A stretch of 64,000 nucleotides of DNA from Desulfurobacterium sp. TC5-1. Its GTDB lineage: Bacteria; Aquificota; Aquificia; Desulfurobacteriales; Desulfurobacteriaceae. The DNA lies in the NCBI RefSeq assembly GCF_000421485.1, contig NZ_ATXC01000001.1:744001-808000 (forward strand). The letters are read 5' to 3'. The notes under the pieces were generated by a model. It saw only the letters and a program-made list of their open reading frames with translations, did no database searches and was not told the DNA's origin. Positions 1 to 64,000 of this stretch are shown here, piece by piece (the first letter of the stretch is position 1; each line of letters starts with the position of its first letter). A program made the position numbers and the translations under genes.

Positions 1-168
1 AAAAACAGGGATGGCATTTTTCATAGAATCTACCATACTGTAAGCGTGATAGCCTCTGTTCAACGCAACGGCCGTGTTATAAAGACTCACCGCGTTCTCC
101 ACCTCCTGTACACATGAAGAAAACATCACCGCAGAAACGGCAGCCAGCAGAACCAATGTTTTTTTCAT
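1..168 (-). CDS. Lipoprotein, 3' part outside window (partial)
   Basis: The reverse strand from ATG at 168 reads MKKTLVLLAAVSAVMFSSC, a short basic start, a hydrophobic core and a lipobox with Cys19, so this is a type II signal peptide and the product should be membrane-anchored. After the Cys comes a soluble sequence (QEVENAVSLYNTAVALNRGY). The frame is open to the window edge. GGAGGAG lies just upstream of the ATG, and the start follows the exonuclease stop by 3 nt, so it is the distal gene of the ParM-like operon. Function unknown; only 56 residues are visible. An entry-exclusion or T4SS lipoprotein is possible but unsupported. Confidence 0.7.
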   Translation of the reverse strand, partial: MKKTLVLLAAVSAVMFSSCVQEVENAVSLYNTAVALNRGYHAYSMVDSMKNAIPVF

Positions 169-171
169 CTT

Positions 172-855
172 TCACTCCTCCACAACCAGTTTTGCTTCAA
201 GAATTTCCTTTAGAAAAGAGAAATTCTGATCATCTTTCGTATCTAAAAAGACTTCCAGCAACCTTGCTGTTGCAAGAACATCCTCTGCGCAGTAAGTTGC
301 TATCTTTTTAAGTTCCCCGTCTTTATAAAGTTCTTCAACTTCACTTCCGTGAGCTTCTGTTTTAACAGGAATTTCAAAAAGGGTACAGAGTGCTTTAAGA
401 GATGTCTTTATTCCGAACGCTTCCATAAGATCTATGTGGTATCGTGTATATTTACGGGTGTAGTTAGGACGTTCTTTTTCCCACTTATCCGAGTCTTCCA
501 TGTAGTATCTTATAACTTTTTTAACTTCTTCATCGGCAAGCTTTATTCCCCTCACAACCATAACGGGAAGATCAAAATTCTTCCCGTTAAAGCTCACAAA
601 TATCGGGTTTCTATTTATAACTTTTCCCACCTTATTCCAGAATGTTCTAACAATTTTCTCTTCCCGTCCGGCGTGGGATTCAAAGGCGAAAAGTTTTTTC
701 TGATTAAACGCCATGAAGGAAAAGCAGATCGGAATGTGAAAAACCGGGTTGACGAATTCCCCGTTCTCTGCTCTTTCCTTATCCCTGTCACTCCCCGCCA
801 GTTCCAGCAAACGGCAATCTTTAACGGTTTCAATATCAAACACAAAATAAATCAC
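172..855 (-). CDS. PolB-like 3'-5' exonuclease (DEDD superfamily)
   Basis: Predicted DnaQ-like 3'-5' exonuclease related to the proofreading domain of family B polymerases. The N-terminus IYFVFDIETVKD carries the DIET motif (Exo I), SFNGKNFDLPVM about residue 100 resembles Exo II, and YCAEDVLATARLLEVF near the C-terminus resembles Exo III. At 227 aa it is a stand-alone exonuclease without a polymerase domain. I chose the GTG at 855 because GGGGAGGAG lies just upstream; a longer ORF from 879 exists. It overlaps the RHH gene region closely and belongs to the same leftward mobile-element operon, where it may process DNA ends or intermediates during transfer or replication (inference). Confidence 0.75.
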   Translation of the reverse strand: MIYFVFDIETVKDCRLLELAGSDRDKERAENGEFVNPVFHIPICFSFMAFNQKKLFAFESHAGREEKIVRTFWNKVGKVINRNPIFVSFNGKNFDLPVMVVRGIKLADEEVKKVIRYYMEDSDKWEKERPNYTRKYTRYHIDLMEAFGIKTSLKALCTLFEIPVKTEAHGSEVEELYKDGELKKIATYCAEDVLATARLLEVFLDTKDDQNFSFLKEILEAKLVVEE

Positions 856-872
856 ACCGCTCCTCCCCGCAC

Positions 873-1145
873 CTACCACATGTCTTTTATCTCTTCCTCT
901 ATGTCCCCTTTTTTAACCTCATGGCTAATTTTATCACTTTTTTTTAACGTTTCTTTTATTCTCATTTTTATCGCTTTTTTATCAAAGTCTTTAAATATTT
1001 TTTCTTTTATTTCTTCCGGTGGATGGTTTGCAATGAATTCTTCTACAAGCGTTTCTATGAAAAGCGAACGAAAGTTGGGAGGAACACACTTTGTTAATTT
1101 ATAAAGTAAATCCTCTTCAATAGTTACTATTATTCTTGCTTTCAT
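873..1145 (-). CDS. RHH-like DNA-binding protein, candidate ParR
   Basis: A 90-aa protein beginning MKARIIVTIEEDLLYKLTK, a beta-strand plus helix pattern typical of ribbon-helix-helix regulators (RIIVTIEEDLL followed by a helical segment FRSLFIETLVEEFI), with a charged C-terminal tail. The ATG at 1145 is preceded by GGAGGAAAG; an upstream ATG at 1196 lacks this. It sits two genes downstream of a ParM-like actin. In type II partition systems the small RHH protein ParR binds the centromere and caps ParM filaments, so ParR is the natural inference. No direct homology beyond the fold pattern is claimed. Confidence 0.6.
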   Translation of the reverse strand: MKARIIVTIEEDLLYKLTKCVPPNFRSLFIETLVEEFIANHPPEEIKEKIFKDFDKKAIKMRIKETLKKSDKISHEVKKGDIEEEIKDMW

Positions 1146-1320
1146 CTTTCCTCCTTTTTGAGCAGTTTGGGCACAAAAAGGTGTAGTCTTCACCACTATA
1201 TGTAATCTTCCAGTTTCGGGGACACAGATTCAGGGGATGAAATGAAAGGGTGCGGGCGGCACCCGTTTCTATTGCTTTTTTCTTCCCGCAATTATCGCAG
1301 ATAATTGCTATCTCTATCAT
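1117..1320 (-). CDS. Small zinc-ribbon protein
   Basis: A 67-aa protein with two CxxC pairs (ICDNCGKK at residues 8-11 and LCPNCSKR near residues 49-52), a likely single zinc site. The start overlaps the ParM-like stop by 4 nt (ATGA-type coupling) and the 3' end overlaps the RHH gene start, so it is tightly embedded between the two putative partition genes. Published parM-parR operons do not normally contain such a gene. Function unknown; it could be a DNA- or protein-binding adaptor. Confidence 0.65.
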   Translation of the reverse strand: MIEIAIICDNCGKKKAIETGAARTLSFHPLNLCPRNWKITYSGEDYTFLCPNCSKRRKDESKNNSNY

Positions 1321-2219
1321 TCTTTTTCTCCTGTTATTAATCCGAATTTGTAGTATCCTCTTGCCTGTGAAAATTCGGGTTCTTCGGGGATGATTGCATC
1401 GGGTCTTCCTATATGTTCTCCTGTTATGAATCTTGCTCCGCCTCCCGCTATTACTATCGTTTCCACGCTGTTTATGAAGTCTCCCACTTCTGTTTTCAGT
1501 CTTCCCGTTAACATTTCTGCGTACGCGGTTATGGCTCTCTGTCTCTGTTTTGTGAAGTCTATCTTTTCGGCAAAGACTCTTCCCTGTCCTTTTATGAATA
1601 TTTCGTTCAGTTTCGTGAGGGGCAGGTCTTTTATGTATCCGTCTTCCATCTGGTTTCTGAATTCATATACGGCTCTGTTGATGCCAAAGTTTTCTATGGT
1701 GTTGGATTTTCTTTTTCTGTATCCGACGGCTTTTGTCCGGTCTCTGACGAGCATGATGTAGTCAAGGGTGTTGTAGCCGATGTCTATTATGAGAATGTCT
1801 TCGGTCCCTTCTACTTTTTCTTTTGTGTCAAAAAAGATTCCCATGCCCTGGGGAATGACTTTTCCTGCCGCTCCTGTTTCTTTTATGATTTCTTCCACTC
1901 CAGCGGCATGTTCTTTGTGCCTTGGCGGCAGCCCTGTTATTATGAAAAGTCTTTCGGATTCCTCTAAGAATTTCTTCTGAATAAACTTGAGGAAGAGCGG
2001 CAGGTATTTGATGTATTCTTTGATGTCTGATATTTCTATGAGGTTTCGTTCGTATTTTGCGTCCTGTCCTATTACGTAGTTTTCTCCGAAAAGGGAAATT
2101 GTTTCTACTTCTTCGTCTGCTGATGGGGTGTGTTTTGCTACCCATGTCGGGAATGATAGCTTTTCTTTTTCTGTTATGATTTTTGTTCTTCCAAAGCCTA
2201 CGTCCAGTCCTATTATCAT
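1317..2219 (-). CDS. parM-like: ParM-like actin family segregation ATPase
   Basis: A 300-aa actin-fold protein. MIIGLDVGFGRTKII is the phosphate-1 loop, DILIIDIGYNTLDYIM about residue 140 is phosphate-2, and VETIVIAGGGARF near residue 258 is the adenosine motif. This order and length fit ParM/Alp-type bacterial actins, which polymerise to push plasmid copies apart. CCAGGAGGTGAGC precedes the ATG at 2219. The downstream RHH protein and upstream phased repeats complete a parC-parM-parR-like layout. It is probably the segregation or stability system of the integrated element; an archaeal-type actin with another role is the alternative. Confidence 0.8.
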   Translation of the reverse strand: MIIGLDVGFGRTKIITEKEKLSFPTWVAKHTPSADEEVETISLFGENYVIGQDAKYERNLIEISDIKEYIKYLPLFLKFIQKKFLEESERLFIITGLPPRHKEHAAGVEEIIKETGAAGKVIPQGMGIFFDTKEKVEGTEDILIIDIGYNTLDYIMLVRDRTKAVGYRKRKSNTIENFGINRAVYEFRNQMEDGYIKDLPLTKLNEIFIKGQGRVFAEKIDFTKQRQRAITAYAEMLTGRLKTEVGDFINSVETIVIAGGGARFITGEHIGRPDAIIPEEPEFSQARGYYKFGLITGEKE

Positions 2220-2244
2220 TGCTCACCTCCTGGGACAGAATTGA

Positions 2245-2338
2245 ATATATAGTTTATATCGTTAGTATAGTGCGTATAGTCTATATTGTCAATATCGGTA
2301 GTGTGGTATGTAATGGTGATATGTGATATACAGTTAGT
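2245..2338. repeat. 9-bp-phased TAT-rich repeat array, left half (candidate parC)
   Basis: Directly upstream of the ParM-like gene, consecutive 9-nt units fit NNNTATNGT: ATATATAGT, TTATATCGT, TAGTATAGT, GCGTATAGT, CTATATTGT and CAATATCGG (2245-2298), with looser units after that. In plasmid R1-type systems the centromere parC is an iteron array immediately upstream of parM and doubles as its operator. Placement and periodicity match that model. The array stops at the insertion sequence and resumes beyond it at 3871. Confidence 0.55.
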
Positions 2339-2340
2339 GA

Positions 2341-2520
2341 ACTACTCCGCCCTTACGGACGGAGCTTCTGAGGGAGTTTGACTGATTTCTCCAGCCCTTA
2401 TCCCTCGCGGCAGGTTCACGCTGCCCTCTACTCCTATCCCTGCAAAAAGCAGGGATTCGGAGATACCTTTATTCATCCTGTATATTCTTATCCTTACTAC
2501 CTGTTTGAGTCCCGTTACAA
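2341..2520 (-). ncRNA. Candidate omega RNA of the tnpB element (extent approximate)
   Basis: In this family the guide RNA overlaps the 3' end of tnpB and the right end, with the guide supplied by flanking DNA. The TnpB C-terminal coding segment here is unusually Gly/Pro/Ser-rich beyond the RuvC domain and ends in the 2345-2364 hairpin, as expected for a scaffold-coding tail. The predicted guide is the reverse strand read from about 2340 downward, which lies in the candidate parC array. Boundaries are inferred. Confidence 0.35.
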
Positions 2521-3760
2521 GGTCAAACCAGCTCTTCTTGAACTTCCTTAAGATGTTTCTCGCTCCGTTAACGTCTGCGTTGATGAGTCCTTTTATGGCT
2601 GATAGAAAAAGTCCTCTTTTTATCCTTCTTCCGTTACCCTTGTTCGTTCTTGCAGCTCCTGTATTTTCGCCGCAGGAGTCGGTAACGGAAGTGTAGCTCT
2701 CATCTATCAGCTTAACTTCTATTCCTGCCTCTTTGAGCTTATATTTCAGGTGTTCTGTTACTTTTCCGTGGGGTAACAGTTTGAACATCTGGTTTACAAG
2801 GTCTGGAAGGTTGTTCTTTTTGTTCTTTGATTCTTGAACTTTTCCTATTACTACCGTTTTCACTCCGTTCCTTACTGCAAGCTCCTTTATTAGATTGCTG
2901 ACCTTGTGGGCATAATCCCTCAGTAGGTTCTTGACATTTTTCCAAAGTCTGTGAAGTTTCTTCTCTAACTGTATTGTCGGTAGTCCTTTGTTCTTGAGGT
3001 TATCAAGCTTTTTCTGTAGGTTGACTATCTTTTTGAGTTTCTTCCGCAGTAACGTTTTTAATCCTCTCCCGTCTATTATGTAGGAAGTAGGATTCCCTTC
3101 CACCACACAGGTGGCAAAGTTTGATATTCCGTAGTCTATCGCTAATACTTTGTTACTTTGCAGTTTAACCTCCGGAACTTCTTTCTCATACACTACCACC
3201 GCTTTAAAGCTTACCTGCCCGTAGGACTTATACGGGACTATCTGAACGTTGAGAACTTTGAGGTTTTCTAAGTCCTTATACCCTGTCTCTATCCATAGGT
3301 AATCTGGTGAATATCCAAACTTTTTAAGCAGGTGTTCTTTTAAGTTTTTTGATAGCGAAAGTCTTATCCTACTTCCTTCTATCTTGAATCCTGTTTTATC
3401 CCAAGTTACCACTCTGTGAGGTATTTCGAGATTTACGTAGCTTGGCGGTTTAACCGTTTCTACTCCTTTCTTTTTGAACTTTTCAAGGTCTTTTAAGAAC
3501 TTGAAGAAGTTATTCCATCCTCTTGATAGTTCATCAAGAACTATTTGGGCTGAGCGGGATTGTAAGGAACGTAAGTGTAGGGATTCGTCTTTGAGTTTGT
3601 TGTAGAGGTCTCTGTAATCAGGTTTTGCTAACTTGTTCTTTATGAGGTAGTTTGCTTGATTCCAGAGTCTTCCGGCGTGGTAGGTGAGGTGTCCGAGAAT
3701 TATCTCCTGTTCCTCTGTTAGACGATTTAGTTCAAAGACAAACGCTCTTTTCACTATCAT
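2342..3760 (-). CDS. tnpB: TnpB RNA-guided nuclease, variant without zinc finger
   Basis: A 472-aa TnpB/IS1341-type protein. The split RuvC site is complete: Asp209 in LAIDYGISNF, Glu354 in KLIDESYTS and Asp396 in NADVNGARNIL. The segment between motifs II and III (DSCGENTGAARTNKGNG...) has lost the usual two CxxC pairs and has one Cys, a variant seen in some IS1341 TnpBs. The residues after about 410 are probably translation through the right end and its RNA-coding segment. TnpB enzymes cut DNA matching the guide at the 3' end of the omega RNA, which helps retain the element. Intact and possibly active. Confidence 0.85.
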   Translation of the reverse strand: MIVKRAFVFELNRLTEEQEIILGHLTYHAGRLWNQANYLIKNKLAKPDYRDLYNKLKDESLHLRSLQSRSAQIVLDELSRGWNNFFKFLKDLEKFKKKGVETVKPPSYVNLEIPHRVVTWDKTGFKIEGSRIRLSLSKNLKEHLLKKFGYSPDYLWIETGYKDLENLKVLNVQIVPYKSYGQVSFKAVVVYEKEVPEVKLQSNKVLAIDYGISNFATCVVEGNPTSYIIDGRGLKTLLRKKLKKIVNLQKKLDNLKNKGLPTIQLEKKLHRLWKNVKNLLRDYAHKVSNLIKELAVRNGVKTVVIGKVQESKNKKNNLPDLVNQMFKLLPHGKVTEHLKYKLKEAGIEVKLIDESYTSVTDSCGENTGAARTNKGNGRRIKRGLFLSAIKGLINADVNGARNILRKFKKSWFDLVTGLKQVVRIRIYRMNKGISESLLFAGIGVEGSVNLPRGIRAGEISQTPSEAPSVRAE

Positions 3761-3870
3761 CTCAACTTAAAACTATTCTCACTGTTTTCTATTTCAAGGT
3801 GCTTACGCACCTGCAGGCTTTCATCCCCTCCCTTACGGAAGGAGTCTTCTCGCCCGCGGATGATAAAGAA

Positions 3871-3960
3871 GATACGATAGGTATGATATATACAATTACT
3901 ACCGTATGTACGGTAGGTATGATATAGATAGTCAATATCAGATATATCGGCAGTGTGGGC
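3871..3960. repeat. 9-bp-phased repeat array, right half, with 8-bp palindrome
   Basis: GGTATGATA occurs at 3880-3888 and 3916-3924, exactly four 9-bp periods apart. Between them lies a perfect inverted repeat, CTACCGTA-TG-TACGGTAG (3899-3916). A 15-mer ATATCGGCAGTGTGG at 3944-3958 matches 2292-2306 on the other side of the insertion sequence at 14 of 15 positions. The two halves therefore look like one partition or origin region interrupted, or duplicated, around the tnpB element. Confidence 0.5.
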
Positions 3961-4093
3961 TGAAAAACAGGTTTTTCATGTTGGAATTTTCCTGTGGTTG
4001 CAGCAGCTATCCTAAACTACCCCTCATTAAAACGGGAACACCACGGAATAGGAAAAGTAGAGAAAGTGCTGGGTGAATTAACCTCTTTTCAGC

Positions 4094-4191
4094 GCACATC
4101 ACGCTGCGCTCGGAGAGGAGCGGTTGTTTTTTTTACGGGCGTCGGTTAAGTGTGCACGGTGAGAACAGCATGTTCGTGCAGCGTGATGTGC
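4094..4191. repeat. Perfect 14-bp inverted repeat enclosing ~70 nt
   Basis: GCACATCACGCTGC at 4094-4107 is the exact reverse complement of GCAGCGTGATGTGC at 4178-4191. The enclosed segment contains a smaller stem (GCTC...GAGC), a run of eight T, and GAACA-GCA-TGTTC at 4163-4175. Long-range pairing of this kind occurs at oriT sites, single-strand origins and structured RNAs. Confidence 0.5.
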
Positions 4192-4322
4192 TTCGGAAGT
4201 CGAGCGGTAGAAGTTCCATCATTAATGTATTGTTTTTTTACTTTTCTGTTCTGAATTTTACCTCTTTATAACTGCTTAATTTTCCCTTCTTTGTATCTAT
4301 TGGTAACTTTTGTAGGGAATTT

Positions 4323-4359
4323 TTAAGTATTTTATTAAAGTGACTTATAAAATACTTAA
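4323..4359. promoter_or_regulatory. Perfect 13-bp inverted repeat upstream of Rep-like gene
   Basis: TTAAGTATTTTAT (4323-4335) and ATAAAATACTTAA (4347-4359) are exact reverse complements separated by 11 nt. It lies about 100 bp upstream of the winged-helix gene start. An autoregulatory operator or an origin-proximal initiator site is the likely role; a terminator is unlikely because the arms are A+T-rich and no T tract follows. Confidence 0.5.
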
Positions 4360-4457
4360 GTATAGGGATTTTTCAAAAATTTCCTCTTTAATATTTACCA
4401 GATTTTTCCCTTTGGACTATATTGAATAAAGGCAACATAAAGAGAGGAGGTGTAGGT

Positions 4458-5141
4458 ATGTACAGTATTAATGGCACTAATGGTATGTCAGATATTAACG
4501 CTGCGTCTCGTACAAATAGTATAAATAGTATGCACAGTATATCTGGTATATATGATATATCTGATATTAACCGTTACCCGGAAAAATTTTTCCGGAATCT
4601 GGTGGCGAATTTTCGTAGTTTTCTTTTTCCTCATTCGAAAAACGTAGTCACTTCGCCTCTTTCACCGTTAACAAGATACATTTTTCTCGGCCTTTACTAT
4701 CATGCCAACAAGATAGGTGAATGTTTTCCATCCTTTCGGAGAATAGCGAAGCTAACCGGTATAAGCGTCAGCACTGTTCAAAACTCAATACGAAAACTCG
4801 AAGAAGAAGGATTTATAAAGATAAAAAAACACTTTAGACATAATTACTATATCCTTACTGATTTTCCCTCTTCCATCACGGAAGCTGTCTTTATTCCGGG
4901 AGAGATTTTCCAGTACTATTTAAAACCTGTTTCCAAAATTGTTTTAATTTCTCTTTTATGGCTCAGAGCAGGAGACGAAATAGTCTATAAGACTCAAAAA
5001 GAGTTAGCCGAGTTTCTTTATTTATCTCCTAAAACTATTCGAAACGCTTTAGAAGAATTGGACTACAAAGGTTACATAGAATTTGAAAAGGTTGGAAGGT
5101 TGAAATTCCCCAGGTTGATCTGGAACGAAAAGACGTGGTGA
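4458..5141 (+). CDS. Two-winged-helix protein, candidate replication initiator
   Basis: A 227-aa protein with two wHTH-like segments. The first (about 80-130) includes PSFRRIAKLTGISVSTVQNSIRKLEEEGFI and resembles HTH_36. The second (about 160-220) includes TQKELAEFLYLSPKTIRNALEELDYKGYIEF. A tandem wHTH layout is typical of Rep/DnaD-like plasmid initiators. The ATG at 4458 follows GAGAGGAGGTGTAGGT; an upstream in-frame ATG at 4422 lacks such a site. The first 38 codons are a low-complexity Ser/Ile/Asn/Gly segment encoded by a 9-bp repeat. It is probably the initiator or a regulator of the element; simple transcription regulator is the alternative. Confidence 0.6.
   Translation: MYSINGTNGMSDINAASRTNSINSMHSISGIYDISDINRYPEKFFRNLVANFRSFLFPHSKNVVTSPLSPLTRYIFLGLYYHANKIGECFPSFRRIAKLTGISVSTVQNSIRKLEEEGFIKIKKHFRHNYYILTDFPSSITEAVFIPGEIFQYYLKPVSKIVLISLLWLRAGDEIVYKTQKELAEFLYLSPKTIRNALEELDYKGYIEFEKVGRLKFPRLIWNEKTW
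4467..4571 (+). repeat. In-gene 9-bp repeat array
   Basis: From codon 4 on, eleven 9-nt units run in phase with the reading frame (for example ATAAATAGT, ATGCACAGT, ATATCTGGT, ATATATGAT, ATATCTGAT), giving a repeating Ile/Met-Asn/Ser-Ser/Gly/Asp peptide. Period and composition resemble the non-coding arrays at 2245 and 3871. This may be DNA-level iterons lying inside the coding sequence. Confidence 0.55.
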
Positions 5142-5163
5142 TTTTTTCCAAAAAAACTTGAGG

Positions 5164-5838
5164 TCACTCTCCATTCGGAACAATAGTAATAACCTTCGCA
5201 AGTGTTTTGATATCTTCGGGTTTTACAATTACAGGATGATAATCAGGATTGTAGCTTTCAAGAACAATAACATCTTTTTTCTTATAAAACTTTTTCAAAA
5301 GAAGCTCACCTTCATCGTCACTTTCTTTGGTAAGTTCTACCACGGCTATATCGCCGTTCATTACCGAGCTGTCCAGATCAGCAAGTACCCAGTCTCCCGG
5401 TTGAAGGCGCGGTCTCATTGAATCTCCCTCAACTCTAAAGAAAAAAACCCTGTGATGAGCTTTTTTCCTGGGAACCCAGGCCATTTTCAGTTCAGACGGT
5501 GCCGAAATAGCAGGGTAAAGTCCACGTCCGGCTCTTACCCGTGAAACAACAGGCACCGGCATAAGAACAAAATCAGCAGGTGCCACATCCAGAAACTTCA
5601 ACTCATTACGTTTCAGGAACATTTCTCCTTTACCTTCACGCAACCATTCAGGGTTGACAGAAAAAACTTTTTCTATCAACCTTATCACTCTTTCAGAAGG
5701 TTCAGTTCTGCCACTTTCCCATTCCTGAATAGAACGTTTTGAGCGGCCAAGACGTTCACCAAATTGCACCTGAGTCAAACCAAGAACCCTTCTTAGCTCT
5801 TTAATTCTACTGCCTATATTGCCATTCTTCATCATCAC
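5164..5838 (-). CDS. CI/LexA-like repressor (XRE HTH + S24 peptidase)
   Basis: A 224-aa repressor. Residues ~8-60 are an XRE helix-turn-helix (IKELRRVLGLTQVQFGERLGRSKRSIQEWESGR). The C-terminal half is an S24 autoprotease: a candidate cleavage Ala-Gly in RVRAGRG, catalytic Ser in EGDSMRPRLQPGD and a Lys in ELLLKKFYKK. Such repressors self-cleave with RecA filaments during DNA damage. It is divergent from the small-gene operon at 5998 and convergent with the Rep-like gene. It is the likely master switch of the element, inducing transfer or excision genes under SOS (inference from family and position). Confidence 0.85.
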   Translation of the reverse strand: MMMKNGNIGSRIKELRRVLGLTQVQFGERLGRSKRSIQEWESGRTEPSERVIRLIEKVFSVNPEWLREGKGEMFLKRNELKFLDVAPADFVLMPVPVVSRVRAGRGLYPAISAPSELKMAWVPRKKAHHRVFFFRVEGDSMRPRLQPGDWVLADLDSSVMNGDIAVVELTKESDDEGELLLKKFYKKKDVIVLESYNPDYHPVIVKPEDIKTLAKVITIVPNGE

Positions 5839-5866
5839 AGATCAACCCATAATCATCAAATTATGC

Positions 5867-5917
5867 CACAAAAACGAACTATAAGTTATTGACAATACGC
5901 AAAAATGAACCTATACT
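5867..5917 (+). promoter_or_regulatory. Sigma70 promoter with paired operator-like repeats
   Basis: TTGACA at 5889-5894 and TATACT at 5912-5917 with a 17-nt spacer form a near-consensus promoter firing rightward. Two direct repeats, CACAAAAACGAACTATA (5867-5883) and CGCAAAAATGAACCTATA (5898-5915), are 31 bp apart and cover the -35 flank and the -10. They are good candidate operators for the divergent CI-like repressor. A short palindrome, AACTATAAGTT (5877-5887), lies between them. Confidence 0.65.
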
Positions 5918-5997
5918 TCAAAATAAGCATAGCACTAATGTCACGAAAATCATCACAGATAAGCTGTATAATGATAGCACAGTTTTCGGGGGATAAA

Positions 5998-6171
5998 ATG
6001 AAAAGAGAAAGCTTTGACTGGATTCATCAAAAGCTGGAAGAGATATGTGATTCTATCTCCTCAACCAATTTCTCAGAAGAAGAAAAGGCAGATATGATAG
6101 AATGTATGATGGAAGTGATAACTTACTTTGAAACAATTTCAGAAGAACAGAACGATAAACCTGATTTTTGA
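5998..6171 (+). CDS. Small acidic helical protein
   Basis: A 57-aa, mainly helical acidic protein (MKRESFDWIHQKLEEICDS...). I chose the ATG at 5998 because GGGGGA lies 5 nt upstream; the longer frame starts inside the promoter. First gene under the repressed promoter at 5889, followed 7 nt later by the triplicated gene family. No recognisable family; it could be an antirepressor or an activator given its position. Confidence 0.55.
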   Translation: MKRESFDWIHQKLEEICDSISSTNFSEEEKADMIECMMEVITYFETISEEQNDKPDF

Positions 6172-6178
6172 GGCAGTT

Positions 6179-6520
6179 ATGGGTTTTCTGGATCTATTTA
6201 AAAACATAACCGAAGAAGAGGAACTTGACGAACTCACAGGCCTTCCAAAGCATCTGGTTGAGAGAGAGGAGGAGGCTTTCATTAAAAGAAAGCTTTACGA
6301 GGAAGGTAAACTTCCCGAAGAGGAGAAAAAAACCGATAGAAAAGAAAGCAGAATCTGTTACGAGTGCGGATTCCCTTATGACTGCGATATAGAGAACTCC
6401 AGAAAAAAACGCAGTTTTTCCACCCGGAATAACTTTGATGACGATCTTTTTGATTCCATTAAAAGAACATTTGACGAACTTAGTGGAATGTGGATGGGTC
6501 CCTGTAATCTCGACGATTAA
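6179..6520 (+). CDS. CYECGFPY-family small protein, copy 1 of 3
   Basis: A 113-aa protein: hydrophobic start MGFLDLFKNI, an acidic/basic helical middle (residues 12-55), a putative metal-binding CYECGFPYDC (about 61-70), and a variable Asp-rich tail ending NLDD. No family recognised. It lies 7 nt downstream of the 57-aa gene, probably in the same repressor-controlled transcript. The next two genes are near-copies, so it belongs to a recent tandem amplification. Confidence 0.6.
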   Translation: MGFLDLFKNITEEEELDELTGLPKHLVEREEEAFIKRKLYEEGKLPEEEKKTDRKESRICYECGFPYDCDIENSRKKRSFSTRNNFDDDLFDSIKRTFDELSGMWMGPCNLDD

Positions 6521-6568
6521 TGCAGGTCTTTCGGATTATTGAACTCAGACGATGATGGAGAAGCAGTT

Positions 6569-6916
6569 ATGGGTTTTCTGGATCTGTTTAAAAACATAAC
6601 CGAAGAAGAGGAACTTGACGAACTCACAGACCTTCCAAAGCATCTGGTTGAGAGAGAGGAGGAGGCTTTCATTAAAAGAAAGCTTTACGAGGAAGGTAAA
6701 CTTCCCGAAGAGGAGAAAAAAACCGATAGAAAAGAAAGCAGAATCTGTTACGAGTGCGGATTCCCTTATGACTGCGATATAGAGAACTCCAGAAAAAAAC
6801 GCAGTTTTTCCACCCGGAATAACTTTGATGACGATCTTTTTGATCCTATTAAACAACTTGAAGAAGCGTTTGATGGCCTTGATGGAACTACAATAAATGA
6901 GTACTCTGATCTATGA
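6569..6916 (+). CDS. CYECGFPY-family small protein, copy 2 of 3
   Basis: A 115-aa copy of the preceding gene. The first ~85 residues differ from copy 1 by a single visible substitution (TDLPKHL for TGLPKHL); the tail from about residue 90 is different and ends NEYSDL. The ATG at 6569 is embedded in the same GGAGAAGCAGTT context as copy 3. The spacer before it carries a fragment of the 3' end of the convergent traG gene. Confidence 0.6.
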   Translation: MGFLDLFKNITEEEELDELTDLPKHLVEREEEAFIKRKLYEEGKLPEEEKKTDRKESRICYECGFPYDCDIENSRKKRSFSTRNNFDDDLFDPIKQLEEAFDGLDGTTINEYSDL

Positions 6917-6968
6917 TTAACACAAATCTTTCGGATTATTGAACTCAGACGATGATGGAGAAGCAGTT

Positions 6969-7298
6969 ATGGGTTTTCTGGATCTATTTAAAAACATAAC
7001 CGAAGAAGAGGAACTTGACGAACTCACAGGCCTTCCAAAGCATCTGGTTGAGAGAGAGGAGGAGGCTTTCATTAAAAGAAAGCTTTATGAGGAAGGTAAA
7101 CTTCCCGAAGAGGAGAAAAAAACCGATAGAAAAGAAAGCAGAATCTGTTACGAGTGCGGATTCCCTTATGAGATGGAAAATGCCGGCAAAAAACAACATC
7201 CTTTTTCTCGTCGTCGAAGTATCTTTGACGATGACGATGATAGAACATTTGACGAACTTGATGGAATGGAGATAGGGCTCTGTAATCTCGACGATTAA
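6969..7298 (+). CDS. CYECGFPY-family small protein, copy 3 of 3
   Basis: A 109-aa copy. The N-terminal ~68 residues are as in copy 1, but after CYECGFPY the second half diverges (EMENAGKKQHPFSRRRS) and the third acidic Cys is lost, leaving CxxC only. The tail (LCNLDD) again resembles copy 1. It converges on and overlaps the traG stop by 4 nt, so the two genes share a TTAA at their ends. Confidence 0.6.
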   Translation: MGFLDLFKNITEEEELDELTGLPKHLVEREEEAFIKRKLYEEGKLPEEEKKTDRKESRICYECGFPYEMENAGKKQHPFSRRRSIFDDDDDRTFDELDGMEIGLCNLDD

Positions 7299-10200
7299 TG
7301 CAGGTCTTTCGGATTATTGAACTCAGGCGGAGCTTCCGGTTTTCCTCCCGGCGCTCCCTGTCCCTTCCATTCACTGTAAGGAATATATTGTTTTTTCCCA
7401 TTACGATATACTACATATTCGGGCATCGGCTTTTCCTGCATCCTGAAAGCGAAATATCCCGTCTTGCTGTTGTAGCCAAGATAAACCCCCGGCGTTATTT
7501 TGGCTATCTTTTCTCCATTTTTTGCCCGTATTACTTCCCCGGGTTTCATACCTAATAATTCCTTTCTGTTTATGGAATCTACAACCCTGTCAGGTTTATC
7601 CTGCATCTTGTTCAGAATATCCCCCATCATCTTATTGGGAACGAAATCTCTAATTTCGTGGATTCTCATCGCGTCATTGTTCCAGCCAAGCACCATGACC
7701 TTTCCTTCATCGTTTCCGAGAAGACCCCACCTGTTGAAAGAATCTACTAACAGGTTTCTTGCCGCTTCTATTCCTTCTTTACTTGCTACGTGACCAAAGT
7801 CAATCTTGTCCTTATACGACTCAAGTGCCTCATAGCCCCTTCCCGCATCTTTGCCGTGATTACTGTTGTAAGCTTTTTCAACCTGTCCTTTACCTGCATT
7901 TATTGCTCTTTTAACATCAGGACGATTACCAATCTTTGAAGTGTTTATATTTGTACCTAAATGTTCAGGATCCACCTTCATTTTTTCAATATTTTCAAGA
8001 GCTTTAAAATCTCCGCCTGAAACCCGGTTCAGAACTTTCAGGCCTTCCTCCGGATTTGTCGCAAAGAGCTTATTCAGATTATTCATAATTTCGGCTGCTT
8101 TTTCTATCCTTTTATCAGGATCGGTTATTCCCTGTGCATCAAGATACTTATTGAAAACTTCAGGAAGAGCGTTAAGATTTTCTGAGAGGTTTCTTTCGGA
8201 AATCTTTGAAGCTCCCTCTCTGTACTCTTTTGCTTTTTGCATGTATTCAGAAACTGACTCACTCCACTTTTGAGCCTCTGAAAATTGATTCCGATAACCA
8301 CTATCTTTTACGCCTCTCCGGGCGGCTTTAAGGATACGGCTGGCACTTTGTGAAGAAATAAAGTTTTTAGCAAACTGTTCCCTAAAAGCTCTGGCCTCCT
8401 TACCTGTTAATGTTACTTCATAGTCATTATCTTTGTTTTTAAGTTTTACAATTTCCCCTTCTGCACTGGCTTTCGCACTTACAATTTCCCAATTTCCTTT
8501 AACTGCAGCGTTTGCACTTAGAGCTCCCTGTGCTGTAAGCCTATCCTTCTTAATTACTCCATTTTTCACCATATCTTCAAGAGTCTTGGAAATAACGCTT
8601 TGTTCCGTTTTCCTTGCTTCCTTCTTCAGAGAATCAGAGTATTGATTTCCTTCCTCCACGGTCTCAATAGCCCTAACAGAGGTTCCAAAAGCTCTATCTA
8701 CACCAACAGTCTTAATATAATCAGACGCAGCTCTTTTGCCGCGCTGTTCCATTTCTGAAGCATTTTTGGAAAGCTGCTCTCTCAGTGTAGCTGTCTTTTT
8801 AAAAGCGGCGTTAGAGAGATTTACATTGGTTATGGTGCCGTCTGATTTCAATGCCGTAACGCCTGCACCTCCCTTGCTCACTATTTCAGTATCGCCCACT
8901 ATCTTTTCATTAAATCCTTTATTATTAACGTGCTCCGCCATAATAAGTTGTCCCTTATCATACTTTTCAAATCCTCTACCGTCCGAAATCGTTCCCGTGA
9001 AATTACCATTCCTATCCACTGCACCGTTTATGACTTTCCCGGTTTCTGTCATACCTGAGATTTTCATTCCACCGTTAGCAGTCCTGGTAGCATAGCCATC
9101 AATAAATCTTTCTGTTGACAGGCTTCCCAGTTTTCCTAAACCTGCTTCCCATGCATAATGACCTGCAAGTTTTGTAGTTTTTTCACCCCCTTCACTTACC
9201 CAGGAATGCCAGGGAGTATTGAAAGATTGCCTTCCGTTGACATTCATAGAACCTGCTTCAAGGCGGTTTTCAAATCCCATATTTTCCCTGTGAAGCCAGT
9301 CAACGTTGTTTGATGAAACGTTGTTATATGCTACATTTCCGAAACTTGCAGAACCCCTTGCTGCTTCTCCTGCACCTCTTTCAGCAGCTCCCGCTGCCAT
9401 ACCCATGAGTCCGGAAGCAACATTTGTAAATGCGTAAGCACTGCCTGCAGCAAGACCGAAAGAAACTGTGGGTATAAGCCAGTAAAATGATGAAAATGCA
9501 ATAATTTTATCCTGAGCAGCTGCAGCAACTCCAGCAGAATTAAGCAGCGTAAAACCTCCGTTAGCAATTGCTGACAGATAATCCCGGGCAGAGTTTAAAA
9601 TAAAAGCATTCAGCACAACTTCACCGATATGCCACAGGAGGAACCACGCATACACAACGAAAATTGTCTTAAAAACCTTTTCCCCTCCGAAAATTCCGAC
9701 AAGAAGAACGAAAGGAAGCATGGCAACAAAGAAGGCCGTTGCTACTCCTTTGGCCATCGGCAGGAACTTTGCCCCGGTAATTGCTTTTGCCAGTGAAGTC
9801 TGTTTCAACTGTTCCGTTGCTGTTGATAAAGAGTAAGCAAGTGCATCCGGATTGACACCGGCAGCTATAGCCCACTCCCTATATCCGTCTTTCATCTGGT
9901 TAATTGCTATCCCCTGAAGAATAGCATCCTGAGCAGTAGTTGAATAATTCATAAAATAATCGTTAGCAATACCGAGCACGCTCGCAATTTTTGCGGCCGA
10001 AAGAAAACCTATGCTCTTTGAGAGAACGTCAAGGGCATCTGTATTAACGTAAGTGTTCAATTGCCCTGTAAGAATACCGTAGGCGGAATCACAACTGTAC
10101 ACCGTTCCCTCAGGATCAGAAGCATCATAAATAACAGTAAATCTTGCAGGATTTGTTCCGCCAAGTTCGGTCCACAAAGTTGTAGAGGTTTGCAGGTTTG

Positions 10201-10816
10201 TAAGGCTTTTTGTCCCGTCGAGAATATCAGGAATAACACAATCCTCTACATAATTGTTCACGCTTTTATAAATGTAGGGATCCACCGGCCTTGTAGCCTG
10301 GACCTCTGATGCAACAACTGCAAGAGGTGCTATAGGACCAACATTATTGTAGCTTAAATCTGCAGCCGAAAAAGGCAAAAACGATCTTTCTGCAACTCCT
10401 CCTAAAACCTTTTCCGTCTGCGTAAATAAAGCCAGCGGTCTTGCTATAATCCAGGGAACATTGTTGATAATTTCATTGGAGCCGTTTACCAGATCCTCAA
10501 CAGCAACCGGAACACGGATCTGTATCAGCAAACTGAATACGATAGATCCTACAATACCTACTTTGAATATAGAAAAATAATCAACCCTTTTTCCTATTGA
10601 AAACAGAACAGAGAAAACCGAAGAAAAAACAGCAAGCCCCATAAAAACTTTAAATAAGCTGTGAAAATCACCGGAACCAACTACAGAAATAACTCCTCGT
10701 AGTGCTTCAGCTATCAGATCTCCGTATCCCCACGTGTATATCGTATCAACTGCCATAGCTGTGTGAGGAACAGCCACAAGTAAAAGTACAAAAAACAGAA
10801 TATTTTTTCTCTTCAA
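7295..10816 (-). CDS. traG: F-type conjugal transfer protein TraG
   Basis: A 1173-aa protein. A signal peptide (1-22, ...PHTAMA) is followed by hydrophobic segments about 53-75 and 83-103, a periplasmic-like stretch, and further membrane segments about 360-410 and 440-470. The rest is a long polar helical C-terminal region. This matches TraG of F-type type IV secretion, an inner-membrane protein that stabilises mating pairs and contacts the recipient, with the TraG_N part at the front. It starts 15 nt downstream of traH, as expected for an F-like tra pair. The C-terminal region is longer and more divergent than F TraG. Confidence 0.8.
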   Translation of the reverse strand: MKRKNILFFVLLLVAVPHTAMAVDTIYTWGYGDLIAEALRGVISVVGSGDFHSLFKVFMGLAVFSSVFSVLFSIGKRVDYFSIFKVGIVGSIVFSLLIQIRVPVAVEDLVNGSNEIINNVPWIIARPLALFTQTEKVLGGVAERSFLPFSAADLSYNNVGPIAPLAVVASEVQATRPVDPYIYKSVNNYVEDCVIPDILDGTKSLTNLQTSTTLWTELGGTNPARFTVIYDASDPEGTVYSCDSAYGILTGQLNTYVNTDALDVLSKSIGFLSAAKIASVLGIANDYFMNYSTTAQDAILQGIAINQMKDGYREWAIAAGVNPDALAYSLSTATEQLKQTSLAKAITGAKFLPMAKGVATAFFVAMLPFVLLVGIFGGEKVFKTIFVVYAWFLLWHIGEVVLNAFILNSARDYLSAIANGGFTLLNSAGVAAAAQDKIIAFSSFYWLIPTVSFGLAAGSAYAFTNVASGLMGMAAGAAERGAGEAARGSASFGNVAYNNVSSNNVDWLHRENMGFENRLEAGSMNVNGRQSFNTPWHSWVSEGGEKTTKLAGHYAWEAGLGKLGSLSTERFIDGYATRTANGGMKISGMTETGKVINGAVDRNGNFTGTISDGRGFEKYDKGQLIMAEHVNNKGFNEKIVGDTEIVSKGGAGVTALKSDGTITNVNLSNAAFKKTATLREQLSKNASEMEQRGKRAASDYIKTVGVDRAFGTSVRAIETVEEGNQYSDSLKKEARKTEQSVISKTLEDMVKNGVIKKDRLTAQGALSANAAVKGNWEIVSAKASAEGEIVKLKNKDNDYEVTLTGKEARAFREQFAKNFISSQSASRILKAARRGVKDSGYRNQFSEAQKWSESVSEYMQKAKEYREGASKISERNLSENLNALPEVFNKYLDAQGITDPDKRIEKAAEIMNNLNKLFATNPEEGLKVLNRVSGGDFKALENIEKMKVDPEHLGTNINTSKIGNRPDVKRAINAGKGQVEKAYNSNHGKDAGRGYEALESYKDKIDFGHVASKEGIEAARNLLVDSFNRWGLLGNDEGKVMVLGWNNDAMRIHEIRDFVPNKMMGDILNKMQDKPDRVVDSINRKELLGMKPGEVIRAKNGEKIAKITPGVYLGYNSKTGYFAFRMQEKPMPEYVVYRNGKKQYIPYSEWKGQGAPGGKPEAPPEFNNPKDLH

Positions 10817-10830
10817 GACTTTCCTCTGAA

Positions 10831-12270
10831 TCAGATTTTATTTATTCCTAAACTGAGAAGGTATGCTCCGGCAATCGGTGAATGACCCATCGCCTGCATA
10901 ATTTCCTTGTTAAGTTCTTCATAGAACTTTTGATTTTGCATATCCTTGATAAATTTATCGTGAGCTTTTCCGTAGAATTTTGATACTTCTTTCAGAAGCT
11001 CAAGAGTGTTTTTTTGCATGATTTCAAGATTCCCCTCGAGACCTTCCCCGTAAGCTGTGTTTCTTAGTTCAGGAGAAATTTGATATCTTACGTACGCAAG
11101 CTTTTCATTTATGGCATTTAGCGTATTTGAAAGAATTTCATAGGCATATTCAGCAGCGAAAAGACGTACAAGATCGGCTTTTACTCCATCCCTGACCTGA
11201 TCAGGAACAAGAGAAAACGTATTCAATAATGAATAAACAGGCACATCAAATCTGTTTATAAACTCTATAGTAGTTGCTCTTGGTCTAATTCTATATCTTA
11301 TCGCGTTAAAAACATCAGTGACAGCATCCTGAGCATACACACATGCAGGGTTGTAATTAGTCACCGTGACATACGCACCTGACTTATCCAGACCCTTAAC
11401 CGAAGCCAAACTGGAACACGTTCCGGAATTATCATCGTATCCCGTGAGAATTTTAACAACGGACATTGCATTTTCATTTACATTTTCATCATTTTTCCTT
11501 ATAGGCACGACCGGTTCTTCAGCACCTGTATCTATCCTGAAGTCACCTATATATGCACGTAATATGTCTTCAAGATCAGGATCATACATATCAGTATCTT
11601 CTAAAAGATCGTGAAGAAAACTATCCGTATCTGTCAGTTTTTTTGCAACTTTACATGCAAAACCTGTACAATTAATTGAAGTATTAAATTCACTTACAAG
11701 ATCTGTCATATTATCCAGGAATTTATCTGCCCCAGAAAGCCAGTCGGAGGTTTTACCTTTAATACTTCTGGCTATTTCAGTCCCTGCTAAGCGTTCCTTT
11801 AAATTATTGGATATAGCCGTTGCAATCTTACAGCTATCAAAATTCATACTGTTTATCTGATTTGCCAATGATGTTAATTTCTTTATGGTTGATGAACATT
11901 TTTCACATAAAGCTCCCAGAGCTATGTCAAACGCCATTGCCGACACTGTTCCCGGGTTGAAGACACTTTTCGCAAAACTTTCCCAGTACTTTCCATCTCT
12001 AAGATAAGAAAAACTGCCGGTGACTATATCTATCCCACCGCAACCCACCTCTATTTTCGGCGGTATTACCGAAAACGGCTGAATAACTGTTCTCGGAGCT
12101 TGAACGGTAAAACGACCACCAACATAATAGCGCCTTGTCTGACTGTCAAATACTCCTGAAGAATCTGCCGGCGTTTCAACTACAAATTTATCAAGATAAT
12201 CTTTAATTCCGGCTTTTGCGGAGGAAGTTATTAAAATGATACCGCTCAACACAGCCAACAATCTCCGCAT
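10831..12270 (-). CDS. traH: F-type conjugal transfer pilus assembly protein TraH
   Basis: A 479-aa protein with a signal peptide (ILITSSAKA). The segment GRFTVQAPRTVIQPFSVIPP followed by EVGCGGIDIVTGSFSYL is characteristic of TraH, as is the downstream CEKC pair. TraH acts in the periplasm with TraF and other Tra proteins in F-pilus assembly. It heads a two-gene leftward unit with traG. No other F-type core genes (TraB, TraC, TraK, TraU) are in the window; they should lie to the left beyond it or the set is incomplete. Confidence 0.85.
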   Translation of the reverse strand: MRRLLAVLSGIILITSSAKAGIKDYLDKFVVETPADSSGVFDSQTRRYYVGGRFTVQAPRTVIQPFSVIPPKIEVGCGGIDIVTGSFSYLRDGKYWESFAKSVFNPGTVSAMAFDIALGALCEKCSSTIKKLTSLANQINSMNFDSCKIATAISNNLKERLAGTEIARSIKGKTSDWLSGADKFLDNMTDLVSEFNTSINCTGFACKVAKKLTDTDSFLHDLLEDTDMYDPDLEDILRAYIGDFRIDTGAEEPVVPIRKNDENVNENAMSVVKILTGYDDNSGTCSSLASVKGLDKSGAYVTVTNYNPACVYAQDAVTDVFNAIRYRIRPRATTIEFINRFDVPVYSLLNTFSLVPDQVRDGVKADLVRLFAAEYAYEILSNTLNAINEKLAYVRYQISPELRNTAYGEGLEGNLEIMQKNTLELLKEVSKFYGKAHDKFIKDMQNQKFYEELNKEIMQAMGHSPIAGAYLLSLGINKI

Positions 12271-12363
12271 AGCTTATCCTCCATATATGTTTATTATATT
12301 CTATTGTGTCCTTGAACAATTTGCAAGCGTTTCATATATTCTTAAGTGTCTTCTCCTTATCCA

Positions 12364-12391
12364 GGGGCGAGAAGATCTCCTTCCGTAAGAG
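12364..12391 (+). mobile_element. Orphan end of the tnpB element (remnant)
   Basis: GGGCGAGAAGATCTCCTTCC followed by GTAAG here matches the tnpB-side left-end sequence at 3830-3855 (reverse strand), with one extra base and otherwise identical over about 24 nt. No tnpB or second end is adjacent. It is probably the scar of a decayed or excised copy, or a sequence mobilised as a short derivative. It lies just upstream of the gene at 12420. Confidence 0.5.
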
Positions 12392-12419
12392 AAAGAAAAA
12401 GGCCACAAAGGAGGCTTTT

Positions 12420-12932
12420 ATGACAAGGAAAAAATACCCACCAGGAATAACTACGAAAGTTGCTAAATCTATAGAGCTTTTAGCTACGGTGAAAGCACCG
12501 GGAAGCTGGTTATCAAGGGATCAATACAAATTTCTGCTAACCGGTGGACTTGACTGGTACAAGGAACACAAACCTCATCTCGCCAAGGAAATAGAAGAAA
12601 TGCTCCAGCGGAGGGGTCCGTTCCCATTTGATTTCTACAAACTCGCCGATTATATCAACGACAGGATTTTGAGTGAAAAGGTTAAGATAAATCCTGTATT
12701 GCCTATAGAAACAGAAGCAGTTATTCGGTTTAAAAGAGATCCTTTTTTGTCTTCTTCACCCAAAATTTATTTTATTGCCGACTCAATTTACAAATACTGT
12801 AAGGAACAATTAGAAAAAGGAAATAAAGATTTTGAAATTGCAGAACAAATCATAGGAAAATATCTCGAATGGATGAAATTAAATATTGAACGCACAAAAG
12901 GAGATGTGAATGTTATGGAGGAACTTAAATGA
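12420..12932 (+). CDS. Unknown protein near element end
   Basis: A 170-aa soluble, basic, mainly helical protein starting MTRKKYPPGITTKVAKSIELL. AAAGGAGGC precedes the ATG at 12420; a longer ORF from 12306 would run through the IS remnant and is less likely. No motif recognised. It is coupled to the next gene by a 4-nt overlap. Position next to the attachment site would suit an excision or cargo role, but nothing in the sequence shows it. Confidence 0.6.
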   Translation: MTRKKYPPGITTKVAKSIELLATVKAPGSWLSRDQYKFLLTGGLDWYKEHKPHLAKEIEEMLQRRGPFPFDFYKLADYINDRILSEKVKINPVLPIETEAVIRFKRDPFLSSSPKIYFIADSIYKYCKEQLEKGNKDFEIAEQIIGKYLEWMKLNIERTKGDVNVMEELK

Positions 12933-13159
12933 CGTCCAAAGAAGTTGTGTCAATTTTTGAAGAATATGATTTGAGAAGAAAAAAAATATTTCTATTAACT
13001 GGCGAAGATGGAAGGAAATTTAGAAGGATCTTGCTTGAAAAGGATAGGTTGACAGATGATAATGTAATATATCTGAGAGAATTAATTGAAAATCTATATA
13101 AATACGGATTTCTTGTTCCTGCAAAAGCTCTTGAAGACTGGTTGGAGGAAAGAATCTAA
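12929..13159 (+). CDS. Small unknown protein next to att site
   Basis: A 76-aa charged helical protein (MTSKEVVSIFEEYDLRRKKIFLLTGEDG...) translated from an ATG overlapping the upstream stop (ATGA). It ends at the base before the first 20-bp repeat flanking the attachment site. No family recognised. Size, charge and position are compatible with an excisionase-type factor, but there is no clear helix-turn-helix. Confidence 0.55.
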   Translation: MTSKEVVSIFEEYDLRRKKIFLLTGEDGRKFRRILLEKDRLTDDNVIYLRELIENLYKYGFLVPAKALEDWLEERI

Positions 13160-13179
13160 TGCGAACAATTTGCGAACAA
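13160..13179 (+). repeat. Paired TGCGAACAA repeat, left of att site
   Basis: TGCGAACAA occurs twice in direct orientation 11 bp apart (13160-13168 and 13171-13179), immediately left of the tRNA fragment. A near-copy of the whole 20-bp motif lies at 13390-13409. Candidate arm-type integrase or excisionase binding sites. Confidence 0.5.
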
Positions 13180-13216
13180 AGACATGTAAATCCTTTGTTT
13201 TCAAGAAGAAACAATT

Positions 13217-13274
13217 GGACTCAAAATCCCTTGCCCTTGCGGGCGTGCGGGTTCGATTCCCGCCCCGGGCACCA
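13217..13274 (+). other. attR: 3' fragment of tRNA-Leu(CAA)
   Basis: Starting in the anticodon stem (GGA), the sequence has anticodon loop CTCAAAA (anticodon CAA), 3' stem TCCCT, a long variable arm (GCCC-TTGC-GGGC), T arm GCGGG-TTCGATT-CCCGC, acceptor strand CCCGGGC, discriminator A and encoded CCA. No 5' half (expected GCCCGGG plus D arm) is present upstream, so this is not a functional tRNA. Such fragments are left when an integrase recombines in a tRNA anticodon region. The intact gene should flank the other end of the element, left of this window. Confidence 0.85.
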
Positions 13275-13374
13275 ATTAAAACCTTTTAAAAAAAGCGTTT
13301 TTCGACCTTAATTATAATATTACTTACCCTCTGGACAAAAAAGAATATAGGGAATATAAAGGAACGAAACGGAA

Positions 13375-13409
13375 AAATTGATCGCACACTGCGATCAATT
13401 TGCGACCAA
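13375..13409 (+). repeat. Inverted repeat and second TGCGA(T/C)CAA pair, right of att
   Basis: AAATTGATCGCA-CAC-TGCGATCAATTT is a perfect 12-bp inverted repeat (13375-13401). Its right arm begins the motif TGCGATCAATTTGCGACCAA (13390-13409), matching 13160-13179 at 18 of 20 positions with the same 11-bp spacing. The rest of 13275-13462 holds no gene. Confidence 0.5.
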
Positions 13410-13443
13410 TAAAACAGCTCTATGCTTTTTCAAAAAAATGTAG

Positions 13444-13457
13444 GGGGGCAAGCCCCC
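13444..13457 (-). terminator. GC hairpin ending the hcg-side transcript
   Basis: GGGGGC-AA-GCCCCC is a strong stem just past the stop of the lipoprotein gene. On the reverse strand it is followed after CTACA by a run of seven T, consistent with a Rho-independent terminator for the leftward transcript. Confidence 0.6.
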
Positions 13458-13462
13458 GAAAA

Positions 13463-14095
13463 TTAACCTTTCGAAATACCCTTAAGCTTTACATCATATT
13501 TTGGATTGTTAATTGTGAATATCTGAGGAAACTTTTGATAAAGGGGCCCTTCAAACGTTACTTTACCACTTTCCGTAGCCTTTACAATTATAGCCGGATT
13601 ATTGGGTTCATTTGATGCAGATGTGTAAGCATTGTTCATCAACTTTAAATCAGGAACAATGTAAAGGATTTTTATTTCTGTATTTCCAACTTTAATAACA
13701 TCCCCTGCCTTAACTTTAGCCTCCTTGATAACTTTTCCAGTAGTTTTATCAATGACTATAACGTCAGCGAATTTCCATGTTTTTTTAACCTCTTCCGGTA
13801 ACTCTACAGGTTTTGTTAATTTCGTCATAGACTGAGGATGCATACCAGGCATCATACCACCATCCATTCCCATACCGTGGGGAGGCATCCCCATTCCGTT
13901 CATGCCGCTTATGTCTGGATGTCCCGGTGGAAGAGCTGTTTTATTTCCAATAGGCGGATGTCCCGGTGGAAGCTCCTTAGCTGTCATAGGTGCAGCCTGC
14001 TGCTCCTGTGATTGTTCTGGCTTGCTATTGTTACCGCATCCTGCAATTGCAAAGGATGCAACGATACCAAGAACGAGAGCTGTCTGTTTTTTCAT
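13463..14095 (-). CDS. Met/His-rich lipoprotein with DUF2155-like domain
   Basis: A 210-aa lipoprotein: MKKQTALVLGIVASFAIAGC gives a lipobox with Cys20. Residues ~40-95 are rich in Pro, Gly, Met and His (for example GMNGMGMPPHGMGMDGGMMP), a composition seen in copper- or other metal-binding linkers. The C-terminal ~110 residues (WKFADVIVIDKTTGKVIKEAKVKAG...) resemble DUF2155. It follows hcgG by 50 bp and has its own promoter, so it may be independent of the FeGP operon. Function unknown; envelope metal handling is a guess. Confidence 0.7.
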   Translation of the reverse strand: MKKQTALVLGIVASFAIAGCGNNSKPEQSQEQQAAPMTAKELPPGHPPIGNKTALPPGHPDISGMNGMGMPPHGMGMDGGMMPGMHPQSMTKLTKPVELPEEVKKTWKFADVIVIDKTTGKVIKEAKVKAGDVIKVGNTEIKILYIVPDLKLMNNAYTSASNEPNNPAIIVKATESGKVTFEGPLYQKFPQIFTINNPKYDVKLKGISKG

Positions 14096-14127
14096 CGTTC
14101 ACTCCTTTAAAGCAAATTTAAGGTTTG

Positions 14128-14155
14128 ATTATATCCAACTTCTATCAATCTTCAA
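14128..14155 (-). promoter_or_regulatory. Promoter of the Met/His-rich lipoprotein
   Basis: On the reverse strand, TTGAAG (14155-14150) and TATAAT (14133-14128) are separated by 16 nt, a good sigma70 promoter. It overlaps the last codons of hcgG. GGAGTGAACG precedes the lipoprotein ATG. Confidence 0.6.
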
Positions 14156-15668
14156 GTGTTATAACATTATCTAAACCGCGGAATTTCCTTATAAGCGAAG
14201 GGATAAAAGAGCAAACAACACTAACTTGCGAATTATTTATACATGTATCATCATCACCGTTGCAACCAATTATCTTTACTGGAAGATTTTTATCAAGATG
14301 AGCAACCGTAACAGTTTCAACAGCTTTATCCCTATCACTAATCCTTATCTCTTCAACAAAGGGAGCAACAGCTTTTGCGATTCCCCAGGCGATAAACCTA
14401 CCACCTATTAAACCAAGCTTTTTAATGTTTCTCCGTTTTAGCTCCTCCACAAGAGCTTTAAGGCTGTATTTCAACTTTAACTTAGCACTGAGTGGAGAAG
14501 TCAGAAGGAGAAACCAGTGAGCATCCCCTATAAAGATATCTCCGATCTTGCCAAAAGGATATATAGAATCCAATCCTAAAAACTTTGCCGACTTGGCTAT
14601 TATTTCCGTCGTACCTCTATCAGCCGGAACTGGAAAAGGTGAAGCCGTAACCTCTTCAGCCATAACTTCTACTACTTTTGGAAGTCCAAATTTTGTTACT
14701 GTAGCTTCACCAGGCATGTAACCTGACATGTATGCGTGGTGATTACCGGGAAAACCACTTATAACACTGTTTAATCCACACTTTAGACCAAATCTCAACT
14801 CATCTTCATACTGTCCATTCGTCGCAACAATTTTTCCTGGCGAAAGAATCCTTGCCATCACAACAGCTTCGCCAAAAGCTCTTACTCTATTTCCAGCACA
14901 GTTATAAGGGCCACCCTCTATAACCACCTCATCTATTTTATAATCTACACAAGCTTTAATACCCCTTGCAAGTTCTTCCTCACCATCTCCAACACAGATA
15001 ATTGCACCAACACCTTTACCGTGCTTTTTCGCAAATTCTATAACAGATAGAGTTTCTTCAGGCGGCGCTGCATGAGAGGTGTTTTTTTGAAAAGCCATTA
15101 GACTAACGCTTATTGATTGAACAACGCTTGGCCACAAATCTTTTTCGTAAGAAAATGCTTTCTCCTTATTTTCAAGCCTCTTATGAATCCTTCCGCGAGG
15201 ACAACCGTTAAAAGGTTTACCACTTCTATAACAATCGGCAGGACATTTAACTATCTCTTCAGGATACCTCATAGGCCCGTATTTACCGAAATGGTCAACA
15301 TCCACAGGCATATCTGTAAGACTGCGAAGATCTTTCATCAATTCAAAAGGTGTCATTCCTTCTCTTTCAGCTATATCTGCAACAGCATACGAACAAACAT
15401 GAACCGGAAATCCTAATCTATCAACAAGGCGGAAACCACCTTTAATCTCTGTGAGACTTTGCTTCAAACTTACAACATCAACAAGAACTTCATTCAAGTC
15501 ACACCCAAACGGAAACTCTTTGTAAGAAGAACCAAGGCAAATTAGCTCTTCTTCAGAAAGTCCCTTTAAAGCTCTAAGTAATGCAGAAGGATTCTGTTTC
15601 CCTTTTTCCATTAATTCATACTTACTTTCCAAATCACCAGAAAGCACTTTTTCAATAACTTCTTCCAC
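14145..15668 (-). CDS. hcgG: FeGP cofactor biosynthesis protein HcgG (HmdC)
   Basis: A 507-aa protein of the size and type called HcgG/HmdC, which co-occurs with [Fe]-hydrogenase genes and is needed for FeGP cofactor maturation; proposed roles concern the late Fe/CO/acyl steps. Visible features are an N-terminal helical part, a Cys-rich segment KCPADCYRSGKPFNGCPRG about residue 140-160, and a Gly-rich C-terminal Rossmann-like segment (KLGLIGGRFIAWGIAKAV). Start is GTG at 15668 with AAAGGAGGAAAT upstream, overlapping the hcgE end. Last gene of the hcg operon. I assign G by length, context and the absence of any other candidate. Confidence 0.75.
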   Translation of the reverse strand: MEEVIEKVLSGDLESKYELMEKGKQNPSALLRALKGLSEEELICLGSSYKEFPFGCDLNEVLVDVVSLKQSLTEIKGGFRLVDRLGFPVHVCSYAVADIAEREGMTPFELMKDLRSLTDMPVDVDHFGKYGPMRYPEEIVKCPADCYRSGKPFNGCPRGRIHKRLENKEKAFSYEKDLWPSVVQSISVSLMAFQKNTSHAAPPEETLSVIEFAKKHGKGVGAIICVGDGEEELARGIKACVDYKIDEVVIEGGPYNCAGNRVRAFGEAVVMARILSPGKIVATNGQYEDELRFGLKCGLNSVISGFPGNHHAYMSGYMPGEATVTKFGLPKVVEVMAEEVTASPFPVPADRGTTEIIAKSAKFLGLDSIYPFGKIGDIFIGDAHWFLLLTSPLSAKLKLKYSLKALVEELKRRNIKKLGLIGGRFIAWGIAKAVAPFVEEIRISDRDKAVETVTVAHLDKNLPVKIIGCNGDDDTCINNSQVSVVCSFIPSLIRKFRGLDNVITLED

Positions 15669-16323
15669 ATTTCCTCCTTTGATGAAATTTTAAAACTTGA
15701 ATTGCTATTGCATCTGCAACTCTATCAAGGATAATGGGGGAAATGGGTAAGCCATCTTTTATCAAAATTCCTGTGCCAATAAACGCAGTTAACGGGGAAG
15801 AAGCTGGAAAATCGTACTCTTTTAAAAACAGTGCAGGCCCCCTTTCAACTGAAGCAAGAGAAATAAAGGTTCCCACCTCTTCATCACCAAAACCAAATAC
15901 ACCGTTAGTGGTAATAAAAGGAATTCCTTTCTCAATACAAAATTTTCCAACTGTAGCTACAAGCGGAATGGTATCCCCTCCTGCTATTGTAGATACGACA
16001 ACTGATGCATCTTCCAGACAGTCGATATTACTTTCAGAAAAATCAAAGGGAAAAGCCTCTATCTCTTTATAGCGGGTATCAGGCGTAAGAAAGCGTCTTT
16101 TCAAAAAAGAAGCTTTGTTTTCTTTTGGAAGTGCTCCTTTTAGAATATGATAGTAGTCATTCTCTTCTATTGTTCCTCCATCAAAAACGGTAATCTTCGA
16201 AAATCCACCTCTATGAGTCATAACAAGCCTTTCAAAAACTCTAACTCCAAGCCTCCCGGCTCCAAGAAGAACAAGTTTGCCGTAAGGAACGAGTTTTTCT
16301 TCTAAAATAGTAACTCTATCCAT
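15652..16323 (-). CDS. hcgE: FeGP biosynthesis ThiF/E1-like enzyme HcgE
   Basis: A 223-aa E1/ThiF-fold protein. LVLLGAGRLGVRVFERL is the dinucleotide-binding loop and ITVFDGGTIEENDYYH the Asp-containing strand that follows. HcgE adenylates the carboxyl group of guanylylpyridinol before its transfer to HcgF. It is shorter than MoeB/ThiF and has no CxxC zinc pairs, as expected for HcgE. The start abuts the hcgF stop with overlap, and the gene ends inside the hcgG start. Confidence 0.85.
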   Translation of the reverse strand: MDRVTILEEKLVPYGKLVLLGAGRLGVRVFERLVMTHRGGFSKITVFDGGTIEENDYYHILKGALPKENKASFLKRRFLTPDTRYKEIEAFPFDFSESNIDCLEDASVVVSTIAGGDTIPLVATVGKFCIEKGIPFITTNGVFGFGDEEVGTFISLASVERGPALFLKEYDFPASSPLTAFIGTGILIKDGLPISPIILDRVADAIAIQVLKFHQRRKCGRSY

Positions 16324-16834
16324 TCTTTACTACCTCTACAAAGTCAGGAATTTCTCCACCTTTAATAAGAGATTTCAAAAGAAGAAGAGTTTTATTAACT
16401 GCTTCCTCCTTTCTCTTCAAAATTTTCTCAACACTTGCAAAAGGGAAACCTTCAACTTTATTCGTTGTTCTAATTATAAAAATTTCCTTATTAAAGCGCA
16501 AACACACTACACCTCTTCCATTTCCAGCACTTGAAGCAACAGAGATGTTTACGCCCAATTTTTCTTTTATAACCCTGGAAAGAATAAGTGTTACGTTTAC
16601 ATTTTCCACTTCATCATAGACCTTTATTCCATTGACGTGAGCACGAGGCGGGGGAAGCATCACTCCCAAAATTTCTTCTATAGAATAGACGGAAGGCAGA
16701 AACATAACGGCGGAAACGGAAATTGGTAATTTGTTCTTAACATAAGGAGCAGAAAGTTTATGAACACCCATACCAATTTCACAATGGGTAAAACACTCAA
16801 TCGAGGCAAAAGTCAGAGTACGGGAAACCGACAT
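16316..16834 (-). CDS. hcgF: FeGP biosynthesis protein HcgF (UPF0254-like)
   Basis: A 172-aa protein whose N-terminus FASIECFTHCEIGMGVHKLS matches the ECFTHG-type motif of UPF0254/HcgF. In the methanogen protein the Cys of this motif (Cys9) forms a thioester with the pyridinol acyl group after activation by HcgE. Here it is Cys14. ATG at 16834 has GGAG 7 nt upstream and overlaps the hcgD end by 38 nt; a slightly longer ORF from 16855 is less likely. Adjacent hcgE supports the partnership. Confidence 0.85.
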   Translation of the reverse strand: MSVSRTLTFASIECFTHCEIGMGVHKLSAPYVKNKLPISVSAVMFLPSVYSIEEILGVMLPPPRAHVNGIKVYDEVENVNVTLILSRVIKEKLGVNISVASSAGNGRGVVCLRFNKEIFIIRTTNKVEGFPFASVEKILKRKEEAVNKTLLLLKSLIKGGEIPDFVEVVKNG

Positions 16835-17486
16835 CAACAAACTCCGTATCAACAAAATCTTTTAGGCGGTTAGCAAATTCTACCATTCCGGGAATTTCAG
16901 TTTTGTAGTGAGAAGCATCTATAAAACCCATCTTGGCCGCTCTTAATCTGCAAGCCGTATGATGGACAAGATCACCGGAAACAGCAATATCAATATTAAA
17001 CTTGAAAAGATTCTGAATAAAATCAGAAAAGTTAAAACCACATCCGCTGAACACAGCGACTTTCTCTATCTTCTCAGGAAGATGATAAAAAACTTTCTTT
17101 AAATTAAGAACCTTCATAACCTTCTCTAAAAATAGCTCTGGCGATATCTCTATCATCCCATACATTCCAAAACGATTATCATCAAAAAAAGAAAGGTTTT
17201 CCAAACCTAAAATATTCCCAAGCGCGTAATTACATCCCCAATCTATTCGGTCAAGAGGCGTATGAACAACAAAAACGGGAAAATTAGGATTAAAAGAGGG
17301 TTTGTGGTGAGCAACAACAACATCAAATTTAGAAAAGTCAAAATCATGTGGAACATCAACAACAACAGCTACATGTTCTACTTTTCCAGGTCTAAAATCA
17401 GCAACCCATCCGTAAAAATCCCCGGCAACAGCGTAAGACTCAGGAACAATTTCTCTTACAATCTTTTCAAAATTTTGCCAGTTCAA
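16797..17486 (-). CDS. hcgD: NIF3-like FeGP biosynthesis protein HcgD
   Basis: A 229-aa NIF3/GTP cyclohydrolase I type 2 fold protein. Metal ligands are visible in VVAHHKP, VHTPLDRIDWGCN, DLVHHTACR and DASHYKTE. HcgD binds two irons and is proposed to deliver iron for the cofactor. The start appears to be TTG at 17486 (AGGAGATGAAAT upstream), overlapping the end of hcgBC by 20 nt. NIF3 proteins are widespread, but the operon position makes HcgD the clear reading. Confidence 0.85.
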   Translation of the reverse strand: MNWQNFEKIVREIVPESYAVAGDFYGWVADFRPGKVEHVAVVVDVPHDFDFSKFDVVVAHHKPSFNPNFPVFVVHTPLDRIDWGCNYALGNILGLENLSFFDDNRFGMYGMIEISPELFLEKVMKVLNLKKVFYHLPEKIEKVAVFSGCGFNFSDFIQNLFKFNIDIAVSGDLVHHTACRLRAAKMGFIDASHYKTEIPGMVEFANRLKDFVDTEFVDVGFPYSDFCLD

Positions 17487-18639
17487 ATTTCATCTCCTGT
17501 AAAATCCCATTTAAAACGTCCTCAAAATAGTCAGCCTTAAAGTTTCCTCCGTTTTTTACTGAAGCGGTAACCGCCGGAATCTCCATCACATCAAGAAAAC
17601 CACGACTACTTTTTGCATTAAACAACAACGACTCAGCAAAAAAGAGATTAGGCACGGCGTAAAGAACATCATTAAACTTTTCTATCTCAACAGAAATTTT
17701 TCTTACTGTATGAATCGTTAAGGTCATAGTTCCTGATGTCTTTCCCCTGTAATCCATTTTAAGGAAAAAGTCCGGCTTCTTTTCTGTTTCAAGAACCTCA
17801 AGTCCAGAAGGTTCCTCTGAAATAATAACTTTTCCTTTGAATTTCCCTGCCTGACCCCGACTAACATCAATCCCCCCAAAACCTGTAAGGTCAATAATAA
17901 CGTCAAACTCTTCCCTTTCAGGCTTATTGAAAGGAGAAAGAGCCATAACACTTTTTTCTTTATCATACAGGAAAATTTCTCTAAAATTATTTTTCAAATA
18001 TTCAGCAATAAATATTCCATCAAGATAACCACCAATTACAAGGAGTGAATCACCTTTGAACTCTTTAAGCACTTCCGCCTTTTTTTTAGCTATTTTTTTG
18101 GCAACATCCAAAACAGTGAAAGATGAATAAACCGTTCGTGTCCTGTTTGTTATACCTTTGTGAACAGGAACCATGCCAAGTCTTTTCAAAAGTCTAAAAA
18201 CATCAAAGAAAAGTGCCGTTTCCAAAGATAAGCCATGAATGTGATGAGGGGGCGAGGTTACAGCCGATATAACATTTCCATAAACATCAATCAAAATCGT
18301 CAACGCCCCGCTCCCAGGAAGTCCAAGCCTTCCTCTGGCAATGTAAAAATCACACTCCCCAAAGTAACGCCCTGATAGTGCTTTGGACAGTGAAGGCATC
18401 TGCTCCAAATCAAAAATGTCGGTAGGAACACAAATCTGAATAACATTTTTAACACCAAACATACCAAGAGTATTTTTGAAAATTGAAAACTTTTTATGAT
18501 TGTCCGTTACAACCCCAAACTTACCATCAAGTAAAAGCTTTTTCAGAGCTTCTGTCTCTTCAGGTTTGTCACCTTTTCGGATACCGTTAAGGGATTCTTC
18601 AAAAGCTTTTTTAAACAGAGAGCGGCTTTTTCTCCACAT
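17467..18639 (-). CDS. hcgBC: HcgB-HcgC fusion (guanylyltransferase + methyltransferase)
   Basis: A 390-aa protein (from ATG at 18639) that appears to join two enzymes. Residues ~1-155 look like HcgB, the pyridinol guanylyltransferase: VVTDNHKKFSIFKNTL, VPTDIFDLEQMPSLSKAL, IARGRLGLPGSGALTILID and SPPHHIHG. Residues ~165-390 look like HcgC, the SAM-dependent pyridinol C-methyltransferase: a Rossmann motif LLVIGGYLDGIFIAEYL and the later KMDYRGKTSGTMTLTIH. In methanogens the two are separate adjacent genes of about 150-170 and 270 aa. No stop or frameshift separates them here. It overlaps hcgA by 29 nt. HcgC part is short by ~40 residues. Confidence 0.75.
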   Translation of the reverse strand: MWRKSRSLFKKAFEESLNGIRKGDKPEETEALKKLLLDGKFGVVTDNHKKFSIFKNTLGMFGVKNVIQICVPTDIFDLEQMPSLSKALSGRYFGECDFYIARGRLGLPGSGALTILIDVYGNVISAVTSPPHHIHGLSLETALFFDVFRLLKRLGMVPVHKGITNRTRTVYSSFTVLDVAKKIAKKKAEVLKEFKGDSLLVIGGYLDGIFIAEYLKNNFREIFLYDKEKSVMALSPFNKPEREEFDVIIDLTGFGGIDVSRGQAGKFKGKVIISEEPSGLEVLETEKKPDFFLKMDYRGKTSGTMTLTIHTVRKISVEIEKFNDVLYAVPNLFFAESLLFNAKSSRGFLDVMEIPAVTASVKNGGNFKADYFEDVLNGILQEMKFELAKF

Positions 18640-19480
18640 TTGTTTTAATCCCGTGTTTTTCAAGGAGTGGTAGAATTTCTTCAAGGACACCCACAACAGG
18701 TGAACCAACACCTTTCACAACTAAAGGATAACCTGCTGGAATAACCGTCGCAATGTTCGTAGCACCAGCTCTAATCGCAGGAATAAGTCCTTTCATTAAA
18801 ATAGTGGGAAAAGGAACCGTCAACCTTCTCAGGCTATTTATATGCTCTTTTACCCTTTTTATAACGTCTAACTGTAACGATAAAGACGCAGGGGGATTCT
18901 TTTCCATTGGCGTATTTTTATAAGGTCTAAATCCCATAACTGGAACTTCTTCTACTTCCAATTCTTTTAAAAATTCAATATGCTTCTCTCTATCTTCTTC
19001 AGATTCACCAATACCCACAAGAATGCCACTTGAAAGTTCAACACCCTGTTCTTTAACCTGGTAACAAACCTTCATTCGTTTTTCAAGAGAGTCATCTGGC
19101 TTTAGCTTTTTAAAAAGTCTGGGATTCATGGTTTCGAGATTACAACATATCGTATCAACACCTGCACCTTTCAATAACTTTATCTTCTCAGTATCTAAAT
19201 CACCACCAATATTTATCAAAACCCTTAAAGATGTATTTTCTTTTACAATCTCAAGAGCGGACAGAACTTTTTGAAAATTTCCATACCCAGCAGAAAGACT
19301 CACCCTCTTTATTCCATTCCTTTCTATAAAAAGTGCCGCCCTCTTTATCTCTTCTCTCTTCTTACTTGTAAGATAGAAATACCCTTCAACAGAAGTGCCC
19401 ACCGCAAATCCGCAGTAGGCACACTTTCTTTTAAAACTACAATAATTACTAATATGTATTGTCGAAGTAATTTCCACCAT
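18611..19480 (-). CDS. hcgA: Radical SAM enzyme HcgA (HmdB)
   Basis: A 289-aa radical SAM enzyme with the unusual cluster motif CX5CX2C (CSFKRKCAYC, residues 14-23), diagnostic of HcgA/HmdB rather than the common CX3CX2C. The downstream NIGGDLDTEKIKLLKGAGVDTICCNLE segment resembles biotin synthase-like barrels. HcgA is proposed to build the pyridinol ring precursor of the FeGP cofactor. The ATG at 19480 lies 5 nt after the Roadblock stop, so Hmd, Roadblock and Hcg genes form one transcription unit. Confidence 0.9.
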   Translation of the reverse strand: MVEITSTIHISNYCSFKRKCAYCGFAVGTSVEGYFYLTSKKREEIKRAALFIERNGIKRVSLSAGYGNFQKVLSALEIVKENTSLRVLINIGGDLDTEKIKLLKGAGVDTICCNLETMNPRLFKKLKPDDSLEKRMKVCYQVKEQGVELSSGILVGIGESEEDREKHIEFLKELEVEEVPVMGFRPYKNTPMEKNPPASLSLQLDVIKRVKEHINSLRRLTVPFPTILMKGLIPAIRAGATNIATVIPAGYPLVVKGVGSPVVGVLEEILPLLEKHGIKTNVEKKPLSV

Positions 19481-19485
19481 AAATG

Positions 19486-19866
19486 TTAAACACCAAGCAC
19501 TGACGTAATCCTATCTATCGCATCCTCAACTTCTATGTTGAGAAGACCAATATTGGCATCAGATTTTATCACACATACGAGAATAGCCCTCTTCCCGGCC
19601 TTTTTAGAAAGGATATTTTGTTTCGAACATCTGATGAGTGCATCCTCAAAATCTCCAGCTTCAACAACTTTTGAAAGTCTTTCAGATGTACCAACAACCG
19701 CTGCAGCCATAGCTGCAAGCTTTTCAGCGCTTAAACCGCCTTTAAGCATTGTTGAAACGACAACCTGACCATCAGGTGTCGCTACAAGAGCACCGAGCAT
19801 ATCAGCGCCAAGTGAATCAGCAAGATCTGAAAGTATTTCTTCTAACATTTCTCTTTTGCTTGCCAT
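19486..19866 (-). CDS. Roadblock/LC7 domain protein, copy 1 (with hmdII-1)
   Basis: A 126-aa single-domain Roadblock/LC7 protein: N-terminal helix (MLEEILSDLADSLGAD), strand pair LGALVATPDGQVVVSTM, the LSAEKLAAMAAAVVGTSERL helix and C-terminal LLNIEVEDAIDRI. The family forms dimers that scaffold or regulate small Ras-like GTPases (MglB, dynein LC7). No GTPase is adjacent. It lies 31 nt downstream of hmdII-1 and 5 nt before hcgA. A near-identical gene sits at the same place behind the second hmdII, so its function is probably tied to HmdII. Confidence 0.85.
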   Translation of the reverse strand: MASKREMLEEILSDLADSLGADMLGALVATPDGQVVVSTMLKGGLSAEKLAAMAAAVVGTSERLSKVVEAGDFEDALIRCSKQNILSKKAGKRAILVCVIKSDANIGLLNIEVEDAIDRITSVLGV

Positions 19867-19897
19867 AATTCCTCCCCTATCATGTTAAGCATAAAAA

Positions 19898-20965
19898 TTA
19901 TTCTCTGTCTGAAACACCTTCATAAAACTTCTTCCAGGATTCTCTTAGAATACCCTTGAGAACATCATCACCAACAAGATCTTCCATATATTCAACAAGC
20001 ATTGGTGACGGTGCTGACATATAAACAGCTTCTGAAGGTGCAAAACTTTCTGCCTCTTTCACAAGCTCAGGAACTATTTCGCCAATTTTCTCAAGAAGTT
20101 CTGAAGCTGTTACGGTCATTGGCTGCACATCTCTGTCAAGAATCATTGACTTTAAGGAATCTTTCATAGCGTCAACGTTGAGAAGTTTTATTAAACCACC
20201 GAGGCCGTACTTTGCAACCAGACTTGAAACAACTTGAAGAGATTGAGCAATTTGAAATTCCGTCATTGAACGTTTAGTTTTCAATACATCTCTTGCAACT
20301 CTATAATATTCAATCGCTCCAGTGAAAGCAATCGCTGTCGTAACAATACCCATATCACCAACAGCTGAAACAAGCTCAGCAGGAAGGAGATAAACTTTTT
20401 TACCTGCATCAATGGCAAGATTTTTTAACTTACCAATCTGTTCATCTGTAACAATAGGTTTCCTCAAAAGTTCATTCGTTGCAATCAGATAATGCTGATG
20501 TTGTGGAGTACCCGGAATAGCTGCAGGATGCATGGTTGAAAATCCAATATCTTCTCGTCCTTCCATAAAAATAGCATTCTGGAGATAAGAATTGAGAACA
20601 AGGATTGACATAGTACATGTAGTACAAATAACTGCATCTTCTGCCAGATAAGGAAGTATATTCTCAGCTATTTTAAAAGTCACACCACCTCTAAAAGGTG
20701 TAAAAAGAATGGCAATTTCTGCATCTTTCGCTGCTTCCACATCATCAGTCGTAAGCTTCACTCCTGCAGTTTCAAGTTTTGACTTTATATCAACCGGAAC
20801 TCTATCCAGGTGAGGGTCTGCCAACGTTACATTATGCCCGGCCTGAGCAAATTCAAGCGCCATTGCTGAACCGCCGTACGGGGGGCTACCACCAAGTCTT
20901 TCAGGAACATTTAATTTATAAAGATAGTAGTTGAGACTTCCAAAGCCGTAAACCGTGACTTTCAT
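19898..20965 (-). CDS. hmdII: [Fe]-hydrogenase paralog HmdII, copy 1
   Basis: A 355-aa Hmd-family protein. An N-terminal Rossmann fold (YGFGSLNYY) carries the FeGP cofactor. Cys117 in VICTTCTM corresponds to the iron-ligand Cys176 of methanogen Hmd, and His146 in GFSTMHPAAIPG to the conserved HPGAVPEM His. LPAELVSAVGDM is also conserved. The Hmd His14 position (THAASG) is Tyr here, as in HmdII paralogs. Hmd transfers hydride between H2 and methenyl-tetrahydropterin; a Desulfurobacterium HmdII was reported to use tetrahydrofolate derivatives. First gene of the Hmd-Roadblock-hcg operon. Catalysis or H2 sensing are both possible. Confidence 0.9.
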   Translation of the reverse strand: MKVTVYGFGSLNYYLYKLNVPERLGGSPPYGGSAMALEFAQAGHNVTLADPHLDRVPVDIKSKLETAGVKLTTDDVEAAKDAEIAILFTPFRGGVTFKIAENILPYLAEDAVICTTCTMSILVLNSYLQNAIFMEGREDIGFSTMHPAAIPGTPQHQHYLIATNELLRKPIVTDEQIGKLKNLAIDAGKKVYLLPAELVSAVGDMGIVTTAIAFTGAIEYYRVARDVLKTKRSMTEFQIAQSLQVVSSLVAKYGLGGLIKLLNVDAMKDSLKSMILDRDVQPMTVTASELLEKIGEIVPELVKEAESFAPSEAVYMSAPSPMLVEYMEDLVGDDVLKGILRESWKKFYEGVSDRE

Positions 20966-20997
20966 ATTCCACCTCTCTCCTTAAAAGGTTTCCCCGG

Positions 20998-21024
20998 ATT
21001 TTATTGTAACATAAGCATTAGCAA
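20998..21024 (-). promoter_or_regulatory. Candidate promoter of hmdII-1/hcg operon
   Basis: On the reverse strand, TTGCTA (21024-21019) and TAAAAT (21003-20998) are separated by a short 15-nt spacer. AGGAGAGAGGTGG follows before the ATG. The non-ideal spacer leaves doubt, but the 60-bp gap after queH is the only clear break upstream of hmdII-1. Confidence 0.4.
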
Positions 21025-21025
21025 C

Positions 21026-21577
21026 TTAATATTTAGCGTTATTTTTATAGTATCTCTCTTTTTCAGAATATATGCAACCGCAGTACTGCTGTCTGTAAAG
21101 ATTATACTCCTTTGACTTTTCTATCCCCTCTCTCCATCCCTTTCTAAAATCTCTATAAAGAAATTTAACACCAAATTTCGATGCAGCAGATTCTGCACAC
21201 ATTTTCATTATTTCATGATTTTGGTATTTACTGTAAAACAGAGTTGAGGTAAAAAAATCAAATTTCCCCTTTTTAGCAACACTCGCAGTCATTTCAAAAC
21301 GCATTGAGTAACATATTTGACACCTGATGGGTCTCTCCTCTCTGTAAACCACCGCCCTAAGCCACTCTTCAAGGGGATACTTATTAATATAAATAATCTT
21401 GATTTTAGTGATTTCTTCAAATTTTTTAACTGTTTCAAGCCTTTTTAAAAATTCAGTGTATGGATGAATATTAGGATTATAAAAAAGACCATAAACTTCA
21501 AAATCTTCTTGTTTTAAAACTTCCAAAGGATAACAGGCACACGGCGCACAACAGATGTGGAGAAGAACTCGCTTCAC
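21026..21577 (-). CDS. queH: Epoxyqueuosine reductase QueH
   Basis: A 183-aa protein of the QueH (former DUF208) family, which reduces epoxyqueuosine to queuosine in tRNA and replaces QueG. Metal/cluster cysteines are visible in LLHICCAPCACYP (residues 8-14), RCQICYSMRF and the C-terminal QQYCGCIYSE. Length is normal. It overlaps the end of the GGDEF-like gene by 4 nt. Confidence 0.9.
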   Translation of the reverse strand: MKRVLLHICCAPCACYPLEVLKQEDFEVYGLFYNPNIHPYTEFLKRLETVKKFEEITKIKIIYINKYPLEEWLRAVVYREERPIRCQICYSMRFEMTASVAKKGKFDFFTSTLFYSKYQNHEIMKMCAESAASKFGVKFLYRDFRKGWREGIEKSKEYNLYRQQYCGCIYSEKERYYKNNAKY

Positions 21578-22650
21578 TTTTCAAGCTCCACATCAAGGTC
21601 GGTTTTTATGGTGTTACCACCCTCTTTATTTGCAAGTTCTAAAGCCTCAAGAGCCTTCGTTATAAGATCCGTCTCATCCATGTCTTTTCTTGCAACAGCA
21701 GCTCCAACACTTACCGTTACCTTCAAAGTTTTTCCGTTAATACTGATCAACATATCCTCTATTGATTTTCTTACACGTTCACCTATCCTTATAGCATGCC
21801 CAAATGTTACACCAGGTAACAAAATTCCAAAAATGCTGTCATCATAATAAGCCACAACATCATTTACTCTTAAGAGTTTCTTTAATTTTCGAGCCACTTC
21901 TTGAAGAACTATTTTTCCTGCCTTTTCCCCTTCACCCTTTACAATTTCTTCAAACTTATCTAATTTAACCATTAAAACAGCAAATGGATAATTTCTCGAT
22001 TCAAAATCATCAAACATATCCTTTAACACTTTCTCAAAACTCTTTTTGCTTGCAATTTCCGTAAGAAACTCTATCAAAACGTTTTTCTCAGACTCATCAA
22101 GTTTCTCAGATACTTTCTCAATTTCCTTTCTTGACTCTTGAAGTCTCTTTCTCAAAGTTTCATTTTGAAGTTTTATATCATTCAACGCTTTTACAACCGT
22201 CTCTAACATGGCTCTTAAATTTTCATCAGATAAAACTTCTGTGGTTTTTTCCACTTTTTCAGCGTGATTTTCTATTATTTTGTTATGATTATCTATATCT
22301 CTCAAAACTTTTTCAATTTCGGCAGTTACCTCTTCCGCTATTTGCCTTATAAATTTCCGATCTGCTTTGTTTATTTTCAAAATGGCAGTTTCAATAACAG
22401 ATTCATCTGGATATTTCTCCTTAAAAATACCCATTATTTCAGGATCTGATAGATCTTTACCTGTTTCATGTAAATAGCAGAAAATATCAAACCACAAATA
22501 GTAATTTAGCGGGGTAAGAGGGATTCCATTCCTTACAAGAAACTTGATCTCTTCTTTAGCAATAACAGAAATTTTTTGATAATCCGATAGAGATAAACCA
22601 TCACCAGAATTTATCTTTTTCATTAATTCACATTCAAACTGATTCACCAT
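21574..22650 (-). CDS. Degenerate GGDEF-domain protein
   Basis: A 358-aa cytoplasmic protein: an N-terminal helical domain (1-~120), a coiled coil (~120-195, NETLRKRLQESRKEIEKVSEKL), and a C-terminal GGDEF fold. The signature loop reads VVAYYDDSIFGILLPG, where active diguanylate cyclases have GGDEF, so the metal and substrate residues are not conserved. A dead cyclase acting as a nucleotide-binding or protein-interaction module is likely. It is translationally coupled to folB and queH. Confidence 0.8.
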   Translation of the reverse strand: MVNQFECELMKKINSGDGLSLSDYQKISVIAKEEIKFLVRNGIPLTPLNYYLWFDIFCYLHETGKDLSDPEIMGIFKEKYPDESVIETAILKINKADRKFIRQIAEEVTAEIEKVLRDIDNHNKIIENHAEKVEKTTEVLSDENLRAMLETVVKALNDIKLQNETLRKRLQESRKEIEKVSEKLDESEKNVLIEFLTEIASKKSFEKVLKDMFDDFESRNYPFAVLMVKLDKFEEIVKGEGEKAGKIVLQEVARKLKKLLRVNDVVAYYDDSIFGILLPGVTFGHAIRIGERVRKSIEDMLISINGKTLKVTVSVGAAVARKDMDETDLITKALEALELANKEGGNTIKTDLDVELEK

Positions 22651-22981
22651 AACCTTTCTCCCAGGAAACTTTTATACCGGCTTTCTTCATAGAATTATGA
22701 AAAGGCAAACTTCTCTTTGCTATCTTTATATTTACCATATCAGGTTCAAACTGTCTACATATCTCTTTAATAAGACTATCCGCAAAATCTTCAAGATAAA
22801 TAAATTCTCTCTGTGCATACTCAAGAACTATTCTATAAAGCTTCTCATAATCCACAAATTTTTCAGATTCTACCTCAAGGTCAATTTCTGCTTCAACACC
22901 AAGTTTTCTTTCCTCTTCGTAAACTCCGCATTTTAAATGAACTTTACACCCTTCAAGAAACACTTTCGTTTTCTTTTTCAT
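22634..22981 (-). CDS. folB: FolB-like dihydroneopterin aldolase/epimerase
   Basis: A 115-aa T-fold protein (VFLEGCKVHLKCGVYEEERKLG, later IYLEDFADSLIKEICRQF and VNIKIAKRS) typical of FolB, which converts 7,8-dihydroneopterin to hydroxymethyl-dihydropterin in folate synthesis. I chose the ATG at 22981, preceded by GAGAGG; an ORF from 22996 has five extra residues. It overlaps ispG at one end and the GGDEF gene at the other. A folate gene upstream of an H4F-linked HmdII is noteworthy. Confidence 0.75.
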   Translation of the reverse strand: MKKKTKVFLEGCKVHLKCGVYEEERKLGVEAEIDLEVESEKFVDYEKLYRIVLEYAQREFIYLEDFADSLIKEICRQFEPDMVNIKIAKRSLPFHNSMKKAGIKVSWEKGYGESV

Positions 22982-24038
22982 TTGCAATCCTCTCAACCTC
23001 TTTCACAAGCCTTTCAATAGCTTCTTTTTCATCAAACTTCCCCACAACTTTCCCATTAACAAAAAAGATGAACTTATCTCCCGCCGCTGCTATTCCAACA
23101 TCGGCAAAGGATGCCTCTCCAGGACCATTAACCGCACATCCCATAACAGCCACAGAAACAGGTACTTTTATGTGTTCAAGAGCCTCTTCCACCTCGAGCG
23201 CAATTTTAGGTAGATCAATCTGACATCTACCACAGGTGGGACAGGAAATAACATCAACACCGTAATTTCTTAAACCAAGTGAAGAGAGAATTTTAAATGC
23301 AACTTTTACCTCTATTTTAGGATGTGCCGAAAGGGAAACCCTAACTGTATCGCCAATTCCTTCATAGAGTAGAATCCCTATTCCTGCTGCCGATTTAACA
23401 GCCCCTGAAAGAATTGTTCCAGCTTCCGTTATCCCTATGTGGATAGGATAGTCACAGGAAGACGCAAAAAGTTTATTAGCTAAAACAGTGGTTTTAATAT
23501 CTGAACCTTTAAGAGAAAATTTCATATTTATAAAACCTTCGTCCTCAAAAAACTTCATGTAACTTAAAGCAGTTTCTGCAAGCGCTTCATCACATGGACG
23601 ACCATACTTATTTAAAATCTCTTTTGGCAAAGATCCGGTATTTACACCAATCCTTATTGGAATGCTCCTCTCATTTGCTGCTTTTATTACTTCTCTTACC
23701 TTATCCATTCCACCTATGTTGCCAGGATTTATCCTTATCCCGTCAGCCCCTTTCTCTATGGACAGGATAGCTAACTTGTAATCAAAATGTATATCGGCAA
23801 TGAGAGGGATAGTGATTTCCTTCTTTATGAGAGGAATATTTTCTGCAGCCTCAACAGAAGGAACCGCAACCCTAACAATTTCACATCCAACCCTTTCAAG
23901 TTCTTTAACTTGAGCAACTGTAGATTTAAGATCTTCTGTAAAGGTATTTGTCATTGACTGAACAACAATCGGATTGTCACCACCGATAGGAACATTCCCA
24001 ACTTTTATTACACGACTTTTTCTTCTCTTTATCCACAT
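22953..24038 (-). CDS. ispG: HMBPP synthase IspG (GcpE)
   Basis: A 361-aa IspG of the two-domain type. The TIM barrel starts VGNVPIGGDNPIVVQSMTNT, and the [4Fe-4S] ligands lie in ISCPTCGRCQIDLP and the later MGCAVNGPGEA. It converts methylerythritol cyclodiphosphate to HMBPP in the MEP isoprenoid pathway. Start at ATG 24038 (GGAGAG upstream) rather than 24056. dxr of the same pathway lies at 28784. Confidence 0.95.
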   Translation of the reverse strand: MWIKRRKSRVIKVGNVPIGGDNPIVVQSMTNTFTEDLKSTVAQVKELERVGCEIVRVAVPSVEAAENIPLIKKEITIPLIADIHFDYKLAILSIEKGADGIRINPGNIGGMDKVREVIKAANERSIPIRIGVNTGSLPKEILNKYGRPCDEALAETALSYMKFFEDEGFINMKFSLKGSDIKTTVLANKLFASSCDYPIHIGITEAGTILSGAVKSAAGIGILLYEGIGDTVRVSLSAHPKIEVKVAFKILSSLGLRNYGVDVISCPTCGRCQIDLPKIALEVEEALEHIKVPVSVAVMGCAVNGPGEASFADVGIAAAGDKFIFFVNGKVVGKFDEKEAIERLVKEVERIANEKENESVS

Positions 24039-24085
24039 AAACTCTCCACTTCCCAATTTTACCTAAAAGCCTAAATTTTCATGTT

Positions 24086-24826
24086 ATGAAAGAGATTATA
24101 GCTCAAAATTTCTCCAGAGGCGCCAGAAACTACGAACGTTTTGCAATCATCCAAAAAAGGACTGCACAAAATTTATTGAACTTAATATCCAAAGTAAAGT
24201 ATCAACAGGCCATAGATATTGGCGCTGGTTCCGGTGAACTTGCTTCCAAACTTAAAAACTGCATTGGTGTGGATATTTCACCTCAAATGTGCAAACAGAT
24301 GGAAGCAAAAGGAATAAAATGTGTATGTGCTGATGCAGAAAATCTGCCTTTTTCCGATGAAACATTTGATCTTGCCGTTTCAAACTTTGCCCTTCAATGG
24401 ATGAACATTGACAAAGCAGTAAGAGAAACAAGCCGAATTTTGAAAAAAAACGGCGTTTTTGCACTATCCCTTCCCGTAGAAGGAAGTTTATCAGAACTTT
24501 TTTCAGCCTGGCAAAAAACTTCTATCCTCTTAAATGGAAAAAAGGATAAACTCTTCAAATTTCCATCAGTAAACGCCATTATATTCTTCACAAAAAAGTA
24601 CAATTTCCAGATAAACCACAGCACCATAAAAACTGAAAAGTTAGTTTTACCAACTGCATCAGAAGCTTTAAATTACATAAACAAAATAGGTGCAAGAAAT
24701 CCGTACGGCTTTAAAAAAATAAAAAAGCAGTTTTATAAGATCTTCTGCCAGCATTATTTTGACGAAAAAGAACAGGGATACCCAATAACCTACAAAATCC
24801 TCACACTACTTTTAAGAAAAGCCTAA
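24086..24826 (+). CDS. bioC: Malonyl-ACP O-methyltransferase BioC
   Basis: A 246-aa class I SAM methyltransferase: N-terminal AQNFSRGARNYERFAIIQKR is a BioC hallmark, AIDIGAGSGELASKL is the SAM-binding motif I, and FDLAVSNFALQWMNI motif post-II. BioC methylates malonyl-ACP to start pimelate synthesis for biotin. It is divergent from ispG. No other bio genes are near. No ribosome site is obvious before the ATG, so start or leader type is uncertain. Confidence 0.85.
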   Translation: MKEIIAQNFSRGARNYERFAIIQKRTAQNLLNLISKVKYQQAIDIGAGSGELASKLKNCIGVDISPQMCKQMEAKGIKCVCADAENLPFSDETFDLAVSNFALQWMNIDKAVRETSRILKKNGVFALSLPVEGSLSELFSAWQKTSILLNGKKDKLFKFPSVNAIIFFTKKYNFQINHSTIKTEKLVLPTASEALNYINKIGARNPYGFKKIKKQFYKIFCQHYFDEKEQGYPITYKILTLLLRKA

Positions 24827-24864
24827 ATTAATAGATGATAAATCCCGTTTAGGAGGGAAAAACG

Positions 24865-25887
24865 CTGACTCCAAGAGAAAGAGATATACTGCTAAAAGTA
24901 GCTGAGCTCTACATGGAAACGGGAGAACCTGTTGGTTCCAGAACTTTGCAGAAGCGGTTTTCTATGAATATAAGTCCTGCAACTATAAGGAATGTAATGG
25001 CAGACCTTGAAGACAAAGGATACCTCTACCAACCTCACACATCCGCTGGCAGATTGCCGACAGACGAAGGAATGAAATATTACATAAATTACCTTCTATT
25101 TTCCCTTGGTGAAGTTGATACAGGCATAGCTACAAGAATTATTGATTATATAAAAGCCTCTGGGAAGACTGGATTTGATGAAATATTTTCTGCGGTTCTG
25201 AATTTTTTAACAAAATCAACAGGATACATGAGCCTTGGCGCAAATTTCGTAATTGATGCACTAACGATAAAAGAAACTTCCCTTGTAAAAGTCTCCTCAT
25301 CTAAAGTCCTTGTTGTTATCACGTGCGAACCTGAATACGTTATACATAAAGTTATAACGCTGAAAGCGGAACCTTCAATGCTTGCAAAAATATCCCAGGA
25401 ATTAACGGCAAAGTTCAAAGGAAAACCCCTTTCAAACGTTAAGAAAGAGCTTGTGAAAGAGATGAATCAGGTCAGAGACGAATTTATGGAGCTATCTTTC
25501 AACCTTAATGCGCACCTTTTGAAACTTGTAAATAGTGTTAATGATGTCAGAATTACAGGAGCTTTCAATATCTTTAACAGTGTTAACGAAGATTTTGAGA
25601 AAATCCAAGAAATAATTAAAATTCTCGAAGAAAAAAAGAAGCTTTTAGAAACCTTTAGTAAACTAATTGATACAGCTGACAGAGTAACGGTAATTCTTGG
25701 TAAAGAAACAGAAATTGAGGCCTTTGAGCCATTCAGCATTGTCGCAGCAAAGTACTCTCTAAAATCAAAAGACGCAGGTATTGTGGGAATCTTAGGCCCA
25801 AAAAGAATGGATTACTGTCGAATAATACCTGTCGTAGAAAACGTATCAAGAGCACTCTCTTACATCCTGAGCAAAGACATCAAATAA
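24865..25887 (+). CDS. hrcA: Heat-inducible repressor HrcA, apparent CTG start
   Basis: A 340-aa HrcA. The conserved N-terminus LTPRERDILLKVAELYMETGE precedes the first ATG (24913) and continues in frame back to CTG at 24865, which has AGGAGGG 7 nt upstream. An in-frame TAG at 24850 leaves no ATG, GTG or TTG. Starting at 24913 would remove the first helix of the winged HTH. HrcA represses chaperone operons by binding CIRCE; no CIRCE or chaperone gene is visible here. Followed by gltX. Confidence 0.85.
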   Translation: MTPRERDILLKVAELYMETGEPVGSRTLQKRFSMNISPATIRNVMADLEDKGYLYQPHTSAGRLPTDEGMKYYINYLLFSLGEVDTGIATRIIDYIKASGKTGFDEIFSAVLNFLTKSTGYMSLGANFVIDALTIKETSLVKVSSSKVLVVITCEPEYVIHKVITLKAEPSMLAKISQELTAKFKGKPLSNVKKELVKEMNQVRDEFMELSFNLNAHLLKLVNSVNDVRITGAFNIFNSVNEDFEKIQEIIKILEEKKKLLETFSKLIDTADRVTVILGKETEIEAFEPFSIVAAKYSLKSKDAGIVGILGPKRMDYCRIIPVVENVSRALSYILSKDIK

Positions 25888-25938
25888 ACTGATATAATTC
25901 CATCATTTTCCAGGTATTTTTAGGAGGTAAAAAGCACA

Positions 25939-27393
25939 ATGTCAGTTAGAGTTAGATTTGCACCAAGCCCAACAGGATTCATGCACGTAGGAAATGCCAG
26001 AACTGCCCTTTTCAACTACCTTTTTGCAAAACACAACAACGGAACATTTATTCTCAGAATAGAAGATACTGATACAGAAAGACACAGCGAAGAAGCTGTA
26101 AAAGTTATATATGAAGCCCTTAAATGGATGGGACTCGACTGGGATGAAGGACCTGAAAAAGGTGGAAACTACGGCCCTTACAGGCAATCTGAGAGAAAAG
26201 AGATTTACAAAAAATACATTGAACTTCTAAAAGAAAAAGATCTTGTATATGAATGTTTCTGCACAAAAGAAGAGCTTGATGCGATGCGTCAGGAACAACT
26301 GTCAAAAGGACTACCACCACGATACACAGGGAAATGTCGCCATTTAACAGAAAAAGAAAAAGAGAAATTGAGAGCCGAAGGAAGAAAACCTGTTTTAAGA
26401 TTTAAAGTACCTACAGGAAAAACAGTAACATGGAAAGATCTTGTTAAAGGCACAATATCTATAAGCTCTGAACAGCTTGGTGGAGACTTTGTAATCGTCC
26501 GTTCAAACGGTATGCCAGTTTACAACTTTGTTGTTGTCATTGACGACGCCCTCATGAAAATCTCCCACGTAATAAGAGGTGAAGACCATATCTCAAATAC
26601 ACCAAAACAGATTCTTTTATACGAAGCACTCGGTTTTGAAGCTCCTGAATTTGCCCACCTACCGATGATTTTAGGAGAAGACAGAAGCAAACTTTCAAAA
26701 AGACATGGTTCAACATCTGTAGCTGAGTTTAAAGAAAAGGGATACCTTCCAGAAGCATTTACAAACTTCCTTGCACTTTTAGGATGGTACCCAAAAGACG
26801 GAAAAGAAATTCTCTCTATGGAAGAACTGATTGAAAGATTTGACATAAAAGATGTAAACAGTTCACCTGCAATATTCAATTTTGAAAAACTCAACTGGAT
26901 GAACAAGGAATACATAAAAAGCTACGACATTAAAAAGTTAACAAAGCTCATTATTCCATACCTTGAAGAGGCAGGCTACGAAGTTGAAAAATTCGACTTT
27001 GACTGGCTGACAAAAGTAGTCGAAGCAACAAGAGACTACTTCACTTTGCTTTCAGACGCACCTACATACATGGAAACTTTCTTGAAAGACGAATTTGAAA
27101 TAGAAAAAGAGGCTTTAAACTTCATGAATGAAGAGAGGCTAAACGTAGTAAAACACTTTGTGGAAAAGGTTTATCAATTAGACGAACTAAACGCAGAAAC
27201 CTTTAAAAAAGCTGTTAAAGAAACAGGAAAAGAACTAAAAGCTAAAGGCAAAAACCTATTCATGCCTATAAGGATAGCCTTAACAGGAAAAATGAAGGGC
27301 GTTGAACTTGACATCCTTGTATCTCTTTTAGGAAAAGAGAGGGTTCTTAAACGTCTTCATTATGCAATTTCAGAAATTAACAGGAGGATGTAA
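25939..27393 (+). CDS. gltX: Glutamyl-tRNA synthetase
   Basis: A 484-aa class I synthetase. RFAPSPTGFMHVGNART carries the HIGH-like HVGN, and KLSKRHG near residue 253 is the KMSKS equivalent. IEDTDTERHSEEAV and the Glu-specific pocket are conserved. It charges tRNA-Glu (and possibly tRNA-Gln in the GatCAB route). AGGAGGTAAAAAG precedes the ATG, and the stop overlaps the next start. Confidence 0.95.
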   Translation: MSVRVRFAPSPTGFMHVGNARTALFNYLFAKHNNGTFILRIEDTDTERHSEEAVKVIYEALKWMGLDWDEGPEKGGNYGPYRQSERKEIYKKYIELLKEKDLVYECFCTKEELDAMRQEQLSKGLPPRYTGKCRHLTEKEKEKLRAEGRKPVLRFKVPTGKTVTWKDLVKGTISISSEQLGGDFVIVRSNGMPVYNFVVVIDDALMKISHVIRGEDHISNTPKQILLYEALGFEAPEFAHLPMILGEDRSKLSKRHGSTSVAEFKEKGYLPEAFTNFLALLGWYPKDGKEILSMEELIERFDIKDVNSSPAIFNFEKLNWMNKEYIKSYDIKKLTKLIIPYLEEAGYEVEKFDFDWLTKVVEATRDYFTLLSDAPTYMETFLKDEFEIEKEALNFMNEERLNVVKHFVEKVYQLDELNAETFKKAVKETGKELKAKGKNLFMPIRIALTGKMKGVELDILVSLLGKERVLKRLHYAISEINRRM

Positions 27394-27662
27394 TGAAAAA
27401 AACCGCCCTTTTAGGACTTGCAATCCTTAGCATTGTTGCGGCAGGCTGCGGACAGAAACAAGAAACGGCAAAATCAACACCAGAATGGAATGCAAATTGT
27501 GCCCACTGTCACAATGGAAACATGGCAGTAACAAAAGATATGATACTTGCAAAGTACAAAGACAAAACTCAACTGCTAAACGCAGTAAAAGAATTTGTAA
27601 GTGCAGGAAAAATGCCACCAAATCTTCCATACGGAAAAGTGGCAGACGAACTCTACAGATAA
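27393..27662 (+). CDS. Small monoheme cytochrome c lipoprotein
   Basis: An 89-aa protein with a lipobox (LSIVAAGC, Cys19) and one heme site CAHCH (residues 36-40). GKMPPNLPYG carries a candidate distal Met ligand and is typical of class I cytochromes. It should be a membrane-anchored periplasmic electron carrier. It is coupled to gltX by a TAATG junction, an unusual partner for a synthetase. Confidence 0.8.
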   Translation: MKKTALLGLAILSIVAAGCGQKQETAKSTPEWNANCAHCHNGNMAVTKDMILAKYKDKTQLLNAVKEFVSAGKMPPNLPYGKVADELYR

Positions 27663-27672
27663 TTTAAAAATA

Positions 27673-27711
27673 TTCAGGAAACTGACAGCGGCTGTGTGTC
27701 AGTTTCCTGAA
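27673..27711 (+). terminator. 15-bp perfect hairpin after gltX-cytochrome unit
   Basis: TTCAGGAAACTGACA (27673-27687) and TGTCAGTTTCCTGAA (27697-27711) pair perfectly around a 9-nt loop. It lies 11 nt after the cytochrome stop. No clear T tract follows, so it may act as a terminator, an mRNA 3' stabiliser, or both. Confidence 0.55.
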
Positions 27712-27900
27712 ATCTGTCGGAAACCAAGTTTAGAATAAATGCAATTTAAACACTGTAATAGCAATGGTTATAAAACCATAAATTAAACATTCACAATTAT
27801 TTTAATCAGCATCCCCGACACTTGACACCTCACATTAACCAATGCTAATATGAATATGAATCCTGACACTCTTTGAAAAAAGAATAAGTTTTAAAATAGG
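27712..27900 (+). promoter_or_regulatory. CRISPR leader with promoter
   Basis: An A+T-rich non-coding leader directly before the first repeat. TTGACA (27822-27827) and TAATAT (27846-27851) with an 18-nt spacer form a promoter pointing into the array. Repeats degenerate at the far end, which also places the leader on this side. Confidence 0.65.
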
Positions 27901-28798
27901 GTTTTAAGCGTACCTCCAAGGAATTGAAACGATAACGCAGGCGTTATTTTCTACTTTGAAAATGAGTTTTAAGCGTACCTCCAAGGAATTGAAACAAAAG
28001 TTTGCCAACTTCTTTAGAATCAAGTTCCGCAGTTTTAAGCGTACCTCCAAGGAATTGAAACCATCTTCCACATCTTCAAATAGTTTATAAAATATTGTTT
28101 TAAGCGTACCTCCAAGGAATTGAAACCCGGCATCGTCCACGTGAACAGCAGGATCAAAAACATTCAGTTTTAAGCGTACCTCCAAGGAATTGAAACAAAA
28201 ATATAATCTAATTACTTGTGGAAGCTTTGTTGTTTTAAGCGTACCTCCAAGGAATTGAAACTAAAATTCTAATAAAACTATAAAAGGAGGTTGTGTATGG
28301 TTTTAAGCGTACCTCCAAGGAATTGAAACACGCAAGGAGTTAAAACATCAGTACTTGTATCAACAGGTTTTAAGCGTACCTCCAAGGAATTGAAACATGG
28401 CCGCTTTAAAAATCTCATTTCCTCTCTCTTTTCGTTTTAAGCGTACCTCCAAGGAATTGAAACCGGCTTGGATACTCTCTTCAAATTCCCAGAGTTCTGA
28501 GAGTTTTAAGCGTACCTCCAAGGAATTGAAACGAGGATCTGCGGGAGGAAGCAAACTCTCTATCTCTTGTTTTAAGCGTACCTCCAAGGAATTGAAACTC
28601 TGGCGAAGTTCTTTCTTTAAGAAAGATAGCTAAGTTTTAAGCGTACCTCCAAGGAATTGAAACATGTCCCATAAACGAACACATAAGAGCATTTTGCTAA
28701 TTGTTTTAAGCGTACCTCCAAGGAATTGAAATCAGAGCTTTAGAACGCTATATAAAAGTGAAATACAAGTTTAAAGCGCACCTCTAAGAAATTGAAAC
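27901..28798 (+). CRISPR. CRISPR array, 14 repeats (30 nt) and 13 spacers
   Basis: The repeat begins GTTTTAAGCGTACCTCC and ends AAGGAATTGAAAC, 30 nt in all. Repeats start at 27901, 27966, 28032, 28097, 28167, 28232, 28300, 28367, 28434, 28503, 28569, 28634, 28703 and 28769. Spacers are 35-40 nt. The first 12 repeats are identical; the 13th ends T instead of C; the 14th has four changes. The ATTGAAAC end is typical of type I and III systems. No cas gene is within the window, so the processing and effector genes must be elsewhere. Confidence 0.97.
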
Positions 28799-29932
28799 AA
28801 TAAACGCTTGAGCAACCTTTTCAGCTGTTTCCCTGGCCAGTCTGTCAATAGAGATAACCTCTTCTATTGTTTCAGGTGGTGAAAGATTCAGTATCTCCAT
28901 GGTTTTCTCTATAACTTCAGGAATAGCTGTGAACGGGATTTTTCTATTGAGAAAATAGCTAACGGCAATTTCGTCTGCAGCGTTCAAAATTATCGGATAC
29001 GGATAACCTCTATTTAAGGCATCAAAAGCAAGCTTTAAACACTTAAATGTTTCTACATCAGGCTCTTCAAAGGTTAGGGAAACGCCGTAAAAATCCATTC
29101 CAAGTTCATCAGAAAGAAACAATCTCTCAGGATAAGAGAGAGCATATGCTATAGGTATTCTCATATCAGGTTTTCCCATCTGGGCTATAAAAGAGTTATC
29201 ACAAAATCTCACCATTGAATGAACGATGCTCTGTGGATGAACAACAACCTTTATTTTTTCAACAGGCACATCAAAAAGCCAGACAGCTTCAATGACTTCA
29301 AGGCCTTTGTTCATCAACGTTGCCGAATCTACCGTAACCTTGCTTCCCATGTCCCAGTTGGGATGGGAAAGTGCGTCTTCAGGTTTCACGTTTCTAAGTT
29401 CCTCAAGCTTTTTCCCTCTAAAAGGGCCCCCTGAAGCCGTAAGAATAATTTCTTTTACTTCTTCTTTTTTTCCGGATAAAAGTGCCTGAAATATTGCTGA
29501 ATGTTCACTATCAACAGGAATTATCTCTTTTGCTACAGATTTAATGAACTTACCGGCACAGACAAGAGATTCCTTATTGGCAAGAGCAACTCTTTTTGCC
29601 TTTTTTGAAGCTTCAAAAGTTGGAACAATTCCCGAAGCTCCTGATATAGCAGCAACTACAATGTCAAACTCAATATCCTCTATAAGAGAAGTGATTCCTT
29701 CTTCACCAGAGTAAAATCTGGTACCTGCTGGAACTTCTATCTCTCCATCAAAAAGAGCTACTGCCTCAGGCTTAAATTCTTCAAGTTGTTTTTTAAGCTT
29801 TTCACCGTTTTTTCCAGCAACAAGACCAGCAATTTTAAATTTATCTGAAAACTGCCTTACAACATCAAGCGTATTTTCACCAATTGAACCAGTTGAACCT
29901 AAAACCAAAACTTTTTTAACTTCATTTCCCAT
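28784..29932 (-). CDS. dxr: DXP reductoisomerase Dxr (IspC)
   Basis: A 382-aa NADPH-dependent reductoisomerase of the MEP pathway. GSTGSIGENTLDVV is the NADPH loop; ASGGPF and MNKGLEVIEA are catalytic-domain signatures, with metal ligands in PVDSEHSA. It starts at the hisS stop (1-nt overlap). The last four codons (VSIS) and the stop lie within the degenerate final CRISPR repeat. Confidence 0.95.
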   Translation of the reverse strand: MGNEVKKVLVLGSTGSIGENTLDVVRQFSDKFKIAGLVAGKNGEKLKKQLEEFKPEAVALFDGEIEVPAGTRFYSGEEGITSLIEDIEFDIVVAAISGASGIVPTFEASKKAKRVALANKESLVCAGKFIKSVAKEIIPVDSEHSAIFQALLSGKKEEVKEIILTASGGPFRGKKLEELRNVKPEDALSHPNWDMGSKVTVDSATLMNKGLEVIEAVWLFDVPVEKIKVVVHPQSIVHSMVRFCDNSFIAQMGKPDMRIPIAYALSYPERLFLSDELGMDFYGVSLTFEEPDVETFKCLKLAFDALNRGYPYPIILNAADEIAVSYFLNRKIPFTAIPEVIEKTMEILNLSPPETIEEVISIDRLARETAEKVAQAFIVSIS

Positions 29933-31164
29933 TAAAGCCTCGCTATAAGTTCAGCCACAGACTCTATCTTCTCCTGCTTTCCAGTCTCAAGACACTTTAA
30001 CGAATAAAAACCACCTTCTAACTCTTCGTCACCTATGATAACTACATACTTAACGTTCAACCTATTTGCAAGTTTAAACTGAGACTTGAAACTCCCTTGC
30101 CTGTGATCTATCTCTGCGTAAAAACTTTTATCCCTTAACATCTTGACAAGTCTTAACCCTTCTAAATAGGCCTTCTCACCACCTGTTACAACAAAAACTC
30201 CGTTTCTTTCTCTTTCTTCATCAGAAATAAGAAGCATTATCCTATCAATACCCATTGCAAAACCAAGGGCGGGAACATCACTGCCACCAAGTTCTTTTAT
30301 CAAATTATCATAGCGGCCGCCGGCTAAAACCGTGCTTTGAGCACCAAGAGCATCAGATTTAAATTCAAAAACTGTTTTCGTGTAGTAATCAAGCCCTCTG
30401 ACGATGAAAGGATTGTGAACAAAAGGCACTTTAAGTTCTCTAAGCAAAAATTTTAGTTTTTCAAAATGTTCGCTGCACTCTTCACACAGGTAGTCTGTTA
30501 TTAAAGGCGCATCTTTAACAACTTCCCTGCAACCCTCATTTTTGCAGTCAAGAACCCTTAAAGGATTTCTATCAAGTCTATTCTGGCAATCTTTACAGAG
30601 TTTTTCTTTTTGAGAAGAGAGATATTCAATAAGAGCCTTTTTATAATTTGGCCTGCATTTTTCACAGCCTATAGAATTTATTTCAAGCGTAAAGTCAATG
30701 TTTAAAGCTTTTAAAATCTCTGAAGCAAGAAGAATAACCTCCGCATCAACACCTGGTGAAGAAAGTCCAAAAACTTCACATCCAGCCTGAAAAAATTGCC
30801 TATTCCTTCCGGCTTGAGGCCTTTCATAGCGAAACATAGGACCTATGTAAAACCATTTTGTAAAAGGTTCCTTTGCATAGACACCGTGCTGAATGTAAGC
30901 CCTTACGGCAGAAGCCGTTCCTTCTGGCCTTAAAGCAATCTTCCTGCCGCCCCTGTCCTCAAAAACGTACATCTCTTTCTGAACAATGTCTGTCGTTTCT
31001 CCAACACTTCTTAAAAAGAGCCCTGCCTCTTCAAAAACGGGAAGAATTACCTCTTTAAAACCGTAAACCTTTACCTTTTCCTTAAACGTTTCAGCAATTT
31101 TTTCAAACTTTTCACTTTCAGGCGGTATTATGTCTTCAACACCTCTAACCGTCTTAAATCCCAT
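29932..31164 (-). CDS. hisS: Histidyl-tRNA synthetase
   Basis: A 410-aa class II synthetase: motif 2 in FRYERPQAGRNRQFFQAG, HisA motif around GLDYYTKTVFEF, and C-terminal anticodon-binding domain (VVTGGEKAYLEGLRLVKML). A CxxC...CxxC-containing insert around residues 165-225 (IGCEKCRPNYKKAL, LCKDCQ, YLCEECSEHF) resembles the zinc-binding insertion found in some bacterial HisRS. It overlaps upp by 11 nt. Confidence 0.95.
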   Translation of the reverse strand: MGFKTVRGVEDIIPPESEKFEKIAETFKEKVKVYGFKEVILPVFEEAGLFLRSVGETTDIVQKEMYVFEDRGGRKIALRPEGTASAVRAYIQHGVYAKEPFTKWFYIGPMFRYERPQAGRNRQFFQAGCEVFGLSSPGVDAEVILLASEILKALNIDFTLEINSIGCEKCRPNYKKALIEYLSSQKEKLCKDCQNRLDRNPLRVLDCKNEGCREVVKDAPLITDYLCEECSEHFEKLKFLLRELKVPFVHNPFIVRGLDYYTKTVFEFKSDALGAQSTVLAGGRYDNLIKELGGSDVPALGFAMGIDRIMLLISDEERERNGVFVVTGGEKAYLEGLRLVKMLRDKSFYAEIDHRQGSFKSQFKLANRLNVKYVVIIGDEELEGGFYSLKCLETGKQEKIESVAELIARL

Positions 31165-31807
31165 AATCCTCTACGACCTCCACTCCTTCCGTATAGCAAA
31201 ATCTATCACCGGCATCACCAAGACCCGGCAAAATGTATCCTTTATCGTTTAAACACCTATCAATTGATGCTGTAAAAATCTCAATTCCTGAAAACTTTTT
31301 AAGTTTTTCAATTCCTTCTGGTGCACTTACAAAAGAAATAAATTTTATTTTCCCGGGATTTATACCCAATTTTAAAAGTTTTTCAACTACACACACGGCG
31401 GTTCCGCCAGTTGCAAGCATAGGATCAAGGATAAAATAGAAAGCATCTTTAATAACAGGAACTTTGAAGTAATAAAGGTTTGGCTTTAAAGTCTCCTCAT
31501 TACGGTAAACACCGGCAAAACCTATTCTACCCTTTTCATAAATAGAGATTGCGGGATGAAGCATCAAAAGCCCAGCACGAAGTATCGGAACAAAAACCAC
31601 CTCATCGTTTAAAACGGAAACTTCAGCGTTTGATTCAACCGGCGTATCAATAACAACTTTATTTGAAGGCAGATTTGACAAAGCTCTTTCAACCAAAAGG
31701 AACGTTAGCTTTTCAACTGCACTACGAAAAGAGACTCCTTCGCTTTTTTTATCTCTCAAAATAGAAAGAAGAGACGAGGCCAGGTTGTTCTTAACCTCTG
31801 TTATCAT
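31154..31807 (-). CDS. upp: Uracil phosphoribosyltransferase
   Basis: A 217-aa UPRT. VPILRAGLLM and DPMLATGGTAV (PRPP loop), and C-terminal LPGLGDAGDR (uracil binding) are conserved. It salvages uracil to UMP with PRPP. It is coupled to the upstream YfgM-like gene by a 4-nt overlap. Confidence 0.93.
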   Translation of the reverse strand: MITEVKNNLASSLLSILRDKKSEGVSFRSAVEKLTFLLVERALSNLPSNKVVIDTPVESNAEVSVLNDEVVFVPILRAGLLMLHPAISIYEKGRIGFAGVYRNEETLKPNLYYFKVPVIKDAFYFILDPMLATGGTAVCVVEKLLKLGINPGKIKFISFVSAPEGIEKLKKFSGIEIFTASIDRCLNDKGYILPGLGDAGDRFCYTEGVEVVEDYGI

Positions 31808-32496
31808 TGGATAACTTCTCCTAAAACAGCCGTATAAAAACTGTTTTTATAATCCCCGCTTAATATATCGTAGGTATCTTTAGCCTTTTCTTTCTCTCCT
31901 TTTGAAAGATAGTAAATCGTCAGATAGTAAAGCCCTGCAGGATAGGTCCAATCTTTATCACGGGAAAGAGAGGCAAACTTTTGAACGGCTTCACTACTTT
32001 TACCTTTCTCCATCATAAAAATTCCATCTTCCAACTTAGCAGCAGGAGAAATTGTAAAACTTTTTACATCTTCAGCCCTTTTTATGTAATCAATATCACC
32101 TGCCAACTTCCCATATAAAAACGCACCGGCCTTTCCTGAAGGTGCTGAAAAGTATTTATCAGCAACTTCTTTAAAATACTTTTCAGCCTCCTTCTCATTA
32201 CCATCTTCAAGAGCTATCATACCTTTATCAAAAATGGCAGCCGCTTTCATCTCAAGGTTACTCTTATACCACTTATAGCCAAGGTATCCACCACCGACTA
32301 TAAGCAAAACAGCAAGAACGGCAACAAATTTAGCGGCGTGAGCCTGAAAGAAAGCAATAATCTTATAAACATCATCCACCATCATTTCAGCTTCAGGCGT
32401 ATCAACTGGTGCCGGTATGTCAATATGCTTCTCTATTTTTGCCTTTTTCTTCTTCTTATCTCTTCCGTAAGACTTATAAGGTGGCTTTTTCATCAC
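31804..32496 (-). CDS. YfgM-like TPR membrane protein
   Basis: A 230-aa protein: Lys-rich cytoplasmic N-terminus (RDKKKKKAKIEKH), a single membrane helix about residues 55-75 (FVAVLAVLLIVGGGYLGYKWY), and a periplasmic TPR-like helical repeat region (EDGNEKEAEKYFKEVADKY). It resembles YfgM/TPR_21 proteins that work with the Sec machinery and periplasmic chaperones. In many bacteria this gene follows hisS; here it is two genes upstream. Confidence 0.75.
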   Translation of the reverse strand: MMKKPPYKSYGRDKKKKKAKIEKHIDIPAPVDTPEAEMMVDDVYKIIAFFQAHAAKFVAVLAVLLIVGGGYLGYKWYKSNLEMKAAAIFDKGMIALEDGNEKEAEKYFKEVADKYFSAPSGKAGAFLYGKLAGDIDYIKRAEDVKSFTISPAAKLEDGIFMMEKGKSSEAVQKFASLSRDKDWTYPAGLYYLTIYYLSKGEKEKAKDTYDILSGDYKNSFYTAVLGEVIQ

Positions 32497-33142
32497 CCAT
32501 CTTCCTCCTAACTATCTCTTCAGAGGTTGCAAAAGCCCTCTCAACCTCCTGCAACGTAAGTCCTGCACCAAGACCAACTTTTAAAGCAAAAGTCCTATCT
32601 ATTAAATCAGAAGGTGAATGAGCATCGGTGTTTATAACAAACCTGACGCCCACTTCTCTACCAACCCTTACCACATATCCGTTGGTTATATTATGCCCTT
32701 TCCTTGCAGTTATCTCAATAGCTACACCTTTCTTAGCTGCCATTTCAAGCGTTTTCAAATCCACGAGTCCGGGATGGGCAAGAATATCCGCACCACCTTC
32801 AACTGCCGCTAAATTTGTCCCTTCAGCCACCGGTTCAACTACTGTTTCACCATGAACTACAACAACTTTAGCACCTTCATTCCTGCACTTCTCTATAAGT
32901 TCCGGAATTTTAACAGGTGGAACGTGAGTTATCTCAACACCGGGAAGCACAATTACATTCGTATTTTCAGTAAGAATCTCAGCAGTTTTTAATAGATTTT
33001 CAATGATAAACTGATAGTTTGAGTAATCTGCATGATCAGTTATAGCTATCGCTCTGTAACCAATGAACTCCGCACGGCGAACAAGTTCACTTGGAATAAG
33101 CTCACCATCACTAAAAACCGTATGTGTATGAAGGTCTATCAT
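32474..33142 (-). CDS. PHP-domain phosphoesterase
   Basis: A 222-aa PHP protein: MIDLHTHTVFSDG carries the HxH metal pair, ITDHADYSN, PGVEITH and a C-terminal INTDAHSPSD complete the trinuclear site. Stand-alone PHP proteins of this size are usually histidinol-phosphatase-like or other phosphoesterases; substrate is not determined. I chose ATG at 33142 behind AGAGG rather than GTG at 33148. Confidence 0.8.
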   Translation of the reverse strand: MIDLHTHTVFSDGELIPSELVRRAEFIGYRAIAITDHADYSNYQFIIENLLKTAEILTENTNVIVLPGVEITHVPPVKIPELIEKCRNEGAKVVVVHGETVVEPVAEGTNLAAVEGGADILAHPGLVDLKTLEMAAKKGVAIEITARKGHNITNGYVVRVGREVGVRFVINTDAHSPSDLIDRTFALKVGLGAGLTLQEVERAFATSEEIVRRKMGDEKATL

Positions 33143-33150
33143 ATCCACCT

Positions 33151-33690
33151 CTAAGAAAGTTCCTCAACCACTATGTTAACGTTGGTATATATACATATAC
33201 TTCCGGCTATTTTTAGAGATTTCTCAACAATCTCTCTGGCAGAAAGGTCAGTATTCTCATAGAGAGCTGTTGCTGCAGCTTGAGCGTAAGCACCACCAGA
33301 ACCTATTGCCATAACTGGAATATCAGGTTCTATCACATCACCGTTACCTGAAATGAGAAGAATCCTGCTCCTATCGGCAACAAGAAGCATCGCTTCAAGC
33401 CGCCTTAAAACCCTATCTGTCCGCCAGTCTTTTGCAAGTTCAACGGCAGATTTTAAGAGATTTCCACCAAAGGAAATCAATTTAGACTCAAACCTTTCAA
33501 GGAGAGAAAAGGCATCAGCAACAGAACCGGCAAAACCGACAAGTACACTATTGTTATATATTTTCCTAACCTTTCTTGCACCATTTTTAAAAACTGTGTT
33601 TCCAAGTGTAACCTGGCCATCACCAGCCATAGCAACTTTACCATCTCTTATAACGGCACATATGGTGGTACCGTGAAAAGTCTCACTCAT
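33151..33690 (-). CDS. hslV: HslV protease subunit
   Basis: A 179-aa proteasome-like peptidase: [22 protein letters not shown], where processing would expose the catalytic Thr of TTI, and Lys in GARKVRKIY. It pairs with the HslU ATPase, whose gene is not in the window. It overlaps the small membrane gene by 8 nt. Confidence 0.92.
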
Positions 33691-33943
33691 AAATACCTCC
33701 CGGATAGTACCTTCTCCTTATCATACCACCGGCAAGCTGTCCTATCACGGCCGTTGCAATAAGAAGAGGTGCAAACTTTATACTGATCCCAAGAAGAATT
33801 CTACAGGCTATGATAAATGGTATCGGAAGATGAATGTAAAGAAACCACCTTTTTGAAAACTTCTCTGTCGTCTCCCTTAACCACCCGAAAGGTAGATTCA
33901 GAACAAGCGTAAGAACAACGACAAAAAGCAACTTTTCAAACAT
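33683..33943 (-). CDS. Small membrane protein
   Basis: An 86-aa protein with two to three hydrophobic segments ([13 protein letters not shown], about 44-56 [13 protein letters not shown], and 58-72 [15 protein letters not shown]) and a basic C-terminus. AGGAGGGAAAGT precedes the ATG. Family not recognised. It sits between trkH and hslV in the leftward operon. Confidence 0.65.
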
Positions 33944-34017
33944 ACTTTCCCTCCTTTTTCGCTGTGGTCAGGGAAAAATTATTAATATCTCCTAACTATG
34001 TCAATTGCAAGTTATTA

Positions 34018-35475
34018 TCAATCTTTCCAGAAAGAAGGCATGAAGACGGCAAAAAGGGCAAAAATCTCAAGTCTTCCCAGAATCATTTCTATAGAAAGGA
34101 TAAGCTTCTGCCAGTCTGCAAAAAAGTGATAGTTACCGGCAGGACCGGTTTTCAAAAGACCCGGACCGGAACAGCTGGCACAGGCAATAGAAGAGGAGAA
34201 GGCCGTTACAAGATCCGTGCCGGTAAGACAGAGGAGTATCCCCACAATAACCGTGACAAAGGTAAAAGCCGCACCAAAAGCCCATATTGCATTAAGCGCG
34301 GAAAAATCAAGCGTTTTACCGTCCAGCTTTATCCTGTAAACAAGTCTCGGATGTGCCGTTTTTTTAAGCTCTCCATAGATAGACTTGCCTAAAGCTACAA
34401 GCCTGAACTGCTTTAAACCACCTGCCGTTGAACCGGAAACACCTCCCAAAAACTCAAGGATGATAAGCACCGCTAAAACGAATGTCGGCCAGTGAGTATA
34501 GTCTGTTGAAGAAAAACCTGTCGTTGAAGCAGAATTAATCACCTGAAATATACTGTACCTTAAAGCCTGAAATGGATTGTAAAATCCATCGACTGTAAGA
34601 ACAAGAGTACATAAAACTATCGCCACACCAAGAATTGTAAAGTAAAGTTTGTTTTCTTCTGATTTAAAGAAAACTCTCCAGTTTTTTGTCCTGTAAAAGT
34701 GATACCAGTTGAGGAAGTTAACTGAGCCAAACACCATAAAAAGTGCAACAACCATCTCTATAAAAACGTTGTGGTAACTTCCTATACTGCTGTTCTTAAC
34801 TGAAAAGCCACCTGTTGCTATGGTACAAAAGGCGTGGTTAACAGCGTCAAAAAGCGGCATTCCTCCTAAAAGGAGGAGCAAAATCTCAGCAATTATCAAA
34901 CCGTTATAGATGACAAAGATTATCCTTGCAACTTCTTTAACCTTCGGTTTCAGCTTTTCTTCTACCGCCTTTGAAGCTTCAAATTTCATCATCTGCATGC
35001 CACCTGATCCAAGGGCAGGCAGAAGGGCAATGGCAAAAACGACGAATCCTAAACCACCGACCCAGTTTGTCGTTGAACGCCATAGAAGGAGACTCTTTGG
35101 CATTGCCTCCACATTTGTCAGTATCGAAGCACCTGTGGTCGTGAAACCTGAAGCAGATTCAAAGTAAGCCTCTATAAAGTCAGGAATGGCACCATTTATC
35201 CAGTAAGCCATTGCCGAAATTGCCGGAAACACAAGCCATATAAGAGAAATAGAAAGAATGGCCTCTTTTAAAGTCAAATCATCCCTTATCTCTATCTGAT
35301 AAGCAAGCAGATAAATTGAACCTACAAGAAGAAATGGATAAATAAAATCCATAACCTGACCGTCACCAACAACGAGAGAATAAGTGGCAGGGATAAGAAG
35401 CGACAAAGACATGTAAAAGAGGATTGAGACGACAACTTTAAACACTACCGTTAAATCAATACCCCTAACTTTCAT
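34018..35475 (-). CDS. trkH: Potassium uptake channel subunit TrkH
   Basis: A 485-aa membrane protein of the Trk/Ktr family with four pore-loop repeats; SASGFTTTGAS, CTIATGGFSV, SASTTGFS and the last loop SCSGPGLLKTGPAG are the selectivity-filter segments. It imports K+ together with TrkA. It begins 4 nt after the trkA stop. Confidence 0.93.
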   Translation of the reverse strand: MKVRGIDLTVVFKVVVSILFYMSLSLLIPATYSLVVGDGQVMDFIYPFLLVGSIYLLAYQIEIRDDLTLKEAILSISLIWLVFPAISAMAYWINGAIPDFIEAYFESASGFTTTGASILTNVEAMPKSLLLWRSTTNWVGGLGFVVFAIALLPALGSGGMQMMKFEASKAVEEKLKPKVKEVARIIFVIYNGLIIAEILLLLLGGMPLFDAVNHAFCTIATGGFSVKNSSIGSYHNVFIEMVVALFMVFGSVNFLNWYHFYRTKNWRVFFKSEENKLYFTILGVAIVLCTLVLTVDGFYNPFQALRYSIFQVINSASTTGFSSTDYTHWPTFVLAVLIILEFLGGVSGSTAGGLKQFRLVALGKSIYGELKKTAHPRLVYRIKLDGKTLDFSALNAIWAFGAAFTFVTVIVGILLCLTGTDLVTAFSSSIACASCSGPGLLKTGPAGNYHFFADWQKLILSIEMILGRLEIFALFAVFMPSFWKD

Positions 35476-35479
35476 ACCA

Positions 35480-36772
35480 CTACCTCTGCCTTATGCATAT
35501 AAGTATATCGCCTTTCTTTACAACCGTATCGCCACCGACTACCTGAATATCGTTGTCTCTTTTAAGTGCAAGAACTAAAGGACACTCCTTGCACTTTATT
35601 TCTGATATCTGCTTGCCGTCCCACTCACTGCCAACCTGGATTTCAAGAATTTCAATGTTTTCTCTAAGCTCAAAAACATCAAGAAGGCTTTTACTACTAA
35701 GGGTTGTGTACACGCGGCTTGCAAGCAACTTTCTCGGAACTATCGGCGTATCAATACCAATAGATTCTATGATGTTCTCATACTCAGAATGGGCTATAAG
35801 TGCTGCCGCTCTTTTAGCACCTAATTTTTTAGCAAGGATGCAGGAAAGAACGTTATTTTCCTCATCTTCTGTTATCGCAATGACCAAACCTGCTTTGTCT
35901 ATCCCTTCAGACTTTAAAAGCTCAACATCTGTAACTTCTCCGTGCAGAACATCAATATTTGGAAATTCCCCGGCTATCTCCTCACACTTCTGCAGGTCAG
36001 GTTCAACAAGCTTTATCTTTAACCCCTCAAAATCCGCTATTCTTTTGAGAAGTTCAACGGTAAACTTTGAATGACCAAGAATAAACGCAAGTCTAACTGG
36101 CTCAGCATTTTTAAGGAGATGTTCCTGAAACACTTTTACATCTTCTTCTTTTATTACAAAGAAGAGAGAATCATCAGGATAAACTATCGTATCCCCATCC
36201 GGAACTACAACCTTCCCGTCTCTTTCAAGAGCCGCAATTGTAAAAGGAATCAGCTTCCTTAAAGCCTGAAGTTCTTTTATCTCTTTCCCCGCAAAAATAT
36301 CCTCAGAAGAGACCATGTAGTTGAGAAGAATTAACTTTCCTTTTTCGAAACGAACAACTGAACGGGCAAAGGGGAATCTAATAGTGTCAATGATTTTTGT
36401 AATAACTTCTGTTAAAATGTTAACAGGTTCAACACCAAGAAGTTCTTTAATCGGTGGCGCAGCAAAGGCATTCTTACTCACCCTTATGATTATTTTATCC
36501 TTCTTGAAGAAAGACTTCAAAATCGCGGCTATTGCTATGTTTCTCTCATCACTATCTGTCACAACGATAAAAAGCTCAAAATCCTTAACCTTATCAAGAC
36601 ACTTCACTTCTGTCGCATCGCAGTCAATACCCATTATGTCGAGGGTAGAAGTTAAATCCTCTATCTTGGCACTGTTCTTATCTATAACGGCAATTTCATA
36701 GCCGGAAACTGAGAGCTTTTTGGCAAGGGAACTACCCACAACACCGGCACCTATGATACAAACTTTTTTCAT
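35480..36772 (-). CDS. trkA: Trk potassium uptake regulator TrkA
   Basis: A 430-aa protein with two RCK (Rossmann) halves: VCIIGAGVVGSSLAKKL at the start and LAFILGHSKFTVELLKRI about residue 228, each followed by a TrkA_C-like segment. The second loop lacks the full GxGxxG, suggesting only the N-half binds NAD(H)/ATP strongly. It gates TrkH. First gene of the long leftward run to dxr. Confidence 0.93.
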   Translation of the reverse strand: MKKVCIIGAGVVGSSLAKKLSVSGYEIAVIDKNSAKIEDLTSTLDIMGIDCDATEVKCLDKVKDFELFIVVTDSDERNIAIAAILKSFFKKDKIIIRVSKNAFAAPPIKELLGVEPVNILTEVITKIIDTIRFPFARSVVRFEKGKLILLNYMVSSEDIFAGKEIKELQALRKLIPFTIAALERDGKVVVPDGDTIVYPDDSLFFVIKEEDVKVFQEHLLKNAEPVRLAFILGHSKFTVELLKRIADFEGLKIKLVEPDLQKCEEIAGEFPNIDVLHGEVTDVELLKSEGIDKAGLVIAITEDEENNVLSCILAKKLGAKRAAALIAHSEYENIIESIGIDTPIVPRKLLASRVYTTLSSKSLLDVFELRENIEILEIQVGSEWDGKQISEIKCKECPLVLALKRDNDIQVVGGDTVVKKGDILICIRQR

Positions 36773-36773
36773 C

Positions 36774-36810
36774 TTTCACCTCAAACAAAACTCTTATATA
36801 ATTGCCTATT
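36774..36810 (+). promoter_or_regulatory. Promoter giving a probably leaderless murJ mRNA
   Basis: TATAAT at 36797-36802 lies only 8 nt before the chosen murJ ATG (36811), and no Shine-Dalgarno is visible. A weak -35 candidate, TTTCAC (36774-36779), is 17 nt upstream. Transcription would begin at or next to the start codon. Confidence 0.4.
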
Positions 36811-38328
36811 ATGCCAAAAAACAAAAGCATAGGAAAATCGTTTCTAATTGTAGCATTATCCATCCTTTCAAGCAGGGTTTTTGGACTGCTGAGAGACGTC
36901 GTCATAGCATCGACTTTTGGTGCAGGAAGAACAACCGACGTGTTCTTTGTAGCTTTCAGAATCCCCAACATGTTAAGAAGAGTATTTGCAGAGGGTGCCT
37001 TTAGCTCAGCTTTCACACCGGCATTTGCCAAAAAACTTCAGATAAGTAAGGAAGAGGCCGTAAAATTTGCATCAAGATTTTTTTTCATCCTGTCCATCTC
37101 ACTACTGACGGTTGTAATCATAGGTGAAATCTTCACCCCACTAATAATAAAAGTTATAGCTCCAGGCTTCTCGGGAGATATTGAAAAACTTGCTATATCC
37201 CTTACAAGAGAAATGTTTCCATACATACTTTTAGTAAGCCTCGTGGCTTTTTTCGGTGGAATACTAAATGGATATGAGCACTTCTTCGCCCCGGCATTTT
37301 CAACAGTTCTCTTCAACATATCGCTTATACTGTGTGCCATATTTTTTAAGAACCAACTTAACATCCATGCTTTAGCCTTAGGCGTTGTTATAGGTGGCTT
37401 TCTTCAAGTGCTTCTCCAGCTATACTTCCTCAGAAGAGAAGCATTTATTCCAAGACCTATTCCGGGAATAGACGAAGATGTCAAAAAAGCTTTAAAGAAC
37501 ATCATCCCGGGGATATTCGGCTTTGGTGTGAGACAACTTTCCATGTTGGCAGACACAATTATCGCTTCATTTTTAGCAGCCGGTGCCATATCATACCTCT
37601 ACTACGCAAACAGGTTTGTTCAACTTCCCCTTGGAATATTTGCAATAGGTCTATCCCAGGTACTCCTTCCAAAACTTGCGAAAACGTTTAAAGACGAAGA
37701 CGCCTTCAGATACAACCTGACAACAGGATTAACGCTATGCGCAATGATAATAATACCTTCTACTATTGGACTTCTCTTTTTTGGTAAACCATTAATTGAC
37801 ATCGTGTTTCACCACGGAAAATTTACAACAGCAGATCTAAACGCAACATACTACGTCTTATGCGGATATGGAATAGGGCTCCTTTTTTATTCTTTTGAAA
37901 AGATCCTGGTCAACGCTTTTTACTCTCTTGACAATTACAGCTATCCTGTCAAAGTTGGCGCCGCTACGCTCGTTTTCAACATAGTCGCCAACATCATTCT
38001 CTGTTTTGGACTAAAGTTAGGTGCTGCAGGGTTAGCGCTCGGTACGGCAATGACCTCTCTTTTAAATGTTCTGTTTCTTGTCCGAAAACTCGAAAAAAAC
38101 GTCTCTTTCATAGAAAACTGGATTAAAGAAAACTTAAGGTATTTACTCCTATCCCTTCCCATAATTCCAGTTGCAATTTATGGAACAAAAACATACTTTC
38201 AGTTTGCATCACCGCTACTCAAAATAGCAACAATATCTGCAACCATCGTAGTTGCAGTGATTATCTATTTTGCAACGCTGCTTTTGGCAGGCGATAGGAT
38301 AGCGATGAAACTTTTAAGGAGGCAGTAA
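36811..38328 (+). CDS. murJ: Lipid II flippase MurJ
   Basis: A 505-aa MATE/MVF-type membrane protein with about 14 predicted helices: N-terminal SSRVFGLLRDVVIASTFGAG and RIPNMLRRVFAEGAFSSAFTP are MurJ hallmarks. It flips lipid II for peptidoglycan synthesis. I use ATG 36811; TTG at 36802 would add three residues. It is followed directly by lgt. Confidence 0.92.
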   Translation: MPKNKSIGKSFLIVALSILSSRVFGLLRDVVIASTFGAGRTTDVFFVAFRIPNMLRRVFAEGAFSSAFTPAFAKKLQISKEEAVKFASRFFFILSISLLTVVIIGEIFTPLIIKVIAPGFSGDIEKLAISLTREMFPYILLVSLVAFFGGILNGYEHFFAPAFSTVLFNISLILCAIFFKNQLNIHALALGVVIGGFLQVLLQLYFLRREAFIPRPIPGIDEDVKKALKNIIPGIFGFGVRQLSMLADTIIASFLAAGAISYLYYANRFVQLPLGIFAIGLSQVLLPKLAKTFKDEDAFRYNLTTGLTLCAMIIIPSTIGLLFFGKPLIDIVFHHGKFTTADLNATYYVLCGYGIGLLFYSFEKILVNAFYSLDNYSYPVKVGAATLVFNIVANIILCFGLKLGAAGLALGTAMTSLLNVLFLVRKLEKNVSFIENWIKENLRYLLLSLPIIPVAIYGTKTYFQFASPLLKIATISATIVVAVIIYFATLLLAGDRIAMKLLRRQ

Positions 38329-39087
38329 ATGCATCCAATCCTTTTTAAGATAGGACCCTTCACCATTTATACATTTGGTGTAATGGTAGCAATCGGCATC
38401 ATCTGTGGATACTTCATTCTAATAAAACTTGGAGAACGGGAAGGAATAAACAAGGATGACCTTTCCGATCTTATGATCTGGACGGTCATTTCCGGCTTCA
38501 TCGGCGCAAGAATTTTCTTTTTTCTATACAATCCCCAATATCTCCATCCTGTATGGCGGATATTCTACTTCTGGGAAGGAGGACTCGTCTGGTACGGTGG
38601 CTTCCTCTTCGGTTTTATAACAGCGCTATATCTGGCCAAGAAAAAGAACATTCCCATATGGAAGACGGCCGATATTGCAGTAATAGCAGGTGAAGTGGGA
38701 CTTGGGTTTGGAAGGATAGGCTGTACTATGGCAGGATGCTGCTACGGTAAAGTATGCCATTCCCGGTTCGCCCTCGTATTCAGAGATCCTCACTCTGCCG
38801 CTCCTCTCAATGTTCCTTTGTATCCAACGGAACCTGTCTCTTCAGCAGCAAACTTTCTTATAGCAGCTGTACTTTACTTCCTCTACAGAAAGAGAAAATC
38901 ACCCGGAGAAATATTTGGATTTTATTTCATTTTTTACGGTATTTTTAGATTTCTAATAGAGTTCTGGAGAGCCACACCAAAAGAGTTCTTTGGAACATTA
39001 AGCAATAACCAGATAATGAGCATTTTTATGGTAATTCTTGGAACGGGTCTGATAATATATAGAAGGAAAGCCTGTAAAAAAGTATAA
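38329..39087 (+). CDS. lgt: Prolipoprotein diacylglyceryl transferase Lgt
   Basis: A 252-aa, seven-helix enzyme: N-terminal FTIYTFGVMVAIGI, then GFIGARIFF and WEGGLVWYGGF. The signature loop reads GLGFGRIGCTMAGCCYG, a Cys-rich variant of the usual GRxGNxxN. It transfers diacylglycerol to lipobox Cys; several lipoproteins in this window are clients. The start directly follows the murJ stop (GGAGGCAGTAA). Confidence 0.92.
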   Translation: MHPILFKIGPFTIYTFGVMVAIGIICGYFILIKLGEREGINKDDLSDLMIWTVISGFIGARIFFFLYNPQYLHPVWRIFYFWEGGLVWYGGFLFGFITALYLAKKKNIPIWKTADIAVIAGEVGLGFGRIGCTMAGCCYGKVCHSRFALVFRDPHSAAPLNVPLYPTEPVSSAANFLIAAVLYFLYRKRKSPGEIFGFYFIFYGIFRFLIEFWRATPKEFFGTLSNNQIMSIFMVILGTGLIIYRRKACKKV

Positions 39088-39126
39088 TTGATTTCTCAAG
39101 GAAAATTTCAAAGCTGGAGGAGAAAG

Positions 39127-40044
39127 ATGGCTCAACGCTACGCCTACTTTGAGGGGAAATTCGTTCCAATAGAGGAAGCAAACATAAACATTCAAACCAA
39201 CTCTTTTCATTACGGAACAGCCGTCTTTGAAGGCATTAGAGCATACTGGAACGAAGAGAAGCAACAGCTTTTCGGCCTATTTTTCAAAGAACACTACGAA
39301 AGAATGCTTGCAAACTGTAAAATCCTGAACTTCCAGGTAGATAAAACTGTTGATGAACTCGTTGAAATAACTGTAGAGCTTTTAAGAAAATGCGAACATA
39401 GAGAAAACGTTTACATAAGACCTATCGTTTATTTTCCAAACCTTCAGATTTCTCCAAAACTTATAGGATACGATACAGAACTTGCAATATACACCGTTCC
39501 TCTTGGTGACTATCTTGATACAAAAAAAGGATTAAAGGTAATTACCTCTTCTTTCCACAGAATAAACGATTCCATGATTCCTGCAAGGTGCAAAGTTGCC
39601 GGTGCCTACGTTAACAGCGCATTTGCAAAAACAGAAGCCATAAGGGCAGGCGCAGATGAAGCCATAATGCTTAATCCAGATGGAACGGTAGCAGAGGGGA
39701 GTGCCGAAAATCTCTTTATCATAAGAAACGGCGTTGCAATAACTACACCGTCATACAGTAACATTCTTGAAGGTATAACGAGAAACGCCATAATAAAACT
39801 TCTGAAAGAAGAGCTTAACGTTCCCGTCGAAGTCAGACCAATGTTAAGAAGCGAACTTTACATAGCCGATGAAGCGTTCTTCACGGGAACAGGAGCACAG
39901 GTTGCACCAATTGCCGAAATAGACGGAAGAGTCATAGGAAATGGAGAAATCGGCGAAATAACATCAAAACTTCAGGACCTCTACTTTAACATTGTTAAAG
40001 GAAACATTAGCAAGTACAGCGACTGGCTTATTCCAATATACTAA
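39127..40044 (+). CDS. ilvE: Branched-chain amino acid aminotransferase
   Basis: A 305-aa fold-type IV PLP enzyme: SFHYGTAVFEGIRAYW, the PLP Lys in CKVAGAYVNSAFAKTEA and the EGSAENLFI loop. It does the last step in Leu, Ile and Val synthesis. ATG at 39127 is preceded by GCTGGAGGAGAAAG; an upstream start at 39088 is not supported. A strong terminator follows. Confidence 0.9.
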   Translation: MAQRYAYFEGKFVPIEEANINIQTNSFHYGTAVFEGIRAYWNEEKQQLFGLFFKEHYERMLANCKILNFQVDKTVDELVEITVELLRKCEHRENVYIRPIVYFPNLQISPKLIGYDTELAIYTVPLGDYLDTKKGLKVITSSFHRINDSMIPARCKVAGAYVNSAFAKTEAIRAGADEAIMLNPDGTVAEGSAENLFIIRNGVAITTPSYSNILEGITRNAIIKLLKEELNVPVEVRPMLRSELYIADEAFFTGTGAQVAPIAEIDGRVIGNGEIGEITSKLQDLYFNIVKGNISKYSDWLIPIY

Positions 40045-40051
40045 CTAACAT

Positions 40052-40075
40052 GAAACGGGGGATTTCCCCCGTTTC
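40052..40075 (+). terminator. Rho-independent terminator after ilvE
   Basis: GAAACGGGGG-ATTT-CCCCCGTTTC is a perfect 10-bp stem followed by AATCTTTT, 8 nt past the ilvE stop. Confidence 0.85.
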
Positions 40076-40097
40076 AATCTTTTCACACTTATTCACA

Positions 40098-40126
40098 TTG
40101 AAATTGCCCTGCATCTGCCTTAAAAT
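40098..40126 (+). promoter_or_regulatory. Sigma70 promoter of the NAD synthetase operon
   Basis: TTGAAA (40098-40103), 17-nt spacer, TAAAAT (40121-40126). The first ATG (40162) is 36 nt downstream with CAGGTGGTGATT upstream. Confidence 0.65.
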
Positions 40127-40161
40127 AGTCCTGTAATTCAATTAATAATCAGGTGGTGATT

Positions 40162-41004
40162 ATGAAAGTTGCCGTTGTTCAGATAAATACCGTTCTTGGA
40201 AACCTGGAAAAGAACATAGAGAAAATCTGCCAATTCACCGAAAAATGCATAGAAAAAGGTGTAAGCATCTGCCTTTTTCCGGAACTTTCCATAACGGGCT
40301 ACTACCTTCAGGACATAACATCTGAAATAGCTATAAAGCCGGATGATGAAAGATTATCACCACTAAAAAAGCTAAGCAAGCACATCGGTATAATAGTCGG
40401 CGGCATTGAAGAATCTGAAGAACACATTCTCTACAACTCCGCATTTTTCATAGAAGATGAAAAGGTAAAGCACATACACCGTAAAGTTTACCTTCCAACC
40501 TACGGAATGTTTGACGAAGCACGTTTTGTCGGTGCAGGTAAAACGTTTAGAACTTTCACTGCGTGTGGTTTCAAATCAACAATCCTCATATGTGAAGACT
40601 GCTGGCACTTTTCTTCAATTTACCTTCCGTTTTTAGAAGGAACAAAACTTATATTTGTCCAGTCTGCAAGTCCTGGAAGAGGTTACAGAGAAAACCGTAT
40701 GTTTGGAAACGCAAGAGTCTGGAAGAACATGGGTGAATTCTACTCCCGCCTCACCGCTTCCTACTTTATATATGCAAACAGAGTTGGTGTAGAGGACGGC
40801 TTCATTTTTTCCGGCAACTCTTTTATATGTGACCCCTACGGAAACATCGTAAACGAAGGTTCACCATTTGAAGAAGAAATCATTATCGCAGACATTGAAC
40901 CATCTCTTATACGCTCTGCAAGAATAAGTCTTCCTCTCCTTAGAGACGAAAAACCATGGATTATTGAAAAAGAACTAAAAGCCTTTCTGGAAGGAAAAAA
41001 ATGA
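40162..41004 (+). CDS. Carbon-nitrogen hydrolase, glutaminase partner of NadE
   Basis: A 280-aa nitrilase-superfamily protein with the Glu-Lys-Cys triad: Glu in LFPELSITGYYLQD, Lys in HRKVYLPTYGMFDEAR and Cys in ILICEDCWHFS. Larger bacterial glutamine-dependent NAD synthetases carry such a domain fused in front of the synthetase. Here it is a separate gene overlapping nadE by 4 nt. It probably supplies ammonia from glutamine to NadE. An independent amidase is the alternative. Confidence 0.8.
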   Translation: MKVAVVQINTVLGNLEKNIEKICQFTEKCIEKGVSICLFPELSITGYYLQDITSEIAIKPDDERLSPLKKLSKHIGIIVGGIEESEEHILYNSAFFIEDEKVKHIHRKVYLPTYGMFDEARFVGAGKTFRTFTACGFKSTILICEDCWHFSSIYLPFLEGTKLIFVQSASPGRGYRENRMFGNARVWKNMGEFYSRLTASYFIYANRVGVEDGFIFSGNSFICDPYGNIVNEGSPFEEEIIIADIEPSLIRSARISLPLLRDEKPWIIEKELKAFLEGKK

Positions 41005-41840
41005 AAGAGAAACTTGTAGAAATTCTGAAAATAGAAGACAAAGAGTTTATCGTAAACGTTCTTGTAAACTTTATTAGACAGGAAATAGAAAAGGCAGGCT
41101 TTAAAAAAGCAATAATTGGCGTAAGCGGTGGTGTTGATTCCGCCCTTTCAGCCTTCCTTACTGTAAAAGCTCTTGGCAAAGAAAACGTTATACTTATATC
41201 AATGCCTTACAAAACAAGCGCAAAAGCTTCAATTGAAGATGCAAGATTGGTGGGGCAGATTCTTGGTGCAGAATTTCACGAAATAGATATAACACCTCAA
41301 ATCGATGCGTACTTCCAGCGATTTCCCGAAGCATCAAGACTCCGCCGCGGCAACAAAATGGCAAGGGAAAGAATGTCTATTCTTTACGATTTTGCATACG
41401 ATAACAGAGCCCTTGTCGTTGGGACAAGTAACAAAAGTGAACTTCTTATAGGATACTCCACAAGGTGGGGAGACAGTGCACACGATCTGAATCCTATTGG
41501 AGACCTTTACAAAACCCAAATATGGGAATTGGCAGAATATATTGGTGTTCCTGAAAGAATCGTAAAAAAGAAACCGTCAGCAGACCTCTGGCCGGGACAG
41601 ACTGACGAAGGAGAAATCGGATTTTCATATCACCTTCTTGACCAGATACTGGTAGCATACGTTGACCTGAAAATTAAGAAGGAAGAAATTATAGGCTTCG
41701 GATACGAACCTGAAATCGTTGAAAAAGTGATGAAGATGATTCAACATTCACAGTACAAACGGAAGCTGCCTATCATATGTAAAATTGCACAGAGGACAGT
41801 AGATAAAGACTTCCTCTACTTTAGAGACTGGGGGATATAG
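41001..41840 (+). CDS. nadE: NAD synthetase
   Basis: A 279-aa ATP-pyrophosphatase: P-loop IIGVSGGVDSALSAFL, SNKSELLIGYSTRWGDSAHDLNPIGD and KKPSADLWPGQTDE. It amidates deamido-NAD to NAD. Coupled to the upstream hydrolase gene, which suggests a two-subunit glutamine-dependent enzyme. Confidence 0.93.
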   Translation: MKEKLVEILKIEDKEFIVNVLVNFIRQEIEKAGFKKAIIGVSGGVDSALSAFLTVKALGKENVILISMPYKTSAKASIEDARLVGQILGAEFHEIDITPQIDAYFQRFPEASRLRRGNKMARERMSILYDFAYDNRALVVGTSNKSELLIGYSTRWGDSAHDLNPIGDLYKTQIWELAEYIGVPERIVKKKPSADLWPGQTDEGEIGFSYHLLDQILVAYVDLKIKKEEIIGFGYEPEIVEKVMKMIQHSQYKRKLPIICKIAQRTVDKDFLYFRDWGI

Positions 41841-41842
41841 TT

Positions 41843-43234
41843 ATGCTGGTTGACTTCAAGGAACTTGGTGAATTTGGCGTCAAAGAGCTGCTGAAACGCG
41901 GAGCCGACTTTGCCGACCTTTTCTTTGAAAAAAAGTTTACTTTTACCGCAAAATGTGAAGAAAATCGCATTGAAAACATCTCCAACGGAATAGAAATAGG
42001 CGTTGGAATCAGAATGATAAAAAACTGGAAGACCTACTACGGTTTCACAAATGAAATAACGCAGAAATCCATACTCTCCGTCATAGAAAACTTGGCGGTG
42101 GCGGCCGCTGCTGAAAAAGAGATATCCCTTAATATGACAGTAAAAGAGAAAAGATACCCTGAAATTGTTGACGGTGAAACTGATTTTACAATACCTGTTG
42201 AAGAAAAGATTATGCTCTTAAGGAGAGCAAACTACAGGGCAAGAGAGTGTGGCGACAGAGTCAAACAGGTTACGGTTGTTCTAAAAGATTCTATTCAAGA
42301 GGTAGTTATTGTTAACTCTTTAGGTAAAATTGTTGAAGACATAAGGCCAAGAGTTGTTTTTTATGTATTGGTGGTCGCTTCTGACGGCAGAACCCTTCAA
42401 ACAGGATACGAACCTGCAGGACACCTCGGTGACTATTCTATCTTTGAAAGAATAACACCTGAAGACATTGCACTGAAAGCAGCTGAGAGAGCCATAAAAA
42501 TGCTGTCAGCAAAACCTGCACCTGCCGGGACATTTCCGGTAGTTATATCATCAAAAGCTGGTGGAACAATGGTTCACGAAGCTGTCGGACACGGTCTTGA
42601 AGCAGATCTTGCAAATCAGGGACTTTCTGTATATTCTGGCAAAATTGGTGAAAAAGTTGCGTCTGACCTTGTAACTGTAATCGACGATGGAACACTCAAA
42701 GGAAAATATGGCTCATCTGGATACGATGACGAAGGTGAAGCAACCACAAGAAACATCTTAATAGAAAATGGAATCCTGAAAGGATTTATGTACGACCACC
42801 TTCAAGCCTCAAAAGCAGGACATCATCCAACAGGTAACGGAAGAAGAGAATCTTACATGCATGTGCCTATCCCAAGAATGACAAACACTTTCATAGCACC
42901 TGGTCACGACGATCCTGAAGATATTATAAGCGACACAAAAGAAGGCATCTTAGTCGTGAAAATGGGAGGCGGCCAGGTTAACACAATAAACGGCGACTTT
43001 GTATTTGAAATCTCTGAAGGCTACATGATAGAAAACGGAAAGGTAACATATCCAATAAAAGGTGCATCCCTTATAGGAAATGGACCTGCCGTTCTCCAAA
43101 ATATAGACGCCGTTGGAAACGACTTAGGATTTGCTATAGGAACGTGTGGAAAAGACGGGCAAGGCGTACCAGTTTCAGACGCTCTACCAACAATCAGGAT
43201 AAAAGAGATGACCGTAGGCGGAACTAAAAGCTGA
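41843..43234 (+). CDS. tldD: Metalloprotease TldD
   Basis: A 463-aa TldD: the metal-binding HEAVGHGLEADL (HExxxH) is present with the downstream C-terminal GTCGKDGQGVPVSDALPTIRI. TldD forms a heterodimer with TldE/PmbA to degrade unfolded peptides or process RiPPs; tldE is not in the window. It follows nadE by 2 nt. Confidence 0.9.
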   Translation: MLVDFKELGEFGVKELLKRGADFADLFFEKKFTFTAKCEENRIENISNGIEIGVGIRMIKNWKTYYGFTNEITQKSILSVIENLAVAAAAEKEISLNMTVKEKRYPEIVDGETDFTIPVEEKIMLLRRANYRARECGDRVKQVTVVLKDSIQEVVIVNSLGKIVEDIRPRVVFYVLVVASDGRTLQTGYEPAGHLGDYSIFERITPEDIALKAAERAIKMLSAKPAPAGTFPVVISSKAGGTMVHEAVGHGLEADLANQGLSVYSGKIGEKVASDLVTVIDDGTLKGKYGSSGYDDEGEATTRNILIENGILKGFMYDHLQASKAGHHPTGNGRRESYMHVPIPRMTNTFIAPGHDDPEDIISDTKEGILVVKMGGGQVNTINGDFVFEISEGYMIENGKVTYPIKGASLIGNGPAVLQNIDAVGNDLGFAIGTCGKDGQGVPVSDALPTIRIKEMTVGGTKS

Positions 43235-43237
43235 GAC

Positions 43238-43265
43238 TTGAAATATCAACTCAAGGGTATATAAT
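43238..43265 (+). promoter_or_regulatory. Promoter of rpmI-rplT
   Basis: TTGAAA (43238-43243), 16-nt spacer, TATAAT (43260-43265), then GAAGGAGGCAATTGGC before the rpmI ATG. No L20-binding leader structure is obvious, and infC is absent upstream. Confidence 0.65.
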
Positions 43266-43299
43266 TACTACCGTTTAACTTCCGAAGGAGGCAATTGGC

Positions 43300-43497
43300 A
43301 TGCCAAAGATTAAAACACGCAGGTCAGCAGCCAAGAGAGTAAAGGTAACTGCTACCGGAAAGGTAAAGCACTGGCATCCTAACAAGGGCCACATCCTCAC
43401 CAAGAAAAGCAGAAAGAGAAAGAGAAGACTCAGAAAGGCAGACTACCTTACAGGTGCTCAGGCTGCAAACTACAAAGAGTTAGTGCTCTACAAGTAA
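43300..43497 (+). CDS. rpmI: 50S ribosomal protein L35
   Basis: A 65-aa very basic protein ([25 protein letters not shown]...), full length for L35. Normally it follows infC; here it has its own promoter. It is followed by rplT after 58 nt. Confidence 0.95.
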
Positions 43498-43555
43498 GTG
43501 ATGCAACCGGGCATAAGCCTGAAGGCGCCCGTAGCTCGCTAAAAGGAGGAAAGAT

Positions 43556-43903
43556 ATGAGAGTAAAGACAAGCCCAAGAAGGTACAGAAGGAAAAAGCTC
43601 AAAAAGCTCACGAAAGGGTACTTCGGTGCCAAGCACAAGCTTTACAGAACAATGAAAATCCAGGTAATGAAATCTCTCTTTTACGCTTACAGACACAGGA
43701 GAGAAAGAAAGAGAGAATTTAGAAGACTCTGGATTGCAAGAATTAACGCAGCAGTCAGACAGTTTGGTCTAAACTACAGCAGATTCATCAACGGTCTTAA
43801 AAAAGCCGGCATAGAACTTGATAGAAAGGTACTTGCAGACATCGCAGTTAGGGACCCGGAAGGATTTAAGGCTCTTGTTGAAAAAGTTAAAGCAGCTCTT
43901 TAA
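43556..43903 (+). CDS. rplT: 50S ribosomal protein L20
   Basis: A 115-aa basic, helical protein ([21 protein letters not shown] and [19 protein letters not shown]), full length for L20, an early assembly protein of the large subunit. AAAAGGAGGAAAGAT precedes the ATG. Confidence 0.95.
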
Positions 43904-43911
43904 GATTTGGT

Positions 43912-43929
43912 GGGGAAGGGTCCTTCCCC
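43912..43929 (+). terminator. Hairpin between rplT and pheS
   Basis: GGGGAAGG-GT-CCTTCCCC with a loop that would open to GGGTCC; a short T run (CCTTTAAAC) follows. It may be an intercistronic attenuator or terminator before pheS, 9 nt after the rplT stop. Confidence 0.55.
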
Positions 43930-43960
43930 CCTTTAAACTTCATACAGGATAGAGGGGAAA

Positions 43961-44995
43961 ATGAACCTTGAAACACTCGAAAAACTCAAATCAAAATTCA
44001 TAGAAGAACTTTCAAAAATAGAAAATCTCAAAAGCCTTGACGAACTTAGAGTAAAATACATCGGAAGGAAAGGAGAAGTTACATCGCTCCTCAAAAGAAT
44101 TCCGGAACTGCCACCGGAAGAGAGAAAATCTTTTGGAAAAGCATGCAACGAACTCAAAAAAGAAGTTGAAACGCTATTGCAAAACCGCATAAAAGAACTA
44201 AAAGCAAGAGAGAAAGAGGAAAAACTCAAAAAGGAATTTATAGATATAACACTCCCTGGAAGAAGAATCCCCTCTGGAGCACTTCACCCAATAACAAAAA
44301 CCTTATCAGAAATAACAAAAATATTTACATCTATGGGATTTGCTATCGCAAGCGGTCCAGAAATAGAAACAGACTTTTACAACTTTGAAGCTCTCAATAT
44401 ACCTAAAGGACATCCTGCAAGAGAGATGCAGGACACCTTCTACATAAAAGAAGAGGTGGTTTTAAGAACCCACACATCACCTGTGCAAATTAGAGTCATG
44501 GAATCAACAAATCCTCCAATTCAGATAATAGCACCCGGTAAGGTTTATAGAAAAGACGCAGACCTTACACACACCCCCATGTTCCATCAGGTTGAAGGAC
44601 TTATGGTTGATACATCAGTAACATTTGCAGACCTAAAAGGTGTTCTTGAACTTTTCTTGAGAGAATTCTTCGGTTCTGAAACAAAAGTTAGATTTAGACC
44701 AAGCTTCTTTCCATTTACAGAACCAAGTGCCGAAGTGGATATTGGCTGTGTAATATGCGGTGGCAAAGGCTGTAAAGTATGTAAAGGAACAGGGTGGCTT
44801 GAAGTCCTTGGCTGTGGAATGGTCGACCCTGCAGTGTTCAAGGCAGTAAACATCGATCCCGAAATTTACCAGGGATTCGCCTTTGGAATGGGCGTTGAAA
44901 GACTTACAATGCTCAAATACGGAATAGACGATTTAAGACTTTTCTTTGAAAACGACTTAAGATTCATAAAACAGTTCAAAGGGTTGGAAGTATGA
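43961..44995 (+). CDS. pheS: Phenylalanyl-tRNA synthetase alpha subunit
   Basis: A 344-aa class II subunit: an N-terminal coiled coil, motif 2 around [20 protein letters not shown] and motif 3 [18 protein letters not shown] CxxC...CxxC-like zinc-type insert, [23 protein letters not shown], is typical of bacterial PheS variants. It overlaps pheT by 4 nt. Confidence 0.95.
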
Positions 44996-47379
44996 GAATA
45001 ACGTACAACTGGTTAAAAGAGTTCATAGATATTGAAGACCTATCTCCGCAGGAAGTTGCGGACATTATGACAGACATAGGTATAGAGGTTGATTCTGTTA
45101 CCTATGCAGGAAAAGATATAGAAAAGGTCGTTATAGGTAAAATACTAACCATTGAAAAACATCCAAACGCTGACAAGTTAAAAATCTGTCAGGTAGATGT
45201 TGGAGACACCGTTCTTCAAATCGTAACAGGTGCCGATAACATATTTGAAGGCGCTGTTATCCCTGTAGCCCTTCACGGTTCAAAGCTTCCAATAGGTATA
45301 AGAATCAAAAAAAGCAAACTCAGAGGCGTTGAATCAAACGGAATGCTCTGCTCAGAGGAAGAACTTGGACTTACTACCCATTCCGAAGGGATAATGATCC
45401 TTCCCGAAGATGCAGGACTTCAGATCGGGGAAGATGCGGTAAAAGCTTTAGGACTTGATGACTGGATAATAGAATACGAAATAACAACCAACCGTCCAGA
45501 TGCTCTAAGTGTGCTTGGCATTGCAAGAGAACTTAAAAGCGTATTGGGCAGAGAAATTGTACTGCCGGAGACTTCTTTCTCAACCATTGATGAAAATGCT
45601 TTAGACGCTCTTACACTTTCAGTGAAGGATGAAGTTGCCTGCCCAAGGTACGACGGTTTTGTTGCAAGAAACGTAAAAGTTAAACAATCACCTCTCTTCA
45701 TGCAGATGAGGCTTTACAAGGTTGGATTAAGACCCATAAACAACGTTGTTGACATAACAAACTACGTTCTCTACGAATTAGGTCAGCCAATGCATGCTTT
45801 TGATGCCGACAAACTAACTGAAAACACAATCATTGTTAGAAGGGCAAAGGACGGTGAAACAATCGTAACGCTTGACGGAATTGAGAGAAAACTCACTTCA
45901 GAAGACTTAGTAATAGCAGACGCGGAAAGACCTGTGGCTCTTGCAGGCATAATGGGCGGGGAAGATTCAGGTGTTACATTCAACACCGACAGAATTGTTC
46001 TTGAAAGTGCACATTTTGAACCGCTAACAATCAGGAAAACAGCAAAAAGGTTGGGTATCTCAACTGACGCCTCTTACAGATTTGAAAGAGGTGCGGACAT
46101 AGAAGCAACAATCTGTGCAGCTGAAAGGGCACTTCACCTCCTTCAAAAATTCGCAGATGCCGAAATCTACTCTGGAAAAGTGGAATTCTATCCAAAACCT
46201 TACACACCTAAAGTCATCGTTTTCAATCCGGAGAAAGTTAAAAAGCTTATTGGAGTTGACATCCCACCGAGAAAATCCTTTGAAATCCTTAACTCCTTGG
46301 GTTTCCCTGTTAAGAAAGAACAGGACTACATTATCGTAAAAGTGCCGTCCTGGAGAAAGTACGACGTCTCAAGGGAAGTAGACCTCATAGAAGAGGTTGT
46401 CCGCATCTACGGAATGAAAAAGATAGAAAGCACCTATCCGCTTTTGCATTCTAACGTAGAAAGGCCCCGTAGATTTGACAACATAATGAAAACAAAAGAG
46501 TTCCTATCCGCAAAAGGATTGAACGAAGCGATAAACTACAGTTTCATCGGAAAGAAACTTTACGACGCGTTCGGTCTTGATTTTGAAAACCTTATCAAAA
46601 TATCCAACCCTCTGTCAGAAGAATGGGTTGGAATGAGAGACCTTTTAACTCCTTCACTGGTTAACAACTGCGTTCAAAATGTTAAAAGAAACGAAAAAAA
46701 CGTGGCCCTATTTGAAGTTTCTGTTGTATTTGAAAACGTTGGAAAAGAACTTCCTGATGAAAAATTACACGCCGCTTTCCTGCTCTCAGGAAAACTTCCT
46801 GAAGGAATTTACAATGAAAGGGAAGTTGATTTCTACGACATTAAAGGAATAGCAGAAGAACTTATAGAATACTTTGGTCTAAAAGCTGAATTTGAAAGGT
46901 CAGAAGAGAAATTTCTCCACCCGGGACAATCTGCAAACATCGTAATAAATGGTGAAAAAGCAGGATTTATAGGCAGAATTCATCCTGATATTGAAGAGAA
47001 CATGGGGATAAAACAACCTGTTTTTGCAGGTGAAATAGTTCTTGAAAAGCTTTTTGAACTTGCGGGCAAGGAAAAGAAAAGCTTTAAAAAACTTCCTAAA
47101 TTCCCACCTGTAACAAGAGATATAGCTGTTTTGGTAGACAGGGAAATACCCGCATCAAAAGTTGAAGAGATTATTAAAAAAGCAGCTGGAAAACTTCTTG
47201 AAAAGATAAAACTGTTTGACGTTTATGAAGGAGAAAACATTCCAGAGGGCAAAAAAAGCTTAGCATTCTCACTTATTTTCAGGTCACCTCAAAAAACATT
47301 GTCAGATGAGGAAGTTTCTCGTATAATAGATAAAGTAGTTAAAAAACTCAGTGAGTCCAACATCACCATAAGGGCATAA
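44992..47379 (+). CDS. pheT: Phenylalanyl-tRNA synthetase beta subunit
   Basis: A 795-aa subunit: N-terminal EMAP-like tRNA-binding domain ([26 protein letters not shown]), B3/B4 editing domain, B5, and a C-terminal ferredoxin-fold anticodon-binding domain ([21 protein letters not shown]). Full length. Operon with pheS and zapA. Confidence 0.95.
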
Positions 47380-47392
47380 GAGGAAGTGGAAA

Positions 47393-47692
47393 GTGGCAAA
47401 TTTGCCAAACACAGTTGAGATAATTATCTCCGGCAGGAGATTTACCATAAGGACAGACAAAGATCCTGAGTACGTAAGGCATCTTGGTATTAAACTTGAG
47501 AAGATGCTGGATCGTATAAGAGCTGGCAACAATCGTATAACCTATGACAAAGCTTTAATAATAGCCTGTCTCTACCTGCTTGATGAGAATGAATCTCTCA
47601 GAGAACAGATAAGGGATCTTGGCATTGAAATTCAGCGGCTACATGAAGAAGGTGCCAAGATTCTAATCAACTCAAGAAAAATAGCGCCTTAA
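47393..47692 (+). CDS. zapA: Cell division protein ZapA
   Basis: A 99-aa ZapA: VEIIISGRRFTIRTDKDPEYVRHLG head domain and a C-terminal coiled coil (DENESLREQIRDLGIEIQRL). It crosslinks FtsZ filaments at the division ring. Start is GTG at 47393 with GAGGAAGTGGAAA upstream. It keeps the conserved zapA-5-FCL neighbourhood, but the 35-nt gap is too small for the 6S RNA often found there. Confidence 0.85.
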   Translation: MANLPNTVEIIISGRRFTIRTDKDPEYVRHLGIKLEKMLDRIRAGNNRITYDKALIIACLYLLDENESLREQIRDLGIEIQRLHEEGAKILINSRKIAP

Positions 47693-47727
47693 CTTTTCCC
47701 TTCCCCTTATGCCCCGAAAGGGGTAAC

Positions 47728-48291
47728 ATGAAAGCGAAGAAAGCAGCATTAAGGCATAAGATAAAAGGGAAACGGCTATTACTTGACAGGAAAGAAGCCG
47801 AAGCAAAAAGCAAAATTATATGTAAAAAGCTTTTAACCATTGATGCTGTCAGAAAGCACAGAAGCTTTCTTCTCTACTATCCCTTCAAAAACGAGGTTTC
47901 GCTACTTTCACTCTTCAACGAACTTAAAAAAGCCGGCAAATCTGTGCTATTTCCAAAAGTTTCTGGAAAAGAGTTGATACCGGTAAAGGTCAACTCTTTA
48001 AACGAACTTTCTCCTGGATACATGGGAATTTTAGAACCACCTGAAACAGGTAGAAAAGAAAAGCCAGAAGTTGTGTTTGTACCGGGAATTGCCTTTGACC
48101 TTCAATGCTACAGACTCGGTTACGGAGGTGGATTCTACGACCGTTTTCTGTCAGGAAAAGAATACTTCACAATCGGTGTCTGCTTCGACTTCCAGATAGT
48201 TGAAAAACTTCCTGTTGAACCGTTTGATGTACCTGTAAAACTTGTAGTATCCGAAAAAAGAACAATAAGGAGGAAAGAATGGAACTGTTAA
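47728..48291 (+). CDS. 5-formyltetrahydrofolate cyclo-ligase
   Basis: A 187-aa 5-FCL (YgfA/MTHFS): [18 protein letters not shown], and the signature [23 protein letters not shown]. It makes 5,10-methenyl-H4F from 5-formyl-H4F with ATP. Methenyl-H4F is also the presumed substrate of HmdII. It overlaps rny by 13 nt. Confidence 0.9.
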
Positions 48292-49952
48292 TGATAGTTG
48301 CACTATCAATCATCGCCGGTTTTGGTACCGGTTTCGTAGTAGGTGCAAAAAAAGAAAAGGGCGAGATCGAAAGAATCAGAGAACAGATAAGAAATGAAGC
48401 CAAAGAAGAGGCTGAAAGGCTGATAAAAAGGGCTAAAGAAGAGGCCGAAGACATAAAAAGAAAGGCAGAAACAATCCTTAAAGAAGCCCAATCAAAGGTA
48501 GATGAAATCAGAAGAGAAGCGCTCCTTCACGCAAAAGAGAAAGTCCAACTTGAGAAAGAGAGAATAGAAGAAGAACTCAAAGAAAAGAAAAGGGAGCTTC
48601 AGGAATTTGAGAAAAGACTTTTAAAGAGGGAAGAATTTTTAGACAAGAGGGAAACATCTCTTGACAAGAGGGAAGAAAACCTTGACAGAAGGGCTGAATT
48701 TCTTGAAAGAGTTGAAAAAGAGCTGGAAGAGAGGAAAACTGAACTTCAACAGTTGGAGGAGAAACTTTCAGAAAAAGAAATTGAACTTGCAAGGCTTATA
48801 GAAAGTGAAATCCAGAAACTTGAAGAAATTTCAGGAATGACAAAGGAAGAAGCAGAAGAAGAACTTTTAAGAAGAATGGAAGATGAAGTCAAAAGAGAAC
48901 TTGCGGTAAGATACAAAAAAATGGAAGAAGAGTTTGAATTCATGGCAGAAAGGCGTGCCAGAAGGATTCTCTCAACAGCCATACAGAGACTTGCAACAGA
49001 ACACGTCGCAGAAACAACCGTTGCTGTAGTTGACCTTCCAAACAACGAAATGAAAGGAAGAATCATCGGTAGAGAGGGAAGAAACATCCGAGCCTTTGAA
49101 CTTGCAACAGGCGTTGACCTGATCATTGACGATACACCAGAAGCGGTTGCAATATCATGCTTTGACCCTGTAAGGAGAGAAGTTGCCAGGATAGCACTTG
49201 AAAGGCTTGTAGCAGACGGTAGAATTCATCCTGCGAGAATTGAAGAAGTTGTAGAAAAGGTTAGAGAAGAGATAGAACAGGAAATCATCGCCACAGGGGA
49301 AGAAACACTGTTTGAACTTGGTATCTCTAACGTCCATCCTGAACTGATTAAACTCCTTGGTAGTTTGAAATTCAGAACAAGCTATGGACAAAACGTCCTT
49401 CAGCACGTTAAAGAGGTTGCATATCTTGCCTCTATGCTTGCCGCCGAAATAGGTGCTGATGTTGAAATGGCAAAGAGAGCAGGCCTGTTCCACGACATAG
49501 GAAAAGCTGTTTCTCATGAAACAGAAGGTTCCCACGCTGCTGTAGGTGCAGAGATTCTCAAAAGGTACGGTGAACCTGACGAAGTAATCAACGCAGCCGC
49601 TTCCCACCACGGAGAGGTTGAAGCAAAGTATGTTGAAGCAGTCTTAGCACAGGTGGGAGACGCACTATCCGCTGCAAGACCTGGTGCAAGAAGAGAAAGC
49701 CTTGAAGCCTACATCAAGAGAATAGAGAAGCTTGAAAGCATCGCTGAATCATTCCCTGGCGTTTCAAAGGCATTTGCGATACAGGCAGGTAGAGAAGTTA
49801 GAATCATGGTAGAACATGATAAGATTACAGACGAAGAAGCTGCCCTGCTTGCCCATCAGATAGCAAAGAGGATAGAAGAAGAGGTTCAGTATCCTGGGCA
49901 GATTAAAATAACTGTTATCAGAGAAACCCGTGCTGTCGATTACGCAAAGTAA
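48279..49952 (+). CDS. rny: Ribonuclease Y
   Basis: A 557-aa RNase Y: N-terminal membrane helix ([20 protein letters not shown]), a long coiled coil (~25-200), a KH domain ([25 protein letters not shown]) and an HD domain with [12 protein letters not shown]. It starts mRNA decay at the membrane. Full length. Confidence 0.95.
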
Positions 49953-49963
49953 AGAGGTAAAAG

Positions 49964-50917
49964 ATGCTCAAGAAGCTGGACGAACAGGTAAAGAAAGACT
50001 TTAAAGAATACTTCCAGGATAGAGACTACGGCGTGATAGCCGTAACGGAAGAGGATGCGATAAGAGTCTTCGCAATAAAAACAACAAACCTAACAGAGAT
50101 AGCCCGTCTAAAACACGGGCTATCTCCACTTTCAACGGTAGTTTTAGGTAGAGCAATGGCAGGCACAATACTCCTTACAACGCTTATAAAACATGGAACG
50201 GAACAGAGAATCCTTTTAAGAATAGAAGGTAATGGCCCTGCAGGTCTTGTTGTAGCTGAAGCAAACGGAAAAGGCGAAGTCAGAGGATTCATTCAGAATA
50301 AACAGATAGAAACAGCTACAAAAACTGTCAACGGAAAGAAAAAGTTTGACGTTAGAAGTGCTGTGGGAAAGGGAACGCTAACGGTTGTAAAAGATCTGGG
50401 ATTGAAAACACCTTACGAAAGCTCCGTTCCTCTCATATCAGGGGAAATAGCAGAAGACATAGCTTACTACCTTTTAAAATCTGAGCAGATACCTTCAGCA
50501 GTCTCATTAGGTGTCCTTATCGGAAAAGACGGAAAAGTCAAAACAGCTGGCGGATTTTTGGTTCAACCACTGCCAGGGGCAAAAGAAGAAAACATCGCAA
50601 AGATAGAAGAAACTGTTAAAAACCTTCCCCCGGTAACCGAAATGCTAACATCCGGTAAAAGACCTGAAGACATCATAGAGGAGGTATTAAAAGGATTTAG
50701 AGTAAAAGTTTTAGCCCTGAAAGAGCTCTCATTCAGGTGCAGATGTTCAAAAGAAACAGCCATGCAAAGTTTAATGATGTTACCCATTGAAGAACTTGAA
50801 CAGCTCATAAAAGAGGGAGGAGCAAAGATAACCTGCAACTTCTGTTCCACCGTTTACTACTTTACTCCCGAAGAGATAAAAAATGTTATAAAATTAAAAG
50901 AGACAGGTGACAACTAA
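49964..50917 (+). CDS. hslO: Hsp33 redox chaperone
   Basis: A 317-aa Hsp33: the N-terminal substrate-binding domain (ARLKHGLSPLSTVVLGRAMAG, GNGPAGLVVAEANGKGEVRGF) and the C-terminal redox zinc switch CRC...CNFC (FRCRCSKETAM, ITCNFCSTVYYF). Oxidation releases zinc and activates holdase activity. In an anaerobe this serves oxidative shock. Confidence 0.93.
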   Translation: MLKKLDEQVKKDFKEYFQDRDYGVIAVTEEDAIRVFAIKTTNLTEIARLKHGLSPLSTVVLGRAMAGTILLTTLIKHGTEQRILLRIEGNGPAGLVVAEANGKGEVRGFIQNKQIETATKTVNGKKKFDVRSAVGKGTLTVVKDLGLKTPYESSVPLISGEIAEDIAYYLLKSEQIPSAVSLGVLIGKDGKVKTAGGFLVQPLPGAKEENIAKIEETVKNLPPVTEMLTSGKRPEDIIEEVLKGFRVKVLALKELSFRCRCSKETAMQSLMMLPIEELEQLIKEGGAKITCNFCSTVYYFTPEEIKNVIKLKETGDN

Positions 50918-50934
50918 ACTGGATAGAGGGCTTT

Positions 50935-51522
50935 ATGAAAACCATTGCTTTTCTCACTCTGGATATACCTTCTCTACCGAAAGCCGACTTCCCAATTAAT
51001 GTTGAATTTGAAGGAGAAAAAGTAGTTGTTCCAGCAACTAAAATTCTCCGTTTCATTGATACCTCAAAAGGATTGAAACTTATAGACACACAAAACAAGG
51101 TTCAAGTTTACGACATAAAATCTATAAATGGCAACATTTTAAATGTAGAAAAAGTTACAGTTTTTGAAAATAGAAGGAAATCGATAAGACTCCCCTTTAT
51201 AGGTAGATACAAGGGCTTTTTTGTATCTTCAATAAACGATGTTCCTGACATCTATAAGCTTAGAGATATTTCTTTTGAGGCAATTGCCGTTGAAACGGTA
51301 GGCGATTCAGTTCCTGCATTTCCCGAAAACAAAGAGATAAACGGCAGGCTATACTTTCCCGCAATGGGTGTGAAATCTCCTGTCCTACCCTTCTACATTA
51401 TAAGAGCAACAGAGAAACTTGCCGTATTTGGATTTGAAGGAAAGACAGAATTCGCAAAAGAGCTTATGCTAAACCTCACGATAGAACTCAAACACCTTCT
51501 CAAAAACGCAAAAATTACCTGA
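50935..51522 (+). CDS. PilZ-like domain protein
   Basis: A 195-aa protein. ENRRKSIRLPF has the RxxxR spacing of the c-di-GMP-binding PilZ motif, and 27 or so residues on, LRDISFEAIAV resembles the D/NxSxxG strand, but Ala replaces the Gly. The N-terminal ~70 residues are a separate beta-rich domain. Binding of c-di-GMP is therefore possible but not assured. Between hslO and purB, with a short gap on each side. Confidence 0.55.
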   Translation: MKTIAFLTLDIPSLPKADFPINVEFEGEKVVVPATKILRFIDTSKGLKLIDTQNKVQVYDIKSINGNILNVEKVTVFENRRKSIRLPFIGRYKGFFVSSINDVPDIYKLRDISFEAIAVETVGDSVPAFPENKEINGRLYFPAMGVKSPVLPFYIIRATEKLAVFGFEGKTEFAKELMLNLTIELKHLLKNAKIT

Positions 51523-51541
51523 AAAGAAAAACGGAGGTCAA

Positions 51542-52861
51542 ATGATAGCACGTTACTCACTTCCAGAAATGAGCTCTGTCTGGGATTTACAGAACAAATA
51601 CAGAACATGGCTAAAGGTTGAGATCGCCGCAACGAAAGCATGGGTTGAACTTGGCAAAGTTCCTGAAGAAGCACTTAAAACAATTGAAGAAAAGACAAAA
51701 GAGTACATAGAAGGCAAAAAAGAATTTGACATCAACAGGATAAATGAGATTGAATCTATAACAAACCACGATGTTATAGCATTTTTAACCTACATAAAAG
51801 AAATAGTCGGTGATGCTGCCAAGTATTTACACTTTGGTATGACATCCTCAGACATGCTTGACACTGCATTTGCGATCCAAATAAAAGAGGCTGGCGAAAT
51901 ACTCCTGAAGGACATAGATAGAATCCTTGAGGCAATAAAAAGAAGAGCTCTTGAGCACAAATACACCGTAATGATAGGAAGAACTCACGGCATACACGCA
52001 GAACCTATAACGTTTGGTCTCAAATTAGCTATCTGGTACGAAGAGATGAAAAGAAACAGAGAAAGGCTTGAAGCAGCCGTAAAAAGAGCTGCTGTCGGGA
52101 AAATTTCTGGTGCTGTTGGAACCTATGCCAACATAGATCCAAGAGTTGAAGAGATAGCCTGCAGAGAGCTCGGCATAGGTCATGCAAAGGTTTCAAACCA
52201 GGTAGTCCAAAGAGACAGACACGCTGAATTCTTAAACACATTAGGTCTCATTGCAAGCTCTATAGAACAATTTGCAACAGAGATAAGACATCTTCAAAGA
52301 ACAGAAGTAAGAGAAGTGGAAGAACCGTTCAGAAAAGGCCAAAAAGGCTCTTCTGCAATGCCTCACAAGAGGAATCCTATCCTTTCTGAAAGGCTGTGTG
52401 GATTGGCACGCGTCGTGAGAAGTGCTTCTATCGTAGGTATGGAAAATATAGCCCTCTGGCACGAAAGGGACATAAGCCATTCTTCAACAGAAAGAACAAG
52501 TTTTGTGGATGCCTGCATAGCTTTAGACTACATGCTCCAGAAATTTGAATGGCTTATATCAAACTTAACAGTCTATCCCGAAAACATGATGAAAAACCTA
52601 AATCTTCTCAAAGGACTTGTCTTTTCTCAGAGAGTTCTGCTTACATTGATAGAGAAAGGCGGTCTAACAAGGGAAGAAGCCTATGCAATTGTTCAGGAAA
52701 ATGCGATGAAAGTATGGGCCGAAGGTGCTGAATTTAAAGAGTTATTGAAGAATGATGAAAGAGTTAAAAAGGTTCTAACAGATGAGGAGATAGAGGACAT
52801 TTTTGACCTTTCATACCACACAAAGCACGTTGATTACATCTTTAACAGAGTCTTTGGATAA
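51542..52861 (+). CDS. purB: Adenylosuccinate lyase
   Basis: A 439-aa fumarase/aspartase-superfamily enzyme: signature KGSSAMPHKRNPILSE, MIGRTHGIHAEPITFG and N-terminal RYSLPEMSSVWDLQNKY. It works twice in purine synthesis. Full length, ending at a shared terminator with the convergent Roadblock gene. Confidence 0.95.
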   Translation: MIARYSLPEMSSVWDLQNKYRTWLKVEIAATKAWVELGKVPEEALKTIEEKTKEYIEGKKEFDINRINEIESITNHDVIAFLTYIKEIVGDAAKYLHFGMTSSDMLDTAFAIQIKEAGEILLKDIDRILEAIKRRALEHKYTVMIGRTHGIHAEPITFGLKLAIWYEEMKRNRERLEAAVKRAAVGKISGAVGTYANIDPRVEEIACRELGIGHAKVSNQVVQRDRHAEFLNTLGLIASSIEQFATEIRHLQRTEVREVEEPFRKGQKGSSAMPHKRNPILSERLCGLARVVRSASIVGMENIALWHERDISHSSTERTSFVDACIALDYMLQKFEWLISNLTVYPENMMKNLNLLKGLVFSQRVLLTLIEKGGLTREEAYAIVQENAMKVWAEGAEFKELLKNDERVKKVLTDEEIEDIFDLSYHTKHVDYIFNRVFG

Positions 52862-52863
52862 AA

Positions 52864-52885
52864 AAGGGTGGCTTGCGCCGCCCTT
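52864..52885. terminator. Bidirectional terminator between purB and Roadblock-2
   Basis: AAGGGTGGC-TTGC-GCCGCCCTT forms a 9-bp stem (one G-T pair), with A's on the left and T's on the right, suitable for ending both converging transcripts. Confidence 0.75.
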
Positions 52886-52888
52886 ACA

Positions 52889-53269
52889 TCAAGCACCAAG
52901 AATAGACTGAATCCTCTCTATGGCATCCTCAACTTCAAGATTTAAAAGTCCAACATTTGCATCAGACTTAACCACACAAACAAGAATAGCCCTTCTTCCG
53001 GCTTTCTTAGTAAGAATATTCTGGGAAGAACATCTTATAAGTGCATCTTCAAAATCACCAGCTTCAACAACCTTCGAAAGCCTCTCAGACGTACCAACAA
53101 CAGCAGCCGCCATAGCTGCAAGCTTTTCAGCACTCAAACCTCCCTTAACCATCGTTGAAACGACAACCTGTCCGTCAGGCGTTGCAACGAGGGTACCGAG
53201 TATATCTGAACCAAGTGAATCGGCAAGAGATGACAAAACCTCTTCTAATAACTCTCTTTTGCTTGCCAT
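52889..53269 (-). CDS. Roadblock/LC7 domain protein, copy 2 (with hmdII-2)
   Basis: A 126-aa Roadblock protein about 87% identical to copy 1. Residues 42-81 (from KGGLSAEKLAAM to DALIRCS) are identical, though the codons differ at many synonymous positions, so the conservation comes from selection rather than recent copying. It lies 12 nt downstream of hmdII-2, as copy 1 lies behind hmdII-1. No hcg genes follow here. Role probably in an HmdII-linked signalling complex (inference). Confidence 0.85.
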   Translation of the reverse strand: MASKRELLEEVLSSLADSLGSDILGTLVATPDGQVVVSTMVKGGLSAEKLAAMAAAVVGTSERLSKVVEAGDFEDALIRCSSQNILTKKAGRRAILVCVVKSDANVGLLNLEVEDAIERIQSILGA

Positions 53270-53281
53270 AATTTACCTCCT

Positions 53282-54352
53282 TTATTTTCCTTCACCCTGA
53301 TAAAGTTTTTTAAGTGCTTCTCTTACAATTCCTCTTGTAACATCTTCACCGGCAAGCTCTTCCATATAGGATATAAGCATTGGAGAAGGTGCCGAAAGGA
53401 AAGTTTTCTCCTTTGGCTCAAAACATGAAGCTATACCGTCAAGACTACCTATAACTGCCTCTACATCAGAAATGTTCTCAAGGAAATCCATAGCTGCAAA
53501 AGAAACTTTCTGCACTTTCTTGTCAAATAGCATTGACTTTAAAGATTTTTTTAGGGCACCTGTACTTAAAAACTTTACAAGTCCCTCTATACCGTACTTT
53601 GCAATAATGCTTGAAACAGCCTGAAAAGCCTGCGCAAGCTGAAACTCAGTCATTGCCTTTGTTGTCTTCAAAACACTCTTTGAAATAGCATAATACTCAA
53701 GAGCACTAACTGCTGCTGAGGCTGTGGCAACAACTCCCATATCACCAACAGGAGATATAAGCTCTGCAGGAATTAAATAAGCCTCTTTTCCCGTATCCTC
53801 TGCTAACTTTTTAAGCTTCTCTATCTGTTCAGGTTTAACAATTTGCTCTTCCAAAAGCTCATTTGTAGCAATAAAATAATGAGTATGCTGGGGCGTTCCC
53901 GGAATAGCTGCTGGATGAAGAGTTGAAAAACCAATGTCTTCCCTATCTTCCATAAATAGAATATTTTTAACAGACGTTTCAAGAACAAGCACAGGCATTG
54001 TGCAGGTAGTCGCAATTACTGCATCTTTTCCAAGATAAGGAATAATTTTTTCAGCAATCTTCACGGTAAGACCACTTCTAAAAGGCGTGAAGAGAACAGC
54101 AACATCAGCATCTTTTGCTGCTTCAACATCATCGCCTGTAAGCTTTATACCTGCATCGATAAGCTTTTGTTTAAAGGATGAATCAATAGTTTCAATACGG
54201 GGATCGGCAAGTGAAACTTCGTGTCCTGCCTGAGCAAATTCAAGTGCCATTCTGGAACCACCGTATGGCGGCTCACCACCAAGAGTTTCAGGAACCTTTA
54301 AAATTTCTCTGTAATAGGTCTGATTGCCAAAACCGTAAACCGCTACTTTCAT
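53282..54352 (-). CDS. hmdII: [Fe]-hydrogenase paralog HmdII, copy 2
   Basis: A 356-aa paralog of the protein at 19898, roughly 60% identical by eye. The Fe-ligand candidate Cys117 (VIATTCTMPV), His146 (GFSTLHPAAIPG) and PPYGGSRMALEFAQAGHEV are kept; Cys114 of copy 1 is Ala here. The C-terminal third diverges most. As in copy 1, no His occupies the Hmd His14 position. It depends on the FeGP genes at 14145-19480 for cofactor. It forms a two-gene unit with Roadblock-2 and may have a distinct pterin or partner specificity. Confidence 0.9.
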   Translation of the reverse strand: MKVAVYGFGNQTYYREILKVPETLGGEPPYGGSRMALEFAQAGHEVSLADPRIETIDSSFKQKLIDAGIKLTGDDVEAAKDADVAVLFTPFRSGLTVKIAEKIIPYLGKDAVIATTCTMPVLVLETSVKNILFMEDREDIGFSTLHPAAIPGTPQHTHYFIATNELLEEQIVKPEQIEKLKKLAEDTGKEAYLIPAELISPVGDMGVVATASAAVSALEYYAISKSVLKTTKAMTEFQLAQAFQAVSSIIAKYGIEGLVKFLSTGALKKSLKSMLFDKKVQKVSFAAMDFLENISDVEAVIGSLDGIASCFEPKEKTFLSAPSPMLISYMEELAGEDVTRGIVREALKKLYQGEGK

Positions 54353-54383
54353 AATGCCTCCCTCGGTTTTTATATGTTGCGCA

Positions 54384-54413
54384 ATTTTATCATAGGATTA
54401 ATTGAGAAATCAA
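54384..54413 (-). promoter_or_regulatory. Candidate promoter of hmdII-2/Roadblock-2
   Basis: On the reverse strand TTGATT (54413-54408), 18-nt spacer, TAAAAT (54389-54384) preceded by TGA, an extended -10. CCGAGGGAGGCATT precedes the ATG at 54352. Confidence 0.5.
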
Positions 54414-54453
54414 AACAATTAGATATGTTTAAACATTATTAAAGAAAAGAGAT

Positions 54454-55149
54454 TTAAATATGAAATAGACCCAGAATCTCTTTAAATCCTGAAATTGGAT
54501 TTTCTTTATACAATCCTATGGCTTTTTTTATGATGTTTCTATCTATACCGAGGAAGGCGAGCCTTTCAGGCTTCCTGATAATGTGAAATCCAAGAAATTG
54601 GAGAAGGTTTCTTGGACTATCTGTGAATCGGGCACTTTCAAAATCTATGAATCTAACTCCCCTATCCGTCAAAATTATATGTTTTTCACCTTTTAACTCA
54701 GAATGGCTTACTCCTGCCCTGTCAAGGATAAAGCACTTCTCCAAAATCTCTCTTATAACATTCACTAATTTTTCTTTAGAGAAAAATCTTTCAAAAGAGA
54801 ACGGGAAACCGTCCACGTATTCCATGATTATCATGTCTTCATCGTAATAGTAAACAACAGGAGCAACAGACTTAGCTTCAAGGTACTCAAGAATTCTTGC
54901 CTCTTTTAAGAGAAATTGTTCTTTACCGGCATCACTCCTTGCAAACTTTATCGCTACTTTAACAGGAATGGTAAATGGATCAGAAGGTTTTATGAAACCG
55001 GAAAAAACGGTTCCTCTATACCCTTTGGCAACAAAATCATTAAGCTCAACTTCAAGATTCTCAAGTGTTTCCAATCTTCTAAGAATAACACTTTCCCGAC
55101 CGGCAGGATAATCAATCAATGACAACGATTGTAAATTCAGGGATTTCAT
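54454..55149 (-). CDS. Protein kinase-like protein
   Basis: A 231-aa eukaryotic-type kinase fold, RIO/Kdo-kinase-like. KVAIKFAR has the ATP-binding Lys, HSELKGEKHIIL stands in for the catalytic loop (HxD replaced by HSE), and FIDFESAR for the DFG. The altered catalytic loop makes activity uncertain. It overlaps the next upstream gene by 38 nt within the rpoN-glnE operon, so it may act with nitrogen regulation or envelope sugar phosphorylation; neither is shown. Confidence 0.65.
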   Translation of the reverse strand: MKSLNLQSLSLIDYPAGRESVILRRLETLENLEVELNDFVAKGYRGTVFSGFIKPSDPFTIPVKVAIKFARSDAGKEQFLLKEARILEYLEAKSVAPVVYYYDEDMIIMEYVDGFPFSFERFFSKEKLVNVIREILEKCFILDRAGVSHSELKGEKHIILTDRGVRFIDFESARFTDSPRNLLQFLGFHIIRKPERLAFLGIDRNIIKKAIGLYKENPISGFKEILGLFHI

Positions 55150-55732
55150 ACTGCTCCCTTAACATTTTCTTGACAAGCGCCTTATAAGTTATTTTATAAA
55201 TTTTTTCATCCCAATAAAACCTGTATCTCTCTAATTTAGCAGCAGCTTCCTTTAATATCTCTTCTTTTTCTGGAAGATATTTAATAAAAAAAGCAAAAAA
55301 ATCGTCCTCAAAACCTTCTAATGCCTCTTCTATCAAGTCGTCATCAAGTTCTGATATATCTTTTAATTTTTCAAGTATTAAAACATTATCAACTGGAAGA
55401 GATAAAAGAATCCCCTGAAGAATATCATAAAGATACTGCAACCGCTCTGCAGCCGAAAGCGGTGATTTATACAATTTATTTATCTTTTCTCTCTCTTTTT
55501 TCTTTTGAATTTTAAAAAGATTTTCTATTTTTTTACCAAGTTCCCTGAGCGTTTTTGGAGAATCTCCCTCCATTTCCGTAACACACTTCATAATAAATGT
55601 CTCTGGAATGGCCAAATAGTACCATCTCTTTATAATTTTCAAATCGTCATTTCCTCTAAAATACAGGTTAGGAAATGTTTCAGCAATATACTTAATTATT
55701 TCCTGTGCGTACTCGTTAAAGTTTCTATCCAT
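55112..55732 (-). CDS. Unknown helical protein in glnE operon
   Basis: A 206-aa charged, mainly helical protein (MDRNFNEYAQEIIKYIAETFP...). No motif recognised. It overlaps glnE by 37 nt and the kinase-like gene by 38 nt, indicating tight co-translation. The long overlaps at both ends suggest a conserved set in this lineage. Confidence 0.6.
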   Translation of the reverse strand: MDRNFNEYAQEIIKYIAETFPNLYFRGNDDLKIIKRWYYLAIPETFIMKCVTEMEGDSPKTLRELGKKIENLFKIQKKKEREKINKLYKSPLSAAERLQYLYDILQGILLSLPVDNVLILEKLKDISELDDDLIEEALEGFEDDFFAFFIKYLPEKEEILKEAAAKLERYRFYWDEKIYKITYKALVKKMLREQYEIPEFTIVVID

Positions 55733-58377
55733 TCACAAAACTCCAGATACAGTTTTCTATTTTCTTCCATTAGATTCTCAGCATTTTTAAATTTAATGTA
55801 CTTGCCGTAAAATCTCTTTTCCGTTTCTGCCTCCCTCAAAAGTGAAAAAACAGTGTAAAAGTCCTTACCCATCTCATCAGACAGCTTTTTAAGCACCCTG
55901 TAAACATTTCCTATCTTCTCTCCCAAAAAGAGCTGATAGGTATAAGCTATAAATTCAGAATCCACAATACCACCTTTTCCATATTTAATGAAACTTTTCT
56001 TCCCAAGCTCTCTCTCAAGCCTCTCTCTCATCAACTTAATCTCTTTCCATGTATTGATGCACAGAGGAACAGAAAAGAGAAAGTCATCAACGGCAGAAAT
56101 AACCTTTTCACGAAAAGGAACACCATCTGTAATAAGTCTGAAGCGCGTATAAGCAAGCCTTTCCCATACCCTTGCAGACTCGAAAAAATATTCTCTCATG
56201 TAACGAATAGTAAAACCTATCTCTCCTTTTTCACCAAAAGGTCTCAACCTGGTATCAACCTCATAGCCAAACGCCCTCAACCTCTCAATAAAAGCAGGAA
56301 TAGAACCGATTCCCTGTTCCTTATCCTTCTCATTTTGAAAAATGAAAAGCAGGTCAAGATCAGAACCAACGTTCATCTCTTTGCTTCCAAACTTCCCCAG
56401 TGAAGCAACTGCAAAAAGCGGATTCATCTCTTCATAAATTTTAAGTAAAACAACGTCCGTTACATTTGTAAGCTCTTTATTGAAAGCTTCCATATCAGTT
56501 CTTCCAAGAAGCTTCCTTAATACAACCCTAACCTCTTCAAGATTCTTTGAAAGTCTATCGTTGTTTAACAGTTGAAATGTTTCCCTCACAGCACTTACAG
56601 TTCTGGGATTCTCTATACCTTCAGGATCAAAGAGATACTCCATTATCTCCGGCGTTTCAACAAACCGCTTTATGAAAAAGTCTTTAAGAGAAAGAAGCAT
56701 AAGGAGAACCTTTAGCGTATTTATCTGCTTTAGGTAAGAAAGGAAATAGATCCTCCCCTCTTCCTTCTCAAGAAAAGATACAAGATTCTTCATGCACAGC
56801 TTTGAATCGGGCATCTCAAATATGAGATCTATAAAAGTATCACCCATTAAATCCAATTGATTCTGAGCTTCCGCAGATAGCAATTTTCCGTTAAAAAGGT
56901 AATCTATGAACCTTTTTATTTCTTCTGGCTCAAAGAACTCTTTACGTCTTAAGTCCTCAATAGTTAAAGATGAAAGCGTTTTCTTCTTTTCCGTCGGGAA
57001 AAACCTGTCAAAGAGATAGTGAACAGCATCCATAGTCTCTCTTAACTTAGAGACAAAAACTTCTCTGCTTGAAAAGCCCATCTTCAATGCAAGTTCTTCT
57101 GCCTCTTCACTTTCTGGATGAAAAGTCTGAGTCTGACGAAAGTGAGTTACCTGAATCATGTGTTCTGTCTGTCTCAAAAACTCATAGCTCTCTTTCAGTG
57201 TTTTATATTCAACTTCTGTAAGGAAACCCCAACGTCTCAACTTATCAAGGGCGATAAGTGTGTTTCGCGAACGAATGTTTTTATTTTTTCCACCGTAAAT
57301 TATCTGAAAAGCCTGAACAATAAACTCTATCTCCCTAATGCCACCTTCGCCAAGTTTAACATCTATCTTGTTCAGTTTTTTAGACACTTTTGCTTTTATA
57401 AGCTCTTTAAGCCTTAAAACCTCTTCTATAAGAGTGAAATCAATGTACTTTCTGTAAACAAAAGGTGTTATCAATTTCTCAAACTCAATACCTGTCACCT
57501 TCAAATCACCAGCAGCAGGTCTTGATTTCAGAAGGGCAAACCGCTCCCAGGGTCTTGCCACAGCAGTGTAGTATTCTTCAAGGGCCTCTATGTCGTTACA
57601 GATAGGGCCCATTGTTCCGTTTGGACGAAGTCTTAAATCAATCTCAAAACATTTTCCATCTTTTGTGGTTTCCGTCACAAGCTTTGTAATGTATTCAGAA
57701 AGAAGAGAAAAATAATCGTGATTATCAAGCTTTCCATAGCTTCCGCCTGAAGTCTTACCGTATCTTGAAAAGTAAACGTATATAACGTCAAGATCGGAAG
57801 AGTAGTTAAGCTCAAAACCTGAAGCTTTCCCCATATCAACGATACAGAAGTCACTGTTTTCAGGCCTTCCATACCGCTTTTCCATCACACTTTTTGCAAA
57901 TTCAAAAGCCGCCCCCATAATGGAATCGTGCAAGAGAGTGACATCTCTCGTTAAAAAGATAAGCGAATCCATTTTACAGATATCTCTCAAAACAATCCTG
58001 CCCATGTGAAGACAGTGATGAAATCTTATGAGTCGTTTAAAGCCCGCTTCGTCCCCTTCTTTCCATCCGGAAACCACAAAATCCTCAGGTGAAAGCTTCT
58101 TTTTGTAGATATTTTTAAGCTCTGGAATAAACTCAGGATGGATAACGAAAAAATCACCCAAAAATTGAGAAAAAGAGAAAAGTTTTATAAGGTCTTCTAA
58201 AAATTCATCCTGCAAAAAATCGGGTAAGCCTTCAGGAAATCTTTCTCTAAGTTTATCAACAAGTATAAGGGCTCTCCTAACATTCGGAAGTTTCTCTTTA
58301 CCTTCTTCAATAATATCAAGTGCCCTTTGCCAGCTTTCTGGATATTCGTTTCGGCACTTTTCAAGGAGATATCTCAT
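55696..58377 (-). CDS. glnE: Glutamine synthetase adenylyltransferase GlnE
   Basis: An 893-aa protein with two nucleotidyltransferase halves: LNYSSDLDVIYVYF (N-half, de-adenylylation) and MNVGSDLDLLFIFQN (C-half, adenylylation), each followed by the EIDLRLRPNG / EVDTRLRPFG motif. It controls glutamine synthetase in response to nitrogen. It overlaps rpoN by 4 nt. Slightly shorter than the E. coli enzyme but complete. Confidence 0.92.
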   Translation of the reverse strand: MRYLLEKCRNEYPESWQRALDIIEEGKEKLPNVRRALILVDKLRERFPEGLPDFLQDEFLEDLIKLFSFSQFLGDFFVIHPEFIPELKNIYKKKLSPEDFVVSGWKEGDEAGFKRLIRFHHCLHMGRIVLRDICKMDSLIFLTRDVTLLHDSIMGAAFEFAKSVMEKRYGRPENSDFCIVDMGKASGFELNYSSDLDVIYVYFSRYGKTSGGSYGKLDNHDYFSLLSEYITKLVTETTKDGKCFEIDLRLRPNGTMGPICNDIEALEEYYTAVARPWERFALLKSRPAAGDLKVTGIEFEKLITPFVYRKYIDFTLIEEVLRLKELIKAKVSKKLNKIDVKLGEGGIREIEFIVQAFQIIYGGKNKNIRSRNTLIALDKLRRWGFLTEVEYKTLKESYEFLRQTEHMIQVTHFRQTQTFHPESEEAEELALKMGFSSREVFVSKLRETMDAVHYLFDRFFPTEKKKTLSSLTIEDLRRKEFFEPEEIKRFIDYLFNGKLLSAEAQNQLDLMGDTFIDLIFEMPDSKLCMKNLVSFLEKEEGRIYFLSYLKQINTLKVLLMLLSLKDFFIKRFVETPEIMEYLFDPEGIENPRTVSAVRETFQLLNNDRLSKNLEEVRVVLRKLLGRTDMEAFNKELTNVTDVVLLKIYEEMNPLFAVASLGKFGSKEMNVGSDLDLLFIFQNEKDKEQGIGSIPAFIERLRAFGYEVDTRLRPFGEKGEIGFTIRYMREYFFESARVWERLAYTRFRLITDGVPFREKVISAVDDFLFSVPLCINTWKEIKLMRERLERELGKKSFIKYGKGGIVDSEFIAYTYQLFLGEKIGNVYRVLKKLSDEMGKDFYTVFSLLREAETEKRFYGKYIKFKNAENLMEENRKLYLEFCEWIETLTSTHRK

Positions 58378-59681
58378 TTTTCTTTCCTCTCAAAAGCACC
58401 GGGAATGCCCATCTCCTCCCTATACTTTGCAACAGTTCGTCTTGCTATCTTAATACCACGTTTACCAAGCATAGTCGCTATCTTGGAATCACTGAGAGGC
58501 TTCCTCTTATCTTCAGTTTCAATAATTTCCTTTATAGCTTCCTTTATAACATCAACGCTAGTACCTGAAACAGAACGCCTGAAGAAAACCTTAAACGGGT
58601 AAACTCCAAAAGGTGTTTCAACAAACTTGTCCTTTACAGCGCGACTTATGGTTGATTCATGAATGGAAAGCTTTTCCGCAATTTCCCTATAGGATAACGG
58701 CCTTATAGCAGATTCACCGCGTTTTAGGAAATCTATCTGATGAGAAAAAACAGCCTCACCTATGGCTTTAAGAGTAGCATTTCTTTGCTCAATAGCCTTT
58801 TTCAGGTTAAGCGCCCTCTGATACTTTTCAGTAAGATACCTTTTAAGCTTTTCCGTATCGGCAGAACGAAGGTACGAAGAATTTACTCTAAAACTAAAAG
58901 TTTTAGTTTTAAGAATCTTAACAATCGGTTTATCACCCTCAAGATAGACAATCAAATCAGGCGTAATCCTCACCGTTTCAGCTTCCATCCCGGGTTGTGG
59001 ATCAAGATGCTTCAAGATATTGAGAAATTCATCTAATTCTTCTTCGGTCAATCCGGTCTTTTCAAGAAACCTCTTCCTGTTTTTTCTCAAAGTTTCCATA
59101 TCTTCGATGGCCCTGATAAATTTATCGGCAACACCAAGCTCTTCAGCCTGAACCTTAAGACATTCAACTAAAGAAACAGCACCGCAACCGACAGGGTCAA
59201 AGTGCATAACTTTTTTCCTGACAGATTCAACCTTATCAACAGGAACAGAAAGGGAACGGGCTACCTCTTCAACAGGAATGGCTAAAAAACCCTTCCTATC
59301 AAGGTTATCAATAATAAAACGAGCTATCTCAAACTCATCCTTTTCAAACTCAAGATGCGCCTGTTTTAACAACCTATCACGAAGAGAAACTGGAGATGCC
59401 TTAATAGTCAGTGGATCAAAAACTTCCGAATCATCCTTTACAAAGATGTTACCCCCATCAACGACAAAATCCCAGACACTCTCAACATTTTCTTTCTGCT
59501 CCCTATGAGTTTCCTCTACCTCATCTTCAAGTTCTATAAGTGGATTGGCCTCTATCTCATCCTTAATAAGATTTTCAAGCTCAAGCACAGGAAGCTGCAA
59601 AAGTTCTATATTCTGAAGGAGTGCAGGAGTCAGTTTAAGCTCAAGAGCAAGCTGCTGCTGTAATCCAGGTTTTATTTCCAT
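58374..59681 (-). CDS. rpoN: RNA polymerase sigma-54 factor RpoN
   Basis: A 435-aa sigma-54. The Gln/Leu-rich region I (LQQQLALELKLTPALLQNIELLQLP) is followed by an acidic linker, the core-binding domain, an HTH (LSYREIAEKLSIHESTISRAVKDK) and the RpoN box ARRTVAKYREEM near the C-terminus. It directs transcription of nitrogen and other genes with AAA+ activators. Divergent from the LPS operon. Confidence 0.95.
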   Translation of the reverse strand: MEIKPGLQQQLALELKLTPALLQNIELLQLPVLELENLIKDEIEANPLIELEDEVEETHREQKENVESVWDFVVDGGNIFVKDDSEVFDPLTIKASPVSLRDRLLKQAHLEFEKDEFEIARFIIDNLDRKGFLAIPVEEVARSLSVPVDKVESVRKKVMHFDPVGCGAVSLVECLKVQAEELGVADKFIRAIEDMETLRKNRKRFLEKTGLTEEELDEFLNILKHLDPQPGMEAETVRITPDLIVYLEGDKPIVKILKTKTFSFRVNSSYLRSADTEKLKRYLTEKYQRALNLKKAIEQRNATLKAIGEAVFSHQIDFLKRGESAIRPLSYREIAEKLSIHESTISRAVKDKFVETPFGVYPFKVFFRRSVSGTSVDVIKEAIKEIIETEDKRKPLSDSKIATMLGKRGIKIARRTVAKYREEMGIPGAFERKEK

Positions 59682-59796
59682 AACGAAAACTACCTCTGCA
59701 GTCGGAATTTGTGTTGTAAAATTATGGCTGACATATAGTAATATAAGCAGACGCTAACAGCAATTAATTCAATTATACCTAATAAGGAGTCCCTAA

Positions 59797-60753
59797 GTGA
59801 GCGAGAGAATCCTTAAAATCGGAAAGCAGGTACTAAAGGAGGAAGGCGACGCATTAATCAACCTATCAGAAAGCATCGGAACTGAATTTGTTAAAGCCGT
59901 AAGTATCCTGCTGAAAACAGAAGGAAGAGTTGTCCTTACAGGAATGGGAAAATCGGGTCTTATATGTAAAAAAATAGCTGCAACGCTCTCAAGCACCGGA
60001 ACTCCCTCGTTCTACCTCCATCCAGCAGATGCTGTCCATGGAGATCTTGGAATGTTAAAAGGAGACGACACAGTAATAGCCATCTCTAACAGCGGGGAGA
60101 CTGCAGAACTTTTAAACATTATTCCTATAATAAAAAGCTTTGGAATACCCACAATAGCAATAACGAATAATCCTGTATCTTCCCTTGCAAAACTCTGTGA
60201 TGTAAGTCTTTTCCTTAATGTAAAAAAGGAAGCGTGTCCATTAGGACTTGCCCCTATGACCACAACGACAGCAACGCTTGCTCTTGGTGACGCAATAGCT
60301 GCTGCTCTCATGGTAGAAAAGGGGTTTAAAAGCGAAGACTTTGCAAGGTTCCATCCAGGTGGCAAATTGGGAATCAGACTTTCCAGAATAAAAGATCTGA
60401 TGAGGAAAGGCGAAGATGTTCCAATAGTTTCTCCCGAAACCACGATAAAAGACGCGATATATGAAATATCGTCAAAAAAGTTAGGTGCAACCTTGGTCGT
60501 TGAAAATGGGAAACTTGCAGGAATACTGACTGACGGTGATCTGAGACGGTTCTTTGAAAAGGGTGGCAACATCAGTTCCAAAGTAAAAGAGGCTATGACC
60601 GTTTCGCCAAAGACCATTGAAGAAAAGGCATTTGCCGAAAAAGCCATAGAAATAATGGAACGTTACAAGATTACAGTTCTTCCCGTCGTTGATGAATCTG
60701 GCAATTTAAAAGGCATCATTCACCTGCACGACATATTGGGTAGGAGGATTTAA
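59797..60753 (+). CDS. kdsD: Arabinose-5-phosphate isomerase KdsD
   Basis: A 318-aa protein: SIS domain (VVLTGMGKSGLICKKIAATLSS, AISNSGETAELLNI) plus two CBS domains (~200-318). It makes arabinose 5-phosphate for KDO. GTG start at 59797 with AAGGAGTCCCTAA upstream. First gene of the KDO/LPS export operon. Confidence 0.93.
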   Translation: MSERILKIGKQVLKEEGDALINLSESIGTEFVKAVSILLKTEGRVVLTGMGKSGLICKKIAATLSSTGTPSFYLHPADAVHGDLGMLKGDDTVIAISNSGETAELLNIIPIIKSFGIPTIAITNNPVSSLAKLCDVSLFLNVKKEACPLGLAPMTTTTATLALGDAIAAALMVEKGFKSEDFARFHPGGKLGIRLSRIKDLMRKGEDVPIVSPETTIKDAIYEISSKKLGATLVVENGKLAGILTDGDLRRFFEKGGNISSKVKEAMTVSPKTIEEKAFAEKAIEIMERYKITVLPVVDESGNLKGIIHLHDILGRRI

Positions 60754-60754
60754 G

Positions 60755-61222
60755 ATGGACATTAAATTAATTATTCTTGACGTTGATGGCGTTCTTACCG
60801 ACGGTTCCATATACTATGACAGCGAAGGGAGAGAGTACAAAAGATTCAACGTTAAAGACGGCTTCGCGATAAAGTATGCTCTCTCACAGGGAATTGAAAT
60901 AGCGGTAATCACAGGAAGAACATCCTCAATGGTAGAAAAGCGGTGTAAGGAATTAGGAATAAAATACGTATTTCAAAACATCCAGGATAAAGAGAGTGTT
61001 TGTGACGAACTCGTTAACCGTTTTAACATTACCTACGATGAAGTAGCCTACATGGGCGATGATATTCCTGACTTACCCCTGATAAAAAAGTCCGGGTTTT
61101 CCGGAGCACCGATTGACGCGGTGAGAAAAGTCAAAAAAGAGGCCGACTTTGTAAGTGTATATCCAGGCGGGAAAGGAGCAGTGAGAGAATTCATAGAGCG
61201 GATAGTGGGTGAAATCGGGTGA
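60755..61222 (+). CDS. kdsC: KDO-8-phosphate phosphatase KdsC
   Basis: A 155-aa HAD phosphatase without cap domain: IILDVDGVLTDGSIYY (nucleophile Asp), ITGRTSSMVEKR and MGDDIPDLPL. It dephosphorylates KDO-8-P; 1 nt after kdsD, overlapping lptC by 4 nt. Confidence 0.93.
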   Translation: MDIKLIILDVDGVLTDGSIYYDSEGREYKRFNVKDGFAIKYALSQGIEIAVITGRTSSMVEKRCKELGIKYVFQNIQDKESVCDELVNRFNITYDEVAYMGDDIPDLPLIKKSGFSGAPIDAVRKVKKEADFVSVYPGGKGAVREFIERIVGEIG

Positions 61223-61755
61223 GAGAAAAGCTATTCAGAATTGCCGTTTTTATAGGTATAGCAGGACTGCTTCCCCTGCTCCTTATAATGCTCCGCAGGG
61301 ATACTCCACCTCCAGAGGTTCATATAAAAAAGACAAAACAACAGATAATAAGGGACTTTGTATTCTCACAAGAAAAAAACAATCAGACTGAATGGAAGCT
61401 AAAAGCACCTGAAGCAAAGTTCATAGACAACCACATAACCCTCATAAATCCAATCCTTATCGTTAACACCAAAAATCCTGTTACCATAACAGCTAAAAAA
61501 GCTATATACTATAAGCAGGAAAACAGGGCAACCTTTGAAAAGGTTAAACTAAAAGGACAGGATTTTTACGCTGAAACTCCCAAAGGAAGATTTGACGGTA
61601 AACGGCAGATTTTCCACTCAAACTCAAACTGCCACGTTAAATTTTTAAACGGATACACAATAGAAGGGAAAAACTGCACCATCAACTTCAAAACGGGAAA
61701 GGTTATAATTAGCAAAACGGTAAAAACAGTTATAAAACTTTCGGAGGAGAAATGA
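61219..61755 (+). CDS. lptC: LPS export protein LptC
   Basis: A 178-aa bitopic protein: one N-terminal helix (LFRIAVFIGIAGLLPLLLIML) and a beta-jellyroll periplasmic domain (WKLKAPEAKFIDNHITLINP). It passes LPS from LptBFG to LptA. GTG start overlapping kdsC. The position confirms the assignment despite low sequence conservation of the family. Confidence 0.85.
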   Translation: MREKLFRIAVFIGIAGLLPLLLIMLRRDTPPPEVHIKKTKQQIIRDFVFSQEKNNQTEWKLKAPEAKFIDNHITLINPILIVNTKNPVTITAKKAIYYKQENRATFEKVKLKGQDFYAETPKGRFDGKRQIFHSNSNCHVKFLNGYTIEGKNCTINFKTGKVIISKTVKTVIKLSEEK

Positions 61756-62243
61756 TAAAAAGACTTTTCCTTGCAGTTATCTTGGTTTTAACATTACTAC
61801 CGCACAGCGGATTTGCAAGAAATACTGAACTTAAAAACCTTCCAATTGTCGTTGAAGCAAGGCAGCTAATCTACGATAAAAACAAACACACAGCAATATA
61901 TATAGGCAACGTAATTGTTCAACATGACAAAATAACAATTACTGGCGATAAGCTGATTATCCATTTTGATAAAACAGGAAAGGTAATAGAAAAAGTTGAA
62001 ATGATAGGGAATGTCACATTAAAAAGTGAACAGGGGAATGGAAAATGTGACCGTTTAGAATACTTCCCCGCCCAGGAAAAGATAGTTCTTATAGGAAATG
62101 CAACATTAAAGAAAGGGAAAAACGTTATTATAGGTGACAGAATCGTCGCATTTAAGGACGGAAACGTCACAGTGGAAGGTATAAAGCAAAAAGTAAAAAC
62201 GATTATATTCCCCGGAGAGACAGTAAATGCCACAGTTAAATAA
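61752..62243 (+). CDS. lptA: LPS periplasmic bridge protein LptA
   Basis: A 163-aa secreted protein with signal peptide ([18 protein letters not shown]) and an OstA-type beta-jellyroll ([37 protein letters not shown]). It forms the periplasmic LPS bridge. Overlaps both neighbours. Confidence 0.9.
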
Positions 62244-62973
62244 AATTGACCTCAACGTTCTCTCAGCAGTTAACATAAAAAAAGTGTACGGAAAGCGAAC
62301 CGTTGTAGAAGATGTATCGCTAAAGGTTGAAGAGGGCGAAGTTGTAGGCCTATTAGGGCCAAATGGCGCCGGCAAAACTACAACCTTTTACTGCATTATA
62401 GGTCTGGTGAAACCGGAAGGCGGAAGAGTCTTCATCGGCGAAGAAGAGATAACAAACGACCCAACATATATAAGGGCGAGAAAAGGGCTTTCCTACCTTC
62501 CCCAGGATGCCTCAATATTCAGGAAACTAACCGTTGAAGAGAACCTGATAGCCGTTATGGAAATGCATAACTATCCTAAGAGAGAGATAGAAAAAAAGAC
62601 AACCTCTCTACTTCAGGAGTTTGGAATAGAACACCTTCGAAAAAATCGAGCAGATACTCTTTCAGGCGGAGAACGTAGAAGACTTGAAATAGCAAGAGCT
62701 TTAACGATAAATCCCCGTTTCTTGCTTCTTGACGAACCGTTTGCAGGCGTTGACCCCATCGCAGTCGCCGACATTCAGGAGCTGATAAAAAGCCTGAAAC
62801 ATAGAGGTATTGGAATACTGATAACAGACCACAACGTTAGAGAAACACTTAAAATCATAGACAGAGCTTACATAATAAGTCACGGGAAAGTTTTAGCCGA
62901 AGGAACACCTGAAGAGATAGCTGCATCAGAAATTGTTAGAAAAGTCTATTTAGGTGAAGAATTCTCCCTGTGA
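62227..62973 (+). CDS. lptB: LPS export ABC transporter ATPase LptB
   Basis: A 248-aa ABC ATPase: Walker [10 protein letters not shown], signature LSGGERRR, Walker [11 protein letters not shown] and switch His in ITDHNVRET. It powers LPS extraction with LptFG. It overlaps lptA by 17 nt and ends 11 nt before the second tnpB element; rpoN is often downstream of lptB, and here lies divergent at the other end of the operon. Confidence 0.95.
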
Positions 62974-64000
62974 CATCCTCCTAACTAAAGTGGCAGGCTT
63001 CCTGCTTCACCGTGGGTTATTGCCCACTCCACAGACGTTACTTCCCCGCAGTCCACGGGTAGGGTTTTAAGGAGTTTTCCTTCTCCTTTGAGTTTCTCTA
63101 CCGCTATCTTGAGTATGTTCTTTGCAGAGTTAACGTCCCTGTCTATCTCTTTTCCGCAGAGAGGACATTTGTATGTCCTTTCTGATAGGGGGATTTTCTG
63201 CCTGTGTCCGCAGAAAGAACAAACTTGTGTGGTAGGTTCGTATCTATCAACAAAGAACACGGGAATAAGAGTCGCAAGGCGTTTCAGCCTTGCAGTTATT
63301 CCTCCTATCCCCGTGTTTTGAACCTGTTTACCAAAGTATCCTTCGTGCCAGCCTTTTATTGAGTCGTTTTGAATTGCTATCAGGAAGAATTTCTTCAGGT
63401 GGCTTATGGCTTTGTTGAGGGTGTCTTTCCTCTTGTTCTGAATATATTCCCACTCTTTTTGAATTTTCAGCTTGGTTTTAAAGTAGTTCTTGCTTCCTTT
63501 TTGTTTTCTTGAGAGTGTTTTTTGTAGTTTTTTGAGTCTTTTGGTTTCTTCTACATACCAGCTTATTTTTTCTCCGTTTGATAGGGTTATCTGGTGTTTT
63601 ATTCCAAGGTCTATTCCAATAGGTTGTCTGGTTTGTTTCTTTTTGATTTCTTCTAATGCTTTTTCTTTTTGCAGGTAGCAAGTGACGTAGAGGTAGTAGC
63701 CACTCGGTTTCTTTACAAGCAGTCCGTTTGCTATTTCACAGTCCTCTATTAACTGGTGGAGTCCTAAAACTCTGAACTTTTTCTTTATTCCCTGTATCTT
63801 TATTCTGTTTCTGTCTCCTGAAATTTTGTAGGTTATTCCATACTGTTTTAGGGGTATGCTTCTTATTTCGCTTTTGAATGAGAGTTTGCCTGCTTTGATT
63901 CCTTTTTCTTTTGCTTTTTTGAGGGATTTAAGGGAGTGTTTTATCCTTTCGATTATTCCCTGTCTCATTTGAGATGAGAGAGTATTGATGTCTCTCTTTT
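62974..64000 (-). mobile_element. Second tnpB element, cut by window edge
   Basis: Begins directly after lptB. The right-end hairpin-like AGCAGGAAGCCTGC... (reverse strand 62985-63005) abuts the tnpB stop and is followed by TTAGTTAGGAGGATG. No tnpA is visible. The tnpB differs from the first element's, so it is another lineage (zinc-finger type). The left end is outside the window. Confidence 0.65.
62985..64000 (-). CDS. tnpB: TnpB RNA-guided nuclease, N-terminus outside window
   Basis: At least 338 codons; the frame is open from the window edge (KRDINTLSSQM...). RuvC I Asp is in PIGIDLGIKHQITLSNG, a conserved Glu in VDRYEPTTQ, zinc pairs in VCSFCGH and YKCPLCGK, and RuvC III Asp in EIDRDVNSAKNIL. 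A canonical, apparently intact TnpB with its zinc finger, unlike the element at 2342. Its guide would be read from the lptB 3' end. Confidence 0.85.
   Translation of the reverse strand, partial: KRDINTLSSQMRQGIIERIKHSLKSLKKAKEKGIKAGKLSFKSEIRSIPLKQYGITYKISGDRNRIKIQGIKKKFRVLGLHQLIEDCEIANGLLVKKPSGYYLYVTCYLQKEKALEEIKKKQTRQPIGIDLGIKHQITLSNGEKISWYVEETKRLKKLQKTLSRKQKGSKNYFKTKLKIQKEWEYIQNKRKDTLNKAISHLKKFFLIAIQNDSIKGWHEGYFGKQVQNTGIGGITARLKRLATLIPVFFVDRYEPTTQVCSFCGHRQKIPLSERTYKCPLCGKEIDRDVNSAKNILKIAVEKLKGEGKLLKTLPVDCGEVTSVEWAITHGEAGSLPL

Follow-up and report, generated by a model that had tools for sequence, protein, structure and literature searches.

Genes in the window

The window, which denotes the whole 64 000-nucleotide stretch of Desulfurobacterium sp. 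TC5-1 DNA analysed here, contains two genes for HmdII, a paralogue of [Fe]-hydrogenase (Hmd), each followed by a gene for a Roadblock/LC7 protein (Table 1). The two pairs, with intergenic gaps of 31 nt (hmdII-1) and 12 nt (hmdII-2), were described in the initial annotation and are confirmed by the family profiles TIGR01724 and PF03259. Its statement that hmdII-2 is the only other hmdII in the window holds for the whole TC5-1 genome, in which no further HMD-family gene was found. Two Roadblock copies are indeed present, and their description as near-identical was slightly strong, with 87% protein identity; the two HmdII proteins share 60%. The Roadblock genes differ at 75 of 381 nucleotides (54 at codon position 3, 15 at position 1 and six at position 2), and the predominance of third-position differences points to purifying selection on the protein, as judged from the nucleotide sequences. 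A third Roadblock gene (G000:C1:176178) lies elsewhere in the genome, together with an MglA-like GTPase gene.

Table 1. Genes of the hmdII–Roadblock pairs and of the hcg cluster, in window positions.
Gene	Product	Position	Strand	Basis
hmdII-1	[Fe]-hydrogenase paralogue HmdII, 355 aa	19898..20965	-	TIGR01724, 329.5 bits (cut-off 167.2); PDB 6huy, 657 bits
Roadblock 1	Roadblock/LC7 protein, 126 aa	19486..19866	-	PF03259, 41 bits (cut-off 23)
hcgA	HcgA/HmdB, radical SAM enzyme, FeGP-cofactor synthesis	18611..19480	-	TIGR03957, 332.6 bits versus 320.9
hcgB-hcgC	Fusion, guanylyltransferase and methyltransferase	17467..18711	-	PF11576 and PF06690
hcgD-like	NIF3/DUF34 protein	16797..17486	-	PF01784
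hcgF-like	HcgF-like protein, start codon uncertain	16316..16855	-	Place in hcg cluster; NF002122, 109 bits (under cut-off)
hcgE-like	ThiF/E1-type protein	15652..16323	-	PF00899
hcgG	HcgG/HmdC, fibrillarin-like FeGP-cofactor protein	14145..15668	-	TIGR03958, 569.9 bits versus 407
hmdII-2	Second HmdII, 356 aa	53282..54352	-	TIGR01724, 309.9 bits (cut-off 167.2)
Roadblock 2	Roadblock/LC7 protein, 126 aa	52889..53269	-	PF03259, 40 bits (cut-off 23)

Roadblock 1 is separated by 5 nt from hcgA, which is followed by the hcgB-hcgC fusion, the hcgD-like, hcgF-like and hcgE-like genes and hcgG. Because this run continues directly from the hmdII-1–Roadblock pair down to position 14145, the FeGP-cofactor genes and hmdII-1 make up one cluster. 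It is the only hcg cluster in the window, as against two hmdII–Roadblock pairs; no hcg genes lie near hmdII-2, and hmdII and Roadblock are the sole genes common to the two neighbourhoods. On the upstream side, a QueH-like gene separates hmdII-1 from a degenerate-looking GGDEF-domain gene (21574–22650, named by eye). The other side of the hcg cluster adjoins a stretch that resembles a mobile element (1317–12270, names likewise by eye), with a ParM-like gene, a TnpB-like transposase gene (2342–3760), a LexA/CI-like repressor gene (5164–5838) and large conjugation-type membrane genes (7295–12270). Two neighbouring small genes (6128–6520 and 6539–6916) encode almost the same protein and are a tandem duplicate.

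HmdII family membership and reported properties

Both HmdII proteins pass the HmdII profile (TIGR01724, hmd_rel) and fall short of the true-Hmd profile TIGR01723, with 73 and 79 bits versus 341. Among solved structures, the closest is that of D. thermolithotrophum HmdII (PDB 6huy). The iron-ligand cysteine is kept: Cys117 is invariant in the HmdII alignment and falls in the same column as the ACT cysteine of Hmd. The N-terminal CYRTHAA segment of Hmd, which contains His14, is absent from the HmdII rows of the HmdII–Hmd alignment.

The role of HmdII (scaffold, sensor or enzyme) has been debated for about 25 years. Methanothermobacter HmdII has been reported to bind FeGP, and neither it nor HmdIII reduces methenyl-H4MPT with H2 (PMC3087415). 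HmdII was earlier proposed to be a sensor of intracellular methylene-H4MPT (PMC7460606). In Methanococcus maripaludis, Hmd reportedly functions without hmdII (Lie 2013, cited in PMC7460606). Folate derivatives are substrates of D. thermolithotrophum HmdII according to the title of Watanabe (2019), as cited in PMC7460606, and a catalytic role is therefore still conceivable. Binding of M. jannaschii HmdII to prolyl-tRNA synthetase was described in a report cited in PMC2739858, from which HmdII might act on protein synthesis with Roadblock in the same complex. We consider this extremely improbable, as the site analysis in PMC2739858 could not support the binding and no tRNA synthetase was noticed beside the hmdII–Roadblock pairs that were read.

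Pairing of hmdII and Roadblock in Aquificota

HMD-family genes occur in eight of 136 Aquificota genomes, all from Desulfurobacteriaceae, at 12 loci in total. A Roadblock orthologue directly follows hmdII at every one of these loci, which argues that the pairing is not due to chance. The initial annotation had put forward such a search among bacterial HmdII homologues as a check of its proposal, and had held that the proposal would fail if Roadblock genes were absent beside hmdII in related genomes or equally common beside unrelated genes; neither pattern was seen. Each of four species of the genus Desulfurobacterium has two hmdII–Roadblock pairs, and their Roadblock-2 copies form one clade (support 96/95 in a Roadblock tree of 122 columns), so that, most simply, hmdII and Roadblock were duplicated together and stayed together. 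For an origin of the bacterial Roadblocks from methanogens, the same 122-column tree gives no resolution, as long branches meet.

Distribution and pairing in archaea

Across the GTDB genomes scanned, relatives of HmdII turned up in Desulfurobacteriaceae, methanogens and other archaea, together with two short and weak proteobacterial matches; none were found in viral contigs. A strong Roadblock match is present in 27 of 29 Methanococcota genomes with HmdII versus none of seven without (36 genomes; Fisher p = 4e-6, ignoring kinship) and in 17 of 17 Methanobacteriota genomes with HmdII versus four of 135 without (152 genomes; p = 4e-19, ignoring kinship). Both HmdII-bearing Methanococcota genomes that lack a strong Roadblock match are small, with 0.9 Mb for G148 and 1.1 Mb for G139, and the latter contains a partial Roadblock. 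Among genomes with canonical Hmd and no HmdII, a strong Roadblock is found in none of seven Methanococcota and about three of 70 Methanobacteriota. Since Hmd-only methanogens are mostly without it, Roadblock tracks HmdII rather than Hmd, the hcg genes or the FeGP cofactor.

A Roadblock gene lies within 1 kb and on the same strand at 21 Methanococcota hmdII loci (18 genomes) and in all eight genomes of Methanothermobacter type (G318–G325). Three gene orders are found, hmdII–Roadblock, hmdII–GTPase–Roadblock and Roadblock–hmdII. Roadblock is present and unlinked to hmdII in Methanothermococcus-type genomes, and a Methanothermococcus single-cell genome carries four tandem hmdII genes with no adjoining Roadblock (L214, 4255–9069). 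The Roadblock copies within one Methanocaldococcus genome are nearly identical while the adjoining HmdIIs differ (L109/L202, L200/L111 and L108/L199), a pattern suggestive of gene conversion or of a single partner shared by the HmdIIs. In Methanobacteriota, a Roadblock gene adjoins a gene for a fusion of a KaiC ATPase and a small GTPase domain (L178, 239–1797; L204, L212 and others).

These distributions bear on two explanations that do not involve signalling. Roadblock might be an accessory for assembly or delivery of the FeGP cofactor that helps to load HmdII, as its position between hmdII and hcgA would allow, both in the window and at the fully read loci of the first type. Both the co-occurrence data and the second pair, which lacks hcg genes, weaken this explanation, and we consider it quite unlikely: hmdII-2 has its Roadblock with no hcg genes nearby, the Hmd-only methanogens counted above need FeGP yet mostly lack a strong Roadblock, and four bacteria without hmdII retain Roadblock beside a GTPase and an ODP-family gene. 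Alternatively, Roadblock and hmdII could be operon neighbours that travelled together and were kept without a shared function. Linkage is indeed missing in some archaea, and genomes from a single family do not count as independent cases; the variation in gene order nevertheless weakens this explanation, with three orders across two domains. Moreover, only Roadblock stayed alongside hmdII after its duplication in the four Desulfurobacterium species, and the co-occurrence persists where the two genes are unlinked. Neutral linkage is thus very unlikely, and the association of HmdII with Roadblock is well supported.

Small GTPase, robX and DUF4388-like partners

The gene order in M. jannaschii is hmdII–GTPase–Roadblock (L108), its HmdII being identical in sequence to the 4yt4 chain (MJ1338). 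The middle gene encodes a 154-residue small GTPase of the Ras/Arf type, with the P-loop GSSDVGKTT and the motifs GTPGQKRF and NKTD. Similar GTPase genes follow hmdII at most other Methanococcales loci; the frame is shortened in two archaea (G136 and G168), and none was seen between hmdII and Roadblock in two others (G161 and G162). D. thermolithotrophum (G123, L051), the HmdII of which has the 6huy sequence, and Thermovibrio (L053/L061) share the arrangement GTPase–robX–DUF4388-like–hmdII–Roadblock–hcgA to hcgG, in which the genes are closely spaced and run the same way; neighbours at the D. thermolithotrophum locus also include a rapZ-like gene.

The Roadblock (>70% identity), the GTPase (E < 1e-40) and robX (E < 1e-35) have an identical distribution in Desulfurobacteriaceae, each being present in the same 12 genomes out of 22. 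The initial annotation had suggested looking for a partner MglA-like GTPase elsewhere in the TC5-1 genome, and a partner GTPase gene was found at C1:518567–519100; robX and the DUF4388-like gene lie at about C1:901662–902907. Neither the GTPase gene nor robX is beside either hmdII–Roadblock pair. The predicted structure of the robX product has the order α-β-β-α-β-β-β-α (pLDDT 76), and its best matches in the PDB are Roadblock3, MglB and LAMTOR/Ragulator, which supports, at the level of a model, robX as a second Roadblock-fold protein. Sequence search of the PDB gave no link between robX and Roadblock, and profile–profile comparison tied neither robX nor robY, a separate TC5-1 gene, to Roadblock (probabilities 4% and 16%); for RobY, a Roadblock-like nature is at most suggested. 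The DUF4388-like protein is named by likeness, as its model is poor (pLDDT 41) and the DUF4388 match in the TC5-1 genome is weak (E = 0.08). Other Aquificota have a related set consisting of a membrane or coiled-coil gene, Roadblock, DUF4388 and GTPase; such sets occur without HmdII, which is therefore dispensable for them.

Alternative neighbours of Roadblock

In the four family members without hmdII (G115, G117, G118 and G134), the same Roadblock adjoins an ODP-family gene, opposite the GTPase–robX–DUF4388-like set. The closest solved relatives of this ODP are oxygen-binding diiron proteins. V4R and FIST genes lie beside archaeal hmdII. A separate robY–ODP pair occurs in the TC5-1 genome (L275, 1032–2217; G000:C1:1380 kb). 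ODP as a replacement for, or a marker of, lost HmdII was considered and dropped, as ODP-family matches are present in all 22 Desulfurobacteriaceae genomes and TC5-1 has its own robY–ODP pair; for the same reasons ODP is best described as an alternative neighbour of Roadblock.

Proposed function

The position of HmdII beside Roadblock, often near a Ras-like switch, in thermophilic bacteria and methanogens suggests that its job is sensing and not metabolism. We consider it rather probable that HmdII serves as the sensor in a Roadblock/Ras-like small-GTPase switch, in which contact, signal direction, ligand, GAP or GEF activity and output are predicted features. This reading draws on the gene identities, the linkage and co-occurrence, the bacterial and archaeal operons that include the GTPase, the modelled fold of RobX and the ODP exchange; the V4R and FIST neighbours, the retention of the iron-ligand cysteine despite loss of the His14 segment, and the earlier sensor proposal also favour it. 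The remoteness of the TC5-1 GTPase gene and robX from hmdII, the unlinked Roadblock of Methanothermococcus-type genomes, the Roadblock/GTPase sets that lack HmdII, the reported folate substrates and the shortened or unseen GTPase frames of four archaea speak against it. The initial annotation had joined HmdII and Roadblock in an H2- or methenyl-folate-sensing signalling module. A functional and probably signalling module stands, given the linkage, the co-occurrence, the same-operon GTPase and the ODP, V4R and FIST neighbours, while its contact, ligand and output are what we infer.

In the proposed mechanism, the hcg gene products would make the FeGP cofactor, which would be loaded into HmdII. 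The ligand may be H2 or a methenyl- or methylene-tetrahydrofolate, or both, with the tetrahydromethanopterin form probably taking the place of the folate in archaea, and its binding would open or close the HmdII dimer; CO or another compound is a further candidate. Roadblock, as a dimerizing adaptor or a GAP-type regulator, would read the state of HmdII through a putative contact and pass it to the small GTPase, in TC5-1 the distant gene identified above and in M. jannaschii the product of the gene between hmdII and Roadblock. RobX may act alongside as the second Roadblock-fold protein.

The linkage data are equally compatible with the reverse direction, in which HmdII would be a slow enzyme linked to H2 or folate, with its activity or its location in the cell controlled by Roadblock and the GTPase. 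The tetrahydrofolate derivatives reported, in a study cited by PMC7460606, as substrates of D. thermolithotrophum HmdII would fit such an enzyme. The missing His14 segment, the inactivity of Methanothermobacter HmdII and HmdIII in reducing methenyl-H4MPT with H2 (PMC3087415) and the sensor-type nature of the ODP, V4R and FIST neighbours argue against it, and we regard this direction as unlikely.

A broader form of the sensor reading appears evenly balanced in our judgement: HmdII would be the sensor subunit of Ras-like GTPases across bacteria and archaea, bacteria that lack Hmd would keep the whole FeGP pathway solely to equip this sensor, which would respond to H2 or to the state of one-carbon folates, and the sensor slot would be exchangeable between HmdII, ODP and possibly V4R or FIST proteins. 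If the sensor reading is true, this would be the first FeGP-using signalling system known to us; it would explain why Desulfurobacteriaceae make the cofactor without Hmd, and would tie prokaryotic small GTPases, few of which have known inputs, to the metabolism of H2 or one-carbon units. The conserved Roadblock and the same-operon GTPase in two domains make the role of HmdII directly testable.

Comparison with known systems

The initial annotation knew of no described system of this kind, and likewise no description of HmdII together with Roadblock was found in open-access papers, the scope of the literature search (subscription literature lay outside it). M. jannaschii and D. thermolithotrophum HmdII (4yt4 and 6huy) belong to the same family as the window proteins (294–657 bits), but the open-access literature found on them discusses scaffold or methylene-H4MPT-sensor roles and never Roadblock. 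Modules of sensor, Roadblock and GTPase are already known, and an [Fe]-hydrogenase paralogue as the sensor would be the new element with respect to that literature. In HGbRL of Methylacidiphilum, a ligand-binding globin sensor is coupled to Roadblock by fusion (PMC4476040), and in Treponema the diiron protein ODP senses O2 in chemotaxis (PMC7666581); these sensors contain haem or a diiron site, whereas HmdII is predicted to bind FeGP.

The Streptomyces conservons (CvnA–CvnB–CvnC–CvnD) also encode a sensor, a Roadblock and a Ras-like GTPase together (PMC4316618), and the window Roadblock matches CvnB5 (PDB 3leq, E = 7e-6). A gene string comprising Roadblock, GTPase and hmdII, with HmdII as the putative sensor, is found in D. 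thermolithotrophum, Thermovibrio and M. jannaschii and not in the window. The conservon sensor is histidine-kinase-like, whereas in the HmdII system the putative sensor position is occupied by an [Fe]-hydrogenase paralogue accompanied by genes for making its cofactor. In D. thermolithotrophum, neither the GTPase nor RobX nor the DUF4388-like protein gave a Pfam match to a kinase or to DUF742 (CvnA/CvnC type).

The MglA/MglB polarity switch likewise combines a Roadblock regulator with a small GTPase, and RobX and the Roadblocks resemble MglB by fold or sequence. A GTPase gene beside Roadblock, as in MglA/MglB, is found in relatives and in M. jannaschii and at neither window copy. TC5-1 has a separate MglA/MglB pair, and the HmdII-linked Roadblock and GTPase belong to other lineages. 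This MglB/MglA-like pair directly follows genes resembling those of a 2-oxoacid:ferredoxin oxidoreductase (L003, 428–2512; G000:C1:175–177 kb).
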